Source: a virus
Direction: 5' to 3' (one strand)
Virus record (IMG/VR): IMGVR_UViG_3300015371_000058
Coordinates: 1 to 49,820 of that record
Length of the DNA stretch: 49,820 nucleotides
Positions 1-49,820 of the stretch are shown in pieces. Position 1 is the first letter of the stretch. The number at the start of each line of letters is the position of its first letter. The position numbers and the translations under genes are program-made. Below the pieces are notes generated by a model. That model was given only the letters and a program-made list of their open reading frames with translations, ran no database searches and was not told where the DNA came from.

Positions 1-123
1 AGAGAACGGAGACATCTCGTCCGGAGTGGTCATCGTCACCGCGGACGCAATGTTATACGTCCCGCCTGTCCGGACGGTCTCCGATGATGTTTCGTCAATC
101 GTGGTTAGAACGGCAGCACCACC
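1..123. repeat. Terminal direct repeat, left copy
   Basis: These 123 bases are identical to 49698-49820. Joining the ends gives a 49,697-bp circle, and a minus-strand gene reads through the join in frame. The repeat could be an assembler overlap on a circular or circularly permuted molecule, or a true short terminal repeat. It lies inside a coding sequence, which favours the assembly explanation. Confidence 0.95.
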
Positions 124-1476
124 AGCCTTTTTGTACCCGATCTTACCGTCCGTGGATCCCGCGTTGATGCTGGTAATAGTGCAAATCGCTGAGACTACAC
201 CGACTAGCGGAATGACGCCGTCGAACATTGCGGACTTCAACGGGAGGTCCGTCAGAGCTTCGACCTGAGCAAGGGCTGTGGAACTAGTTACAACGGAAGT
301 ACCAATCCTTCGAGCACCAGGGTCTTGATTGCAAACCGCTGCCGCCATTCCGGATGGAGACCAGTTCGTCTGAACTGCGGAGACCGCTCTGTGCCTTTTG
401 ATGTGGCTCCCCATCAGCCAGTCGATGGGGTAGTTCGTATTGCTAAACGCCATCGTGGTCGTGTTGAAGTTCGCTGGCGGGTCTGCGTTCACCCAATCGT
501 CGTAATCGAGCTCGATCTCAGTATCAGAACCTGTAGTATACCCCAGCTTGGAGGAGATGTGCCCGGTTCCCGTTACAGACGCACTGGAGAGTTGGAGCTG
601 AGAGACTCCATTCAAGTAATAATTGGCGACCGAAGTACTCGCCATCTTAAATATAACATCGACACGGTACCACTTCCCCAGCGTCGGAGTATTGAGAACG
701 CTTGATGTTACAACGGTACTACCGGAATTGGTCCCGATCGCTGTTACTGTCCCAGCAACATCGAGACGCAGGCCAAACCCACAACCAGAGGAAGGTGTTG
801 CAGCGGTCTGCCAGAAGATCTGTGCGGTAGTCGCTGGTAAGGTGCGGACTCTGAAGTAAAACCGTTCCCATGAAACAGCGCTTGTGTACCCAGTCCGGAA
901 GTCGGTGAGAGAGTGTCCCCAACCGCCGTTGAAGGAAGATCCCCGTGCAAGCCAACCTTCACCATCAATCGTACGCGACGAGTCACGACTGATGTTAAGT
1001 GTAGCGACAGTGTTCCCACCCTCTTGAAGTCCAGTGAACTCCCGACCTTTGATCCAGCGACGCTGAGAAATGTTACTCGGTGTTGGAACAGCGAAAGCGT
1101 TGTTCCCACCGTTCAGTACGATGACACCAACCCAGCTGAGGTCTGCGTTTGGACCGGCTGGCCAAATTGAAGCAGGATTTCCAGCCTGCCCCGTAACGTG
1201 CATCGTTTCGATTGTGTCATCAACAAACACACCAGTAGGTGCAGGAAATCCGATCTCTTGCCCCGGGCTCATCTCAGGGAAGTCAATCCCCTTCGAGATG
1301 AGATTCGTATCCCCAGATGGATATGGATACGGGATCCCATACTTCACCGCAGCCTGTCGCGGCGGTATCTTGATAAGGTTACTTCCAGCCGGGACAGTCG
1401 TGGCCAAAGCAGCCTGGTAGTCCGACTGGTTCTGGAAGTAAATGGTGTACGTGATCCAATACTGGAGAGTCGCCAT
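1..1476 (-). CDS. Large virion protein with LamG-like domain, N-terminal part (cut by window edge)
   Basis: The frame opens with ATG at 1476 (MATLQYWITYTIYF) and stays open past base 1. Read around the circle it continues into the 48408-49820 frame, for about 921 residues in all. Residues about 150-340 read like a LamG/concanavalin-type jelly roll: a Cys-Gly-Phe-Gly-Leu strand, then a Gly-Lys-Trp-Tyr-Arg-Val-Asp segment and a Tyr-Tyr-Leu-Asn-Gly-Val strand, a pattern usual in phage surface and carbohydrate-binding proteins. There is no signal peptide. It lies directly after a 94-aa virion-type gene (1 nt gap) in the structural operon. I infer a large tail or head surface protein, perhaps receptor binding; the exact role is not known. 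Confidence 0.8.
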   Translation of the reverse strand, partial: MATLQYWITYTIYFQNQSDYQAALATTVPAGSNLIKIPPRQAAVKYGIPYPYPSGDTNLISKGIDFPEMSPGQEIGFPAPTGVFVDDTIETMHVTGQAGNPASIWPAGPNADLSWVGVIVLNGGNNAFAVPTPSNISQRRWIKGREFTGLQEGGNTVATLNISRDSSRTIDGEGWLARGSSFNGGWGHSLTDFRTGYTSAVSWERFYFRVRTLPATTAQIFWQTAATPSSGCGFGLRLDVAGTVTAIGTNSGSTVVTSSVLNTPTLGKWYRVDVIFKMASTSVANYYLNGVSQLQLSSASVTGTGHISSKLGYTTGSDTEIELDYDDWVNADPPANFNTTTMAFSNTNYPIDWLMGSHIKRHRAVSAVQTNWSPSGMAAAVCNQDPGARRIGTSVVTSSTALAQVEALTDLPLKSAMFDGVIPLVGVVSAICTITSINAGSTDGKIGYKKAGGAAVLTTIDETSSETVRTGGTYNIASAVTMTTPDEMSPFS

Positions 1477-1477
1477 G

Positions 1478-1762
1478 CTACTTCAGCTGCACCATCACTG
1501 AAAGCGTCCCCGTTGCCGCCGTCACCAGCTTCACACCGTTCGAGAGGAACAGCTCAGCAGGTGCGAGAATGTTCAGATCTTCCGACGTTGCGGCGATGTA
1601 GTGCTCGCAGATGAACTCGTCATTCGAGTCCTTGATCGTAACCAGATTACCGACAGTCAGGCCCGTCCCAGAGAAGCGGATGGCCTGAATGAACAGCCGC
1701 CCGGCGAATTCATCGGCGTTCGCCGTAAGCTTGATCGTGTTTCCGCCTCGTGTTACAGCCAT
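1478..1762 (-). CDS. Small virion-type protein, unknown function (94 aa)
   Basis: This 94-aa protein starts at ATG 1762 behind a GAGG site 5 nt upstream. It is predicted mostly beta, with alternating hydrophobic strands such as FAGRLFIQAIRF and a Gly/Thr-rich C-terminus ending in a VMVQLK strand. There is no Cys motif, signal peptide or membrane span. It sits between the 202-aa gene and the large LamG-like gene in the structural operon, after a strong intergenic stem-loop. It could be a minor head or decoration protein. I do not recognise the family, and the placement rests on gene context. Confidence 0.7.
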   Translation of the reverse strand: MAVTRGGNTIKLTANADEFAGRLFIQAIRFSGTGLTVGNLVTIKDSNDEFICEHYIAATSEDLNILAPAELFLSNGVKLVTAATGTLSVMVQLK

Positions 1763-1780
1763 TTTACCCTCAACGTGGTT

Positions 1781-1803
1781 GGGGAATGGTTAACGCATTC
1801 CCC
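1781..1803 (-). terminator. Stem-loop between structural genes (candidate attenuator)
   Basis: A perfect 8-bp stem (GGGGAATG / CATTCCCC) with a 7-nt loop lies in a 121-bp gap (1763-1883), long for this compact operon. Flanking G- and C-runs could extend the pairing. There is no U-run, so it may be an attenuator or an RNA processing or stability element that lowers expression after the capsid genes. Confidence 0.45.
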
Positions 1804-1883
1804 GATTCCCCACCCCAACGTTCCTCTGACGGAGCTCCGTTCGGTATTTCACGTCACGAAGCTACGATCCGCCTCGGGCTCCT

Positions 1884-2492
1884 TTAACCGACTGGGACAA
1901 GCATGAACGTCACGACACCAACGACACCAGTGACGGTCCCGCTGAAGTCCAACGCCAGCCTGTCACCTGCAGCGAGAAGCAGATCAGAGGCTGTTGCCGA
2001 CAGCACCCCGTTCTGTGTCGTATTGATCGTAGCCGTCAGATCGAAGTTCGCGGTCGTGAGTTCCTTCACTGTCGCAGAGGCAACCGCACCAGGAGCACTT
2101 GTGTCCGTGATCTTGCGAGGACGGACAGCTGCTGATGCGCCTCCGACGACGGAGTGGATCTCACTGATCGAGGTGACTCGATACGCGCGGTCTGCGATAA
2201 ACACGTGTTGATCGACGCTCGTTCCGCTGATGGGTACTTCAACTGCACGACCGCCAGGAATGAAGCCGCCGGTGTTCCAGTTGAACCCGGCGGTCTCGGC
2301 GGTTACTGCATCTGAAACCCTCGGGATTCCCGTGTTGTCAACCCAGAGGTACCAATCGTTTCCGTCGCCATCCTGGAAGATCAAACCACCGGGTCTGGTC
2401 CCTGTCGGAGGAACGCCGGAAACGAGTGAGCTAGCCTCCCGGGTGATACGAGAGAACCCCGTCAGCGGCCGTTTGGTCTTTGATGCTGCCAT
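1884..2492 (-). CDS. Virion-type protein downstream of major capsid (202 aa)
   Basis: A 202-aa protein starting at ATG 2492, 6 nt after the major capsid stop. The N-terminus is basic (MAASKTKRPLTGFSR). A Gly-Asp-Gly-Asn-Asp-Trp-Tyr-Leu-Trp-Val-Asp strand near residue 45 follows, then beta-rich, Ala/Thr/Val-rich sequence. It has no Cys pairs or membrane segment. Its position right after the capsid gene and its beta-rich make-up suit a head-completion, adaptor or decoration role, but no family is recognised. The upstream ribosome site is weak (AGGCGG), so coupling to capsid translation is plausible. Confidence 0.75.
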   Translation of the reverse strand: MAASKTKRPLTGFSRITREASSLVSGVPPTGTRPGGLIFQDGDGNDWYLWVDNTGIPRVSDAVTAETAGFNWNTGGFIPGGRAVEVPISGTSVDQHVFIADRAYRVTSISEIHSVVGGASAAVRPRKITDTSAPGAVASATVKELTTANFDLTATINTTQNGVLSATASDLLLAAGDRLALDFSGTVTGVVGVVTFMLVPVG

Positions 2493-2498
2493 GGTTGC

Positions 2499-3419
2499 TT
2501 AACCGCCTGACGATCCGTACACCCCGCGCCACTCGGCGAAGCCCTTCGAGTAGCGGGCGTAGATCTTGAACAGCGCGTCACCGGTGGTGAAGTCGTCCGC
2601 GTTTGCCGTTTCGGGCTTGACACGCCAGAAGAACTTCGCATCGTGACCGCCAGACCTCTTCTGCTTCTTCGGCGGGCACGTCAGGAACCACTGACGGGCA
2701 GAGGTGAAGAACCGGATCGGCATGAACTCCGTGACTTCGCCCTTGAGGGGGTTGATCTCGTTGTTCTCCGTGTACGGTTTGTACTCGGACTGGAGAATCT
2801 CCTTCGCCGCCCACTGGAACGTGGGATCGACCATGACCAGTGCGGGTTCCATGACGAGCGGCCGTCCGCGGTCATCAAGGATCTGGTTGAAGTGGTCCAG
2901 CCCCGCCTGGTACGATGTAAAGGAGAAGTCGGCGTCGGTGCTGGGTCTGTTGGCGATCACTGCACCACCGTCCAGCCTGGTGTGCGCCGTGTTGCACAGG
3001 GAGAGACCATCCAGTCCGACATACGAGGCGCTGAAGGCGTTGTTGAAAACGCTCCAGGCATCGGTTTCGACCTTGTACGCACATGCACGACCGAGTTCCG
3101 CGGCCATGTTGTTCATGATGTCGTACAGATCGTCATCGTACATTTCCCGGGTGATTCTGAATCCCAGGCCGTACGAGCTGTGCGTGTACCGCAGCGCGGT
3201 GCCGATGAGCGGGTCATCGAATGCGGTCGGCGTGCCTTCCGGCTTCGCCACCATCGTTCCGAGCCCTGCGACCTTGAGTTCCTCTTCGTACGCACGCTCC
3301 GAGTCGTACACGTTGAACACGCCGACCCACTGGTTCGGCTGCGCGTCGATCTCGTTGAACAGTACGTCGAACAGGCCCGGTGCCAGGAGCGCGGAGAACT
3401 GACCTGAAGAAACTGCCAT
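2499..3419 (-). CDS. Major capsid protein
   Basis: A 306-aa protein with the size, place and composition of an HK97-fold major capsid subunit. It opens with a short N-arm (MAVSSGQFSALLAPGLFDVL). A strand-rich core follows with RITREMYDDDLYDI near residue 110, CNTAHTRLDGG near 160 and VMVDPTFQWAAKEIL near 200. It follows portal, assembly protein and decoration candidate in the usual head order. An AAGGAG site 8 nt before ATG 3419 is among the best in this operon, as expected for the most abundant virion protein. No separate prohead protease is visible nearby. Confidence 0.85.
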   Translation of the reverse strand: MAVSSGQFSALLAPGLFDVLFNEIDAQPNQWVGVFNVYDSERAYEEELKVAGLGTMVAKPEGTPTAFDDPLIGTALRYTHSSYGLGFRITREMYDDDLYDIMNNMAAELGRACAYKVETDAWSVFNNAFSASYVGLDGLSLCNTAHTRLDGGAVIANRPSTDADFSFTSYQAGLDHFNQILDDRGRPLVMEPALVMVDPTFQWAAKEILQSEYKPYTENNEINPLKGEVTEFMPIRFFTSARQWFLTCPPKKQKRSGGHDAKFFWRVKPETANADDFTTGDALFKIYARYSKGFAEWRGVYGSSGG

Positions 3420-3435
3420 GTTCTATGCTCCTTGA

Positions 3436-3957
3436 CTACGTGCCTACGCGGAACTGGCAGACCGCTGCACAGAACGACACGTAGACGTGGGGGCGAACGT
3501 CGGTCAGGGCATACGGGTTGGGAGGAACTGTCTCATCCCAGCTGCCCCAGATGATCATTCGATCGGCAGTGGTGTCGTCGATGTCCACGAACCAGTAGCC
3601 ACCCGCGGCAGCCTTCGCGACACCGTACGCCTTGCCGAGCGAAGCGGTTGTGAGGACTCCGGTGCCTTCCGCCGTCGACTTGTCGGCGTAAGCCCGAAAC
3701 AGTACGTCAGGGTGAGCCACTTCAACGAGCTGGTTCGCCCCGAAGTCCGCGGCGTTGTTACCACCAGCGGCGGTGCTGACCCCTGCGATAAGGGCCGGGT
3801 CCGCGCCACACTCGGTGAGACGCCCAGAGGTGTCGAGAAACACCATGGCGCCCCGCGTGAATGTGGACGAGGCCTTTTCACCCCACGAATAGCGTGGGAT
3901 GGCTACGCCGTTGATAGTCTTCACGGCCCGCGCGTAGAACTTACTCTGCGTTGCCAT
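3436..3957 (-). CDS. Candidate head decoration protein (173 aa)
   Basis: A 173-aa protein starting at ATG 3957 behind a GGAG site. The sequence is Gly/Ala-rich with beta strands (TRGAMVFLDTSGRLTECG), much like capsid decoration or stabilising proteins that sit just upstream of many major capsid genes. No membrane segment or signal is present. The spacing to the capsid gene is 16 nt and both carry strong ribosome sites, so the two are probably co-expressed. The assignment rests on context, size and composition rather than a diagnostic motif. Confidence 0.6.
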   Translation of the reverse strand: MATQSKFYARAVKTINGVAIPRYSWGEKASSTFTRGAMVFLDTSGRLTECGADPALIAGVSTAAGGNNAADFGANQLVEVAHPDVLFRAYADKSTAEGTGVLTTASLGKAYGVAKAAAGGYWFVDIDDTTADRMIIWGSWDETVPPNPYALTDVRPHVYVSFCAAVCQFRVGT

Positions 3958-3970
3958 GTTGTACTATCTC

Positions 3971-4381
3971 CTACTCGTCCCGGAAGACAAGTTGGGATGG
4001 GATCTTTTTCATACCCGCATCCGCCGCTCTCCTCCTTGCGTTTTCGTTTGCCTGCTGGATCATCGTATCCAGCGTGGTCTCTTGGCGCTTTCGTGCCTCT
4101 CTGATCTCCTCTCCGATCGTGCGCTCGTACTCATCTTTTCGGATGCGCATGAGCACCAGATCCCCACGCATGCGGGCACCTGGAGAGACAGGGTTTTCCG
4201 AATTCTGACCCTGAAGCGGTGTGAGCTGCATCTTGGGGTCTTCACCAAGCACGGCGGTGAATCCGTCAAGCTGCATGCCCATGACGTTGATGTCCTTCGA
4301 GTTGGCCCACCGATAGTAATACTCGGGGTCCTGGTCTGAGACGTAGAGACGATCCGGCCTACCGCGCGAGGGTCCGGTCAT
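3971..4381 (-). CDS. Head morphogenesis-region protein, unknown (136 aa)
   Basis: The best start is ATG 4381, behind AAGGAG at a 5-nt spacing; a GTG at 4387 would add two residues. The N-terminal half carries the DPEYYYRWANSKDINVMG segment, of a type often seen in short proteins coded between portal and capsid in tailed phages. The C-terminal half is a charged helix (EEIREARKRQETTLDTMIQQ) likely to form a coiled coil. It overlaps the Pro-rich upstream gene by 23 nt. A role in capsid assembly or as an internal head protein is inferred from context. Confidence 0.65.
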   Translation of the reverse strand: MTGPSRGRPDRLYVSDQDPEYYYRWANSKDINVMGMQLDGFTAVLGEDPKMQLTPLQGQNSENPVSPGARMRGDLVLMRIRKDEYERTIGEEIREARKRQETTLDTMIQQANENARRRAADAGMKKIPSQLVFRDE

Positions 4382-5171
4382 ACACACTCCTTCTGTCCGC
4401 GGGGCCGGCGTTCAGTTCGTCGACGTCCGCCTGTGTTTTGCCCATGTCTTCCAGACGGATAAGATAGGCGTTTACGTCCTGTCCGGTAGCGCGGCAGAAC
4501 TTGCGAAGTTTGTCATTGGGCACAAGCTTCGGTGCGCGTACCGGAGGCGGGGTCTGCGTCTGACGACTCGCGGGAGTCGGCGGGAGGGTGGGACTGACCG
4601 CTTTAGGCGAGGGCGCTGAACGGGTGTGTTCTTTGACCGGCACCCGATCCGGTGGCACAGGCGGAGGCGGTGTCTCAGCCTGCCCTCCATCGGGAGGCGG
4701 CTCCGTCTTCGCTTCCATCCGGAAGACCTGCTCGGCAAACTCGGGCTCTGAAGACTTGACGTTGATGTAGATCTGTCGGTGGAGACCGCGCTGAGCACGA
4801 GCGTGGACAGGGATGTTCTTCTTGACGTCGTCAATCCGCGCTTTGTACTTGTCATAATCTTGCACCTGCGCGCGGAACTCATTCTCGTCATCCAGCTCCA
4901 ACCGCTGGATAAGGGAGAAGTTCAACGGGTCCATTCGCGCGTTGTTTGCCGCGGCCAACCTTGCTTCCGGTGAATCCGCTTGAGCACCCTGAGGTGGTGG
5001 CGTCTGTGCCTGCTGAGGCGGAGGAGAAGCATTCTGCGGGCGAGTCGTACCTCGAGCCGCAGTTTCCAACGTCTGAGCATAGTTCGCAACGTCTGAGACG
5101 CTGAAACCGGTGAACCGACCGGATTTGAAGACTCCGGTCTGGGGATCAATATCGTGCTCCTCGTCTGCCAT
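4359..5171 (-). CDS. Pro-rich assembly or scaffold-like protein (270 aa)
   Basis: A 270-aa protein starting at ATG 5171 behind AAGGAG (spacing about 7 nt). Two disordered Pro/Gln/Thr-rich stretches (about residues 40-65 and 155-205) flank a helical, charged middle, and a basic helical C-terminus follows. Scaffolding proteins are typically helical, charged and of this size, and are coded between portal and capsid, as here. The long polyproline tracts are not typical, so it might instead be an internal head protein. No enzyme motif is present. Confidence 0.6.
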   Translation of the reverse strand: MADEEHDIDPQTGVFKSGRFTGFSVSDVANYAQTLETAARGTTRPQNASPPPQQAQTPPPQGAQADSPEARLAAANNARMDPLNFSLIQRLELDDENEFRAQVQDYDKYKARIDDVKKNIPVHARAQRGLHRQIYINVKSSEPEFAEQVFRMEAKTEPPPDGGQAETPPPPVPPDRVPVKEHTRSAPSPKAVSPTLPPTPASRQTQTPPPVRAPKLVPNDKLRKFCRATGQDVNAYLIRLEDMGKTQADVDELNAGPADRRSVYDRTLAR

Positions 5172-5379
5172 TTTCAGGCTCCTTTTCCTTATCCTCGAAC
5201 TGTTTCAGTTCGTTCAGTTTACGTAACAGGAACTGAGCTTCGCCCTGCCGACGAAGCATTGCTTCCGGACTCTCCTCCCGGACCAACCGCTCCTGAGCCG
5301 TTGCCAGTTCCCGGAGCAGGAAGTCCTGGAGGGCCTTGTGGACTACCTCCGGGAGGGCCGCCCATTCCTTGTACTCCAC
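5146..5379 (-). CDS. Small helical protein overlapping the portal gene (77 aa)
   Basis: This 77-aa protein starts with GTG at 5379 behind GGGAG at 6 nt. It is almost wholly helical and charged (LLRELATAQERLVREE), a coherent sequence unlike out-of-frame noise. Its first 161 nt lie inside the 3' end of the portal gene, where the portal frame codes only Gly/Pro/Ser-rich repeats. Its stop lies 26 nt inside the next gene. I infer a real head-assembly protein. The alternative is that only the portal tail is coded here. Confidence 0.6.
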   Translation of the reverse strand: MEYKEWAALPEVVHKALQDFLLRELATAQERLVREESPEAMLRRQGEAQFLLRKLNELKQFEDKEKEPENGRRGARY

Positions 5380-7228
5380 CTGGTGCTCCCATCTGACCCA
5401 TCTGTGACGCCATCATCGTCTGGTTGATGCCCTGAAGAGCAGCCATTACCGTGGGCACCACTTCGTCGAGGTTTTCAATGTCGAAGCGCTCAACGAACTT
5501 TTTGATGATCACCCCCGCTGCATTCATCACGGACATGATCACCATCTTCTGCTGCGGTGGGAACATCGGGTTGAACAGGATCGCTGCCGCCTGGTTCACC
5601 CGCATGTAGTAATCGTTCAGGACCTGGATCAGAAGTTGCATCTGCTGCACTTCCAGATCCCGGTTCACCGATTCTGAACTCAGGGTCAGATTCAGACCCA
5701 AAGTAACCCGCGGATCGCCAGGCGGAAATTGGATGTAACGTCCAGGGGCCCATTCGTAACCTTGTGGGCGGAATTGCTGTTCCTGTTGAATCGTTAGGTA
5801 GAGGAGCTCTTCGATCGCTTTCCGCATGTCGTCGATAGAGACCCAAAACCGGATGTTGCCTTCGCTGATCAGAGCGGTGGTTCCTGTTGCTGTTGCTCTG
5901 GAGCCGACGGTCGCGGACTCCATACCGAGATTGTAAACGCTAACCCCAGTACGTTTCTCCATGAGGAAAGCGGCTCGCTCTTCGACGTTGGCGAGTGCCG
6001 GTGAAGGTTCACTGAGGTGATATATGGCGAAATCCTTGGATGGATTTTCCACTGTAACGTGCTTCCCGGGGTAGAGGTCTTCATTGCGCCCAATGTTTGT
6101 GTCCGGTGTTGTGACAACGATTCCCGCATTTGAGGCAGTCGCAGCATCAATGACCTGATTGTGCGCGGTCGAGGCTTCCTGTTGGAAGGGGAGGGACATC
6201 TCGGCAACGCCGAGGGAGTACATTTGGTGACTCTGGACAAGGTAGGGAATCTTTACAAAATGACGGGACCTACCGAAGAAGGGGTTGTAGATCTTCCGGA
6301 TGAACTTCTTCGCCTTGTGGCTGTACAGGAGGATCATCTCCTGAAACTGCGGCGCGTCGTTTGGAGAGGAAGTGGCCCCCTCTGCCTTCTGAGTTTCAGC
6401 TGTACCGGACGTCGCTGGGATTTCGAACAGGCCGTGGACTTCGAACAGCTCGTACAGATCTTCCGTATCCTCGAGAACCCGCTCTGACTCGTTCGTTACT
6501 TCGTGCCGTTTATCCTCCCGCTTTGCGGAGGTGTTTTTGATCAGATCGACGTCCTCGAACGTCCCATCCATCTCACCGCGTTTGAGCTCGGCCCAGGAGA
6601 ATCGGAGCCGATGGGCGAACCATGGAAGCTGGCCCCAGTTGTCAAAGCCCCGAGGAGTGATGACGTCCGCAGCCGGAGCTACGTGCCATTTGACCCCAGT
6701 GTACCCTGGAATTGGCATTTCGACGACGTTACCACCATCGTCGTAGCCATGATAGGTTTCCGATTCCTCAACCCAGATGGGTTTGACGAAACCGTCGCCG
6801 TTCAGGCTGACATCGAAGAAAACAGTGCGCAGCTTGTCAGATGCACCGGAGTTGTTGAGGAAGTGCTTCATCCAATCCCGAACGTCCTTATCCCCAAGCG
6901 GCTGGCCGTTGGACATGGTGAAGGGGGTCTTTCCACTCAGATGACACTCAACAGGATCCTTAGCACCCAGTATGGAACGGTGTAGACGAGCAGCAACCGC
7001 GTCGACGGAGATAGCCACGTATGGGACGACAACGTTCGAGGCGCCCAGCCAAGGAAAGTTCTTCACCTTCGCCTCAGGCTCCGATTTGTAAGCGCGAAGC
7101 AGGTCAGCGAGAAACTGCTCCCGCGTCCCGTGCGCCTCCAAAGCGGAGCCCAGGTTCTTATGCAGATAGCTCAGGAGTGAAGCCTCCTGGTTATCGTCGA
7201 GCTCTACCGGAATAGCTTGTATCGCCAT
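5219..7228 (-). CDS. Portal protein
   Basis: A 669-aa protein of podovirus-type portal length, placed after the terminase genes. The body has the usual mix of helices and Trp/Tyr-rich clip regions, for example KVKNFPWLGASNVVVPY near residue 55 and KIPYLVQSHQMYSLGVAEM near 330. The helical segment before residue 600 matches a stem/crown. About 60 C-terminal residues are low-complexity Gly/Pro/Gln/Ser, and that part is overprinted by the 77-aa gene. It forms the dodecameric DNA channel at the capsid vertex that docks terminase and tail. The ribosome site before ATG 7228 is weak. Confidence 0.85.
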   Translation of the reverse strand: MAIQAIPVELDDNQEASLLSYLHKNLGSALEAHGTREQFLADLLRAYKSEPEAKVKNFPWLGASNVVVPYVAISVDAVAARLHRSILGAKDPVECHLSGKTPFTMSNGQPLGDKDVRDWMKHFLNNSGASDKLRTVFFDVSLNGDGFVKPIWVEESETYHGYDDGGNVVEMPIPGYTGVKWHVAPAADVITPRGFDNWGQLPWFAHRLRFSWAELKRGEMDGTFEDVDLIKNTSAKREDKRHEVTNESERVLEDTEDLYELFEVHGLFEIPATSGTAETQKAEGATSSPNDAPQFQEMILLYSHKAKKFIRKIYNPFFGRSRHFVKIPYLVQSHQMYSLGVAEMSLPFQQEASTAHNQVIDAATASNAGIVVTTPDTNIGRNEDLYPGKHVTVENPSKDFAIYHLSEPSPALANVEERAAFLMEKRTGVSVYNLGMESATVGSRATATGTTALISEGNIRFWVSIDDMRKAIEELLYLTIQQEQQFRPQGYEWAPGRYIQFPPGDPRVTLGLNLTLSSESVNRDLEVQQMQLLIQVLNDYYMRVNQAAAILFNPMFPPQQKMVIMSVMNAAGVIIKKFVERFDIENLDEVVPTVMAALQGINQTMMASQMGQMGAPGGVQGMGGPPGGSPQGPPGLPAPGTGNGSGAVGPGGESGSNASSAGRSSVPVT

Positions 7229-7321
7229 GAGGGTTCAACACGCACTTTCCTTGATATGCTATCGATCCCTGTACTTTTTCCACAGGCTTCGAGCCTCTTT
7301 CCAAAGGCTTCGATCTGGCTG

Positions 7322-7525
7322 CTACCCGAGCGGGAACCTCCCTTTCTTCACGCCGAGTGGGACGACTCCCCTTGCTGACGGGCTGTTTGGCCTTCGGTTC
7401 CCGCTGTGGTTCGTCCCGCTGACCTTGGTTCCGCTCCCCCGCGGGATCATCCCGACGTAGTTGCTTCCGCCCGCCGGTTTGTGCGTGCTTCCCGTGTAGT
7501 CGCTGTAGTTCTTCCCGCTTTTCAT
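7322..7525 (-). CDS. Small Gly/Ser/Lys-rich protein (67 aa), probable
   Basis: Two frames compete in this 320-nt gap. I prefer ATG 7525 to 7322, a 67-aa basic Gly/Ser/Asn-rich protein (MKSGKNYSDYTGSTHKPAGG), because it has an AGGGA ribosome site at 7 nt and third codon positions that are mostly G or C, as in neighbouring genes. The rival frame, ATG 7550 to 7191 (119 aa, very basic), overlaps the upstream stop as ATGA, lacks a ribosome site and has weaker codon bias. Both could be made. The product would be a small, unstructured nucleic-acid- or capsid-associated protein. Confidence 0.5.
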   Translation of the reverse strand: MKSGKNYSDYTGSTHKPAGGSNYVGMIPRGSGTKVSGTNHSGNRRPNSPSARGVVPLGVKKGRFPLG

Positions 7526-7546
7526 CACTGAGTCCCTTCTTTTTCT

Positions 7547-8848
7547 TCATGGCAGGGGTACCAACTCAGTTCCTGCCGGCCACACGATATACGGTGCGTA
7601 GTCGACGATGGTGTTGCGTTCCCAGGTGTATCCTTGCGGACAGTAGAAATCCAGTGCCTTAACGCCCAGGCCTGGAGCGGAGGTGCCGTGGATCCCGTAA
7701 TCACCCTCGTGTGCATAGTTGCCGGTGTATTGGAATCCCTCGAGCTTGTTCTCCTCCTGGTCGAAGACGATCGCGGAGTGCGGGTTGGTGACGGTGTTCC
7801 ACCTACACTGATCTACGATGAAGTCCTTTGGACCACCGCTGATCATCATCTGTCGACCGTTACCGGAGTACGTGTCGTTGATCTCTTCGAAACGTACCTT
7901 CCGCAGGACCATGTTCCGCATGATCTTGGACACGTTCCGGTAATCCCTGCCGAGAATGCTGACTCCCGCCGGGCTCCTTGTAACGATGCAATCTTCGATG
8001 AGGCAGTCTTCAATCGTCGCGTATGGGTTACCACCGTCCTGATTGCGAACAGTGAGAACGATTGCGAAGCCGTCCTGCCCGTTGACCCAGTTGTTCTCCA
8101 GGTGGCAGCGCTTCATGACCACCCGCAGGCAGTTCTTCAGCTCGTATAGGTTCTTCACCGTAAGACCTGGAGTGTCCTTCCAATGGGGAGGCTTGTACAG
8201 ATGGCAATCAGTGATCGTGATGTCCTGCGGGATTGCTGATTCCGACTCGCAGTCATCGCCGCCGAAGATGATGTTCTCCCCGCTCGCCTCAAGGAATGAA
8301 TCTTCGACCAGTAGGTTGCGTGTCTTATTGAAGCCCGCAACTGCCTGCGTGTCCTGACTGTGCCAGATGTTTCCCACGTGGCACCGGGATACACGGATGT
8401 CAGCATTGTTGGCGGCAACGCCACGGTGCTGTCCGTCAACGGAGCCCATGAGGAGACAGCGGTCAAGAACGTTCTGGGATCCGGGTGAAATGAGCGTACC
8501 ATCCTTGGTGTGACCTTCCAAGCGGAGACCGGACAGTACGGTGTTCGGCTGTGTCGTTTGCAGGATGCCCTTCAACAACGGACCGTTCAGGTTGGTGTCG
8601 ACCCGGCTGGGACCTGGATCGATGAGATTTTTGAGCGTAACCGGCTTCGGAAGATCGTAGAAGGAAAGATCCGCAACGAACTGCGGGTCGATCGAAAAAA
8701 CCGCACCCGGCTCCGCTTGCGCGAGGATGTCCAGGAGGTTATCCCCCGGTCGTATGACTGTTTCCGGTCCCGTGTCGATGAGCTTCAACGCAGCAGAGAT
8801 TTCATTCTGTGCGTTGAGTAGGTGAGTACGTACCAGGATTTCATCCAT
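7547..8848 (-). CDS. Right-handed parallel beta-helix protein (pectate-lyase-like fold)
   Basis: A 433-aa protein whose residues about 90-400 form regularly spaced short strands with Asn/Asp turns (VEDSFLEASGENIIFGG, TIEDCLIEDCIVTRSPAG). This is the rung pattern of right-handed parallel beta-helices in pectate lyases and phage tailspikes. The N-terminal 60 residues look helical. It lies between terminase and portal, an odd place for a tailspike, and there is no trimerisation or S74 domain. It may be a virion-associated polysaccharide-binding or depolymerase protein; catalytic residues cannot be assigned by eye. Confidence 0.7.
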   Translation of the reverse strand: MDEILVRTHLLNAQNEISAALKLIDTGPETVIRPGDNLLDILAQAEPGAVFSIDPQFVADLSFYDLPKPVTLKNLIDPGPSRVDTNLNGPLLKGILQTTQPNTVLSGLRLEGHTKDGTLISPGSQNVLDRCLLMGSVDGQHRGVAANNADIRVSRCHVGNIWHSQDTQAVAGFNKTRNLLVEDSFLEASGENIIFGGDDCESESAIPQDITITDCHLYKPPHWKDTPGLTVKNLYELKNCLRVVMKRCHLENNWVNGQDGFAIVLTVRNQDGGNPYATIEDCLIEDCIVTRSPAGVSILGRDYRNVSKIMRNMVLRKVRFEEINDTYSGNGRQMMISGGPKDFIVDQCRWNTVTNPHSAIVFDQEENKLEGFQYTGNYAHEGDYGIHGTSAPGLGVKALDFYCPQGYTWERNTIVDYAPYIVWPAGTELVPLP

Positions 8849-8888
8849 TTCAGATGCCCTCTCTGATCTTTCGATCCTTCGGCTGGAG

Positions 8889-10556
8889 CTAGTAGCCGGT
8901 TAGTTTCGACCGGCCGATTTGGTGATCGATGTCGGCTCGTGCAGCGATGCGCAAGTCACGGTCGCTGTACGCGGGAACCTTGGACAACAGTGGAATGCAC
9001 GCTGCTAGAGCGTCAACCAGGTCCTTCGTGGGGAACAGTGGAAACCCCTTCATTTCTTCGACCAGGTCCTTCAACCCGCGACGGATGAAGAGCAGCTTGG
9101 ATTCGTGGTACGGGATCAGGGAACGGATCCGATAATCCTTGTCTCCGACAGGACGCTCTTCCAGAACTGGGAACTGGTAGCCCTGTTCACGCATTTCCCT
9201 GTACAGGGGGAACTTTAGGACTTTCTGGAAGGCTACGTCTTCAATCGCTGCTCGTTCAACAACATAGCGCCGATGGAGTCCGATGAACTTGGCGAACAGC
9301 AGAGTGGGCTCCTGCCTCTGTGCGAACGCTTCGAATACGAAAATCCTGCCCTTAAAGTCCTTCGCTGCGACTACGATCCCGTTCCGGGCGTTTTTCTTCT
9401 TATCCGCCGAGCTGAGTGCTGGATCCCAGAACATCACTCGGCGCAGCGTTTCGAACGGGATTATTTCAATCTGCCCCGGTCCATGATTAACGACAACGTC
9501 ACCGTCGACGTTGAACTCAAAGTACTGCAGGTCCGATTCACGGAACTCTGCCATCGACGGATCTCTGGGATTGTTCAGGTACAGCATACTGTACATAAAC
9601 GCACCCTGTTTGTTCCGGACCCGTCGGCAGGAGTCGGTGGGGAATAAAGAAGGGAAGAAAAGGTACTCCGCATCAGGGTCCGGAGCAAATGTGTCGGGAT
9701 CCATGTTCCAAATCGGAGCCCGTCCATGTTCTTTCGCGTCTGACAAGTCCGACTTCAGCTGCTCCTGGTTCCATTGGAGCGGGCGGCAAAGGAAGCCGTA
9801 AGTTTCAGACTCATTCGTCTGAATGTCGTTGTAGACGTCGTCCACACCCCACCGTGTGCCGATGAGCATGTGAAACGCACTGCGCTCTTCTACGAACAGC
9901 GCTTCCGATGCTTTGTACCATTCCTTGACTTTCTTCCGCACCGTGGGGGACTGGAAGGACTCAAGATCCTCAAGGTCGTCTGCGATCTGTATCGTATAAT
10001 GCCGAGAAACGAGGTGGGTGTCAACGCCCGCGGACTCAATCGTATCTTCGCCGTAGATTCCATTCCGAGGAAAGAGGAGGGAAGAGTCCGTCCACACAGT
10101 ACGTGCGAAGTCCGGGATTATCTCCGGGAACAGCCAGCGCAGAATCTGGTTTCGCTCAATCTGCTGTCGGATCGCCTTAATCTGCTTCTTAGCGTTCTCC
10201 GACGAGAAGGACGTGAGCAATATGCGGTGCTCAAGACCAGGGAGGCCACAAAACTCGTCCTGAACGAGGACCCAGATGGGGAAGGACTTGGATCCGACGG
10301 TGGATTTGAACGTGTCCCGTGGGATGAGAATGACTTTCCGAAGCGGAGGAATTGCCTGTATATAATTACACAGCTCCAGGTGCGGGTTTCTTTGGATCTT
10401 GTCATACCCTAACACCGCTGTCGACATGAAAAACAACGATTCCTTCGCCCGCTGCTTCGTCGTTTCCCGCAGCTCATCCGCCTTGGACGACGTTGGAAGC
10501 TCTATCCCAAGCGCCTCCTCAACGGCCCTGTGGCCTTTATCGGTTAGGATCTCCAT
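8889..10556 (-). CDS. terL: Terminase large subunit (TerL)
   Basis: A 555-aa DNA-packaging motor. The ATPase domain has an atypical Walker A (IPRDTFKST, residues 78-86), a Walker B with two acidic residues (TIQIADDLED, 188-197) and a coupling motif (IGTRW, 232-236). The RNase H-like nuclease follows, with FWDPALSS near 376-383, an acidic AAIEDVAF near 436 and a C-terminal Asp in KDLVDALAACI. ATG 10556 overlaps the TerS stop by one base (TAATG). It docks on the portal, cuts concatemers and pumps DNA into the prohead. Confidence 0.93.
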   Translation of the reverse strand: MEILTDKGHRAVEEALGIELPTSSKADELRETTKQRAKESLFFMSTAVLGYDKIQRNPHLELCNYIQAIPPLRKVILIPRDTFKSTVGSKSFPIWVLVQDEFCGLPGLEHRILLTSFSSENAKKQIKAIRQQIERNQILRWLFPEIIPDFARTVWTDSSLLFPRNGIYGEDTIESAGVDTHLVSRHYTIQIADDLEDLESFQSPTVRKKVKEWYKASEALFVEERSAFHMLIGTRWGVDDVYNDIQTNESETYGFLCRPLQWNQEQLKSDLSDAKEHGRAPIWNMDPDTFAPDPDAEYLFFPSLFPTDSCRRVRNKQGAFMYSMLYLNNPRDPSMAEFRESDLQYFEFNVDGDVVVNHGPGQIEIIPFETLRRVMFWDPALSSADKKKNARNGIVVAAKDFKGRIFVFEAFAQRQEPTLLFAKFIGLHRRYVVERAAIEDVAFQKVLKFPLYREMREQGYQFPVLEERPVGDKDYRIRSLIPYHESKLLFIRRGLKDLVEEMKGFPLFPTKDLVDALAACIPLLSKVPAYSDRDLRIAARADIDHQIGRSKLTGY

Positions 10557-11086
10557 TATTCGATCAAAACGCCGACACTTATTGACGCCTCTTTGATCTT
10601 TCGTGATGGATCCAAAGCTAAGGGAGCTTCACCAACGACCACACTGCCGCGGGATTCACCCAAACGGCGGAAGATTTCGACTACGGCACCCTCCGAAAGG
10701 AGAATTTGAGGCTGTCTTTCGACTTTTCGCTGCGGGGCGTATCCAGCTCTATCCAGCCAATCCTGCGAAATAGCGACTTGGAGCTTCTCGTCCTCCGTAG
10801 TCTCAGCAATTTCACGCAGCCGGTTGAGCATATCCAGCGTGTGTTCCTGGATCACCTCCGGGACAATCGCCTTCAACTCTCGTTCGTACGGAGTCCAGTC
10901 CTGCTTTTTCTGTTGAAAGACGAAGTTCTCATAAGCCTGGTACTTGGGCAGTTTAAGCCACGTCCGGACGGTGTGAGTGTTTCGCCCGACCCGCTGCGCA
11001 AGTACCGAAGGAGGGATCTCCGGCTGATCGCAGCGTAGGTCAGCGATAACTTTCCATTCCATTCGCACTGGATCGGGGTACAACAT
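10556..11086 (-). CDS. terS: Terminase small subunit (TerS)
   Basis: A 176-aa protein directly upstream of TerL and coupled to it by a 1-nt overlap. Residues about 20-50 form a helix-turn-helix (PSVLAQRVGRNTHTVRTWLK), expected for binding the packaging site. A helical oligomerisation region follows (LDMLNRLREIAETTEDEKL). The C-terminal tail (LDPSRKIKEAS) is coded by one copy of the 19-bp paired-GATC motif. It is the first gene behind the leftward promoter at 11152-11181. Confidence 0.85.
   Translation of the reverse strand: MLYPDPVRMEWKVIADLRCDQPEIPPSVLAQRVGRNTHTVRTWLKLPKYQAYENFVFQQKKQDWTPYERELKAIVPEVIQEHTLDMLNRLREIAETTEDEKLQVAISQDWLDRAGYAPQRKVERQPQILLSEGAVVEIFRRLGESRGSVVVGEAPLALDPSRKIKEASISVGVLIE
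10595..10613 (-). repeat. 19-bp paired-GATC motif, copy in terS
   Basis: On the minus strand this reads GGATCCATCACGAAAGATC, one mismatch from the copies at 14505-14523 and 40765-40783. Here it is coding (terS C-terminus), which argues that the motif is not just a leader sequence. Confidence 0.6.
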
Positions 11087-11125
11087 TTACTTCAGCTTCC
11101 CACGGCTGCATCAAACGGCTGATAG

Positions 11126-11140
11126 TAGTCCGAAGGACTA
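11126..11140 (-). other. Leader hairpin upstream of terS
   Basis: TAGTCC / GGACTA with a 3-nt loop, in the leader of the leftward transcript just after its predicted start. It may stabilise the 5' end of the structural mRNA. Confidence 0.4.
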
Positions 11141-11151
11141 AGTTAGCTTAC

Positions 11152-11181
11152 ATTATAACCCAGGCTGGCAGGGCAAAGCAA
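11152..11181 (-). promoter_or_regulatory. Sigma-70 promoter for leftward structural operon
   Basis: On the minus strand: -35 TTGCTT (11181-11176), an 18-nt spacer, and -10 TATAAT (11157-11152, perfect consensus). Transcription would start near 11145, about 58 nt before the terS ATG. It lies in the only divergent intergenic region (11087-11340) and is the obvious driver of the left structural block. Confidence 0.7.
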
Positions 11182-11304
11182 TAGGCATGTTCTTGAGCAT
11201 CACGAATTTGACTGTCACAAGTGAAAAATGGGTACGTAAATTTGAGGGTCGTACCTAAAGGTAGGAAGTGTTTGTCCGGGGGTCGGGGCAGTAGTGCATT
11301 GCCC

Positions 11305-11323
11305 GTTCGTGGAGAAATAGAAG
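11305..11323 (+). promoter_or_regulatory. 19-nt early-region leader motif, copy A
   Basis: GTTCGTGGAGAAATAGAAG, followed by TGTGGAGG and a start codon at 11341. It shares the core AAATAGAAG and a trailing GAGG with copies at 11587 and 12300. A phage-specific promoter or an RNA element such as an antitermination site is possible. A host -35-like TTGACT lies at about 11213, without a good -10. Confidence 0.5.
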
Positions 11324-11340
11324 TGTCTGTGGAGGTTAGC

Positions 11341-11508
11341 ATGGCTGATAAGAAGCAGGACTGGAAGAAGATCAACCGTGATATGGAAGTTAGGCCAGGA
11401 GAGAAGCCAGGCTGGTTCGAGGTGAAGATGAACAACAAGAAGTTCATCATGAAGGAAGTTCGCCAGTTCTACAGCGAGAAAGACGCCGCTTCCGTAGATC
11501 AGCTTTAA
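11341..11508 (+). CDS. Small basic early protein (55 aa)
   Basis: ATG 11341 follows GGAGG at a 6-nt spacing. The 55-aa product (MADKKQDWKKINRDMEVRPG) is lysine-rich with a short beta core and has no Cys, membrane span or known motif. It is the first rightward gene, enclosed between leader motif A and a strong terminator at 11517-11550, so it forms a one-gene transcription unit. Its start MADKK is shared with the gene at 12379, which has the same leader motif and terminator arrangement. Such units often code host-takeover peptides, but no function can be assigned. Confidence 0.8.
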   Translation: MADKKQDWKKINRDMEVRPGEKPGWFEVKMNNKKFIMKEVRQFYSEKDAASVDQL

Positions 11509-11516
11509 CGCAAACA

Positions 11517-11550
11517 GGCTGGTCCAGTGCAAACTGGACCAGCCTTTTTT
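11517..11550 (+). terminator. Rho-independent terminator
   Basis: A perfect 12-bp stem (GGCTGGTCCAGT / ACTGGACCAGCC) with loop GCAA, followed by six T. It starts 8 nt after the stop of the first early gene. Confidence 0.93.
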
Positions 11551-11586
11551 GCTACATTCTGATCAAGCTTTCCCCGAACCACTGTT

Positions 11587-11605
11587 GTTCGCGAGAAAAT
11601 AGAAG
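11587..11605 (+). promoter_or_regulatory. 19-nt early-region leader motif, copy B
   Basis: GTTCGCGAGAAAATAGAAG followed by GTTTGTGAGG. It lies between the terminator and the next gene, where a new promoter is needed. Just upstream is CCCCGAACCACTGT (11572-11585), which recurs with one change at 12703-12716. Confidence 0.5.
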
Positions 11606-11624
11606 GTTTGTGAGGTGGTTGTCT

Positions 11625-11765
11625 ATGGAAAGACACAGCTTAGCTGCACTGGTACTCTTCGCGCTCTTTCTCTGGATGTTCGCAATCTGCTTCGATCTCG
11701 TCGTCAACGGAGAGAACGGTGCAACGTTCTTTCTAATCTCGCTCATCACATCACACGGAGGCTAG
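11625..11765 (+). CDS. Small membrane protein (46 aa)
   Basis: ATG 11625 follows GAGGTGG. The 46-aa product has a charged N-terminus (MERHS), one strong hydrophobic helix (LAALVLFALFLWMFAICF) and a second, weaker hydrophobic stretch before the C-terminus. The topology could be a single-pass or hairpin inner-membrane protein. It stands at the head of a four-gene run and is 1 nt from the next start. A holin is possible, but early position and lack of a lysis neighbour make another membrane function equally likely. Confidence 0.7.
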   Translation: MERHSLAALVLFALFLWMFAICFDLVVNGENGATFFLISLITSHGG

Positions 11766-11766
11766 A

Positions 11767-11991
11767 ATGAAGAACAACACAATCGGAGAGAACGCACACG
11801 ATCCATTCAGCGGAAGAACGGAGGCAGTGAAGGATCAGATCCACAGAACGCTCTCACAGCCGTTCAGCGGACAACTCCAGGAAGCGATGTACCTCGGCAA
11901 TGCGCTCGTCACAGCGCTCCGGATCCTGGACGGCACGTACGAAGTCACCGAATCGTCGTTCAAGATCACGACGATTCACGAGGAGCGCTAA
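11767..11991 (+). CDS. Small early protein, unknown (74 aa)
   Basis: A 74-aa protein starting at ATG 11767, one base after the upstream stop; the stop overlaps the next ATG (TAATG). The sequence begins MKNNTIGENAHDPFSGRTEA and continues as two helices (LQEAMYLGNALVTALRIL). It has no Cys or membrane segment. The helical, moderately acidic make-up is common among phage accessory proteins. It belongs to the tightly coupled run 11625-12298, and no family is recognised. Confidence 0.75.
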   Translation: MKNNTIGENAHDPFSGRTEAVKDQIHRTLSQPFSGQLQEAMYLGNALVTALRILDGTYEVTESSFKITTIHEER

Positions 11992-12152
11992 TGGATCTCC
12001 TCGACGTCTACGCTGTACTGGAGTGCTTACGGCAGCTGAAAGGAGAGTTGATACAAACACACGCACTGACGAATAACAGGAAAATGCTCATCGACGAGGC
12101 GGTCGACATCTGCAAGAAGGACATCGCGGAGAGAACGAAGGAGCAGAAGTAA
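11991..12152 (+). CDS. Small helical early protein (53 aa)
   Basis: A 53-aa protein with one-base start/stop overlaps on both sides (TAATG at 11989-11993 and at 12150-12154), a hallmark of reinitiation within one operon. It is nearly all helical (LLDVYAVLECLRQLKGELIQ) with a charged C-terminus (DIAERTKEQK). It contains two Cys but no metal-binding spacing. Function is unknown; its reality is supported by the coupling and by G/C-biased third positions. Confidence 0.7.
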   Translation: MDLLDVYAVLECLRQLKGELIQTHALTNNRKMLIDEAVDICKKDIAERTKEQK

Positions 12153-12298
12153 TGCACATCGACGTTCGTGGTCCACATCCGATCCTGTTCGACGGCATGC
12201 GCTGCTGGATCCTCGAGGGAGCACCGAAGGGGATCACAGTCGAAGAAGCCATCGAGTGGGTGAAAAGAACAACCGGAGAGGAGATCAAAGCAAAGTAG
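12152..12298 (+). CDS. Small early protein, unknown (48 aa)
   Basis: A 48-aa protein starting at ATG 12152, overlapping the upstream stop by one base. It begins MHIDVRGPHPILFDGMRCW and ends in a helix (VEEAIEWVKRTTGEEIK). It is the last gene of the four-gene run and is followed two bases later by leader motif C. No motif identifies a function. Confidence 0.68.
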   Translation: MHIDVRGPHPILFDGMRCWILEGAPKGITVEEAIEWVKRTTGEEIKAK

Positions 12299-12299
12299 T

Positions 12300-12318
12300 G
12301 TTCGGGAGGAAATAGAAG
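12300..12318 (+). promoter_or_regulatory. 19-nt early-region leader motif, copy C
   Basis: GTTCGGGAGGAAATAGAAG followed by ATTTGGTGAGG, 60 nt before the start at 12379. With copies A and B it marks the beginning of each small early transcription unit. Confidence 0.5.
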
Positions 12319-12378
12319 ATTTGGTGAGGGATGTGTAGTAATTAAGCTACCATCCGCTCGCTGAGGAGAATCAGCATC

Positions 12379-12612
12379 ATGGCTGATAAGAAGCACACTC
12401 TGCCGTATCGGACCTGGGAAGAAGCCGTGAAGGATGGCTTCAAGAAGATCGGCGGAACCGAAGGCGCTTGGTCGATGCTCGACGCCGGGAACTACGCACA
12501 GCAGGAGCGGAAACTGCAGAACGACAAGAACACGCGGATTCGGGAGCTGCTGAAGTCCGATCCGAGGTTCAAGTCGATCCGTGAGGAAGCCAAGAAGAAG
12601 ATCGGCAAGTAA
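12379..12612 (+). CDS. Small basic early protein (77 aa)
   Basis: A 77-aa lysine- and arginine-rich protein (MADKKHTLPYRTWEEAVKDG) starting at ATG 12379 behind AGGAG. Two or three amphipathic helices and no Cys suggest a small nucleic-acid- or protein-binding factor. Like the gene at 11341 it begins MADKK, follows a copy of the leader motif and ends at a strong terminator. The bodies of the two proteins are not obviously related, so shared control is clearer than shared ancestry. Confidence 0.78.
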   Translation: MADKKHTLPYRTWEEAVKDGFKKIGGTEGAWSMLDAGNYAQQERKLQNDKNTRIRELLKSDPRFKSIREEAKKKIGK

Positions 12613-12624
12613 GATGAAGACTCA

Positions 12625-12661
12625 GCTAGCCTGGACTGTATATCCGGGCTAGCCTTTTTTT
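12625..12661 (+). terminator. Rho-independent terminator
   Basis: GCTAGCC(T)GGA pairs with TCC(G)GGCTAGC around a short A/T-rich loop, followed by seven T (12655-12661). It lies 12 nt after the stop at 12612. Confidence 0.88.
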
Positions 12662-13297
12662 GCCAGGCACAGTGCTGAGCTTCTTTTGCCACATTCCACC
12701 TGCCCCGAACCGCTGTCTAGTAGAACTAACATTGCTGCACAGCTTCCCCGAACCGGACCTAAAGCATCCCTACCCTGCGCCCGCGCAGCCGCACACGGGC
12801 AAAAGGTAGTAGTCCCTACCAGCCTCTGAGCTCAGCACCGCTGCCGAATTGGATCCAGCACAGCGTTGGATCCATCACCAGCGGCATTTTTGACGTTCGC
12901 ACGTGAACTAAAGATCAAAATCTCCGTTGTCCCAGGGATCCTTGAGCGTAAAATTGACCAAATGGCTGGAATTTAGAGAACAGTCTTTGCTTAAGTGCTT
13001 TAGTTTCAACGAGTTACAGTTGTGCTCGTAATTCCCTGCTTATTATTAGGGATAGGTTATTAAGAGAACCTTATGATTTATATATACGTCTGACCTCTCT
13101 CTCTTTCATGAGGCATTGCATTTCTCTGGGGAAACGTTGTAAGTTGTTCTGTCTAAAGGAGTTATTCTGATCTTGTGCTCTTAGGCAGTTCGCAAACTCT
13201 GGGCAAGACGGGGAGAATAAAGATGTTGCTTTTTACTCTAGGGTGTGATATAATGATCTTAACTTTTATTGGATCCACCAAATGGAGGTCAGACCCA
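12662..13297. other. Non-coding tract, AT-rich part a possible origin or ncRNA region
   Basis: This is the longest gene-free stretch. 12684-12716 repeats a post-terminator block seen at 11548-11585 (TTTTGCCACATTC, then CCCCGAACCGCTGT). 12849-12885 holds two GGATCCA sites. From about 12900 to 13200 the base composition turns AT-rich with many short T and A runs, unlike the rest of the genome, and no convincing ORF is present. A GTG at 13175 opens a long frame into the 13298 gene but would need translation across the promoter. An origin, a small RNA or a control region would fit; none is shown. Confidence 0.45.
13226..13254 (+). promoter_or_regulatory. Sigma-70 promoter P1
   Basis: -35 TTGCTT (13226-13231), 17-nt spacer, -10 TATAAT (13249-13254). 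The 20-nt block GTGTGATATAATGATCTTAA (13243-13262) recurs exactly at 13850-13869. The leader to ATG 13298 is about 37 nt and holds GGAGGT. Confidence 0.8.
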
Positions 13298-13813
13298 ATG
13301 TCCCACACGTTCCGTACTACGGATGAAGTTTTGCAGCTCGTCGCTGGGCGGGAAGTTCTAGATGCCCCATCTTACAAGAAGCTCTGGACTGCATCAAGGT
13401 TGATTAGACTGGATGACGGATCCACCCTACCGTTGCTTTGGATCATTGCCGAGGCGAAATTCGGACCGTTCGATCCGAAGACGCACATGCCTTTCTGGAA
13501 AGATAAGCTGTGCACGAATGAATCGTTTGAGAACGTCGAACTCCTGGAGATCAGCTCCGAGCACCGTACAAGGCAGAACCCGTACGGTGTCCCAGCGGGG
13601 ACGAGGGAGTATATGAAGCGCTACAGGGCAGCGAACAAGGAGAAGGTGAAAGGGTATCACAAGAAGTACTACGACAAGATGCGTGAGGCGTACCAGGCCC
13701 AGCGCACCGTTGTGGAAGGACCGAAGACTTCCACCGCCCTGTTGATGGAGCGCCTGCTTGAAATCATTCCTGAGGCCGCAACGGATCCAGACCCCTCGAA
13801 GGATCCCAGCTGA
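13298..13813 (+). CDS. Accessory protein, possibly degenerate HNH-like (171 aa)
   Basis: The chosen start is ATG 13298, behind GGAGGT and downstream of promoter P1; a longer in-frame extension to 13175 would cross that promoter. Residues about 45-90 resemble the end of an HNH homing-nuclease fold (CTNESFENVELLEISSEH, compare the family's Asn-rich third motif), but clear catalytic His pairs are missing. A charged helix follows (TREYMKRYRAANKEKVKGYH), similar in style to HNH-associated DNA-binding tails and to the Lys/Arg/Tyr repeats at 17731. Function is unassigned; DNA binding is a reasonable guess. Confidence 0.7.
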   Translation: MSHTFRTTDEVLQLVAGREVLDAPSYKKLWTASRLIRLDDGSTLPLLWIIAEAKFGPFDPKTHMPFWKDKLCTNESFENVELLEISSEHRTRQNPYGVPAGTREYMKRYRAANKEKVKGYHKKYYDKMREAYQAQRTVVEGPKTSTALLMERLLEIIPEAATDPDPSKDPS

Positions 13814-13832
13814 GGAAGGGGTTCCAAGTCAG

Positions 13833-13861
13833 TTGATTTTTGTTGAGTTGTGTGATATAAT
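13833..13861 (+). promoter_or_regulatory. Sigma-70 promoter P2 (near-leaderless)
   Basis: -35 TTGATT (13833-13838), 17-nt spacer, -10 TATAAT (13856-13861). The predicted start of transcription is near 13868, only about 4 nt before ATG 13872. Upstream GTTCC....CAGTTGATTTT is shared with P3. Confidence 0.8.
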
Positions 13862-13871
13862 GATCTTAATA

Positions 13872-14333
13872 ATGAAGGATTGCATCAAGCACAACGATCC
13901 AACCTGTGTCTTGTGTGGCACGCAGATCAACTCTGCCAGGCTCGCAGCCGTGCCTGGTACGGATCGCTGCACGCAGTGCGCAGCACAGGACGACGTTCCT
14001 AAGGTCCGCGGATACATGTCCTGGGAACATAAGACAGCTCCGACGTTGTTAATCGGTCCTGAAGCGGAGACAATGCTTCAGTACGATAAACGTCGCTTCT
14101 TTGGATCGTCACTCCAACTCGCTTCGCCGAAGAATCCCAGACTCGCGAAGTCGATGGACAACCGTAACTTGTCTCAGCAAGTGAAGGAGTTGGATCCTAC
14201 GACGGACGTAACGCCCTACGAAACGGTGAATCGTGCGCAAGCGATTTGCCACCCAGATCGGCCGCGTGTGTCGCCCGACGGGAAATGTCTACCTTGCGCG
14301 TTAGAGTGGTACGAAAAGAGGAATCCAAGATGA
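13872..14333 (+). CDS. DksA/TraR-type zinc-finger protein (153 aa)
   Basis: Residues 12-36 carry Cys-x2-Cys-x17-Cys-x2-Cys in the context CVLCGTQINSARLAAVPG...CTQC, the pattern of DksA/TraR C4 zinc fingers that modulate host RNA polymerase. A second, looser pair (CHPDRPRVSPDGKCLPC) lies near the C-terminus. DksA proper has an N-terminal coiled coil that is absent, so this is a short TraR-like or composite form. ATG 13872 is about 4 nt after the predicted transcription start of P2, so the mRNA would be nearly leaderless. The stop overlaps the next gene as ATGA. Confidence 0.75.
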   Translation: MKDCIKHNDPTCVLCGTQINSARLAAVPGTDRCTQCAAQDDVPKVRGYMSWEHKTAPTLLIGPEAETMLQYDKRRFFGSSLQLASPKNPRLAKSMDNRNLSQQVKELDPTTDVTPYETVNRAQAICHPDRPRVSPDGKCLPCALEWYEKRNPR

Positions 14334-14500
14334 AGCTCACATTCGAACAGTGGCTCCGTGCACTAGACAAGCTTTGCATAGCAAAGATTGGTCTGAACCA
14401 TGACGATCTTCCCGACTCACCCACTCGTCGTTGGTACGACGAAGGTAAAACACCTACAGCTGCGTTCAAGTCCCTTCTGAAGCATGCACGTCAGTTCTAG
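14330..14500 (+). CDS. Small conserved-type phage protein (56 aa), DUF5419-like
   Basis: A 56-aa protein coupled to the upstream gene by an ATGA overlap. The pattern of FEQWLRALDKL, then DDLPDSPTRRWYDEGKTP and a final AFKSLLKHA helix, recalls short phage proteins grouped as DUF5419 (Trp helix, Asp-Leu-Pro-Asp turn, Gly-x-x-Pro before the last helix). The family's function is unknown to me. Followed by GGATCC and the tandem 17-bp repeat. Confidence 0.72.
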   Translation: MKLTFEQWLRALDKLCIAKIGLNHDDLPDSPTRRWYDEGKTPTAAFKSLLKHARQF

Positions 14501-14504
14501 CTTT

Positions 14505-14523
14505 GGATCCATCACGAAGGATC
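14505..14523 (+). repeat. 19-bp paired-GATC motif
   Basis: GGATCCATCACGAAGGATC, two GATC sites 14 bp apart. It lies 35 nt before the gene at 14558 and overlaps the 17-bp tandem repeat. Other copies: 14830, 46079 (minus), 10595 (minus), 40765 (minus). Confidence 0.7.
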
Positions 14524-14544
14524 ACAAATCACGAAGGATCACAA
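14511..14544 (+). repeat. Tandem 17-bp repeat (2 perfect copies)
   Basis: ATCACGAAGGATCACAA occurs twice head to tail (14511-14527 and 14528-14544) just upstream of a gene start. Each copy holds an AAGGA ribosome-site-like core and a GATC. Confidence 0.95.
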
Positions 14545-14557
14545 ACGGAGAGAAAAG

Positions 14558-14809
14558 ATGAACTACGTATTCAACCAGGAAGACATCCAGGTGTTCGAGC
14601 TGATCAACGTCCGCTGGATCGAATTCGTCGAGCCGTGGATCAGCGGGATGGGGCGAAAGAACGGTAAACTGTTCACGTGGCAGGCCACAGCTAAAACGAG
14701 TGGCTGGCTCGTTGAGATTACGAGCGTTACGGGACACGTCGGCAACCTGCAGGGCGCTACGTTCAACCTGCCGCTGGAAGTTGCCCACGCGGCGTCGAGG
14801 CTCCTGTGA
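14558..14809 (+). CDS. Small accessory protein, unknown (83 aa)
   Basis: An 83-aa protein starting at ATG 14558 behind GGAGAG. It begins with an acidic, aromatic helix (MNYVFNQEDIQVFELINVRW) and continues with beta strands around a Gly-Arg-Lys-Asn-Gly turn. No Cys or membrane span is present. It is preceded by the tandem 17-bp repeat and followed by a second repeat pair, so its expression may share the control that those motifs mediate. No family recognised. Confidence 0.7.
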   Translation: MNYVFNQEDIQVFELINVRWIEFVEPWISGMGRKNGKLFTWQATAKTSGWLVEITSVTGHVGNLQGATFNLPLEVAHAASRLL

Positions 14810-14829
14810 CTCCTGCGGAGGACAGCCTC

Positions 14830-14848
14830 GGATCCAGCACGAAGGATC
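14830..14848 (+). repeat. 19-bp paired-GATC motif
   Basis: GGATCCAGCACGAAGGATC. The sequence GCCTC directly before it also precedes the minus-strand copy at 46079-46097. Confidence 0.7.
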
Positions 14849-14867
14849 ACCACAGCACGAAGGATCA
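14836..14867 (+). repeat. Pair of 14-bp direct repeats before gene start
   Basis: AGCACGAAGGATCA occurs at 14836-14849 and 14854-14867. The second copy puts AAGGA 6 nt before ATG 14871 and so supplies the ribosome site. Confidence 0.85.
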
Positions 14868-14870
14868 ACG

Positions 14871-15158
14871 ATGACCGAAGGATCAAAATTCCACATCTAC
14901 GCATGCGACCTCGCATGCGCTCTGATCACTCCGTTCGCTTCCAGAGCTGAAGCGGAGGCTCACGTGCGGTTCTGTCAAGACCGCGGTGACGCCGCAACGA
15001 TGAGGATCCTGGACGATGAAGAACTCAAGCAGATCGACGCTGATGACTTCCATCAGATACTTTCTCCGGAGGAAGATCGCCAATACGCTCCGCCGAATGA
15101 CACGGTCGACGACGTACTCAACGCCTTCGGACTCAAGCGGGAGGACTTTGATGTGTGA
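14871..15158 (+). CDS. Small acidic protein, unknown (95 aa)
   Basis: A 95-aa protein starting at ATG 14871, with AAGGA supplied by a repeat copy. The N-terminal half is a compact alpha/beta segment (KFHIYACDLACALITPF, then RAEAEAHVRFCQDRG). The C-terminal half is strongly acidic (DDEELKQIDADDFHQILSP). An acidic protein of this kind may mimic DNA or bind a basic host protein, but there is no direct evidence. It overlaps the next gene by 8 nt. Confidence 0.7.
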   Translation: MTEGSKFHIYACDLACALITPFASRAEAEAHVRFCQDRGDAATMRILDDEELKQIDADDFHQILSPEEDRQYAPPNDTVDDVLNAFGLKREDFDV

Positions 15159-15474
15159 ACAGTGCGATTACCTCCGGAAGGAGATCCTGCGGCACGCAGC
15201 CGAAAGGCTCGAAGCTTCCTACCAACGTATGCTCTTCGACGTACTCCGCATCACTCCTCATGCTTCTCAGCCTCTTGTTCGCCAGGCCTTCGACCAGGGA
15301 ATCCGCGAAGCTATCGACGGAATCATCATGATGGCTTACGTGAATGAGCTCGCAACCGGTGTGATGCCGACCATTCAGGTCATGGCGGACTTCCTCGCAG
15401 AGGCAAATGAGGCAGCGCGGGCGTGTACAGCCCAGTTCATCTTTGGCTCTGATTCCGACCTTCCCGTTATGTAG
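15151..15474 (+). CDS. Small helical protein with N-terminal CxxC (107 aa)
   Basis: A 107-aa protein starting at ATG 15151, overlapping the upstream gene by 8 nt, the commonest junction in this genome. Apart from an N-terminal Cys-x2-Cys (MCEQCDYLRKEIL) it is helical throughout (HAAERLEASYQRMLFDVLR, GIREAIDGIIMMAYVNEL). A single Cys pair could bind metal as a dimer. Function is unknown. Confidence 0.7.
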   Translation: MCEQCDYLRKEILRHAAERLEASYQRMLFDVLRITPHASQPLVRQAFDQGIREAIDGIIMMAYVNELATGVMPTIQVMADFLAEANEAARACTAQFIFGSDSDLPVM

Positions 15475-15492
15475 AAAGGACTACGTGATCCA

Positions 15493-15807
15493 ATGCCGAA
15501 CAGAGTGAAAAAGATTTGGACCGTTCGCGTCGTGATGTTCGAGGGTGACAGCATGAACCCTCCAATCGTCGGAGTGTGGTTGGAGCAGATGCGTCACCTT
15601 GGGTACCTGAACATTCTCAAACAGTACGACAACCGCACAGTTGTGGAATTCATGTGCCCCCACCGCGGCCTTGACACTATGCTCTGGGCACAGCAGGAAT
15701 CCGAGCGGATGAAGTCCTTCGGGATCAACGCCGCTCCTGCTCCGATGTGGACCGGATTCGGAACTCTCACGGAACCGGTATTGGATCCAAATGTGGAGGA
15801 AAAATGA
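15493..15807 (+). CDS. Small accessory protein, unknown (104 aa)
   Basis: A 104-aa protein starting at ATG 15493, with AAAGGA upstream. It looks like a small alpha/beta domain: a basic strand (KKIWTVRVVMFEGDSM), a helix (GVWLEQMRHLGYLNILK), a second strand and a Trp-containing helix. The pattern is ferredoxin-like in order, but no motif supports a function. Its stop overlaps the next start as ATGA. Confidence 0.7.
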   Translation: MPNRVKKIWTVRVVMFEGDSMNPPIVGVWLEQMRHLGYLNILKQYDNRTVVEFMCPHRGLDTMLWAQQESERMKSFGINAAPAPMWTGFGTLTEPVLDPNVEEK

Positions 15808-16115
15808 GACGCGTCTTCTGTTCCACCTGCGGTAAGCAGCACCACTCCGAGTCACACAGCGCGAAGGAACTCTTCCCGGCTAATGCGATCGAACCTGCCG
15901 AATACGGCCGCGTGGTCTGGGGTACAGTCCAAACGCCTCAGGAGAAGGACCGCTTCGTCCTCGTCAACGGAGTTCGGCACCAGCTCCCGCTCGGGCACTT
16001 CGATTGCGATCTCTGCGGCGATCCGATTGTTCCTGGTACCCAGGCGTGCTGCATCACGGTTTGGACATCCAGGCAAACGGAACCGCCGGAGTGGGAGCAT
16101 GATTATGTCCAATGA
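15804..16115 (+). CDS. Zinc-ribbon-type protein (103 aa)
   Basis: ATG 15804 overlaps the upstream stop (ATGA). The 103-aa product has two metal-binding clusters: CSTCGKQHH at residues 6-14, and CDLCGDPIVPGTQACC from about residue 69. The second is like a treble-clef or zinc-ribbon knuckle with a Gly turn. Both fit zinc binding. Several proteins in this region carry such Cys pairs (13872, 16761, 17239), perhaps a set of host-interaction factors. No catalytic motif is present. Confidence 0.72.
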   Translation: MRRVFCSTCGKQHHSESHSAKELFPANAIEPAEYGRVVWGTVQTPQEKDRFVLVNGVRHQLPLGHFDCDLCGDPIVPGTQACCITVWTSRQTEPPEWEHDYVQ

Positions 16116-16377
16116 GGATCCAACGAATAGCATTTACGACGACGACGCTCCCGTTGTAGATTGGACCGCGGTTCACCTCTGGATCGACATATACGCCCAC
16201 GAGCACTATGACGAGGACGGCTGGGACTTCTACGTCGAGTGCTGGGACGTGGCACAGCTGATGGACTTCTGCAACACGATGTGTCCGTCCGCTACGGATC
16301 CCGTGGAGATCAGAAAGGTCGTCGGCCGTTCACTCAAAATCCAGGATGAGTACAGACGTGCCATTAGAAATGCGTGA
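16105..16377 (+). CDS. Small acidic protein, unknown (90 aa)
   Basis: A 90-aa protein starting at ATG 16105 and overlapping the upstream gene by 11 nt; ATG 16099 would add two residues. The N-terminus is acidic (SNEDPTNSIYDDDAPVVDW), followed by an aromatic helical core (VHLWIDIYAHEHYDEDGWDF) and a basic C-terminal helix. No recognised motif. The DP-x-x sequence at its start comes from a GGATCC site, as in the next gene. Confidence 0.68.
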   Translation: MSNEDPTNSIYDDDAPVVDWTAVHLWIDIYAHEHYDEDGWDFYVECWDVAQLMDFCNTMCPSATDPVEIRKVVGRSLKIQDEYRRAIRNA

Positions 16378-16663
16378 GGATCCAACGAAGGATCCAACGA
16401 AGGATCCAACGAAGGATCCAACGAGAGAGGAATGGAGCCGACTGCTATTCGGCTCCTTCTCCCTTGATACCGTTAAACGCTGTATCACAGATCCAACATG
16501 GCAGCGGGTCCGCATCTCCCTGCTCTACAGCTCTCAACGTGATAAGCTGGAACGTCTGGAATCCTACATCGCACAGGCGCCGGACGAAAACACACTGTGG
16601 ACACGTAAGGTCCAAGTCACCAACTACGTCAACGCGCTTAAGCGAGGAGGTCTAATCAAGTGA
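16370..16663 (+). CDS. Protein with DPTK repeat N-terminus (97 aa)
   Basis: I place the start at ATG 16370, giving the common 8-nt overlap; ATG 16346 is an alternative. After MRE the sequence repeats Asp-Pro-Thr-Lys four times (last unit DPTR), coded by a perfect 12-bp tandem repeat. The remaining 75 residues form a helical domain (WSRLLFGSFSLDTVKRC, DKLERLESYIAQ) that looks like a genuine fold. The repeat may have expanded by slippage and may vary in length between isolates. Function is unknown. Confidence 0.68.
   Translation: MREDPTKDPTKDPTKDPTREEWSRLLFGSFSLDTVKRCITDPTWQRVRISLLYSSQRDKLERLESYIAQAPDENTLWTRKVQVTNYVNALKRGGLIK
16378..16425 (+). repeat. 12-bp coding tandem repeat (4 copies)
   Basis: GGATCCAACGAA occurs four times without gaps (the last copy ends GAG). 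Each unit holds a BamHI site and codes DPTK/DPTR. Adjacent units also read as a shortened form of the paired-GATC motif. Confidence 0.97.
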
Positions 16664-16764
16664 ACGAGTGGTTGGATACGACAACACTCCCAGCCTGGGT
16701 CGTGCTCATCGTAGCCATCCTTGCAATCCTGGCACTCGCCCTTTGTTGGAGTAGACCGAAATGA
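16660..16764 (+). CDS. Tiny single-pass membrane protein (34 aa)
   Basis: GTG 16660 lies 9 nt after AGGAGG, one of the best ribosome sites in the genome. The 34-aa product has a short polar N-terminus (VNEWLDTTTLPAW), one hydrophobic helix (VVLIVAILAILALALCW) and a basic end (SRPK), predicting N-out/C-in insertion. The stop overlaps the next start as ATGA. It is below usual ORF cut-offs. It could modulate a host membrane protein or be a pinholin-size lysis factor, though no endolysin is nearby. Confidence 0.7.
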   Translation: MNEWLDTTTLPAWVVLIVAILAILALALCWSRPK

Positions 16765-17246
16765 CACTTCACGCCAAAACAGAACTAACCTGGCCCCGCT
16801 GTGTCTGCGGACACATCGCACAGGACCACAACGTCGCAACAGTCGATCCCAACGTCTTCGGTTGCGATCGGTGCCGTCCTTCGGAAGACAAAGTCTGCCG
16901 CGCGTACCGCTTCCCTGCGGACTTCCCTCAAGAGAAACGTGACGCGCTCAACGCCCAGCGTTCCAGGATCCTCCAGGGACTGGACGAAAGAAAAGTTCCA
17001 TCCGAGATGGACATCACGCTCAAGCTGAGGGTCCGCTTCAGCGACTACAATGACTACCACGACCTGGCAGCGAAGGACGAGGTCACTCCAGAGGAAGTCG
17101 AAAGGTTCCTCGACTCCTTGAACATGACGCTCCAGGACCTGTGCGATGTCACACAGGAGACGTCGGACGACAAGTTCATCTACGAATACCTCGCGGCCGA
17201 AGTGCTTTACAAGAAGGAGAAGCACGAGGGATCACAAAGTGACTAA
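16761..17246 (+). CDS. Cys-rich N-terminus accessory protein (161 aa)
   Basis: A 161-aa protein coupled to the upstream gene by ATGA. The first 50 residues hold CVCGHIAQDH, then CDRCRPSEDKVC, a possible zinc knuckle of the kind found in the next gene too. The rest is an acidic helical region (TPEEVERFLDSLNMTLQDLC). The pair of neighbouring Cys-rich proteins (here and 17239) share a CxxC...H-N/D style start and may be paralogues. Role unknown. Confidence 0.7.
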   Translation: MTLHAKTELTWPRCVCGHIAQDHNVATVDPNVFGCDRCRPSEDKVCRAYRFPADFPQEKRDALNAQRSRILQGLDERKVPSEMDITLKLRVRFSDYNDYHDLAAKDEVTPEEVERFLDSLNMTLQDLCDVTQETSDDKFIYEYLAAEVLYKKEKHEGSQSD

Positions 17247-17553
17247 CACCTGCAAGCGCTGCAACGCTCTCAAGGAGGATCACATTAAGCCCTTCGATTC
17301 TCCTGGACCGCTCAAGTGCCCGCGCACTGAAGGCGGGACGTACACAGACCAGGAACTGCACATCGTTCCGTATGACAGCCCCTACCTCACGGTCAAATTC
17401 CCTCGGCACGCCAGAGCCATGTGCGGCAAGCTGATCACCATCAAGTACGAGATGGATAACGTTGACCCCACCTGCGAAATCTGCAAGCGGATGGATGAGG
17501 AGGAAGAAAAGAACAGCCCGGGATGGGTCCGGGAGGAAGGAGGGTCTAAGTGA
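17239..17553 (+). CDS. Zinc-knuckle-type protein (104 aa)
   Basis: GTG 17239 overlaps the upstream gene by 8 nt and has AGGGA at 7 nt, from a GAGGGATCACAAA leader related to the genome's GGATCA repeats. The 104-aa product starts with CKRCNALKEDHIKPF, then a Cys about 20 residues on, and has CEICKRMDEEEE near the C-terminus: two CxxC pairs that could form one zinc site. A beta-rich middle lies between. It is the last gene before promoter P3. Confidence 0.72.
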   Translation: MTNTCKRCNALKEDHIKPFDSPGPLKCPRTEGGTYTDQELHIVPYDSPYLTVKFPRHARAMCGKLITIKYEMDNVDPTCEICKRMDEEEEKNSPGWVREEGGSK

Positions 17554-17583
17554 TCCTCTGGGATCGTAACGGTTCCTTCCCAG

Positions 17584-17612
17584 TTGATTTTCACTTGGAG
17601 CTGTGTTATAAT
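17584..17612 (+). promoter_or_regulatory. Sigma-70 promoter P3
   Basis: -35 TTGATT (17584-17589), 17-nt spacer, -10 TATAAT (17607-17612). It shares the CAGTTGATTTT block with P2. The leader to ATG 17731 is about 110 nt and holds no convincing ORF. A small GATCC/GGATC hairpin lies upstream at about 17554-17567. Confidence 0.8.
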
Positions 17613-17730
17613 TATAACATACTGAGATGAGGTCATTCCGATCACATCCAGTCCGTCAACAAGTCCTTCCGTGCCATCGAACACGCACAGAAGGCACAAG
17701 GTGCCAGCACTAAGGCACTAGGAGCGTCAC

Positions 17731-18123
17731 ATGGGATCCATTCTTTCCGAGGCGGCGGCGAACTTCGAGAACCTCTCCGTCGAAGACCTGAAGGCTCACC
17801 TGCAGAAGGTTGCGGCCGCTCAGGTCAAGCAGCGCGAGCGTCAGAAGGAGTACAACGCGACTCCCGAGGCGAAGGAGAAGCGTACCGCGTACCAGACCAA
17901 GCGCAACGCGGAGATCAAGGCCGACCCGGAGAAGTACGAAGCCCTGAAGGAGAAGCGCAAGGCGTACATGTCCAAGCCTGAGGTCGTCGAGAAGCGCAAG
18001 GCTTACCACGCGAAGCGGAACGCCGAGATCAAGGCTCTGCTCGCGGAAGCGAAGAAGCGCGGCATCGACGTCAAGGCCGTTCTCGCGGAACCGCCGGCGA
18101 CGGGCGAAGGCGCCTCGGCGTAG
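17731..18123 (+). CDS. Lys/Arg-rich repetitive helical protein (130 aa)
   Basis: ATG 17731 follows AGGAG at 6 nt and lies downstream of promoter P3. After a helical start (SEDLKAHLQKV-type), residues 38-100 carry two near repeats: a block with KRTAYQTKRNAEIKADPEKY and one with KRKAYHAKRNAEIKALLAE. The high charge and AYxxKRNAEIK repeats suggest a long helix that binds nucleic acid or packs as a coiled coil. Third codon positions are almost all G or C, hinting at high expression. The gene stands alone between its own promoter and a hairpin. Confidence 0.78.
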   Translation: MGSILSEAAANFENLSVEDLKAHLQKVAAAQVKQRERQKEYNATPEAKEKRTAYQTKRNAEIKADPEKYEALKEKRKAYMSKPEVVEKRKAYHAKRNAEIKALLAEAKKRGIDVKAVLAEPPATGEGASA

Positions 18124-18127
18124 TTCG

Positions 18128-18156
18128 AATGGGGGAGGACTGCACACTCCCCCATT
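18128..18156 (+). terminator. Hairpin after the Lys/Arg-rich gene, probable terminator
   Basis: A 10-bp perfect stem (AATGGGGGAG / CTCCCCCATT) with a 9-nt loop starts 5 nt after the stop. Only a short T-rich tail follows, so termination may be partial, letting some transcripts reach queC. Confidence 0.65.
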
Positions 18157-18207
18157 TCGTTGCAGTCGAACTCACTTTGTCTTTCACATTTGGAGGGTTC
18201 ACAGACA

Positions 18208-18873
18208 ATGCCAAAAGCAGTCGTGCTCCTGTCAGGTGGGATGGATTCCGCCACCACGCTGGCAGTAGCACTACAGGACTTCCCGGACGTTGAAACCGTC
18301 AGTATCGATTACAACCAGCGCCACCTGCGCGAACTTACGTCCGCCAAGGATGTCGCTGAGTTCTTCTCTGTCCGCCACACCATTGTCGACCTCAGCTTGG
18401 CTGATATCTTCAAAGGGGCTTCGTCCAGTCAAACCGACGCGGCAATCGAAGTCCCCGAAGGCCACTACGCTGATGAGTCGATGAAGACCACAGTCGTTCC
18501 TAACCGAAACATGGTCCTGCTCAGCATCGCGGGAGCGGTTGCAATCAGCCGCGGAGCTGAGTTCCTGTACTACGGCGCACACGCCGGTGATCACGCAATC
18601 TACCCAGACTGCAGACCTCAGTTCGCGCAGGCGATGGCGAAAGCATTCCTCCTGTGCGATTGGAAGCAGCTGCACCTGCTGACTCCGTTCATGAACAAGA
18701 CGAAGGCGGACATCGTCACTATCGGAGCCCAGCTCAACGTTCCGTTTGGCCTCACATACAGCTGTTACAAAGGAGAGCTACTCACCCACTGCGGCAAGTG
18801 CGGGACTTGCGTCGAGCGTCGCGAAGCCTTCATCGAGGCAGGCATCCCAGACCCGACAATGTACGAGGAATAG
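18208..18873 (+). CDS. queC: 7-cyano-7-deazaguanine (preQ0) synthase QueC
   Basis: A 221-aa protein of normal QueC length. The N-terminal ATP-PPi loop is SGGMDS (residues 9-14). A zinc site lies near the C-terminus in CYKGELLTHCGKCGTC (Cys-x8-Cys-x2-Cys-x2-Cys). QueC converts 7-carboxy-7-deazaguanine to preQ0 with ATP and ammonia. No glutamine amidotransferase domain is fused, so there is no sign of the Gat-QueC form linked to deoxyarchaeosine in other phages. Start ATG 18208 follows GGAGGG. It lies apart from queD-queE-folE (24.4-26.3 kb) but completes their pathway. Confidence 0.95.
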   Translation: MPKAVVLLSGGMDSATTLAVALQDFPDVETVSIDYNQRHLRELTSAKDVAEFFSVRHTIVDLSLADIFKGASSSQTDAAIEVPEGHYADESMKTTVVPNRNMVLLSIAGAVAISRGAEFLYYGAHAGDHAIYPDCRPQFAQAMAKAFLLCDWKQLHLLTPFMNKTKADIVTIGAQLNVPFGLTYSCYKGELLTHCGKCGTCVERREAFIEAGIPDPTMYEE

Positions 18874-18938
18874 CTTCGGATCCATCACTCTGTGAAGTGA
18901 AGGATCATCATCGACCGATCCAAACAAAGGAGTTCAGC

Positions 18939-19145
18939 ATGTACCGTCTCAAGAACATCAAGACCCAAGCCTGGGGCCACTCAATGTACATCCGTCGTGA
19001 CCGCAAGTCGGTCTTGAAATTCTGTGCCAAGCTCGCGGAAGAGCAGGGCATTAGCCTCTCAAGGTTTCTGACGAACCTTGCGGAGGACTTCCTCGACGGG
19101 AACCTGCAGTACAAGCGCTCGCTTCTCCAAGGGAGGAAGAGGTGA
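18939..19145 (+). CDS. Small protein, possible ribbon-helix-helix (68 aa)
   Basis: ATG 18939 follows AAAGGAG at 7 nt. The 68-aa basic product has a beta-like start (MYRLKNIKTQAWGHSMYIR), then two helices split by a turn (SVLKFCAKLAEEQGISLSRF), the layout of MetJ/Arc-type ribbon-helix-helix regulators. The match is by pattern only. It overlaps the next gene by 4 nt and could control the queC region or the downstream run. The gap before it (18874-18938) has GGATCCATCAC and AAGGATCATC, a split form of the paired-GATC motif. Confidence 0.68.
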   Translation: MYRLKNIKTQAWGHSMYIRRDRKSVLKFCAKLAEEQGISLSRFLTNLAEDFLDGNLQYKRSLLQGRKR

Positions 19146-19426
19146 CAACCAAGTACGTTGTGAAGAAGCAAAAGACCAACGGGAGCGGGGAAAAGTTCTA
19201 CAAGCAAATCGGTACCGTGGTCATCAACGAAGGGGAAGGGACCGGTGTCCTGTACCTCGACATGTTCGACGGGAACTTCCGACTGTTCACTGACGAGTAC
19301 TACGACAATCAGGTCCGAGAAAAGGAGACACAGCATGGCGAAGAAGAAGTCGAAGAAGCGTCCAGCACTGCCAAGAAAGCGGGGCGTTCACGTCATCGAC
19401 AACCACACGACACCACGGGAGTTTGA
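19142..19426 (+). CDS. Small beta-rich protein with run-on tail (94 aa)
   Basis: GTG 19142 overlaps the upstream stop and follows GGGAGG. The first 60 residues are a coherent beta-rich domain (TKYVVKKQKTNGSGEKFYKQ, GVLYLDMFDGNFRLF). The last 30 residues (Glu-rich, then Lys/Arg/His/Thr) lie within the next gene in another frame and look less domain-like. The domain resembles many small phage proteins of unknown function with an OB- or SH3-like strand order. Overlap with the next gene is 92 nt. Confidence 0.68.
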   Translation: MTTKYVVKKQKTNGSGEKFYKQIGTVVINEGEGTGVLYLDMFDGNFRLFTDEYYDNQVREKETQHGEEEVEEASSTAKKAGRSRHRQPHDTTGV

Positions 19427-19472
19427 GTCTGCCAGGGCAGACCTGGTCAGCTTCCTGACGAAGCGTTTGTAA
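19335..19472 (+). CDS. Small basic protein nested in upstream 3' end (45 aa)
   Basis: ATG 19335 has AAAGGAG at 7 nt. The 45-aa product is strongly basic at its N-terminus (MAKKKSKKRPALPRKRG) and ends in a helix (ARADLVSFLTKRL). Two thirds of it overlap the upstream gene in the +1 frame. Its stop overlaps the next ATG (TAATG, 19470-19474), which supports real translation. Basic tails of this kind often bind nucleic acid. Confidence 0.65.
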   Translation: MAKKKSKKRPALPRKRGVHVIDNHTTPREFESARADLVSFLTKRL

Positions 19473-20284
19473 TGATCATCCTCACCTGGTGGGAAGTGGA
19501 AGAATTGACCGATCACTTCCTGGGGCGTCCTGACATCTGGACCTGGGATGAAGCCTCGAAGTGTTGGCTTCGCACAGACAGTGAAGGGACGCCCTTACTG
19601 GGTCTCCGTATCCTCGGCCCGAACGCTCCAGGTCCGTACCGGAAGTTCAAACTGGCCTGGATTCCCGTCACCTGGCTTGATGAGCTCTGTACGCAATACA
19701 TCACGCAGCTCGTCACGAGATGGACCTCCTACGGATTCCGCATCGCAGTGCAGGAGCTTCTTACAACGGACGATGGGATCAAGATGGATCCCCGTCTAGC
19801 TGAGGCTGTAGCTGTGGCAATCAGTAAGATCGAACAAGAGCCCGCTCCTGACCCAGAGAAGCTCTCAATCCCTACACAGGGCGAGCTGTGGCCAGACCTC
19901 AGCGGAGTCAGGCTCGAACCATACACCATGGAGCGGACAATCCGCACCGTCGGGCTAGTCGGCGGCGGTTGGCTCTCCATCCGGTACCAAGGTGAGATGC
20001 TTCGAATCCGCCTTAGCATCCCCTCAATAGACTACGGCGGGGGCTACGATCACCCGTTCGAAGGATACATCCGTCCGAGGCACGGTAACATTCCACTCAC
20101 AATCGCTTCACTTATGGGAGTCGAAACGCATGTCCGACAAACCAACAGCGTACCAGAAGCAGCAACGGAACGAGGAGACCAACGAGAACTATACGGATCT
20201 AGCGAACTGCCTGAAGAGGGCAGCGCTGATCTCCGAGGAGGGGAACTTCCAGCGCAGGATGGCTCTGGCGAAGACCAGGGCTGA
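19472..20284 (+). CDS. Unknown protein with run-on C-terminus (270 aa)
   Basis: A 270-aa protein starting at ATG 19472 (TAATG overlap). Residues 1-215 look like one globular protein, Trp-rich at the start (MIILTWWEVEELTDHFLG), with a strand-rich C-terminal half (TVGLVGGGWLSIRYQGEMLR). From about residue 220 onward the sequence is Glu/Gly/Ser-rich and coincides with the first 155 nt of the next gene in another frame. No catalytic motif is visible. Start and codon bias are sound, so the gene is real; whether the tail matters is open. Confidence 0.72.
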   Translation: MIILTWWEVEELTDHFLGRPDIWTWDEASKCWLRTDSEGTPLLGLRILGPNAPGPYRKFKLAWIPVTWLDELCTQYITQLVTRWTSYGFRIAVQELLTTDDGIKMDPRLAEAVAVAISKIEQEPAPDPEKLSIPTQGELWPDLSGVRLEPYTMERTIRTVGLVGGGWLSIRYQGEMLRIRLSIPSIDYGGGYDHPFEGYIRPRHGNIPLTIASLMGVETHVRQTNSVPEAATERGDQRELYGSSELPEEGSADLRGGELPAQDGSGEDQG

Positions 20285-20354
20285 GGAATCCCAGCTCTGG
20301 TTCAACGCGGCAATGAACGGCGTCGAAACGTTCGATGAGGACGACAATGGCTAG
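20130..20354 (+). CDS. Small helical protein, unknown (74 aa)
   Basis: ATG 20130 follows GGGAG at 9 nt. The 74-aa product is polar and helical (KPTAYQKQQRNEETNENYTD, then DLANCLKRAALISEEGNFQR), and ends in an acidic tail. It starts 155 nt inside the upstream gene in the +1 frame and overlaps the next gene by 8 nt. The helical, charge-balanced sequence looks like the functional frame here, rather than the upstream tail. Confidence 0.68.
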   Translation: MSDKPTAYQKQQRNEETNENYTDLANCLKRAALISEEGNFQRRMALAKTRAEESQLWFNAAMNGVETFDEDDNG

Positions 20355-20550
20355 AGCAAAACTCGTTCTCAAGTTCATCTCTCCGCCGCCGAACGCTAAC
20401 AATGAGCAGGTGCTGGAATTCGCAATCATCGACTCAACGACAATCGGCGATCTTCAGCAGCTGCTCGCGTTTGAGATGCTCTTCAACCGCATGTGTGTCG
20501 GACGCCTGCACGCGTCCGTGGAGAACATCAAAGAGGCCAAGGATGCATAG
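20347..20550 (+). CDS. Small alpha/beta protein, unknown (67 aa)
   Basis: ATG 20347 lies within an 8-nt overlap with the upstream gene; the same 8-nt overlap links it to the nuclease gene downstream. The 67-aa product has an initial strand (ARAKLVLKFISPPPN), a second strand (EQVLEFAIIDS) and a helix (IGDLQQLLAFEMLFNRM). No metal or active-site motif is visible. Its tight coupling to the Cas4/RecB-like nuclease hints at a helper role, but that is only context. Confidence 0.68.
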   Translation: MARAKLVLKFISPPPNANNEQVLEFAIIDSTTIGDLQQLLAFEMLFNRMCVGRLHASVENIKEAKDA

Positions 20551-21634
20551 CTTCGCGGTGGAGATCGGTGAAGAGCTGATTCCCTTCGAACAGGTACTAG
20601 ACTACCTGTCCACGAACATGAACCAGTCTCGCGTTCAGTTCTTTCTGGACTGTAAGCGCAAATACTGGTGGCAGTTCGAACTCAACCTGGTCCCGGACCG
20701 CCCCCGCTGGGCCCTTGAGGACGGCAAAGCGTTCCACGAAGGCATGGCAGTCCTTGCCGCAACGGAGGATCTGGAGAAAAGCGTCACAGCGGCCAAATCC
20801 ACCCTCCGGGACGGCATGCCGAAGCAGAAGCTCGTCTACGATGAACTCGAACTGCGGGAACACGTCGAGCTCGTCGAACACCTGGTTCGTGCTTACTACG
20901 CCGAGTACAACGGGAAAGTGCTGTACAAACCTCTCGGCGTCGAATGCAGCGGCCGCGTGGAAGTCGGTGAAGGATCTGGTGTCTTCCTCGTCTTCCGTAC
21001 GGACCGCCTTGCGAACTGGGCAAACCGCATCTGGATCGTGGATCACAAAACCGCAGCCAAGCTGGACATGCGGGACGTGATGAAGTACGAGATGGACCTC
21101 CAGTTCACCGCCTACACCTACGGAGTCTCCAAGATCCTCGGGCAACGCGTGGCTGGTGTCATCCTGGATCTCATCACGAAAGCCCAGACGACGAAGTTCC
21201 ATCAACAGCCCTTCGTCCGCAGTGACGACGAACTCCTGGACTTCGAAGGCGAATTTGTCGAGATCGTCAGGGAAATCGCCTGGCGTCGAGCTCGCGTCCG
21301 CGCTGGTGAAGATCCGAAGACCGTCTGGTACAAGAACACCAAAGAGTGCTTCCGCTACGGTACCTGCCCCTACAGGGATCTGTGCCTGAGCGATAGCCCC
21401 GTTAAACGCGCCCTGTTCATGAAGCGAGATACAGACTATGTCGACGACGCTGACCGGGAAGGAAGAAGGGGAAGAATCGATCCTGAAGCTATTAACACTG
21501 CTCATCAGGGACTTGTGCAAGACGGAAGCGGAGCTCCAGGTCCAGAAATACCGGGGACCGCACCTTCCGACAGTTCGGCAGCTGGAGCAGAAGTCCCTGG
21601 AACTGCAGCACCAGCTGACGGAGACGTTCGGTGA
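20543..21634 (+). CDS. PD-(D/E)XK exonuclease, Cas4/RecB-like with Fe-S cysteines
   Basis: The start is ATG 20543 (8-nt overlap); a longer frame opens upstream but lies inside the previous gene. The 363-aa product has the RecB/Cas4 nuclease set: His65 in FHEGM, Asp153 in FRTDRL, Asp167-His-Lys169-Thr (DHKT), and Gln187-x3-Tyr191. Cys37 (DCKRKYWW) and Cys269, Cys275, Cys281 (CFRYGTCPYRDLC) match the four ligands of a Cas4/AddB-type 4Fe-4S cluster. It probably resects DNA ends for the Sak4-like recombinase nearby. The last 65 residues are Gly/Pro/Ala-rich and overlap the next gene by 197 nt. Confidence 0.87.
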   Translation: MHSFAVEIGEELIPFEQVLDYLSTNMNQSRVQFFLDCKRKYWWQFELNLVPDRPRWALEDGKAFHEGMAVLAATEDLEKSVTAAKSTLRDGMPKQKLVYDELELREHVELVEHLVRAYYAEYNGKVLYKPLGVECSGRVEVGEGSGVFLVFRTDRLANWANRIWIVDHKTAAKLDMRDVMKYEMDLQFTAYTYGVSKILGQRVAGVILDLITKAQTTKFHQQPFVRSDDELLDFEGEFVEIVREIAWRRARVRAGEDPKTVWYKNTKECFRYGTCPYRDLCLSDSPVKRALFMKRDTDYVDDADREGRRGRIDPEAINTAHQGLVQDGSGAPGPEIPGTAPSDSSAAGAEVPGTAAPADGDVR

Positions 21635-21734
21635 AGTTCTCGGGCTCGGAAACACTAAGGCTGCTCCCGGGGAGGATCCTGGTCTCAAAAGCACCACGGA
21701 TGGAACGACACGGCCAGCTGATCCTCCCGCCTAG
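21438..21734 (+). CDS. Small coiled-coil-type protein (98 aa)
   Basis: ATG 21438 lies 197 nt inside the nuclease gene, in the +1 frame, with a weak GAAGCGAG ribosome site. Residues 10-70 form charged helices (ESILKLLTLLIRDLCKTEAE, then VRQLEQKSLELQHQLTETF) with heptad-like spacing, far more protein-like than the overlapping nuclease tail. The final 25 residues are again low-complexity and overlap the next gene. It may act with the nuclease or depend on its translation. A programmed frameshift from the nuclease cannot be excluded. Confidence 0.62.
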   Translation: MSTTLTGKEEGEESILKLLTLLIRDLCKTEAELQVQKYRGPHLPTVRQLEQKSLELQHQLTETFGEVLGLGNTKAAPGEDPGLKSTTDGTTRPADPPA

Positions 21735-21936
21735 CGCCTGGAAGCTTGCACAGCGGGCATTCTGCCATGTGCATGAACAGACTGTCAGCTTCGGTGAGGA
21801 CCTTACGAACCAGTGGATCCTCGTCGACAAGTATGCTGGCAGTCCCCTGACGTTGGGAGGCACAACGTTCTGGGTAATGACACAATGGGCATGCCTCGCC
21901 CTGTTGGAAGAAGGAGAACAGTACTATGATGCGTGA
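21700..21936 (+). CDS. Small protein, unknown; start uncertain (78 aa)
   Basis: The frame is well defined by its aromatic core (LILPPSAWKLAQRAFCHVHE, then TFWVMTQWACLALLEEGEQ) and by a good ribosome site linking it to the next gene. Its start is not. ATG 21700 has no close site, whereas CTG 21679 lies 4 nt after GGAGG, and GTG 21631 is also in frame. It overlaps the upstream gene in the +1 frame. It has two Cys but no metal spacing. Function is unknown. Confidence 0.6.
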   Translation: MERHGQLILPPSAWKLAQRAFCHVHEQTVSFGEDLTNQWILVDKYAGSPLTLGGTTFWVMTQWACLALLEEGEQYYDA

Positions 21937-22150
21937 CCGTCTCATCGAAGTCGTCGGGGACATCATCAAGGACCAGGTCAAGGAGAACCGCGAGCTGGAG
22001 CAGGCGGAGATCGACTCCATCAGCGAAGCGCTCGGCGACTCCGACGGTGTCATTCAGGAACTGATCGACGACGAGGACAACGCGGAAGAGAAGAACAACG
22101 ACGAGGAAGCGGAGCAGGAACTTGTCCCCGAGCCCGACAAGGAGCGGTGA
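21926..22150 (+). CDS. Small acidic helical protein (74 aa)
   Basis: ATG 21926 (with a second ATG at 21929) follows AAGGAG at 9 nt. The 74-aa product starts as a helix (RDRLIEVVGDIIKDQVKENR) and becomes strongly acidic (DDEDNAEEKNNDEEAEQELV). Acidic tails of this kind are typical of phage SSB or DNA-mimic partners. It lies just before the recombinase/SSB group, so an interaction there is possible but not shown. It overlaps both neighbours by short stretches. Confidence 0.68.
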   Translation: MMRDRLIEVVGDIIKDQVKENRELEQAEIDSISEALGDSDGVIQELIDDEDNAEEKNNDEEAEQELVPEPDKER

Positions 22151-22346
22151 GAAGTTCACAGTCCCTGTCGATCTGTACGACGATCAGGGACGGCACTGGG
22201 GTCAGATTCGACTGGTGCAGTACGGCCAGTCGACTCTGCTCCAGGTCTGTGTTGACGCCGATCAGCACGGTTGGCAGGATTTTCAGGCGTTCGTCATCAC
22301 TGACGACGTGCTGAAATTCGGCGTCATTGGTAAACGACCCAAGTAA
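22122..22346 (+). CDS. Small beta-rich protein, TTG start (74 aa)
   Basis: The only start in frame is TTG 22122, with GGAG at 7 nt, lying 29 nt inside the upstream gene. The 74-aa product is mostly beta (KFTVPVDLYDDQGRHWGQIR, then STLLQVCVDADQHGW). The stop lies 10 nt before the recombinase ATG. Rare start use and compact strands suggest low expression. I do not recognise the family. Confidence 0.6.
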   Translation: MSPSPTRSGEKFTVPVDLYDDQGRHWGQIRLVQYGQSTLLQVCVDADQHGWQDFQAFVITDDVLKFGVIGKRPK

Positions 22347-22356
22347 AGGACATGGC

Positions 22357-23154
22357 ATGCCGCCAGGAAAACTACCAGAACTGAGACGCACTTCGGACAA
22401 CAGGAACGAGTACGCTGCTGTCCTGCTCTATGCCCCCGCACGTTGGGGCAAGACGAACATCATCCGTACTTGTCCCAAGCCGATCGTTCTCGCCACAGAA
22501 CTCGGGAGAACGCGTGGTCTGCAAACCTTGATGGACATTGACGTCCCCTTTATCGAATGCCCGGATATTGACACACTGCACATGGCAGTCGCCGAGCTCG
22601 GTAGAGTTCCGAACAAGGTCCAATATCAAGGTGAAGAGTTCATGACTGTTGTGCTGGACTCCCTATCAGCCACAGGTGAACTCTGGCTCGAAGGTGCAAA
22701 GCAGATCCACGGGTGGGATATGATCTGGGACGCTGGTGATGGGCCGAGGGGGATTGCACGTAAGGATCCCCGTCAAGCATACCCTTACGTAGCGGAGAAG
22801 GGTCGCCAGACCGCAAAGATCATCATGGCATTGCCTGCAAACACCTTGTTCATCGCACGTGAGCAGGTTGTTGAAGAGGGCCAGGGGAAAGAAAAGATCA
22901 CCTTCTGGGCACCTGAGCTTCCCGGACAGAAGCTCCCTCGCGAACTTCCAGGGTGGCCGGATGCTACACTTCGTGGTGTGTGGCAGAACGGTAAGAGGAA
23001 AGTCTGCACGGTAACAATCGCAAGAACCGTTGCAGGCTTTCGCGTTCCTCCCAAGTTCAACGTACCTCAGTACTTGAACCCGGACATGGGAGCGATTTTC
23101 CAGCTCACCACTGGGAAGAAAGAGGCTCTGGAGATCCTCACCCGTAAAGAGTGA
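22357..23154 (+). CDS. Sak4-like RecA-fold ATPase (phage recombinase, AAA_24 type)
   Basis: ATG 22357 follows AAAGGA at 6 nt. The 265-aa product has a Walker A APARWGKT (residues 26-33) and a Walker B TVVLD (97-101) followed by Ser-Leu-Ser-Ala, the arrangement of AAA_24/Sak4 proteins, a short RecA-like single-strand annealing family. The regions after it (AREQVVEEGQGKEKITF) fit the family. Next to an SSB-like protein and close to a Cas4/RecB-like nuclease, it probably anneals strands in phage recombination or recombination-dependent replication. The stop overlaps the next GTG (GTGA). Confidence 0.82.
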   Translation: MPPGKLPELRRTSDNRNEYAAVLLYAPARWGKTNIIRTCPKPIVLATELGRTRGLQTLMDIDVPFIECPDIDTLHMAVAELGRVPNKVQYQGEEFMTVVLDSLSATGELWLEGAKQIHGWDMIWDAGDGPRGIARKDPRQAYPYVAEKGRQTAKIIMALPANTLFIAREQVVEEGQGKEKITFWAPELPGQKLPRELPGWPDATLRGVWQNGKRKVCTVTIARTVAGFRVPPKFNVPQYLNPDMGAIFQLTTGKKEALEILTRKE

Positions 23155-23279
23155 GGCTCCTTGTCCTGTTGTTCCTGGCCCTGTGCCTGTTCTTCTTCGC
23201 GATGGCACCAGGGCCCTTTCTGATCTTGGCCGTGATAACCATGGTCATCTTCAACGAGTACGATCGGAGGAAGCTGTGA
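23151..23279 (+). CDS. Tiny two-span membrane protein (42 aa)
   Basis: GTG 23151 overlaps the recombinase stop, and the TGA at 23277 overlaps the SSB-like start, so it is coupled on both sides. The 42-aa product is two hydrophobic helices (LLVLLFLALCLFFFAMA, then FLILAVITMVIF) split by a Pro-Gly-Pro turn, with a charged end (NEYDRRKL). A membrane protein between recombinase and SSB is unexpected. It might be a holin or a factor placing replication at the membrane. It is too short for most gene callers. Confidence 0.68.
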   Translation: MRLLVLLFLALCLFFFAMAPGPFLILAVITMVIFNEYDRRKL

Positions 23280-23752
23280 GATTCGAAAAGTACAAGCAGT
23301 CCGACATGGCTGCGGATAACACCGTTCCGGAAGCCACGTACAAGCTCCGTTGCAACAAGGTGACGTTCAAGGAGCCGCAGGAGGACGGCAAGACCTGCGA
23401 CGTGGCCGGTGAGACCGAAGCGGGCATCCCGACCTTCGTCAACAAGAAGGGCGAGACCGTGTTTCCGTACCTGTCCCTTGACTGGGTCATCCAGGACGAC
23501 GGAGAGACGTTCGGCCGCCACGTGTTCGACAACTACGTCAGCCTGGCACCCGGGGATGACTGGAAGGTCCGCCAGATCATGAAGTCCCTGGAGTTCAGCG
23601 AGGACGACGCGTTCGACACCGACGAGTGGATCGATCGTGAGTGCTTCGGTGTCGTGACGAAGCAGAAGGAAGGGAAAGGTAAGGACGGCAAGTGGTACCC
23701 GGCTCAGAACAGGGTCGGGCGCTACATGGGCCTGAACGAGACGCAGAAGTAA
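23276..23752 (+). CDS. Single-stranded DNA-binding-like protein (158 aa)
   Basis: GTG 23276 follows GGAGG at 5 nt. The 158-aa product has an OB-fold-like strand order (YKLRCNKVTFKEP, FPYLSLDWVIQDD, FGRHVFDNYVSL) and an acidic segment (FSEDDAFDTDEWIDREC), and resembles DUF669/SSB-type phage proteins coded next to Sak4. Third codon positions are strongly G/C, which suggests abundant expression, as needed for an SSB. It would coat single strands and aid the adjacent recombinase. It lacks the classical SSB acidic C-terminal tip. Confidence 0.7.
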   Translation: MRFEKYKQSDMAADNTVPEATYKLRCNKVTFKEPQEDGKTCDVAGETEAGIPTFVNKKGETVFPYLSLDWVIQDDGETFGRHVFDNYVSLAPGDDWKVRQIMKSLEFSEDDAFDTDEWIDRECFGVVTKQKEGKGKDGKWYPAQNRVGRYMGLNETQK

Positions 23753-23763
23753 CGCTTCACGGG

Positions 23764-23787
23764 GAGGCTGGATCCTAGTCCAGCCTC
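23764..23787 (+). terminator. Hairpin after the SSB-like gene
   Basis: A 9-bp stem (GAGGCTGGA / TCCAGCCTC) with loop TCCTAG, 12 nt after the stop, followed by T/C-rich sequence but no T-run. It may be a partial terminator or an RNA 3'-end stabiliser. Confidence 0.55.
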
Positions 23788-23811
23788 TCTGTGTCTCTTC
23801 AGGAGGATCCC

Positions 23812-24180
23812 ATGATCGAACATGAATCCGGCGCAAAGCGGAGCAAGCGGATGCCCCGCTACGATCTCATTCCTCAGTCTGGACTAGTCAGACTAGCAGA
23901 CCGCTACCAGCTCGGTTTGGAGTGTTACACAGAGTTCAACTGGAAACTCGGTCTGCCTTTCGATGACACGTTCAACCACATCCTGGCGCACCTTCAGGAG
24001 TACAAGGAGCGCCGCAAACGGCTGATCCAGTTCGCACTGGAAACCAAGCGGGACATGTACGCTCCCGGTGAACTCGTCGAGAAGATGAGAGAGCTGGAAA
24101 CAGACGGAGACGACCTCGCAGCTGCCGCCTGGGGCATTTTCGCTCTCATGGAACTTGAGGAGCAAGGACGGATTGTATGA
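23812..24180 (+). CDS. MazZ/DUF5664-like (d)NTP pyrophosphohydrolase (122 aa)
   Basis: ATG 23812 follows AGGAGG. The 122-aa product matches the dATP/dGTP diphosphohydrolase N-terminal (DUF5664) pattern: RYDLIPQSGLVRLADRYQLG, then an Asn-Trp-x2-Gly segment (FNWKLGLPFDD), a helix with HILAHLQEY and a C-terminal DDLAAAAWGIFALMELEE. Members, including MazZ of Z-genome phages, cut (d)GTP-type nucleotides to monophosphates. Lying just before the preQ0 genes, it may reshape the guanine nucleotide pool. The usual metal-binding Glu/His set is only partly visible, so activity is inferred. The stop overlaps the next ATG (ATGA). Confidence 0.7.
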   Translation: MIEHESGAKRSKRMPRYDLIPQSGLVRLADRYQLGLECYTEFNWKLGLPFDDTFNHILAHLQEYKERRKRLIQFALETKRDMYAPGELVEKMRELETDGDDLAAAAWGIFALMELEEQGRIV

Positions 24181-24389
24181 CTGAGCAGTTCTTCTGTGAA
24201 CGGCGAGGGGTTAAGTTCATCCTCACCGTCCAGACCACCTCTGGCGACGCCCACTCAATCCTCACGGATGTCGGCCGCGAGTGTGTACGACGGCTCATCG
24301 ACTCCAAGCTCGAGGGCATGGCTGTCAAGTTCCTGGCGGACTTGGGCGCCGTGCATGAACCGAAAGGACCAGATGCTCCTCACCTTTAA
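24177..24389 (+). CDS. Small protein between pyrophosphohydrolase and queD (70 aa)
   Basis: A 70-aa protein coupled upstream by ATGA and overlapping queD by 17 nt. Two strands (MTEQFFCERRGVKFILTVQT) precede a helix (VGRECVRRLIDSKLEGMAVK). It carries two Cys without metal spacing. Its place inside the deazaguanine run suggests a linked role, yet no motif shows one. Confidence 0.68.
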   Translation: MTEQFFCERRGVKFILTVQTTSGDAHSILTDVGRECVRRLIDSKLEGMAVKFLADLGAVHEPKGPDAPHL

Positions 24390-24765
24390 CTACGAACTGC
24401 CGTTGGGTCACCGCCTCATGGAGCACCCGGGCAAGTGTAAGTACCTGCATGGCCACAACTACGTGATCGAGGTGGCCGTCGGCGGTAAGTTGGACCTGGT
24501 GACAGACATGTTGATGGACTTCTCCGATCTGAAGAAGACCGTCAAACAGTACTTCGATGAGTGGGATCACGGATTCGTCCTCCGAGTAGACGACCCCGCT
24601 GTGGAAGCGATCCGTCAGTACTCGAAGCTCATCACGATCCCGTCCCATCCCACAGCGGAGATGCTCTCCCTGATCTGGAGACAGGGCCTCCAGGCCCTGT
24701 TCCCTAACAATTCCGTTGGCATCCGGGTTCGCGAGACCCGAGACTGTGGGGCATTCCTTGTCTGA
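24373..24765 (+). CDS. queD: 6-carboxytetrahydropterin synthase QueD
   Basis: A 130-aa protein of normal QueD length. The zinc ligands are His13 (LGHR) and His26/His28 in LHGHNY. Catalytic Cys22 (KCKYLHGH) lies ahead of them. Later motifs are HPTAEMLS and the Glu in RVRETRDCGA. QueD converts dihydroneopterin triphosphate, the FolE product, to 6-carboxytetrahydropterin. Start ATG 24373 overlaps the upstream gene by 17 nt, and the stop overlaps queE by 8 nt, so the two enzymes are made together. Confidence 0.93.
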   Translation: MLLTFNYELPLGHRLMEHPGKCKYLHGHNYVIEVAVGGKLDLVTDMLMDFSDLKKTVKQYFDEWDHGFVLRVDDPAVEAIRQYSKLITIPSHPTAEMLSLIWRQGLQALFPNNSVGIRVRETRDCGAFLV

Positions 24766-25408
24766 CAAACGATACCCACTCGCGGAACGGTTCGTCGCTC
24801 CACAAGGCGAAGGATCCAGGACAGGGATTGTTACTGCCTTCGCCCGCTTTGTCGGCTGTAGCGTCGGCAAAAAGGTCTGCACGTTCTGTGACACAGACTT
24901 CGACGAAATCTACGAGCACCTGGACGGTGGGATGTACACCGCATTGGAGCTCGCCCACTGGGCTTACAATGTCCCAAACTTCTGCTTCACGGGTGGTGAA
25001 CCTCTCGACCGGGACCTGCGTCCACTGATCGAGATGCTCACCACACTCCGTGATGACGTTCAGATCGAAACAAGCGGTACGAAGCTCCCAGACTGGCTCC
25101 GTGATCCGGTTTGGCGTAAACGTATCTGGCTGACAGTGAGTCCAAAACCGGGCTACCTACACGAGATGCTCGGCATGGCGGATGAGATCAAGGTCATCCA
25201 CACAGGGCTGTCCGACGACCCAACGGGGTGGCCCACGCTGGCCGACGCAATCGAGTGGGCGCACAGAGGAAAGGCGGTGTACCTCCAAGCTCGCAACCTG
25301 AAGTTCGACATCGACAAGGACAACACGGAAGAAGTGACCCGGATCGTTATGGATCATCCGGTCCTTCGCGTCAGTGCCCAGATCCATAAATTCCTGAGGA
25401 CAAGATGA
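24758..25408 (+). CDS. queE: 7-carboxy-7-deazaguanine synthase QueE (radical SAM)
   Basis: The best start is TTG 24758 (8-nt overlap with queD, GGGG upstream), giving 216 aa; TTG 24716 is a longer option. The substrate-end motif APQGEGSRTG opens the protein. The iron-sulphur cysteines are Cys34, Cys41 and Cys44 (CSVGKKVCTFCDT), spaced x6/x2 rather than the usual radical-SAM x3/x2; QueE proteins are known to vary here. FTGGEPL and IETSGT are the SAM-binding motifs. It closes the ring of 6-carboxytetrahydropterin to form CDG. The stop overlaps the next ATG (ATGA). Confidence 0.93.
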   Translation: MSDKRYPLAERFVAPQGEGSRTGIVTAFARFVGCSVGKKVCTFCDTDFDEIYEHLDGGMYTALELAHWAYNVPNFCFTGGEPLDRDLRPLIEMLTTLRDDVQIETSGTKLPDWLRDPVWRKRIWLTVSPKPGYLHEMLGMADEIKVIHTGLSDDPTGWPTLADAIEWAHRGKAVYLQARNLKFDIDKDNTEEVTRIVMDHPVLRVSAQIHKFLRTR

Positions 25409-25818
25409 TCGAAGAAATCACAAAGTACCGTGTCCACGACCTGGTTGAACTCCGGCAGATCGCTGCCGATAACAACTGCGAGCTGTTCGTTTGCGGCAAG
25501 AACGAAATCGCGGTTGACATCGACACAGTGGAACAGGAAGCGCAGTTCGCTTCGATGCAGAGTCTCATCAAGGAGCAGTACCACATCGTCGCCACCAACT
25601 TTTGGGCGAGCCGGGGTGACGGTAAGCACTTCGTTCTGACGTTCGACAGAGACCTCGATCCGATGGAGCGGATCATCCTTCAATCCGTCCTGGGCTCCGA
25701 TCCCAAACGGGAGTTCCTCGCACTGTGGGAACTGTCCCAGGGCTTCGAAGAAAGCGTGCTGTTCAAGCCACTCCGTGATGAAGTACAACGAGAAAAAGGT
25801 CAAGGAAGCGATCACTAG
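25405..25818 (+). CDS. Conserved-type phage protein between queE and folE (137 aa)
   Basis: A 137-aa alpha/beta protein coupled to queE by ATGA. The C-terminal half carries KHFVLTFDRDLDPMERIILQ, then VLGSDPKREFLALWELS. Similar LQ-x3-GSDxKRE segments occur in phage proteins that I recall as unassigned, some near replication genes. A relation to primase-type folds is possible but unproven. There are no cofactor Cys clusters. Its position between queE and folE makes a helper in base modification equally possible. It overlaps folE by 41 nt. Confidence 0.7.
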   Translation: MIEEITKYRVHDLVELRQIAADNNCELFVCGKNEIAVDIDTVEQEAQFASMQSLIKEQYHIVATNFWASRGDGKHFVLTFDRDLDPMERIILQSVLGSDPKREFLALWELSQGFEESVLFKPLRDEVQREKGQGSDH

Positions 25819-26335
25819 CCTTCTCGAGGGTTTCGGCGTAGATCTGAAAGATCCACACTACGCCGAGACTCCCGACCGAGTAGCTAGGATGTACAAGGAA
25901 CTGTTCACACCGCCGGTGAACAATCTCAAGGCGTTCGAACTGCCTGTTGACGCTGCGAAGAGGGCTGGAATTGTCCTCCTCCGGAATCACCGGGCATTCG
26001 GCGTTTGTCCGCATCACCTTCTTCCGTTCGAGATGACTGCCTCTGTTGGCTACATCCCGAACCGGAAGGTGTTCGGTCTCTCCAAGCTCGCCAGAGCCGT
26101 AGAGAGCCAGCTCACAGCTCCAGTTCTCCAGGAAGAGCTGACACAGGCAATCGTTGACATGCTCGTCAACGAACTGGATCCAAAGGCAGCAGCCGCTGTG
26201 ATCGTAGGCGTTCACGGGTGCATGCGTTGCCGTGGTGTGAAGAGCACAGGTGATGTAGTCACCTCCAACATGTATGGACAGTTCCTCATGAACCCTGCGG
26301 CTCGTGAGGAGCTTTTCTCGTTGATCGGGAGATGA
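25778..26335 (+). CDS. folE: GTP cyclohydrolase I FolE
   Basis: ATG 25778 is preceded by an in-frame GTG (25775). The 185-aa product is of usual length for the catalytic core. Zinc ligands are Cys77 and His80 (GVCPHHLLPFEM) and Cys148 (VHGCMRCRG). The loop GYIPNRKVFGLSKLAR is diagnostic of type IA enzymes. FolE converts GTP to dihydroneopterin triphosphate, the first step towards preQ0. A phage copy bypasses host folate control. The ribosome site is weak and the start lies inside the upstream gene, so translation is probably coupled. Confidence 0.96.
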   Translation: MKYNEKKVKEAITSLLEGFGVDLKDPHYAETPDRVARMYKELFTPPVNNLKAFELPVDAAKRAGIVLLRNHRAFGVCPHHLLPFEMTASVGYIPNRKVFGLSKLARAVESQLTAPVLQEELTQAIVDMLVNELDPKAAAAVIVGVHGCMRCRGVKSTGDVVTSNMYGQFLMNPAAREELFSLIGR

Positions 26336-26658
26336 AGAAAGTACACGACATTGTCCGCATAATCGTTCCGGGAGCTAAAATAGCCCTGAACGTAGAAGAC
26401 GCGAAGGACAGGCACTTCCCCATTGCCTTCATCCAGTGGGGAAACAGGGACGACGGCTTCCAGTACGAGGTCGTCTGTCCCTTCTGCGCTAAGTCGATCG
26501 GTTGGGTGATCCCCGCGGGGCCAACAATCGGCGAAGCTGTACAGACCATGGCACCCGCTATGGCGACACACAAACCGCAATGTCCGCGGTTCGGTGAGAA
26601 GTTCGGCGTTGAGATTGCAACGGGGCCGATGGGAACGGAGAAACTCCCCATCATGTAG
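26332..26658 (+). CDS. Small zinc-binding-type protein (108 aa)
   Basis: ATG 26332 overlaps the folE stop (ATGA). The 108-aa product has a CPFC knuckle (VVCPFCAKSIGWVIPAG) near residue 50 and a His...Cys pair (THKPQCPRFG) about 30 residues later, consistent with one zinc site of CCHC type. Strands flank it (HFPIAFIQWGN). It sits between folE and the cold-shock gene. No enzymatic motif is present. Confidence 0.7.
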   Translation: MKKVHDIVRIIVPGAKIALNVEDAKDRHFPIAFIQWGNRDDGFQYEVVCPFCAKSIGWVIPAGPTIGEAVQTMAPAMATHKPQCPRFGEKFGVEIATGPMGTEKLPIM

Positions 26659-26667
26659 GAGGCGGCG

Positions 26668-26868
26668 ATGCGTGGGAAGATCAAGAACATCAACGACAAG
26701 CAGGGTTTTGGGTTCATCCGCGGCGACGACGGGAACGAATACTTCTTCCATCGCTCTGGGTGCCTCGATCCGTTCGAACAACTCGAAGTGGGTGACAAGG
26801 TTGACTTCGAAGACACTACCGCGAAGAAAGGCCTCCGCGCTGAGAACGTGGAGAAAATAAACGACTAA
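26668..26868 (+). CDS. Cold-shock domain protein (CspA-like)
   Basis: ATG 26668 follows AGGAGG. The 66-aa product is one complete cold-shock domain: MRGKIKNINDKQGFGFIRG supplies strand 1 and RNP1 (GFGFI), then EYFFHRSGC (RNP2-like FFH) and a C-terminal strand. Such proteins bind single-stranded nucleic acid and melt RNA structure. In a phage it may aid late translation or antitermination, or protect single strands during replication just before the polymerase gene. Family membership is clear; the phage role is inferred. Confidence 0.9.
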   Translation: MRGKIKNINDKQGFGFIRGDDGNEYFFHRSGCLDPFEQLEVGDKVDFEDTTAKKGLRAENVEKIND

Positions 26869-26890
26869 CGACGTTCCGAAGGGACCCGAA

Positions 26891-29296
26891 ATGTCCGATA
26901 TCTACACCTTCGGTTCCCTCCCCAACGGCAAAGCTGCCTGGTGCCAGGGTTGTCCTCTCTTCAACAACCCTGGCCCCGTTCCTGGGGAAGGACCGCCTAC
27001 TGCGAACATCGTCCTGTTAGGAGAAGCGCCTGGTGAAGACGAAGTTGCTCCTATTCGGAAAAACATGCCCGGAAGGCCTTTCATTGGCGGATCTGGAAGA
27101 ATTCTCAACAGGCAGCTTTATCAAGCGGGAATCTATCGATCCGACTGCTACGCGACTAACGTCGTCAAATGTCGTCCAACTGGAAACCGGACGCCAACAG
27201 ATGACGAAATCCGGCACTGCGCTCCCTTTCTTGCCAGAGAGCTGGGAGCGATTCGTCCAAACGTCGTCGTCGCTCTTGGAGCAACCGCCCTCTACGCCAC
27301 GACGGGTCGCAACGGTATTTATCAACAACGTGGAGTTCCGATTGAGGCACCCGTTGGTGATCGCGTCCAGAAAATCTTTGCGACGTTGCACCCAGCGCAC
27401 ATCATGCGTCAGCAGGAAAATTGGCCGCTTGTCATCTACGACCTCATCAGAGCGAAAGCCCAAAGCACCTTTGCCGAAGTCCGAAGGCTTCCGTGTAACT
27501 ATATTCTCGACGCAAGCCTCGCAGATTGTGGAGAGGGTCTTGCTCGGGCTGCTAGAGACACTGGAATACTCGACTTCGACATTGAAACACACGGATACGG
27601 ACCCCAAGGTGGTCTTGACCCTAAGACCAGTCAGATCGTCTGTATCGGCTTCGCGGTCAACGAAACAGACGCTTACTGTTTCCGTTGGACGCCTGCAGTT
27701 GCCGAGTGGTTCAATTCTCTGGCAACTGATCCAAAGATTGAAATCGAAGGTCAGAACATTGAAACCTTCGACATCCCCTTCTGCGAGGAGAAGGGCATCC
27801 AGTTCATAGGTCCGACTTGGGACACGCTCCAAGCGTTCCACTTGACAAATTCGGACCAGCCGAAGAACCTTGGTCACATCATGTCTCTTTACACAGACAT
27901 GGAGTACCACAAGAACACGGCGAAGGATAACCTCTTCCTCTACAACGCGAAGGACGTTCTCGGACAGAGGCGCAGCGCGGTTGAGCTCCGAAAGGAAATC
28001 AAAGAGTACGGGATGGAAGGACTCATGCACACCGTGTGCCAAGTTCAACCTGTCCTCCGGAAAATGTCCCGCCTTGGGTTGAAGCAGGACGAGATGCTCG
28101 CTGCCCGCTGGGAACTTGCGATGGACATGACAGCGCGGCAGTATGAGGAAAAGCTCCGCGCTGTGTTTGGTCCAATGTTCAACCCGAAGTCTTCCAAGGA
28201 TGTTCAAGACGTTCTGTACAACAAGCTTGGGCTCCCTGTCCAGTACGTTAAAGATGCAAAAACAAAACAGATGCGGCCGACGGCAAACGCCGCTGCGATT
28301 GAGAAACTCGCGGAGCTGTATGACGATCCAATCCTACAGCTGATCTCAAAGGTCCGCAGTTTGGATCACACCAAGGAAACCTATATCAACGTTCCGAAGG
28401 ATGAAGCGAACTTCGTTCATCCTCGGTTCGGTACAGCCAAAGCGGCTACAGGTCGTTTGAACTCGTGGGATCCTAACTTCCAGAACATTCCGTTGGAGCT
28501 GAGACAGCTCTACGTTCCTGACACCGAAGACCACTTCTTCATGTCCGCCGACTGGAACCAGGTGGAGACTTGGATCGGAATGGTCCTATCTGGCGACGAA
28601 GTCGGACTCAGCATCCTCGCCTCAGGTGAAGACTGGCTTGAGCGAATGGCTGCTGATGCGTACAAAGTCGCCATCGAGCTTGTCCGTAAAGGTGCACCTT
28701 CTGAACACCTTCGCTACATGGCCAAGTTCATCTGGTACGGGCTCACGTACGGTCGCGGAGCCGCTGACATTGCTAAGCAGACAAAACGTCCCAAGTCTGA
28801 GATTGAGACCTTTATAGCAAAGATCCTCAAGCTATTCCCAGATTGGAACGAATGGCGGGAATCCCTCCTTGCGGATGTAGAGAAGGACTCCTGCATCATC
28901 AACCCATTCATGCGCCGTCGTTGGTGGTTTACGCGCCAAGTGACGGAGATGTACAACTTTCCTGTCCAAAGCACCGGCGCGGACATGATGTATCACTGCC
29001 TGATCGATGTAGACAGGGATTTAGCACAACACTGCAACGGATCAACGATAAGAGTCAGCGTTCACGACGAACTCGTGCTCATGGTCGCCAGGGACGAGGC
29101 ACGACTGTCAAAGGAGATCCTGGAGGACAACATGTCCCGCAAGTGGCCGCAAGTATCAGAGCGGTCACGTAAGCCAGAAGTCACGCGGAAATACTTCCCG
29201 GACGGCTTCTTCGCCAAAGCGGACGCTACAGTTGGGCTAAACTGGATGGAATGCAAAAAAGGGAACAGTGAACTCCACAAGGAGCTCTTCGGATGA
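26891..29296 (+). CDS. Fused uracil-DNA glycosylase / 3'-5' exonuclease / family A DNA polymerase
   Basis: An 801-aa three-domain protein. Residues 1-195 are a family 4 uracil-DNA glycosylase: VPGEG, GEAPGEDE (44-51), HPAH (167-170), and Fe-S Cys18, Cys21, Cys94 (VVKCRPTGNRTP) and Cys110. Residues about 225-360 form a DEDDy exonuclease: DFDIETHG (228-235), NIETFD, and YNAKD with Tyr351 and Asp355. The polymerase follows: TGRLNSWDPNFQNIP, motif A Asp554 (SADWNQVE), O-helix Arg608, Lys612 and Tyr616, then motif C HDE (725-727). Tyr616 takes the place of E. coli Phe762. It is the replicative enzyme; SPO1-type phages also join UDG-like and PolA domains. The stop overlaps the next start (ATGA). 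Confidence 0.93.
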   Translation: MSDIYTFGSLPNGKAAWCQGCPLFNNPGPVPGEGPPTANIVLLGEAPGEDEVAPIRKNMPGRPFIGGSGRILNRQLYQAGIYRSDCYATNVVKCRPTGNRTPTDDEIRHCAPFLARELGAIRPNVVVALGATALYATTGRNGIYQQRGVPIEAPVGDRVQKIFATLHPAHIMRQQENWPLVIYDLIRAKAQSTFAEVRRLPCNYILDASLADCGEGLARAARDTGILDFDIETHGYGPQGGLDPKTSQIVCIGFAVNETDAYCFRWTPAVAEWFNSLATDPKIEIEGQNIETFDIPFCEEKGIQFIGPTWDTLQAFHLTNSDQPKNLGHIMSLYTDMEYHKNTAKDNLFLYNAKDVLGQRRSAVELRKEIKEYGMEGLMHTVCQVQPVLRKMSRLGLKQDEMLAARWELAMDMTARQYEEKLRAVFGPMFNPKSSKDVQDVLYNKLGLPVQYVKDAKTKQMRPTANAAAIEKLAELYDDPILQLISKVRSLDHTKETYINVPKDEANFVHPRFGTAKAATGRLNSWDPNFQNIPLELRQLYVPDTEDHFFMSADWNQVETWIGMVLSGDEVGLSILASGEDWLERMAADAYKVAIELVRKGAPSEHLRYMAKFIWYGLTYGRGAADIAKQTKRPKSEIETFIAKILKLFPDWNEWRESLLADVEKDSCIINPFMRRRWWFTRQVTEMYNFPVQSTGADMMYHCLIDVDRDLAQHCNGSTIRVSVHDELVLMVARDEARLSKEILEDNMSRKWPQVSERSRKPEVTRKYFPDGFFAKADATVGLNWMECKKGNSELHKELFG

Positions 29297-30030
29297 CCTA
29301 CATTCTGAGACATCACCTCGCCGACATTTACAGACACATGCTCTGGGCGCAGTATCCAGATGAGATACTTGCCCAGCACCTGGATCCTGGAGAACTGATA
29401 CACCGGATCCAAGAATTGGAGACACAGAGTGAAGCTCTCGATGGAAATTCCCACAGCCCTGCTCCAGAAGATGTCGGAGCTAGTGGATCTGGACTTCGTC
29501 CTTGCACAGTTAGTCCTGGAGGATCCAGCCTACGCGGAGTTCTTCCGGAAGTCGAGCAGGTTCAAGATCATGGACAACGGCTTCCACGAACGGGGGGAGC
29601 CACTCTCCCTGACGGAACTGCAGGAGGCAGCGACGCTCTGCAATCCGGGGGTAGTGATAGCCCCGGACTGGCTGGGCGACGCGCAGAAGACTTACGAGGG
29701 ATTCAAAGCGGCCAAGGAAAAATTCGCTGGACGCTGGCGCTTGGGCACTGTTCTTCAGGGGAAAGACAGAGAGGAACGTATATCGTTCTTCAACGCGGTG
29801 CGGTCCGATACACACTTGTTATGCCTTCCGTTCAGGTCCGAGAGATACAACCATTTCTCCGAGCTTGTCGAAGCTACGCCGAAACACATCAGGTGGCCTC
29901 CGCGTATCCATCTCCTTGGAATGAAATCGCTGCAGGAGACCCAGCTCTTCTCGACCTTGTTCGACGATCTTGGGATCTCGCACCGGACATCGATCGACAC
30001 TGGGAAGTTGATCAAGTTCGGCTTGGCTAA
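29293..30030 (+). CDS. Small helical protein with a very long run-on over dpdA (245 codons)
   Basis: ATG 29293 is coupled to the polymerase stop (ATGA). The first 45 residues are a convincing helical sequence (LADIYRHMLWAQYPDEILAQ). From about residue 46 onward the frame lies inside dpdA and codes Gly/Ser/Pro/Gln-rich, domain-poor sequence for 200 codons before its stop at 30030. Overlap with dpdA is 602 nt, the longest in the genome. The short N-terminal peptide is probably the functional part; the tail may be tolerated read-through of an open frame, or overprinted coding. Proteomics would be needed to know. Confidence 0.5.
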   Translation: MTYILRHHLADIYRHMLWAQYPDEILAQHLDPGELIHRIQELETQSEALDGNSHSPAPEDVGASGSGLRPCTVSPGGSSLRGVLPEVEQVQDHGQRLPRTGGATLPDGTAGGSDALQSGGSDSPGLAGRRAEDLRGIQSGQGKIRWTLALGHCSSGERQRGTYIVLQRGAVRYTLVMPSVQVREIQPFLRACRSYAETHQVASAYPSPWNEIAAGDPALLDLVRRSWDLAPDIDRHWEVDQVRLG

Positions 30031-30157
30031 CGAGTGCATTGATGAGTTCACTGCACTTCGCGGACGTGGGATGCTGGATCACAGCATTGCAAGTTTCACG
30101 GCGGAGCAATTCGCCAACACGTTCTACAACGTTGCCTTTGCACGGAAATACATGTAG
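29429..30157 (+). CDS. dpdA: DpdA-type 7-deazaguanine DNA transglycosylase
   Basis: GTG 29429 has GGAGA at 6 nt. The 242-aa product has marks of short phage DpdA, DNA-acting relatives of tRNA-guanine transglycosylase: Asp49-Asn-Gly (IMDNGFHERGEPLS), a Pro-Asp-Trp-Leu-Gly-Asp motif at 79-84 followed by Thr88, HLLG (161-164), and a C-terminal SIDTGK with Asp190. TGT uses Asp residues in equivalent places for base exchange and recognition. It should swap guanine in DNA for preQ0 made by FolE, QueD, QueE and QueC of this genome. It lies directly after the polymerase, suiting modification during replication. Identification rests on motifs and pathway context. Confidence 0.82.
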   Translation: MKLSMEIPTALLQKMSELVDLDFVLAQLVLEDPAYAEFFRKSSRFKIMDNGFHERGEPLSLTELQEAATLCNPGVVIAPDWLGDAQKTYEGFKAAKEKFAGRWRLGTVLQGKDREERISFFNAVRSDTHLLCLPFRSERYNHFSELVEATPKHIRWPPRIHLLGMKSLQETQLFSTLFDDLGISHRTSIDTGKLIKFGLANECIDEFTALRGRGMLDHSIASFTAEQFANTFYNVAFARKYM

Positions 30158-30160
30158 AAT
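30132..30160 (+). promoter_or_regulatory. Candidate sigma-70 promoter inside dpdA 3' end
   Basis: TTGCCT (30132-30137), 17-nt spacer, TAGAAT (30155-30160). The predicted transcription start is at about 30167, exactly the A of the next ATG, which lacks a ribosome site. This would give a leaderless mRNA. Confidence 0.4.
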
Positions 30161-30166
30161 CGTAGT

Positions 30167-31555
30167 ATGGCAAATCCTGTCCCACTATCTGAGCAGGTTC
30201 AGCTGCTCATCAGGCACTTGAAATCACGGCCCGTAACTAACGGAGGCGATACTTCGTTGGACAAAATCCTAGATTGGATCAGGGACGTTCCACCTGGTGG
30301 TCGCCCACCGGAACTCCTGATCCTGGTGAAAGAGAAGTTCAAGCTTGATGATAAACAGCTCGAAAGCAGACTCGCCCCAAGAGCACGAATCCCAGATTTT
30401 GATACTCTCGTCCCCACAAGTGGGTGGATACGTGATTACGTTGAGTTTACCAGAGCGACAGAGCCTCCGACAGTGTTTCATTTCTTTGCGGGGATGGTTG
30501 CCGTCGGTGCCGCTATGCAACGCAATGTGTACGTACGTAAGGGTCACTACTCGGTCTACCCAAATCTGTGTGTCGTGCTCGTGGCCCCATCAGGAAAGTG
30601 TCGCAAGACGTCAGCTTGCAATATCAGTGTTGATCTTGTTCGCTCTTACGGGGGACAGATCATTGCTGATAAGGCTACTCCAGAAGCTCTGGTGGAAGCC
30701 TTCAGAGAGAAGGAAACGGCCTGCGGGCTTCTTTACGCCCCGGAGCTGGCGGTATTTCTGGGCAAGCAAAAGTACCAGGAAGGCATGATCCCGATGCTTA
30801 CTTCACTCTTCGATGCACCGCGAGAGTGGAGCAGCCTCACAATCGGTCGCGGAGAGTTGAAGCTCCAAAATGTCGCTTTGTCGTTCCTGGGGGCATCGAC
30901 GCTGGATTGGATCCAAACAGCCATACCACGCGATGCTTTTGGCGGTGGTTTCATGTCCCGACTGCTATTCGTTGTCCAAGAGGATACACCTCGATCCTTT
31001 CCAATCCCTCCTCCGCCTGATGAGAAGCTCAAACAATCCCTTCGTTCGAGACTCATCGATCTTACACGATCCCGTGGTGAGGTTCCTTTTTATGATGGTA
31101 ACCCAACCACGCGAGCATGGTACGAGGACTGGTACAACGGAAAACACGGAGCCGGGAACGAGGAACGGCAGTTCGCGGGGTACTCAGAACGAAAACCCGA
31201 TCATATGATCCGTCTCGCCATGATCCTCGCTGCCTCTGAGGTCGGAGACTCCAGGCTCATGAACGAGCACCACCTAAAGCAATCGCTCAAGATCCTCGAT
31301 TGGTTGGAACTGTGGCTTCCTGCTACATTCGAACAGATGTCTCAGTCCAACGTCGGAGAGGATCATGCCAGGATGCTCAAGCAGGTCCGGAACCACGGAG
31401 GGACACTTGAACATAGTAAGTGGCTTCGGCTGAACAGTAACAAAATGGACTCTCGGATGTTCCGGGAGCGGATTGACACGATGAGACAAGCGAAGCTCAT
31501 TGAGTATGATCCTAAAACAAAGAGCTACTTCCTTACCCCAGAGGGCTGGAAATGA
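30167..31555 (+). CDS. DUF3987-like P-loop ATPase, probable replicative helicase or primase-helicase part
   Basis: A 462-aa protein starting at ATG 30167. Residues 140-149 form a P-loop of DUF3987 style (APSGKCRKTS). Downstream are YAPELAVFLGKQ, an acidic-polar motif matching that family's Walker B region, FLGASTLDWI and an arginine-containing GGGFMSRLLFVVQE. A C-terminal winged-helix-like part ends the protein (RMFRERIDTMRQAKLIEYDP). DUF3987 proteins act as helicase modules of phage and plasmid primase-helicases; no primase domain is fused here. ATG 30167 has no ribosome site and may be leaderless. The stop overlaps the next gene (ATGA). Confidence 0.75.
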   Translation: MANPVPLSEQVQLLIRHLKSRPVTNGGDTSLDKILDWIRDVPPGGRPPELLILVKEKFKLDDKQLESRLAPRARIPDFDTLVPTSGWIRDYVEFTRATEPPTVFHFFAGMVAVGAAMQRNVYVRKGHYSVYPNLCVVLVAPSGKCRKTSACNISVDLVRSYGGQIIADKATPEALVEAFREKETACGLLYAPELAVFLGKQKYQEGMIPMLTSLFDAPREWSSLTIGRGELKLQNVALSFLGASTLDWIQTAIPRDAFGGGFMSRLLFVVQEDTPRSFPIPPPPDEKLKQSLRSRLIDLTRSRGEVPFYDGNPTTRAWYEDWYNGKHGAGNEERQFAGYSERKPDHMIRLAMILAASEVGDSRLMNEHHLKQSLKILDWLELWLPATFEQMSQSNVGEDHARMLKQVRNHGGTLEHSKWLRLNSNKMDSRMFRERIDTMRQAKLIEYDPKTKSYFLTPEGWK

Positions 31556-31962
31556 CTCAATGGGAACTACTCGCGCAATCCCTGGGTTTCCCCGGGGAGA
31601 CAGAGATGTGGAAGGAGCTGTATGAAAAGCGACACCTTTCCATCAACCAGCTTTCGCTAAAGTTCGCCTGTTCGGCGCATACGGTAAGGGCGCGCTTGCG
31701 CGCCTTAAAACTGGATATTAGATCGAGAGGCGGACCAAACGCGATGAAGGTGGAAGTGAACCAGGATCTGTTGCAGAAAATCGCCCGGCAGGGAATCCCA
31801 ACGACCGCAAAGCAGCTGGGAGTAGCACCGCAAACGCTGTACAATCGGTTGTACTACTCCCTCGGGCTGAAGAAGCGTGACCTGGAAAAGGAGCTAGCGA
31901 AGCATCGGGATGGAGAGCCCGAAAGCCCGGAGAAGGTAGACGACGAACAGAAGGACGAGTAG
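31552..31962 (+). CDS. Helix-turn-helix DNA-binding protein (136 aa)
   Basis: A 136-aa protein coupled to the DUF3987-like gene by ATGA. It has two helix-turn-helix units: residues about 28-50 (LSINQLSLKFACSAHTVRAR) and about 85-105 (TTAKQLGVAPQTLYNRLYYS), then a charged tail (Lys/Glu/Asp). Tandem HTH of this kind suits a transcription regulator or replication-initiation helper. It is the last rightward gene and its 3' end overlaps the convergent membrane-protein gene by 69 nt. Confidence 0.75.
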   Translation: MTQWELLAQSLGFPGETEMWKELYEKRHLSINQLSLKFACSAHTVRARLRALKLDIRSRGGPNAMKVEVNQDLLQKIARQGIPTTAKQLGVAPQTLYNRLYYSLGLKKRDLEKELAKHRDGEPESPEKVDDEQKDE

Positions 31963-32079
31963 CACGTCAATCACAACGACAACTTGGGGCGGTATCCCAA
32001 AGGCTCCGGCTATTTGGTGTACCGCCCACCAGACTAGGCCTAGGACGAGCAATACCACGATCAGTCCAATCAGCGTCAT
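31894..32079 (-). CDS. Small two-span membrane protein, holin candidate (61 aa)
   Basis: ATG 32079 has AAGGAG at 5 nt. The 61-aa product has two hydrophobic helices (MTLIGLIVVLLVLGLVWWAV and VVVVIDVLLVLLFVVYLLRA) joined by a short turn, with a basic C-terminus. Size and topology match class II holins as well as small Thivi_2564-type membrane proteins. It is the last gene of the leftward operon, where a lysis gene would be reasonable, but no endolysin is beside it. It overlaps the upstream CxxC gene by 113 nt in the +1 frame. Confidence 0.75.
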   Translation of the reverse strand: MTLIGLIVVLLVLGLVWWAVHQIAGAFGIPPQVVVVIDVLLVLLFVVYLLRAFGLSIPMLR

Positions 32080-32296
32080 CGGAACTCCTTATGTAAACGA
32101 ACTCCCTTCTACACCCTGGACACTCGATGAACCCGAGCACCTTCTGTGATGCTCGGTCCAGCTTCTCGTACCGCCGCCGGGCGCTGATAAGGGAGCGTGC
32201 ACAGAAGTAACATTGCACCGGTACTCCCAAGCCAACGTCATTGAGTACCTCAGCCACCCGCCGCACGTTGTTCAGCAGCAGGGACGAGGGTCTCAC
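31967..32296 (-). CDS. Small zinc-binding-type protein with run-on tail (109 aa)
   Basis: ATG 32296 overlaps the upstream stop (ATGA). Residues 29-62 hold CYFC and CPGC pairs about 27 residues apart, split by a basic helix (SARRRYEKLDRASQKVLGFI): a zinc-ribbon layout with a DNA- or RNA-binding look. The last 35 residues (Arg/Pro/Ser-rich) overlap the membrane-protein gene and may be unimportant run-on. No catalytic motif. It sits in the small terminal group of the leftward operon. Confidence 0.68.
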   Translation of the reverse strand: MRPSSLLLNNVRRVAEVLNDVGLGVPVQCYFCARSLISARRRYEKLDRASQKVLGFIECPGCRREFVYIRSSDDADWTDRGIARPRPSLVGGTPNSRSLWDTAPSCRCD

Positions 32297-32802
32297 TGGG
32301 GGGCCCTATTCCGTGGAGCAGCCGTTGTTGCAGTTGGATTGCCAGCGTCGATCCTCAAGTTTTTCGGAGCCGCCGGCATTGGCTGACTATCAACGACTCC
32401 TAAACCGAAAGGGAGACTACCCGGCGATTCTTGAAGTGTGTTCAGATCTCCAGGTAAGCCGTAGTTCTGAACGGTTAGAATGATGGTGTAGTTTCCCCGC
32501 GGCTGTGGTGGAATCGCTGCGCTCCACTGCGTGAGTGTATCACCAAGAAATGGTCCACGTTCAATACGGACATTGTCGAGTTGGAATGTTCCCGCCGGTA
32601 GTCCCGCTATCTTGGCGCCAACCAAACTGTCCGAGGCGGGTTGACACCAATAGATCCGGAATGGAAGTCCCGAACGGACAGTTCCATTGTTGCTGCCTGG
32701 CGGACAATTTCCACTGATAGGAGCAGTCGGATTTGGCTGTATTCCCTGTGCGAACACGGAAACAGGGGACAGAAGGATGACTAACAATACCAAAGTTCTC
32801 AC
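32293..32802 (-). CDS. Secreted protein with signal peptide (169 aa)
   Basis: ATG 32802 overlaps the upstream stop (ATGA). The N-terminus is a classical Sec signal (MRTLVLLVILLSPVSVFAQG), with likely cleavage after Ala19. The 150-aa mature part has two Cys that could form a disulphide, beta strands (GNYTIILTVQNYGLPGD) in an Ig/Fn3-like pattern, and a Pro/Ala/Thr-rich tail. There is no lipobox, so it is not a typical spanin. A periplasmic or outer-surface role such as superinfection exclusion or lysis support is possible, without direct evidence. Confidence 0.75.
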   Translation of the reverse strand: MRTLVLLVILLSPVSVFAQGIQPNPTAPISGNCPPGSNNGTVRSGLPFRIYWCQPASDSLVGAKIAGLPAGTFQLDNVRIERGPFLGDTLTQWSAAIPPQPRGNYTIILTVQNYGLPGDLNTLQESPGSLPFGLGVVDSQPMPAAPKNLRIDAGNPTATTAAPRNRAPQ

Positions 32803-35800
32803 TGTTGTGCCTCCGGGAAGCCGAGGAAGTGTTTCACTCCCGCCGCATAGTCACCGAGTTGAATGTCGTCGTACGCTGCCATTGTCTTCTTGAACTGCCC
32901 AATCGGAAGGGGTACGAACTGCTGCCAGCTGTTCTGGAGACGAGCGGCCTCAATCGCTGCCGCCGGGTCTGAGGAAGGATTCACCGCCTGATTCACTGCC
33001 TGCAGCCCCTGATACGCGGTTTCCGCGAACGGACCTCCTGTGTAGCCGAAAGGACTGAAGAACAGCCACCTGCTCATGTCCACCCCAAACGCTTGGGATC
33101 CGACCTGGTACATCGCCGTATTCGCTGCCGCCCAGCGTGCCAGCACCTTAGCCCTGTTCTTCACAGAACCCCGCATCAGCGAATTCCGTGCATACTCAGC
33201 GAAGTACGACGGCCATGTTCCATACTGCCCTGCGAGTCTTCCTACCGTACTCTGCATCCAGTACGGTGTTGTTCCCCTCCTGTAAACAAACTGGGTAGCA
33301 TTCATATAATCCGTGGCTGCGAGGTGTGAAGCTACCTCCAACTCCCCAGCATCCAAGGACTGTTTGATCGCCTGGTGCAGCGGTCCGTTCTTGGCGTCCC
33401 GCATGTCGATCATGCTCTTCTCCAAGAACTGATCCCAGCTTAGCTTCCCAGCAATGTATTGTTTCCCGTACTTCTCCGCAACGCTGTGCTGGGAAAAGTA
33501 CGCAATGACGTGGTTCACATCCTCAACCTTCTTGAAGGCCGAGGTTCCTTTATCCATGAACCCTGCGACCTTCCCAACGACCTTCGATTTGGATCCCTCC
33601 AGGTTGAGGATCAGATCATTCATCTCCTTTGAATCGCCCCACATCTGGGCAGCTCTGTCTCTGGTCAACACACCGCGCCGAATCATCTCATCTTCGAAGC
33701 CCTTCTCGTTCCGCACGTATCGCAGAGCCTGCTTGAAGCCTTTACTCCAAGCACCCATGCCAAGACCCGTTCCAGTCTGGAGCGTCTGCAGAGCGTTACG
33801 GAGCACGATCCCTGGAGTAAAGGCCATATTGCCGAAATAATTCGCCGAGAGGAAGAACGACGTCATGTCTGCTGCGTCGGCGTCGCTGATCATCCCATAC
33901 CCTTCGAGCTTCTCAGCGACACGTTTGAACGCCAGGCCCAGTGCGTTGTTCACATGGTCCGGTTGGTGCATGACCTGACGTGCGTACTGATCGAATCTGT
34001 AGAACACCAGATCGTCCGTAACAGGATTATCCGCCATGCGATAAGCCAGAAACTGCTTTCGAATCGCATTGTACGTTGGTTCCATCTCCTTCTCGTTCGT
34101 CATCGCGCGGCCGATTCGGATGAGGTTCCGACGAAGGTCCATCTCCCTGTTGCTAATCACGACAGAACCGCGCTCGAACTGGTTAGACGCGGTCGTTAGC
34201 AGTTTCGGAAGACCTCCACCCGTCGCTCTGTATGCGGAGAACGACTGACCGGACTTCCGCATCTGTGGGAACTCAGCGAGGAACGCTTGGATATCCTCAC
34301 TTGAGTGTCCCAGGGATTCATTCAGCCATTTGGAGAAGAACTTGTAGGACGTCTCACCGAGCTGAAGCGCCGCTGCATCCTTGATGTGTGAGATGCTGTC
34401 CAGCTTCCCTGAGGCGTGTGCATCGAAAACCTGCTGAGCCGCTTCCCGCAGGTCTGGGGTCGTCCCTCGGAAAAGCTGCTGCAAATTCTCATGCAACGGA
34501 CCGAAGGTCTTCTCCACAGCGGTGCGGCGTTCCTCGATCGCGTTGTACCACTGGAACAGTGGAACCCCAGTTCTCGTTTCCCAGTCCTTGAACATCTCAG
34601 CTGGGATACGGAAGAACGATCCTACCCAACCGAGAGCGGTGGAAGCTGGTTTGTACCCCTCCTTGATTCTTGCTAAATGCGCTTCCTGCCCGGCGTCAAG
34701 GCCGAACCGAATGGCAGACTCATAATAATCATAATCATCAATCTCCGCCTGCGGTGGGTGCGGAGGCATGTGCATGTTCGCGTCGTCCGGAAGCATCTTT
34801 ACGACGTCACCGAGATCCTTCGTGGGATCCAGGATGGGAGGCTCTCCTCCGGCGCTCATGGATCCGGGACCGCCTCTACGCGCTAGGAGGACTTCGTCCG
34901 GAGAATACACCCGGTGCGGGCCCATAGAGTCCTGTGCGATGGGCTTGTTCAACCAGCCTTCTTTGATTCCATGATCACGGAGCCAGCTGTAGTGCAGGGC
35001 ACTCTGTGGACCTTCAGGTCGTCCATAAAACGCCGCTAACCCCTGCTGCTTGTGTGAGAGCTGTTGGAGCAGGTCTTCCGTTGTAGCAGATGGCTTTATT
35101 CCCAGCCGAGACAAGTCTTCCTGGGCAACAGAGACGAGCTGTTTGACACCGAGGACATCGTAGATTGCAACGGCGTTCTTGCCATGCCCGCTGCCGTCCA
35201 GAGCGATCGTTTTGTACGTCCCCTTTGGAAGCCCGTGCAGTTCGCTAATGGCATCGATCGCAACAGACACTGCCTGTGGATTCCGGCTGTGTACAACGAT
35301 CAGAGGCCGTTTGCCCTGGACCAACTCCCGGGCTGCGAGCTCCTGAAGGTCCGCTGCCTGAAAGTTCGCAGCGTCCACATCCGCGTCGAAGCTGCGGGTT
35401 TTTCCGATCCCCAGGGCAGCTTCAAATGGGTCGTCCAGCCTCCGGTCGAATGCTTTGCCAGGTTGGTTCGTGATCCAGCGGGCCGCTTCAAGGTGCGAAT
35501 CAAACGTACGTTCCCACTTCTGGTTCGCAGATGGATGTGGACGTACGATCATCTTCTTCCCATCCGGGTAGATCTCTAACCCTCTGGGGGTCGCTTCGTC
35601 CCTGAGTCGCGTAAGGCTGATTGCGGCTGGCTCGTGGTCTGCAAGCTCGGCAAGGGTCCAAGGATAATTACTCGTGGTCCCAGCTGGTGTATGAAGGTCA
35701 TAAGCACCTCGAACTGCCACCGGAGTATCTCCAGGGATTCCGTGTCGCAGGAGTATCCGAGCGGACTTGATGGCGTCGGCAAGCTCTGCATGTCCATCCA

Positions 35801-38800
35801 TCCCTGGGTGAATTTCATACGGCGGGTACGCTACACGCTGCGGCTCTTCGACAGGACCGATTCCGGAGGTCCGGAGCTTTGATGGACCCTTGTTCTTCCT
35901 TCCATACTCATACGCTGCCCTGGAAGAAGGCTTCGCATGGGGAATCGTTTCTTCCTCAACGTTGGGAATGTACGGATCCGTGACAGATCGTTCATACCCT
36001 TCAAACGGAGTCGCGTAGGATTCCCCACCAGGAAGGAAGTGTTCTTCTCTCTGGGCTCTTGGAACAAACCCAGCGCGTCGCTGAAACTTCCCTATGTTCT
36101 GCTGCTGAGGTGACGCGCCAAGTCGCCCGCCTTCAATGCGGACCGTGCCTCCACCAGGAGTTTTGACAAGTTTAGTCGTTGTTTCTGAGCCGGCAAGCAT
36201 ACCAGTTTGCGAACCGCCTCCCAAATAGGGATTCGGAGACGGAGATTTTGACCATGCAACCGAATCTTGCCAGCCGAAGTCACCGTGCGGACTCCATGGT
36301 TGGGTCTCCCAGACCTTTTCACCAGGAGTGATTGATAGTGTGAGACCCTGCGTTCCGAAGAAGCCTCGAACGTCCTGACCGTACTGAACGTCGTGGTCGT
36401 TGTTCGTGAAGAAGTCGGAGTTGTGATATGACTTTGGATCCGGATCGTTCCAGGGCTGAACACTCAGTTGTGAATTATGCGACGTCTCATTGATATGAAT
36501 CATCACACGGCGAGCGGTGCCATCCGAGTGCGGATTGATCGGTTGATGCTCACCAACCTTCGGCATCAGGACAACTTGTGTTAACGGCGTTGCTTGGACA
36601 TTACCCTTCGAATCCCTGGTCCAGATGAAGGCTTTCCCTTCCCGGATTTTGTACCCCATGTCCTGTTGCTGACCGCCCTCGTCAGCACCGAACGGAGACT
36701 CCGGCATTGGCCCAGCGGGGTTCTGTACAGCCTTCTTGCGAGCTGTTTCTCGGGCCTTCCACGCTGCCTTCCTAGCTTCCCAAGCATCGTCAGTCTCAGT
36801 ACCAAACCGCTCCGGAGCTGGCTCAGGCGTTGTCTGTGGCAACAACGCTGAACGCTGCGAGGGATCAGCTTGGATCCCGGACGAAACCTGACCCTGTACG
36901 TCCTGCGCAACCGATGCGGAAGGTGTACCAACACGCGAAGCAGCCGCTGCCTCCGCCTTACGCTCAGCATCCGCTGCACTCCTCGCGTCCGCAGACGCCG
37001 CTACTCGCGCCGCCGCTGCCGCCCGCTTCTCTTCATGCGTCAGATGCGCCGGCCCCCGTGCATGAGTGAGATTTCCGTACATGGCGGCCTGCTGCGCAGG
37101 AGTACCGCCTTGACCGGCACCTGCTTGCAACGCAGCAATGCGACGCTGAGCTTCCTCTTCAGTGATCCAACCGGTTGGAGTACCCGGAGGAATCTCTTCA
37201 GTCCTCGTCCCCGCGGGGTTGTAAATCTTTCGACCGGTAACAGGATCGACAGGAATCGCATTGCTGATACCTTGAAGCGCACGATCTCCCGCTTCCCTGT
37301 TCGCCTGGTCCTGAGCTTGTATGGCGTCAAGTTCAGCCCTAGAGACACTGGTTGGACCTGCTGTAACGTCTTCGCTCATCACACCCAGCGGGTTGTGGAT
37401 CGGTCGTCCAGTAACAGGATCGATGGGGACAGAATCACTAATCCTCTGCAACGCAGCTTCTTCGCGTGCAGCTCTCAGTCCTTCCAGGACATGCGGTTCG
37501 ATCGGAGGTTCACCCTGAGAGAAAAACGGTTCATCCGGATTGGGCCCGGTCTCACGTGACTGGATCGCTGCCGCTGACTCCTTCGTTCCCATCAACGGCG
37601 CTTCGACCACCGTGTGCGTAGCCAATCCCGCATCTGTTTGAACTTTAACCTGGTCACCGACTGCCGGTACAACACCTGATCGAGAAGCGCTATTAGCAGC
37701 AGCAGAGCCAGGAACAGGAGGCTTGGATGCTTGCCCAAGGTCGTCCTTCCCATACATCAGCTTGTAGAAGCGCTTCGCCGTCCCCTCGTTCCCGATTTGG
37801 ACACTTTCGATCTTTACCGGAATAGGCGTTTGCGCGCTCCAAGCTTGATACAACTGGTTACGGAGCGCTAGGGTGTCCCTTTCGAACTTCCCGTGATCCA
37901 CTGGGTCTGATGTCAAACGGATCTGCTGAACAGGTTGGTCACCGATAGTAAGCTGTAAGCGGACACCGTAGTTGTCACCCTGGATTGGGTCTGTCCTGTT
38001 CCACTTCGGCAGCGTGCGGTCCATCCAGGTAGACCAGACCTGTGCCGCATTGTTATGCAACACGGTGTCCCGGATCTCAGGATTTGACGCACCTGCGTTG
38101 ATGATCGCCGACGCTGTCTTAATGTCATCCTTCGCGGTCGCTGGATTTGCCCGGATCTGGGTTAGGGCACGCTCAGTCTCTGAAACGCTACGCCCTGTAC
38201 TCTTCGCTACGTCGTCCACGAGCTTCGTGAAGCCGGATCCAATCTCCTCCTGCAGCCCTTTGTGGAACATCCGGAATCCGAAGTCCAAGGCGCCGAAAGT
38301 AATGGCAGCTTTGCCCACCTGTGACAGCTTGGATTCCCCCGGTTCCGTTTCCGCGAGTGCAGAGAACGCCGTAGTCCCAGTTAGCGCCGCTACAGCCTTT
38401 CGAGCTATAGCTCCGCGGGCCACAGTCTTCGAGAAAGCCTCTGCTCCTTTAATAATCGGGCCTCCAGGAACGAGCGATCCAGCCACCTCACCAGCGAACG
38501 CAGGTGCTGCGGTAAGGAGATTCGTCGTCGCCTGTGTCGGTGCTCCAAACGGGCCGGTCATCCGGGATCGGATTTCATCAGATGACAGGAACCCCTTCAG
38601 CTTGGCCTGTTCTTCCTGCTGCTGGAGCGTCATGCGCTTCCACGTGTCAGGGAACAGCATGGAGAAGGGACTCATCACCCCTCGAGCGAACCCGAGCGAA
38701 GCGGAACGACCAGTTGTGGACGCAAGGTCGCCTGGCCTGGCTGGAGCAGCCGACACGTTCGGTCCTACAGGTTCGTCCTCATGGCGATAATCAATCCCCA

Positions 38801-38972
38801 TGCGGCTGCGTTCCGTTGCAAACGCTCGCATCTGGTCCGGCGTGGGACCAGGCATTGGCTGCAGGCGGTCGATGATGTCCTGCAGAGCACCACTCCGTGT
38901 TTTCACCGCCGGAGTCGGTGGTTCTTGTGGTGAGAGCGCTGCGATGATTTCGTCGAGTGACTTCTGACCCAT
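32799..38972 (-). CDS. Giant internal virion / DNA-ejection protein (2057 aa)
   Basis: This is the largest gene, starting at ATG 38972 with a one-base overlap (TAATG). It is about 12% of the genome. The N-terminal third is helical with a hydrophobic, Ala/Gly-rich stretch near residues 150-215. Residues about 450-900 are Ala/Pro/Gln-rich linker. Near residues 1130-1400 lies an alpha/beta domain (KRPLIVVHSRNPQAVSVAID). The C-terminal 500 residues are helical, Trp/Tyr-rich (PYWMQSTVGRLAGQYGTWPS). Such proteins leave podovirus capsids to form an ejection channel. No lytic transglycosylase or RNA polymerase motif was recognised. Confidence 0.8.
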   Translation of the reverse strand: MGQKSLDEIIAALSPQEPPTPAVKTRSGALQDIIDRLQPMPGPTPDQMRAFATERSRMGIDYRHEDEPVGPNVSAAPARPGDLASTTGRSASLGFARGVMSPFSMLFPDTWKRMTLQQQEEQAKLKGFLSSDEIRSRMTGPFGAPTQATTNLLTAAPAFAGEVAGSLVPGGPIIKGAEAFSKTVARGAIARKAVAALTGTTAFSALAETEPGESKLSQVGKAAITFGALDFGFRMFHKGLQEEIGSGFTKLVDDVAKSTGRSVSETERALTQIRANPATAKDDIKTASAIINAGASNPEIRDTVLHNNAAQVWSTWMDRTLPKWNRTDPIQGDNYGVRLQLTIGDQPVQQIRLTSDPVDHGKFERDTLALRNQLYQAWSAQTPIPVKIESVQIGNEGTAKRFYKLMYGKDDLGQASKPPVPGSAAANSASRSGVVPAVGDQVKVQTDAGLATHTVVEAPLMGTKESAAAIQSRETGPNPDEPFFSQGEPPIEPHVLEGLRAAREEAALQRISDSVPIDPVTGRPIHNPLGVMSEDVTAGPTSVSRAELDAIQAQDQANREAGDRALQGISNAIPVDPVTGRKIYNPAGTRTEEIPPGTPTGWITEEEAQRRIAALQAGAGQGGTPAQQAAMYGNLTHARGPAHLTHEEKRAAAAARVAASADARSAADAERKAEAAAASRVGTPSASVAQDVQGQVSSGIQADPSQRSALLPQTTPEPAPERFGTETDDAWEARKAAWKARETARKKAVQNPAGPMPESPFGADEGGQQQDMGYKIREGKAFIWTRDSKGNVQATPLTQVVLMPKVGEHQPINPHSDGTARRVMIHINETSHNSQLSVQPWNDPDPKSYHNSDFFTNNDHDVQYGQDVRGFFGTQGLTLSITPGEKVWETQPWSPHGDFGWQDSVAWSKSPSPNPYLGGGSQTGMLAGSETTTKLVKTPGGGTVRIEGGRLGASPQQQNIGKFQRRAGFVPRAQREEHFLPGGESYATPFEGYERSVTDPYIPNVEEETIPHAKPSSRAAYEYGRKNKGPSKLRTSGIGPVEEPQRVAYPPYEIHPGMDGHAELADAIKSARILLRHGIPGDTPVAVRGAYDLHTPAGTTSNYPWTLAELADHEPAAISLTRLRDEATPRGLEIYPDGKKMIVRPHPSANQKWERTFDSHLEAARWITNQPGKAFDRRLDDPFEAALGIGKTRSFDADVDAANFQAADLQELAARELVQGKRPLIVVHSRNPQAVSVAIDAISELHGLPKGTYKTIALDGSGHGKNAVAIYDVLGVKQLVSVAQEDLSRLGIKPSATTEDLLQQLSHKQQGLAAFYGRPEGPQSALHYSWLRDHGIKEGWLNKPIAQDSMGPHRVYSPDEVLLARRGGPGSMSAGGEPPILDPTKDLGDVVKMLPDDANMHMPPHPPQAEIDDYDYYESAIRFGLDAGQEAHLARIKEGYKPASTALGWVGSFFRIPAEMFKDWETRTGVPLFQWYNAIEERRTAVEKTFGPLHENLQQLFRGTTPDLREAAQQVFDAHASGKLDSISHIKDAAALQLGETSYKFFSKWLNESLGHSSEDIQAFLAEFPQMRKSGQSFSAYRATGGGLPKLLTTASNQFERGSVVISNREMDLRRNLIRIGRAMTNEKEMEPTYNAIRKQFLAYRMADNPVTDDLVFYRFDQYARQVMHQPDHVNNALGLAFKRVAEKLEGYGMISDADAADMTSFFLSANYFGNMAFTPGIVLRNALQTLQTGTGLGMGAWSKGFKQALRYVRNEKGFEDEMIRRGVLTRDRAAQMWGDSKEMNDLILNLEGSKSKVVGKVAGFMDKGTSAFKKVEDVNHVIAYFSQHSVAEKYGKQYIAGKLSWDQFLEKSMIDMRDAKNGPLHQAIKQSLDAGELEVASHLAATDYMNATQFVYRRGTTPYWMQSTVGRLAGQYGTWPSYFAEYARNSLMRGSVKNRAKVLARWAAANTAMYQVGSQAFGVDMSRWLFFSPFGYTGGPFAETAYQGLQAVNQAVNPSSDPAAAIEAARLQNSWQQFVPLPIGQFKKTMAAYDDIQLGDYAAGVKHFLGFPEAQQ
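34814..34830 (-). repeat. Shortened paired-GATC motif inside the giant gene
   Basis: Minus-strand GGATCCCACGAAGGATC, a 17-bp variant of the 19-bp motif, coding DPTKD, the same peptide as the tandem repeat at 16378. Confidence 0.5.
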
Positions 38973-40804
38973 TACTTGATCCCAAGCTGACTGATCAGTT
39001 GCATCATCTTCGTTGGGTCACCCTCGGCTGCCTGAAGTGCTTGTGCCACGCCGAGGTAGTACTGTTTCTCCTGGTACGACAGGTTCGGCATGTTTGAGAC
39101 TTCTTCCAGCTTCGACTGGACTTTGTCCCGCAGGGCTGACAGCTCTGGGCTTTCGGGCATCGTCCCTGCAGGAGGTGTTGCTGGAGCCGAGGGTGTTCCA
39201 GGCGCTGTGAACACGTTCGGCATCTGTGGAACCGTACCAATCGGCGTTGCGTTCTGCTGCATTCCCTGCTGCAGTGTCCCAAACGACTGGCGGATCTTGT
39301 CAACGATCCCACCTGCACCTGGGATAGCGTACCCCGCTGCACCAAGTACAGCATTGCCAGCACCGGCAGTAGCTTCTTTAGCCGCAGCGTCGATGTACTG
39401 TGCCGCTGGAGTTACTGCCGAGGCGAGTCCTTGCCCCGCTGTGAGGACGTCCCGACCCAGGGGCCACACAGACCCTTCGTGTCCTGCCTGCATTGCGGAA
39501 GCAGCGTCTGAACCAACAGCTCCCGCCATCCCCGCGGCACCTTGTGCGAGGTTCCCCCCGGCGCCGATCAGCTCTTTGACCTTGTCCCACCATCCAGGAA
39601 CCGGCTTGCCTTTCAAGTCCGGGTGGATACGGAAGAACGCGTCATCCAGCATCTTGCCGTACTTCGCTATCCCCTGTTTGTTCTTCGCCGAGATTGCGTC
39701 CCGGTACATGTCACCGATCTGTCTGAACGCTGGATCGTTCGCTGTCTCATGACTAATCTGGAGCTTCCCTAGCTCGAACTGCTGGTCCTTGAGCTTCAGG
39801 TCCAGCTCTCCCTTTTTATCCGCCGGGAACAGTACTCCCGAGGGCATCTTGCCACTCTTCGCGAACGTGTCAACCGTCAACGCGAGTTTGTCTTCCGGGA
39901 TCCCGTTCTGTGAGAAGTACTTGTACAGATCGGCCTTCTGAGCGACCTGGAGCCGCTGCTCGGCGGACTGCTGGACTCCCAACTGTTTGTTCTTGAACAC
40001 TTCCTCGTACTGCTTCCAGCTCTTCGGAAGACCAGTCCAATCAATGGGAGTCTTGCCGTCAACAGTACCCGCAGCGAGAGATCGAACCGCGTCCATCTCC
40101 TTCTGGTTCGTGATTGGGTACTTCTCAGTCAGCGCCTCGATCTGCTTCTGCGTCTCAGCTTTGTTCCACGCCTCAGATCCGACGACCTTCTGCTCTTTCT
40201 CCTTCAGCATCGCCTGAGCGCCGCCGTGAAGGAGCATGTCCGGGTGTTCGAGGATCCCCGGAATCCCAGCCTGAACTCCAGCGTGGATCAGAGGAGTAAC
40301 GAGAGAGTCATCGCCCGTCTCATCGTACTTCTTCGCCAAGTCGTAGAAATCGCTCTGGCGCTGAATCTCGGTGAGCTTCTGCCCAAACTCGGCCTGCGAC
40401 TTGCCTGCCTCAAACCCAGCCTTCTTGAGATTCTCTTCCTTCGTCCGTCGTACCACGCCCTCCATGGGAGATTCAGCCCCCATGCCCAGGACGCCCTCAT
40501 ATGAAGGACCGGCCCCTTCCTTCTTGTCGCTGTGCTTCCCGTACAGGTGTGGATCGAGAAGGTCGGTCACCATCTTGATGCCACCAGGGGCGGCTAGGAT
40601 CCGCTGCCGCTCCTCTGGGTCCAGCTTCGAGAACTCAGCCAGGGCCTTGAAGGACTCGACCTTGAACTCCTTTTCCTTTTGCCCCTGCTGGATCCGGCGC
40701 TGGATAGATCCAGCAACATCATCCCCCATCTGGGAGATCATCCGAGCAATCAGAAGTGTATTCGGATCCTGCGTGATGGATCCGTAGACCATCTTACCGG
40801 CCAT
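38972..40804 (-). CDS. Probable internal virion protein, helical (610 aa)
   Basis: I start this gene at ATG 40804 (MAGKMVYGSITQDPNTL), which overlaps the S74 fibre gene by 11 nt; ATG 40873 would add 23 residues lying inside the upstream gene. The 610-aa protein is helical and charged (VAGSIQRRIQQGQKEKEFKV), with Ala/Gly-rich, weakly hydrophobic stretches near residues 420-520 (GNLAQGAAGMAGAVG) that resemble membrane-active parts of ejection proteins. It lies just before the giant protein, the order seen for podovirus ejection sets. The start codes one copy of the 19-bp motif. Confidence 0.72.
   Translation of the reverse strand: MAGKMVYGSITQDPNTLLIARMISQMGDDVAGSIQRRIQQGQKEKEFKVESFKALAEFSKLDPEERQRILAAPGGIKMVTDLLDPHLYGKHSDKKEGAGPSYEGVLGMGAESPMEGVVRRTKEENLKKAGFEAGKSQAEFGQKLTEIQRQSDFYDLAKKYDETGDDSLVTPLIHAGVQAGIPGILEHPDMLLHGGAQAMLKEKEQKVVGSEAWNKAETQKQIEALTEKYPITNQKEMDAVRSLAAGTVDGKTPIDWTGLPKSWKQYEEVFKNKQLGVQQSAEQRLQVAQKADLYKYFSQNGIPEDKLALTVDTFAKSGKMPSGVLFPADKKGELDLKLKDQQFELGKLQISHETANDPAFRQIGDMYRDAISAKNKQGIAKYGKMLDDAFFRIHPDLKGKPVPGWWDKVKELIGAGGNLAQGAAGMAGAVGSDAASAMQAGHEGSVWPLGRDVLTAGQGLASAVTPAAQYIDAAAKEATAGAGNAVLGAAGYAIPGAGGIVDKIRQSFGTLQQGMQQNATPIGTVPQMPNVFTAPGTPSAPATPPAGTMPESPELSALRDKVQSKLEEVSNMPNLSYQEKQYYLGVAQALQAAEGDPTKMMQLISQLGIK
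40765..40783 (-). repeat. 19-bp paired-GATC motif, coding copy
   Basis: Minus-strand GGATCCATCACGCAGGATC, one mismatch from 14505-14523; it codes GSITQDP near the start of the 610-aa protein. Confidence 0.6.
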
Positions 40805-42731
40805 TGCGTCCCTCCAGTTCGTCCACGCGCTGCGCAAGAGCCTGAACAGCTCCGTACAGGACGCCGAGTGCATCGATGGTCATGATAACGTGACCATCTC
40901 CGACACCGAACTCCTTCTTGAAGTCCTGTGCCATTGGTCCGATGTGATCTCCGGTGAATCCCGTATATCTCCACTTGGATACGTCGATCCGACGGACACC
41001 GTCGAGCAGGTCTTCCACATCGATCGGGCGGATGTCTTCCTTCAGCGCGCGATCGGAGAACATGGTCAGCCAAGGCAGCTGGGACAAGATCGAACCCGCT
41101 GCACCAATTCCCGCTGCACCGAGCATCGCACCGGATCCGCCGGACTGAGACATCGGCGGGAACCCGGTCGCATAGCTTAGCGCTGCATTGAGGTACGGCG
41201 ACGGCGAGGTTTGACGGATGAACTCGTTGTACCCCCGCATCATGTTCCCCTCGTTGATCTGCTGCTCCAACCCTCCGACGCCGAGAAGTCCATTAGCTGA
41301 CTGATTCCAGAGCTGCCCTTGACCCAGCGCGAGGTTGCCGTACTGACCAGTCAAGTTGCCCATTGCGTTGAGCGCACCAACGCGGTTCTGCCCTCCAGCG
41401 ATCGTTGCTTGGAGAACAGTGTTCAACATGTCCTGGTTCATCTGCGCAACGCCGGTCGCAGTTCCCTGTGCCAGTGCGCCGCTGATGTCCGATCCAGCAC
41501 CCAACCCCAGGGCACCGTACTGTTCCTTAATCCCTGCCAGGTTCTGGTTCAACATCGACTGGGAGTGCTGTTGAACCGCGTTCAGGTATGGGTTCATGTC
41601 AGGCAACCCACCGTTCTGGGTCAGTGACATAGCGTTGTTGAACGCCTGTCCGTAGGTTCCCAACATCGGCTGGATCATCTGATTGACCTGATCCGGCCCC
41701 GCCATGTACCTACCGTACGCCTGCTGCATACCCCAGGGATCGCCGGTGGTGAGGGTCCACGGGAAAGGCTGTGGTGTTGGATCCTGACCCAGCCGGCCCA
41801 TCAGGTAGTTCTGAAGCTGTTGTCGCAGCGGTCCCATGTCCGCGGTGAACGGGCCGTTGTAACCGCCAGACCCTTGGTTCTGTGATCCTCCGGGAGGTGT
41901 AGAACCCCCAGTACCAGCACCGGAGCCATTGCCACCGTTGCCGGTGTACATGTTTGGATCAATCAGTGACATGGTCTGAGCTCCTCCACCACCGGCCAGG
42001 CTCTGCATCCGCGGGTTGAATCCGTACTGAGAGAGGTTTAGTCCACCGGAGATCCCGGTGTTTCCGGTGCCTCCAGTGTATCCTCCATACGGATTGGAGA
42101 AATTCTGGTAACCCCCGTACCCGCCCATCTGTGGGTTCATGAACGTATACGGGTTGTAGTACCCACCGGTATTCGGAGGGGGCGTCGATCCCCCAGTTGG
42201 CGGAGGAGTACCGCCGCCGCCCTGGACAAGCCACTGGAGTTGGTTTGCTCCTTCTTCGTCTCTACGGGTGTCGATCTCTTCCCCCGTAGAAAGCTTCATC
42301 CGGGTACCGTCAAGAACGGTTGCACCGATTGCAGCGGCAGCTTGTTGGAGAGTCCCTCCAGACGCCAAGATGCGAGACGCCACATACTTCGGAGAGCTGA
42401 AGTTAGCGTCGTTCATCTTTGCAGGATCGACGCCCTCCATGTACGAGTACTGCGGCGCGCTCTGCTGAGTTGTAGGTGCGCTCTGCTGAGTCGTCTGGTT
42501 CTGCGGGTAGTAAAACCCGGTGTTCGACGGTGCAGTATTCGACGTCCCAGCTCCCGCATTAAACGTATAATTCTCCGCAGTACTCGCAGGGAGCTGTTGT
42601 TGCTGAGTTTGCTGAGTTTGCTGAGTCTGCTGCGCAGCGAGGTTGTTCTCCGTCTGCTGTTGCTGCTCAGCTCCGTACGGGTTCTGGTTGATGTAACTCG
42701 CACCGAAGAAATCATCTTGTGAGTCGATCAT
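40794..42731 (-). CDS. Tail fibre/appendage protein with S74 chaperone domain (645 aa)
   Basis: ATG 42731 has AGGAG at 5 nt and overlaps the GNAT gene stop (ATGA). The N-terminus is Gln/Asn-rich (YGAEQQQQTENNLAAQQTQQ). Residues about 165-330 are Gly/Asn/Tyr/Pro-rich and flexible, and 330-520 helical. From about residue 552 a Peptidase S74 intramolecular chaperone is present: Phe-Ser-Asp-Arg-Ala-Leu-Lys-Glu-Asp-Ile, then KWRYTGFTGDHIGPMAQDF and a last coiled coil (LYGAVQALAQRVDELEG). Such domains trimerise fibres and cut themselves off at the Ser of the SDR motif. Its flexible body is unusual for an S74 client, which is normally beta-structured. Confidence 0.85.
   Translation of the reverse strand: MIDSQDDFFGASYINQNPYGAEQQQQTENNLAAQQTQQTQQTQQQQLPASTAENYTFNAGAGTSNTAPSNTGFYYPQNQTTQQSAPTTQQSAPQYSYMEGVDPAKMNDANFSSPKYVASRILASGGTLQQAAAAIGATVLDGTRMKLSTGEEIDTRRDEEGANQLQWLVQGGGGTPPPTGGSTPPPNTGGYYNPYTFMNPQMGGYGGYQNFSNPYGGYTGGTGNTGISGGLNLSQYGFNPRMQSLAGGGGAQTMSLIDPNMYTGNGGNGSGAGTGGSTPPGGSQNQGSGGYNGPFTADMGPLRQQLQNYLMGRLGQDPTPQPFPWTLTTGDPWGMQQAYGRYMAGPDQVNQMIQPMLGTYGQAFNNAMSLTQNGGLPDMNPYLNAVQQHSQSMLNQNLAGIKEQYGALGLGAGSDISGALAQGTATGVAQMNQDMLNTVLQATIAGGQNRVGALNAMGNLTGQYGNLALGQGQLWNQSANGLLGVGGLEQQINEGNMMRGYNEFIRQTSPSPYLNAALSYATGFPPMSQSGGSGAMLGAAGIGAAGSILSQLPWLTMFSDRALKEDIRPIDVEDLLDGVRRIDVSKWRYTGFTGDHIGPMAQDFKKEFGVGDGHVIMTIDALGVLYGAVQALAQRVDELEGRNGR
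42601..42627 (-). repeat. 9-bp coding microsatellite (3 copies)
   Basis: TGCTGAGTT-type 9-bp unit repeated three times (third ends GTC) on the plus strand, coding Gln-Gln-Thr repeats in the fibre N-terminus. Slippage could vary its length. Confidence 0.8.
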
Positions 42732-43267
42732 TTCAGCTCCTGTGCGAGGATGCCGTAAACCAGCTTGTCCGACAGCCCGTTCTGCTCAATCCAGTCAGAA
42801 CGAAGAGTCCCCTCATAGGTGAAGCCGAGTCGCTGGAGGAATGTCTTCATCGGAACGTTCTTCGCGCTGATGTCCGCCTGCACGCGGATCAGCGCAAAGT
42901 TCTTGAACGCATCAACGATGGCTTCCTTCACAGCGACTCGGCGCTTCGCTGAGAGCTTCTGATCCCAGAACACGACACTGAACTGTGCCTTGATCCGCGG
43001 CACCACGGTCGTGAACTGGACGAGACCCTCAGCGTCACCTACTTCGAGAAAGTAAGAATCCCTGCGGCCGAGCAAATGATGCCTGAACACCTCAAAGTGC
43101 TCCTTCGGAACCTGCATCTTGTCATAGAGTCGGAGGATCCTCAGCGCATGATCCTCAGACTGTATCACAAGAAGTTTCAGCCCGGGACCACTCGAGGACT
43201 CAGGATGAAGATTTTCAGGCTCTGGTTCGGAGCGCTGCACCGCAGGTAGATGTTCGAGCTTGTCCAT
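42728..43267 (-). CDS. GNAT acetyltransferase-like virion-region protein (179 aa)
   Basis: The frame from ATG 43267 gives 179 aa; its first 91 nt overlap the upstream gene and look non-domain-like, so GTG 43168 (MIQSEDHALRILRLYDK) may be the true start. The core is a GNAT fold: SYFLEVGDAEGLVQFTTVV, then an acceptor region with a long helix, ISAKNVPMKTFLQRLGFTYE and GTLRSDWIEQNGLSDKLVYG. The Gln/Arg-x-x-Gly-x-Gly/Ala CoA-binding loop is degenerate (QKLSAKRRVAV). T7 places a GNAT-like protein among its virion genes, and GNATs near fibre genes recur in podoviruses. It may act in assembly rather than catalysis. Confidence 0.78.
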   Translation of the reverse strand: MDKLEHLPAVQRSEPEPENLHPESSSGPGLKLLVIQSEDHALRILRLYDKMQVPKEHFEVFRHHLLGRRDSYFLEVGDAEGLVQFTTVVPRIKAQFSVVFWDQKLSAKRRVAVKEAIVDAFKNFALIRVQADISAKNVPMKTFLQRLGFTYEGTLRSDWIEQNGLSDKLVYGILAQELK

Positions 43268-43554
43268 GCCGTTGGACTCCTAGTAATAAACCCAGACGCT
43301 GGCGGAATCATCAGTATGAACCCTGCCGGAACCGCGCCGAGAGAGTGAGGGATGACGACGTCAGCAGAGATAATGCCCGTGTCTGCAATCGTTGCCCATT
43401 CGCCCCCAACGTTGTCAGCATCGACCCCGTCGCCGAACCCGAGTGCGCCGTTGATAACAGTCGCCAGCTCCGCAGTGAAGGAGCGGAACCACTGGTACAT
43501 CGTCTCGAGGTCTTTGGGATGCTTCTCCCACGGGAACGTGTCTCTGATCCTCAT
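43177..43554 (-). CDS. Small tail-region protein, beta-rich (125 aa)
   Basis: ATG 43554 overlaps the gp10-like gene stop by one base (TGATG). The 125-aa protein has a helical N-terminus (PKDLETMYQWFRSFTAELAT), then a beta-rich C-terminal domain (VVIPHSLGAVPAGFILMIPP, then NIYLRCSAPNQSLKIFIL) like short tail-fibre or adhesin strands. The helix plus beta tip recalls small podovirus tail appendage proteins. The last 91 nt overlap the GNAT frame; this gene is the better reading there. Confidence 0.7.
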   Translation of the reverse strand: MRIRDTFPWEKHPKDLETMYQWFRSFTAELATVINGALGFGDGVDADNVGGEWATIADTGIISADVVIPHSLGAVPAGFILMIPPASGFITRSPTAWTSSNIYLRCSAPNQSLKIFILSPRVVPG

Positions 43555-45125
43555 CAGAATTGCTGCTTGTCTACTTCGACGTCAAAGAACAACTTAGTAA
43601 TCAACGGTGTTTCCGTCGCGCTGTTGTTCCGAAGTCGAATTCGTATTCTCTTATCGGTAATCTCCCTGAACCACGTGCTGTCCCCATGGCCTCCGGCGGT
43701 CCTGCCGCCACAAGGAACAGTTTCTTCCGTCGACCAGGTGATCCCCCCGTTCGTACTGTAAGCAAAGGCCAGATTGAAGACGGATCCTGGGTCGCGATAT
43801 GCAATGCCAACCTTTTTAATGCGGACAAAGTGGTTGGCGAAACCTTCTTGCACGTCGTCAGCTGTAAAATCCTTCGAGGTCCAATACGCATCGATTGCGG
43901 CACCGTCGTCACTGGCGTATGTGCCTGACCACCTGTAGATTTTGCCATCGGTATGCCCCGTTACGAGTGATGGGTACGCGTTGCTGTTGAACACATCATC
44001 AAGGAGCCACGTCTGGTCGTCGATTGTGCCGATCAGATCGTCGATACGAACAGTCGCGTCGAGTCTGTGCAGGGTCCCACAGGTATGCCCAGAAATCGTC
44101 CAGGGATACCAAACACCGCGGCCATAGTTGAACGCCCAGACTTTCGTAGGGTAGTTTCGTTCCCCGATACATTGGAACGTCAAATATTCCTGTGTATCGG
44201 ACATCGTGATGGACCAGTTGTTCTCCAGCGCTTCTGGGTTCAGCTGGCTGAACATAACGTCCCGGATCGAATCTCCAATTTGAGCAGGAGCACCGCCGTT
44301 GAAGATGTAGAAATTATCCTGCCCAAGGAAAAAGTGCTGTTCCCGAAGCCCACTCAGCGTCCGCGGTGCATACAGTCCCACGTCCGGTGCCGCCAGGGTA
44401 TATCTCGCCGGAGCCGAAGATACACCGGTACGTTCTGCGAGCCAGATGCTTTTTTCCGTGTAGACGCCGAGCGCGTTTTGGAGCTTCCTGATGTTCTGGA
44501 CGAAATAGGGGTCTTCATTGTTGTCCCTGAACCCAGATCCGATTCCGGTCCAGTCTGTGTGATCCAGCGCAACACTCCATCGAACACGGAACGGTCTCGG
44601 TGTCAACGTCCCACTTGTGTCCTCCATCGTCCAGGCTAGGAACAGGCGGTCAGCGAATCGTGTCAAGTACTTCGCAGGAGGACAGTCTGCATCCAACGCT
44701 GCGAAAGTGGTCGGAGTGATCAAATCGATCAGCTGAACTGGATCCACACCCTGGGAGAAGACAACCTTGTCCTGACTGGTCGCGAAGCTGAAAAGGTCAT
44801 CATCCTCTCCAGTTAAAGGGCCCCCGGTCAAAGCGTCCCAAGTCCTGCCGATCTTCTCATATATGACGACGCCTTCCTTCCAGACTGCGAAGAGCGAATC
44901 GATTCCCGCTACGCTCTTCGTAGAGTAAAGGCCACAGACGCGTCCGCCAATCGAGGGCATCGACGGTGGGTACTTCGCCACCCCCGGCCGCTTCTTCAGT
45001 ACGCCCTGATACACCTGAAAGTTCTGCATATCCGGGCTCTGCGTCAGATCCAGGTTCTGGGCCTGTTCTACGGCAACCATGCCGCCGATCGGTCGAACGG
45101 GAATCATCTTCCCTGGGTAGGGCAT
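43554..45125 (-). CDS. P22 gp10-like tail hub / stabilisation protein (523 aa)
   Basis: A 523-aa beta-rich protein starting at ATG 45125, one base after the collar gene. The opening PVRPIGGMVAVEQAQNLDLT and the early GVLKKRPGVAKYP match phage stabilisation proteins of the P22 gp10 type. Repeated strands with Trp/Tyr (FAVWKEGVVIYEKIGRTW, VWAFNYGRGVWYPWTISG) suggest a beta-propeller. Such proteins close the DNA channel below the portal and head-tail adaptor in short-tailed phages and bear the fibres. Length and order agree; homology is judged by eye only. Confidence 0.72.
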   Translation of the reverse strand: MPYPGKMIPVRPIGGMVAVEQAQNLDLTQSPDMQNFQVYQGVLKKRPGVAKYPPSMPSIGGRVCGLYSTKSVAGIDSLFAVWKEGVVIYEKIGRTWDALTGGPLTGEDDDLFSFATSQDKVVFSQGVDPVQLIDLITPTTFAALDADCPPAKYLTRFADRLFLAWTMEDTSGTLTPRPFRVRWSVALDHTDWTGIGSGFRDNNEDPYFVQNIRKLQNALGVYTEKSIWLAERTGVSSAPARYTLAAPDVGLYAPRTLSGLREQHFFLGQDNFYIFNGGAPAQIGDSIRDVMFSQLNPEALENNWSITMSDTQEYLTFQCIGERNYPTKVWAFNYGRGVWYPWTISGHTCGTLHRLDATVRIDDLIGTIDDQTWLLDDVFNSNAYPSLVTGHTDGKIYRWSGTYASDDGAAIDAYWTSKDFTADDVQEGFANHFVRIKKVGIAYRDPGSVFNLAFAYSTNGGITWSTEETVPCGGRTAGGHGDSTWFREITDKRIRIRLRNNSATETPLITKLFFDVEVDKQQF

Positions 45126-45126
45126 A

Positions 45127-46071
45127 CTATGCCTTGATGATCCACTTCACTACGGACGTCGGCTGGATGTTGTTGTGCGGGGTTCCAGACCCTGCCGAGT
45201 TGATCGAAATCCCTGTCGCTGATGCCGTGGTTGCCTCTATGACGAACCCAGTAACAATGTCACCTGTTGCACCCGTCTGGGCGTCGTTCCCGCTGGTCAG
45301 GTGCAGGTACTGGTGCGTATGTGTTGGATCCGTTACTCCGTGAACGTGAGGAGCAAGCTCTGTCTCAAGGAGTGGATGGGCTTCTTCACCCACTGACTGT
45401 CCGAGTGTCCGCGCGGTCAATCCGGGCCCTGTTCCGGAGCCCATCAGTGTACGTCCGCGGAAGTCTGGGACGTTAAAAGTCGTCGCTCCGTCGCCTACTC
45501 CCCACGTTGTTCCGATCGCAGCGAAGAGTGAAGCGTAAGTGACACGTGAAACGGCGGTGCCATCACATTCAAGATAACCGCCTGGTACAGTACCACCCGC
45601 GTGAGGGAACACCACACCTGCTGGGATCGCAGTAATTGCAGCAACACCGCTAATCGTACCGGTAGTGCTGATGTTACCGTTCTCATCGACGTAGAAACGT
45701 TCGACTCCATCAACGACGTAGGAGATCGCACGTCCTGAGCCACCGGATCCCGTACGCGTTACGCGAATGCTGATCAGGTCGGGATTCCCTGAAGTGTTCA
45801 GGGTCCCTTCCAGATCAATCATTGGGACTTCAGAAGCTCCGGTCAGAGAAAACCCGCGCCCCGTAATGTACGGCGTATTCGCCGTCATGTACGCAGCAAG
45901 GATCGAAAGTGCCCGATGTGTCCCGTCATCGTCCTGAGACACACCGAACACATGCTCTCTGTTCAAGCGCTCTCGAAGATCCAGCTTCAACGTCTGGATA
46001 ATCGTATCCAGCGTATTGGCAGCCTCCGTTCCAAGAGGCTTTGTTTCGTCCCAGGGGTTTGTTGCGGCCAT
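45127..46071 (-). CDS. Phage tail collar domain protein (314 aa)
   Basis: A 314-aa protein starting at ATG 46071. The first 65 residues are helical (ANTLDTIIQTLKLDLRERLN), a usual virion-attachment start. From about residue 150 onward is a tail collar domain: GGTVPGGYLECDGTAVSRVT, then LFAAIGTTWGVGDGATTFNV and PDFRGRTLMGSGTGPGL. Collar domains occur in short tail fibres and phage-derived adhesins. The C-terminus has HVHGVTDPTHTHQYLHL, a His-rich strand as in metal-binding tail fibre shafts such as T4 gp12. Its leader carries a 19-bp paired-GATC motif that ends 7 nt upstream. Confidence 0.87.
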   Translation of the reverse strand: MAATNPWDETKPLGTEAANTLDTIIQTLKLDLRERLNREHVFGVSQDDDGTHRALSILAAYMTANTPYITGRGFSLTGASEVPMIDLEGTLNTSGNPDLISIRVTRTGSGGSGRAISYVVDGVERFYVDENGNISTTGTISGVAAITAIPAGVVFPHAGGTVPGGYLECDGTAVSRVTYASLFAAIGTTWGVGDGATTFNVPDFRGRTLMGSGTGPGLTARTLGQSVGEEAHPLLETELAPHVHGVTDPTHTHQYLHLTSGNDAQTGATGDIVTGFVIEATTASATGISINSAGSGTPHNNIQPTSVVKWIIKA

Positions 46072-46078
46072 ATTTTGT

Positions 46079-46097
46079 GATCCTTCGTACTGGATCC
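46079..46097 (-). repeat. 19-bp paired-GATC motif in collar gene leader
   Basis: Minus-strand GGATCCAGTACGAAGGATC, preceded by GCCTC and followed by ACAAAAT and the ATG. It provides AAGGA as ribosome site, as do the plus-strand copies at 14505 and 14830. Confidence 0.7.
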
Positions 46098-46111
46098 GAG
46101 GCTGGATCTGA

Positions 46112-46726
46112 CTAGACGGGTTTCAGTCCGTACTCAGCACGAAACTCGTTGATGTGCTTCTTGTAACTGTCGTCCCAGGACATAGCGCCGCTGTAGTAAT
46201 CCCACGCCGCACGCTGTGAGTGGACACTGATCATCCCGGGGTCGATCGGCGTCTTCGGGACTTCCTTGTACACGTCGTTGCAGCCGTTACCGAACTGGAC
46301 GCTGTACGACTCGTTGTACGGCGGGACCTCAGCCGAAGGCGGTGGTGTGGGAGCAGGGTGACCTTCCCCGGCGATGATGTCCACGCCCTCGACCTGAACG
46401 AAGACCTGTCCGGTGATGTCCTCTGAATCGGGGTTCTGAACGAGCTCAGGCGAGCCGTCCCCGGCGCCGCTGAGCATGTCCCAGGAGAACAGTGCCCCGT
46501 TCGGCTGCTTTTGTGCGACCGCATCCTTCGAGATAGGGCGGTTCGCATCAGCTCGCTTGGCCCCGTAGTTCTGCCCTGGCAAATCATGTGCAAGCTGGTT
46601 GCACAGGCCGAGAGTCCAGGTCCGCGCCCGCTCTTCTGCGGCAGGTCCAGGGGGCATGTCCCAGAGGGGGAACGCTGTAACGTATCGATCACGAACGGCC
46701 AACGCATCGGGTGCCAGAGATGCCAT
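46112..46726 (-). CDS. Structural-operon protein, unknown (204 aa)
   Basis: ATG 46726 follows AGGAG at 6 nt. The N-terminal half has RTWTLGLCNQLAHDLPGQNY and a GAKRADANRPISKDAVAQ motif, then LFSWDMLSGAGDG. I recall similar GxKRA...SKD...WD(L/M) proteins in environmental phages without an assigned role. The middle is Pro-rich (APTPPPSAEVPPY), and the C-terminus is aromatic (WDYYSGAMSWDDSYKKHINE). The order of a conserved fold then a linker then a helix would suit a virion-associated enzyme or adaptor. No catalytic residues can be named with confidence. Confidence 0.7.
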   Translation of the reverse strand: MASLAPDALAVRDRYVTAFPLWDMPPGPAAEERARTWTLGLCNQLAHDLPGQNYGAKRADANRPISKDAVAQKQPNGALFSWDMLSGAGDGSPELVQNPDSEDITGQVFVQVEGVDIIAGEGHPAPTPPPSAEVPPYNESYSVQFGNGCNDVYKEVPKTPIDPGMISVHSQRAAWDYYSGAMSWDDSYKKHINEFRAEYGLKPV

Positions 46727-46755
46727 GCAGGACTCCTGTCTGTGTTAACGAAATG

Positions 46756-47370
46756 TTACCTATACCTCACCCTGAAACCGTTTCGCGAATCATTCTTCCG
46801 CTCTTCATGTGCGGGAATCAAACCATGCTCGGAAATGTATTCCCTGTACAGTCGAGCAATTCCCGTCGCCTGTTCGTAATCTCGGGCGGTTTCAAACCCG
46901 ATCTGTGCACCTTTCAGAATGAGCAACTGGTCGTAGATTTCGTCCAGGGCGGAGTTCACGGTGAACATCGCTGGCCGCTTCTTGTACTTAATCCCGATCG
47001 GCGTGGCTACTGGAGCCAATGTGTCGAAGTAAAACACGCTCCCGTACCAGTAGAACCGGTTGGGAGGACCTGTAAACAGTTCCATGTTGTCGATGATTTC
47101 CTTGTCTTCCGGATCGATCAGCCGATCTTCGTTGTTGTGACGGAGCTGCATCGGGACCCAGATGTCCGTAGTCACTGGCGTTAAGGAGCTGGACCCTTGA
47201 GCAAGTGTCTCCGTCACATTCGCTTGGAGCTGAACGTGATCAAAACCCTTTGCGACCAGCATGTACGCATCCCGGAGAAAAAACCCCCGCTGTATAGGCG
47301 TTAGGTCTGTCCGGTTGCCCAACCGCTGAAGGATCTCCGTGTCGAAGTCCGCAAGAGCTCTACGAGCCAT
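46756..47370 (-). CDS. Head-tail adaptor-like protein (204 aa)
   Basis: ATG 47370 overlaps the upstream stop by one base (TAATG). The 204-aa protein has an N-terminal helix bundle (FDTEILQRLGNRTDLTPIQR, then GFFLRDAYMLVAKGFDHVQL), a beta middle (FYWYGSVFYFDTLAP, IGIKYKKRPAMF) and C-terminal helices (LDEIYDQLLILKGAQIGFET). Size and secondary structure resemble P22 gp4 / T7 gp11-type adaptors, which join portal to tail. It is coded just before the tail genes. Assignment is by pattern and order. Confidence 0.65.
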   Translation of the reverse strand: MARRALADFDTEILQRLGNRTDLTPIQRGFFLRDAYMLVAKGFDHVQLQANVTETLAQGSSSLTPVTTDIWVPMQLRHNNEDRLIDPEDKEIIDNMELFTGPPNRFYWYGSVFYFDTLAPVATPIGIKYKKRPAMFTVNSALDEIYDQLLILKGAQIGFETARDYEQATGIARLYREYISEHGLIPAHEERKNDSRNGFRVRYR

Positions 47371-47678
47371 TACAAATCCTCATCCCGAACACGAAGCGGT
47401 GGATTCGGTTTCTCCAACGGGAGCTCCAGCCTACGTTTCGCTGCCCTGTATCCGGGCTGATCAACACAGTTGTTTGTCTCTGGACCTTCACAGCGAACGA
47501 GACCGTTCTGAACGACGACCTGATCTTCCCAATACTGGAAGCCACAGGAGCCGCAGATGTACTTGCGCATTCCACGACGGCGCTTTTTGCTCCACTCTTC
47601 CACAGGGCCGCCTTCTTCAGGTGGAACCGCCTGTTCAACCGGAGGGAAGCCGTCGAATAGAAGGTACAAGCTAGACAT
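47370..47678 (-). CDS. Small zinc-ribbon-like protein (102 aa)
   Basis: I start it at ATG 47678, which gives the common 8-nt overlap; upstream starts (for example 47756) lie inside the previous gene. The 102-aa product has Pro-rich acidic sequence, a basic patch (WSKKRRRGMRK), then YICGSCGFQYWEDQ and a second Cys pair about 20 residues on (VRCEGPETNNC), fitting one zinc site. It is coded within head-tail connector genes, so it may be a small virion or assembly factor. Confidence 0.7.
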   Translation of the reverse strand: MSSLYLLFDGFPPVEQAVPPEEGGPVEEWSKKRRRGMRKYICGSCGFQYWEDQVVVQNGLVRCEGPETNNCVDQPGYRAAKRRLELPLEKPNPPLRVRDEDL

Positions 47679-48408
47679 CGGCACCCATTGAGTTGATCGG
47701 GTTACGAGCCTCGGTTGTAACTGGTTTGGACCAAACGGAACCTGTATCATCGTCACCGCTGACGGTCAGGTACCCGTTCGCAACTGCCCAGGCGTTACGC
47801 AGGAAGCGCAGAGCCATCAGTGCGCTTCTGTCCGCGACGATGTTCGGATCGATCGTGGTCCAGTCCATCGTGAGGACCTTCTCCGCGATGTCCTGTCTTC
47901 CCGCGAGCGACACAGTAACACCATCGTTGAGCATGGACAGGATCGCAGCGAGAGTCGTTGTATGATCCGCCTGAGTCAGGATCATGTTCTGGATTTCCGG
48001 TTCCAGATCGGCAATGATCTGATTGAGCAGGGTCGTATGAGCATCCTGCGACGTCATAATCGTTGCCTGGCTCGCTGCGGTAGCAAGATCATCAATCTGC
48101 CTTGCAGTCGTTTGAATGGAAATCATCAAATCGCACCACTCAGCACCGGCTGCATCGATGAGTGCTACGACGATATTGTCCCCGTTCATTTCGGACGAGG
48201 AAAGCGACACTTTCACCGCGGTCCCGGCAGCCGGTGTCACTACTGGTAGCGTTGTCAGATTGTTGAACGCGCCTCCGTCAATCGATACTTTCGCATCCCC
48301 CGCTGCGAGCGTTGGATTCGCCTTCAATATCGAAGTATTAGCCTGGCTAACGAGCCCGCAGTACAGAACGAAGGCCGTGTTCTTCTTCGGCGTTACATAG
48401 CTCGGCAT
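47671..48408 (-). CDS. Virion-type protein, unknown (245 aa)
   Basis: ATG 48408 overlaps the stop of the large LamG-like gene by one base. The 245-aa protein has a beta-rich first half (TAFVLYCGLVSQANTSILKA, then VSIDGGAFNNLTTLPVVTPA) similar to small Ig-like virion domains, and a helical second half (ATAASQATIMTSQDAHTTLL, NQIIADLEPEIQNMILTQAD) with trimeric coiled-coil character. That order suits a fibre base or neck appendage. No enzymatic motif. Confidence 0.68.
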   Translation of the reverse strand: MPSYVTPKKNTAFVLYCGLVSQANTSILKANPTLAAGDAKVSIDGGAFNNLTTLPVVTPAAGTAVKVSLSSSEMNGDNIVVALIDAAGAEWCDLMISIQTTARQIDDLATAASQATIMTSQDAHTTLLNQIIADLEPEIQNMILTQADHTTTLAAILSMLNDGVTVSLAGRQDIAEKVLTMDWTTIDPNIVADRSALMALRFLRNAWAVANGYLTVSGDDDTGSVWSKPVTTEARNPINSMGADV

Positions 48409-49820
48409 TAGCCAGCTCCGATGTTGTTAACAGAACTCCACGGGATCCAAAGCGCACCGCCGTAAGCTTTCACACCTGCTCCAGTGCCACCGGAGGTAGG
48501 AGGTGTTCCAAGCGGGACAAGTGCAGGCGCAGGGAACGGCGAACCAGAACTAGCTCCGATCCCTGGTGCGTAGTCACCGATAAACGTACCGTTCCCAGCA
48601 ACAACGTCACCACAAATGGCGAAGACGTAGTACGCCTGCAGGTTGGTGTTCATTGAGCTGCCAACCGTGATCTGGTCAATCGCTACGGCAGTAATGCCTG
48701 TTGTCGAATTCGCCCCTGAGTCACAGTTGGCGGAGTTTGAACCAGTATGCGAACCATCCCGCATGCTCGTAGTGCCAGAGCTCGTTGTGACCATGACGAA
48801 CAACGGAACTCGTCCAGATGTCGGCGTCAGTGTGATCGTACGTGAGCCTGCACCGTTTCCGGTGTATGAAGTAATCTGAATCATCGGGAGGAGTGCAGCG
48901 TTTCCCGAGTCAGCGGTGCGCCAGACACTGTAATTACACGGGGGTCCCATCAACGCCGAAGCACTATCGAGCTGCCCCGCAGTGTTCAGGTTAAACGCAG
49001 TTGTACTATACACGCCACCGAACAACGACGCATCGTTACCTGGGTACGCATCGGTTCGGAAGTACAGCCCATTCACTGCAGAGGCGCTGGCAGTTTCCCT
49101 CTGAACGAACCCCGCGTCCGCTGAGAAGTCCGAGAGAAGGAGTGGATTTGCTCTAGGACTTGTAGCACCCGTTCCATGGACAAAAGCGCCACAGATGTTG
49201 AACCGCATCCCAGGATCGCAGAACGCAGTGTATTGATACGTGTTTCCACTAATGTTGACGTTGCTGGAAGCTGAACCAACAACGGTGATCTTGTACTGTG
49301 CGTTTGCCTTGTCGTACCACAATCTGACGTTCGGAATCATCTGCTCCGTACCACCCGTATGCGCTGCTATCGAAGAACCAAAGTTCCAGATCGGAGCAGC
49401 AGCGGCACTTACGCTTCTAATGACGAGGAAGTGGCACGGTGCTGGAAGCACAATGTCCTGGGAAGTCCCATTCCCGGTGTACGTTCCGCCGATTGCGTAT
49501 ACTGGAGCAGTAGGCTGACCGCCGTGGTAACCGTAGGGTGAGTTCGCGTATTTCCCGTTATGAAGAAAGCCGAGGCGGGGGACTGGGAATTGGAATGTAG
49601 GATCGTCTTCTTCACCCCAGACACCGATCCATTCGCAGATTGCACCGAGTGAGACCAGAGTCGCTAGGTTTGCATCATTGGACTTCTCATACACAACAGA
49701 GAACGGAGACATCTCGTCCGGAGTGGTCATCGTCACCGCGGACGCAATGTTATACGTCCCGCCTGTCCGGACGGTCTCCGATGATGTTTCGTCAATCGTG
49801 GTTAGAACGGCAGCACCACC
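48408..49820 (-). CDS. Large virion protein with LamG-like domain, C-terminal part
   Basis: This is the downstream part of the gene that starts at 1476. The in-frame ATG at 49736 (MTMTTPDEMSPF) looks like a start of a 442-aa protein, but it equals position 39 of the circle and lies 1437 nt (479 codons) after the ATG at 1476 in the same open frame. It is therefore an internal methionine. The C-terminal half is rich in Gly, Ser, Thr and Asn with short beta-strand-like stretches, as in tail fibre or appendage proteins. The TAA stop overlaps the next ATG by one base (TAATG at 48408), so the two are translationally coupled. Confidence 0.8.
   Translation of the reverse strand, partial: GGAAVLTTIDETSSETVRTGGTYNIASAVTMTTPDEMSPFSVVYEKSNDANLATLVSLGAICEWIGVWGEEDDPTFQFPVPRLGFLHNGKYANSPYGYHGGQPTAPVYAIGGTYTGNGTSQDIVLPAPCHFLVIRSVSAAAAPIWNFGSSIAAHTGGTEQMIPNVRLWYDKANAQYKITVVGSASSNVNISGNTYQYTAFCDPGMRFNICGAFVHGTGATSPRANPLLLSDFSADAGFVQRETASASAVNGLYFRTDAYPGNDASLFGGVYSTTAFNLNTAGQLDSASALMGPPCNYSVWRTADSGNAALLPMIQITSYTGNGAGSRTITLTPTSGRVPLFVMVTTSSGTTSMRDGSHTGSNSANCDSGANSTTGITAVAIDQITVGSSMNTNLQAYYVFAICGDVVAGNGTFIGDYAPGIGASSGSPFPAPALVPLGTPPTSGGTGAGVKAYGGALWIPWSSVNNIGAG
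49698..49820. repeat. Terminal direct repeat, right copy
   Basis: Exact copy of bases 1-123. Count the 49,697-bp unit only once. Features falling here are the same as those at 1-123. Confidence 0.95.

Follow-up and report, generated by a model that had tools for sequence, protein, structure and literature searches.

A predicted preQ0 pathway and a putative DpdA-family DNA-guanine transglycosylase in an uncultured tailed phage

INTRODUCTION

The mycobacteriophage Rosebush and the Escherichia phage CAjan carry FolE, QueD, QueE, QueC and DpdA, and this gene set yields dPreQ0 at about 28% and 32% of G, respectively; deleting dpdA from CAjan abolishes both the modification and the resistance to restriction (PMC6884629). 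In the Campylobacter phages CP220 and CPt10, dADG is reported at 100% of dG (PMC8306585), and Hutinet et al. list Campylobacter phages with those in which no DpdA had been recognised.

Here, we analyze a 49,820-base virus record (the window, by which we mean the whole stretch of DNA under study) that holds a system of a known kind in a DpdA branch not yet characterised. The analysis would extend DpdA-type guanine replacement to an uncultured phage clade with an enzyme that none of Pfam, NCBIfam and PADLOC detects.

RESULTS

The contig carries an exact 123-bp direct terminal repeat and closes to a circle of about 49.7 kb, from which we conclude that the genome is probably complete.

1 to 123, no strand: terminal direct repeat, left copy, exactly identical to 49698–49820
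49698 to 49820, no strand: terminal direct repeat, right copy, exactly identical to 1–123

One relative (G005) also has identical ends, while another (G004, whose DpdA is 77% identical) has the same map in circularly permuted form. The terminase, portal, head and tail-collar genes found in the window indicate that the virus is a tailed phage, uncultured. A search of the phage collection returned no close relative of the window, and a host search of bacterial genomes with the window DpdA and major capsid protein found no relatives. The minus strand also encodes a 2057-aa protein (32799–38972) without a Pfam domain, probably a virion protein.

Family matches and motifs show a full set of preQ0 pathway genes within this one genome, with key residues kept. 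This bears out the sequence-only reading of the window, which had named the same four enzymes, and its coordinates hold.

18208 to 18873, plus strand: queC, 7-cyano-7-deazaguanine (preQ0) synthase, 221 aa, unfused to an amidotransferase (PF06508, TIGR00364, P-loop, zinc Cys motif)
24373 to 24765, plus strand: queD, 6-carboxytetrahydropterin synthase (PF01242, phrog_2389, CxxxHGH motif)
24716 to 25408, plus strand: queE, 7-carboxy-7-deazaguanine synthase, a radical SAM enzyme (phrog_2076, TIGR04508)
25775 to 26335, plus strand: folE, GTP cyclohydrolase I (PF01227, NF006826)

Each of the four proteins has a match in both PHROGs and NCBIfam, and three exceed the Pfam gathering score. QueC matches PF06508 (E = 5e-63) and exceeds the TIGR00364 cut-off (188.8 versus 150.3 bits), keeps the P-loop SGGMDS and the zinc motif C-x8-CGKCGTC, and is closest to the QueC of Rosebush-like mycobacteriophages, at 49% identity. 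FolE matches PF01227 (E = 5e-43) and NF006826 (163.5 bits, cut-off 162) and has its CPHH and CMRC ligands. QueD matches PF01242 (E = 5e-24) and phrog_2389 (E = 5e-25) with the motif CKYLHGH, and QueE matches phrog_2076 (E = 5e-17) and TIGR04508 (E = 3e-18); both fall below their NCBIfam equivalog cut-offs (76.3 versus 89.25 bits for QueD) and are syntenic with the other pathway genes. The start codon of queE is uncertain (a TTG overlapping queD), and the enzyme's cluster motif, CSVGKKVCTFCD, has the unusual spacing CX6CX2C, not CX3CX2C, which recurs in 15 of 15 QueE rows of the window clade. Compared to a relative at 77% identity, the pathway genes have dN/dS values of 0.06 to 0.32, with dS near or beyond saturation, consistent with purifying selection.

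We found no QueF in the window; the QueF-II model matches FolE only, and at 20.9 bits against a cut-off of 86.9 we rejected FolE as a hidden QueF and attribute the signal to its T-fold. Pfam scans of the window found no amidotransferase (GATase, Gat-QueC) and no ArcS-type match. The earlier claim that a QueF-type reductase and an amidotransferase-fused QueC are absent thus agrees with the Pfam scans and the QueF-II model and, because the genome is apparently closed, the absence carries meaning. Many early ORFs of the window have no known family, so that an unrecognised tailoring enzyme may be among them. The small orf137 (25405–25818), in the queE–folE interval, was considered for this role and dropped, since none of the loci and phage records retrieved yielded a homologue; in the relative L001, queE and folE nearly abut where the window has orf137.

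The candidate for guanine exchange lies further downstream, and both its start (GTG in the window) and its length are common to relatives at 77% identity.

29429 to 30157, plus strand: dpdA-like putative DNA-guanine transglycosylase, 242 aa, CP220 gp056 family (hhalign, tblastn, model, viral fold matches)

Pfam, NCBIfam and PADLOC give no match to its product, PHROGs gives only one without a name, and a single-sequence PDB search returned nothing. By tblastn, the product matches a Flavobacterium phage gene with a DpdA annotation and proteins of CP220-like Campylobacter phages (27% identity, E = 6e-10), the latter being the only chemically typed relatives found. We compared a profile of 39 relatives of the window DpdA with a profile of 13 phage DpdA1 proteins, and hhalign aligned the two with a probability of 93.6 (E = 2.1e-7). 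The window-clade profile alone still matched DpdA1 (E = 1.9e-6), in an alignment that reaches D190, while a reversal and 12 shuffles used as controls gave E values of 0.3–0.9. The protein carries the motifs DNG(49), PDWLGD(79), VLQG(108), HLLG(161) and SIDT(188); D49, D80, D84, H161 and D190 are in register with the Asp and His residues of the DpdA1 motifs DSGAF, LDxIGD, HGxG and SxDSSS, and E6, D49, N50, P79, D80, H161, G164, D190 and T191 are invariant across the 39 sequences. Escherichia coli TGT matches the window DpdA profile weakly and much more poorly than DpdA1 does, and the profile match to 7ui4, a DNA-guanine transglycosylase of solved structure, does not reach significance (E = 0.55). 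The three cysteines are scattered, and therefore the protein has no CXCX2C zinc site.

The AlphaFold model of the product is a confident barrel (pLDDT 95.5). In the viral structure library, its relevantly named significant matches are R9TGF0 of Vibrio phage nt-1, whose 464 aa equal the length of nt-1 DpdA2, and several queuine tRNA-ribosyltransferases; a fold search of the PDB with the same model returned generic, unrelated TIM barrels only. The dN/dS of dpdA is about 0.06 against L001, at saturated dS. The data supports a distant DpdA-family member and putative DNA-guanine transglycosylase, as had been proposed from its DNG and PDWLGD motifs, and the profile match (E = 2e-7, with failing controls) places the product inside the TGT/DpdA superfamily.

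The genomic neighbourhood of this candidate includes two further genes, one on either side of the queD–queE–folE group.

23791 to 24180, plus strand: dATP/dGTP diphosphohydrolase N-terminal domain protein (PF18909, E = 2e-11)
26891 to 29296, plus strand: family-4 uracil-DNA glycosylase fused to the N-terminus of a family-A DNA polymerase (PF03167, E = 2e-30; PF00476, E = 6e-56)

Loci with a window-type DpdA hold at least one of the four preQ0 genes nearby in 69 of 79 cases and at least three in 58 of 79; those with none are mostly cut short by contig ends. The order queD, queE, folE, polA, dpdA, DUF3987, with queC upstream, is kept in independent relatives. Within the window clade, the order dGTPase-like gene, queD, queE, folE, polA, dpdA is conserved and DUF3987 usually comes next. 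The PF18909 gene lies directly upstream of queD in conserved synteny. Apart from the window, 11 rows of relatives have it, each belonging to the window clade, and almost no relatives of its protein were detected among named phages. The sequence-only reading had remarked on a split pathway with dpdA beside the polymerase; both are indeed present, but the position of dpdA is not distinctive, as dpdA also adjoins replication genes in CAjan and 9g.

In the tree of DpdA relatives, the window clade (12 rows, support 97/95, with one divergent row, L022, at its base) branches apart from the QueF-bearing clade, a large marine clade and CP220, and a long branch parts it from nearly all other relatives. 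Because of this long branch, chemistry may not transfer from relatives. Outside the window clade, QueC lacks the C-terminal zinc cysteine cluster in 43 of 44 rows of the marine clade (L027–L086; a few are truncated) and in 6 of 9 rows of the QueF clade, the P-loop being kept in both. The QueC proteins without zinc cysteines (marine clade and L088, the Flavobacterium phage immuto) may not be ordinary preQ0 synthases.

We also examined base composition. The window contains 69 GGATCC sites, compared to about 18 expected from a first-order model and 46 from a third-order model, an excess that is not diagnostic, and 449 GATC sites compared to 285 expected. In the ORF at 16346–16663, a 12-bp tandem repeat encodes KDPT units and places GGATCC sites at 12-bp spacing; the protein is otherwise without a known family. 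Palindrome avoidance proved uninformative as indirect evidence of modification and was set aside: 6-base palindromes are avoided in CAjan and CP220 too, both of them modified phages.

DISCUSSION

The explanation that we favour, and consider likely though short of assured, is that the phage's own preQ0 pathway and exchange by DpdA together place dPreQ0 in its DNA and protect it from restriction. PreQ0 would be made from GTP by the phage's FolE, QueD, QueE and QueC and, after replication, the compact DpdA-family DNA-guanine transglycosylase would swap guanines in the DNA for the free preQ0 base, with Asp190 as the likely nucleophile and with Asp49 and Asp80/84 in the pocket. The base in the DNA would most likely be preQ0, because no reductase or amidotransferase was found in the apparently closed genome and because QueC is a canonical preQ0 synthase. 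The modification would most likely protect against host restriction endonucleases. It is well supported that the phage's DNA carries a 7-deazaguanine, and very likely that this DNA is chemically disguised against host restriction enzymes.

As to which 7-deazaguanine, dPreQ0 is our best guess and dADG our second choice. The argument that a genome without QueF and amidotransferase should make dPreQ0, put forward in the sequence-only reading, holds for Rosebush and CAjan, which have the DpdA1 type, but is weakened by CP220, where a plain QueC accompanies dADG. The CP220 protein gp056 (NC_027997.1 54675–55451; L007:5001–5777), annotated as hypothetical, is homologous to the window DpdA; by this homology, it belongs to the DpdA family and is the candidate transglycosylase in a phage for which 100% dADG is reported. 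Because CP220 shares the DpdA family and the plain QueC, dPreQ0 is not forced in the window phage. The same system could therefore end in dADG, possibly at every guanine as in CP220 and CPt10 (dADG = 100% of dG in CP220; PMC8306585), if QueC stopped at the amide, if DpdA took ADG or if an unknown enzyme hydrated the nitrile. We regard this outcome as unlikely, though by no means negligible: the TIGR00364 score that places the window QueC above the preQ0 synthase cut-off is only 139.5 bits for the CP220 QueC, which falls below it; the window QueC keeps the GHYADES...VPNRN and HAGDHAIYPDCR segments common to Rosebush-like QueC, which the CP220 QueC partly lacks; and the DpdA clades of the window and CP220 are far apart. 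The resemblance to Rosebush-like QueC and the passing score, which the CP220 QueC fails to reach, are our reasons for ranking dPreQ0 first.

Two further explanations assign the genes a different task. They could raise the host's tRNA queuosine and leave the phage DNA unmodified, the 29429–30157 product then being an unrelated protein or one that acts on tRNA; host Q synthesis can be fed by the preQ0 genes alone, as has been proposed for phages without DpdA (PMC6884629). This reading is very unlikely in our judgement, as the profile of the product matches the DpdA1 profile much better than E. coli TGT, the protein has only 242 aa and no CXCX2C zinc site, and dozens of phages have both a protein of its type and the pathway. 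Replacement could alternatively take place at the nucleotide level, with the dATP/dGTP diphosphohydrolase-like protein depleting dGTP and the UDG-PolA fusion incorporating a deazaguanine triphosphate. The synteny of the PF18909 gene with queD in the window clade and the dedicated polymerase in the same operon would fit such a scheme; however, no phosphoribosyltransferase, deazaguanine kinase or ribonucleotide reductase is recognised in the genome, the genome does encode a DpdA whose catalytic residues are conserved, and the established precedent is exchange in DNA, which together make it extremely unlikely.

Returning to exchange by DpdA, guanine replacement in the window phage may be complete, rather than about 30%. 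A DpdA3 subfamily that allows complete replacement was reportedly defined in 2023, and the DpdA of CP220 presumably belongs to it. We know of no phage in which dPreQ0 replacement is complete. It is possible, but doubtful, that the uncultured phages of the window clade have a functionally distinct DpdA branch, one that converts all or nearly all guanines to dPreQ0. The window phage provides a clean comparison, with the same gene set and a different DpdA branch, and could show which of the two, DpdA clade or QueC, determines whether the product is dPreQ0 or dADG and whether replacement is partial or total.

Among the known systems, the Flavobacterium phage immuto cluster has a homologous DpdA (annotated as DNA guanine transglycosylase) together with FolE, QueD, QueE and QueC. 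Unlike the window, it also carries QueF and a formyltransferase-like gene, so that its base is probably preQ1-derived, and its QueC is without zinc cysteines. CP220 and CPt10 share a homologous DpdA (27%, E = 6e-10), its catalytic positions and a plain QueC with the window, and differ in carrying dADG at 100% of dG where we predict dPreQ0; CP220 is set apart by a long branch as a separate DpdA clade, its QueC is more divergent and its genome is large (178 kb). Rosebush and CAjan have, like the window, the four preQ0 genes with a plain QueC, a DpdA and neither QueF nor amidotransferase. They modify about 28–32% of G, their DpdA1 is linked to the window DpdA by profile comparison only (E = 2e-7), and the window departs from their arrangement in having queC apart from the other pathway genes and dpdA after polA.
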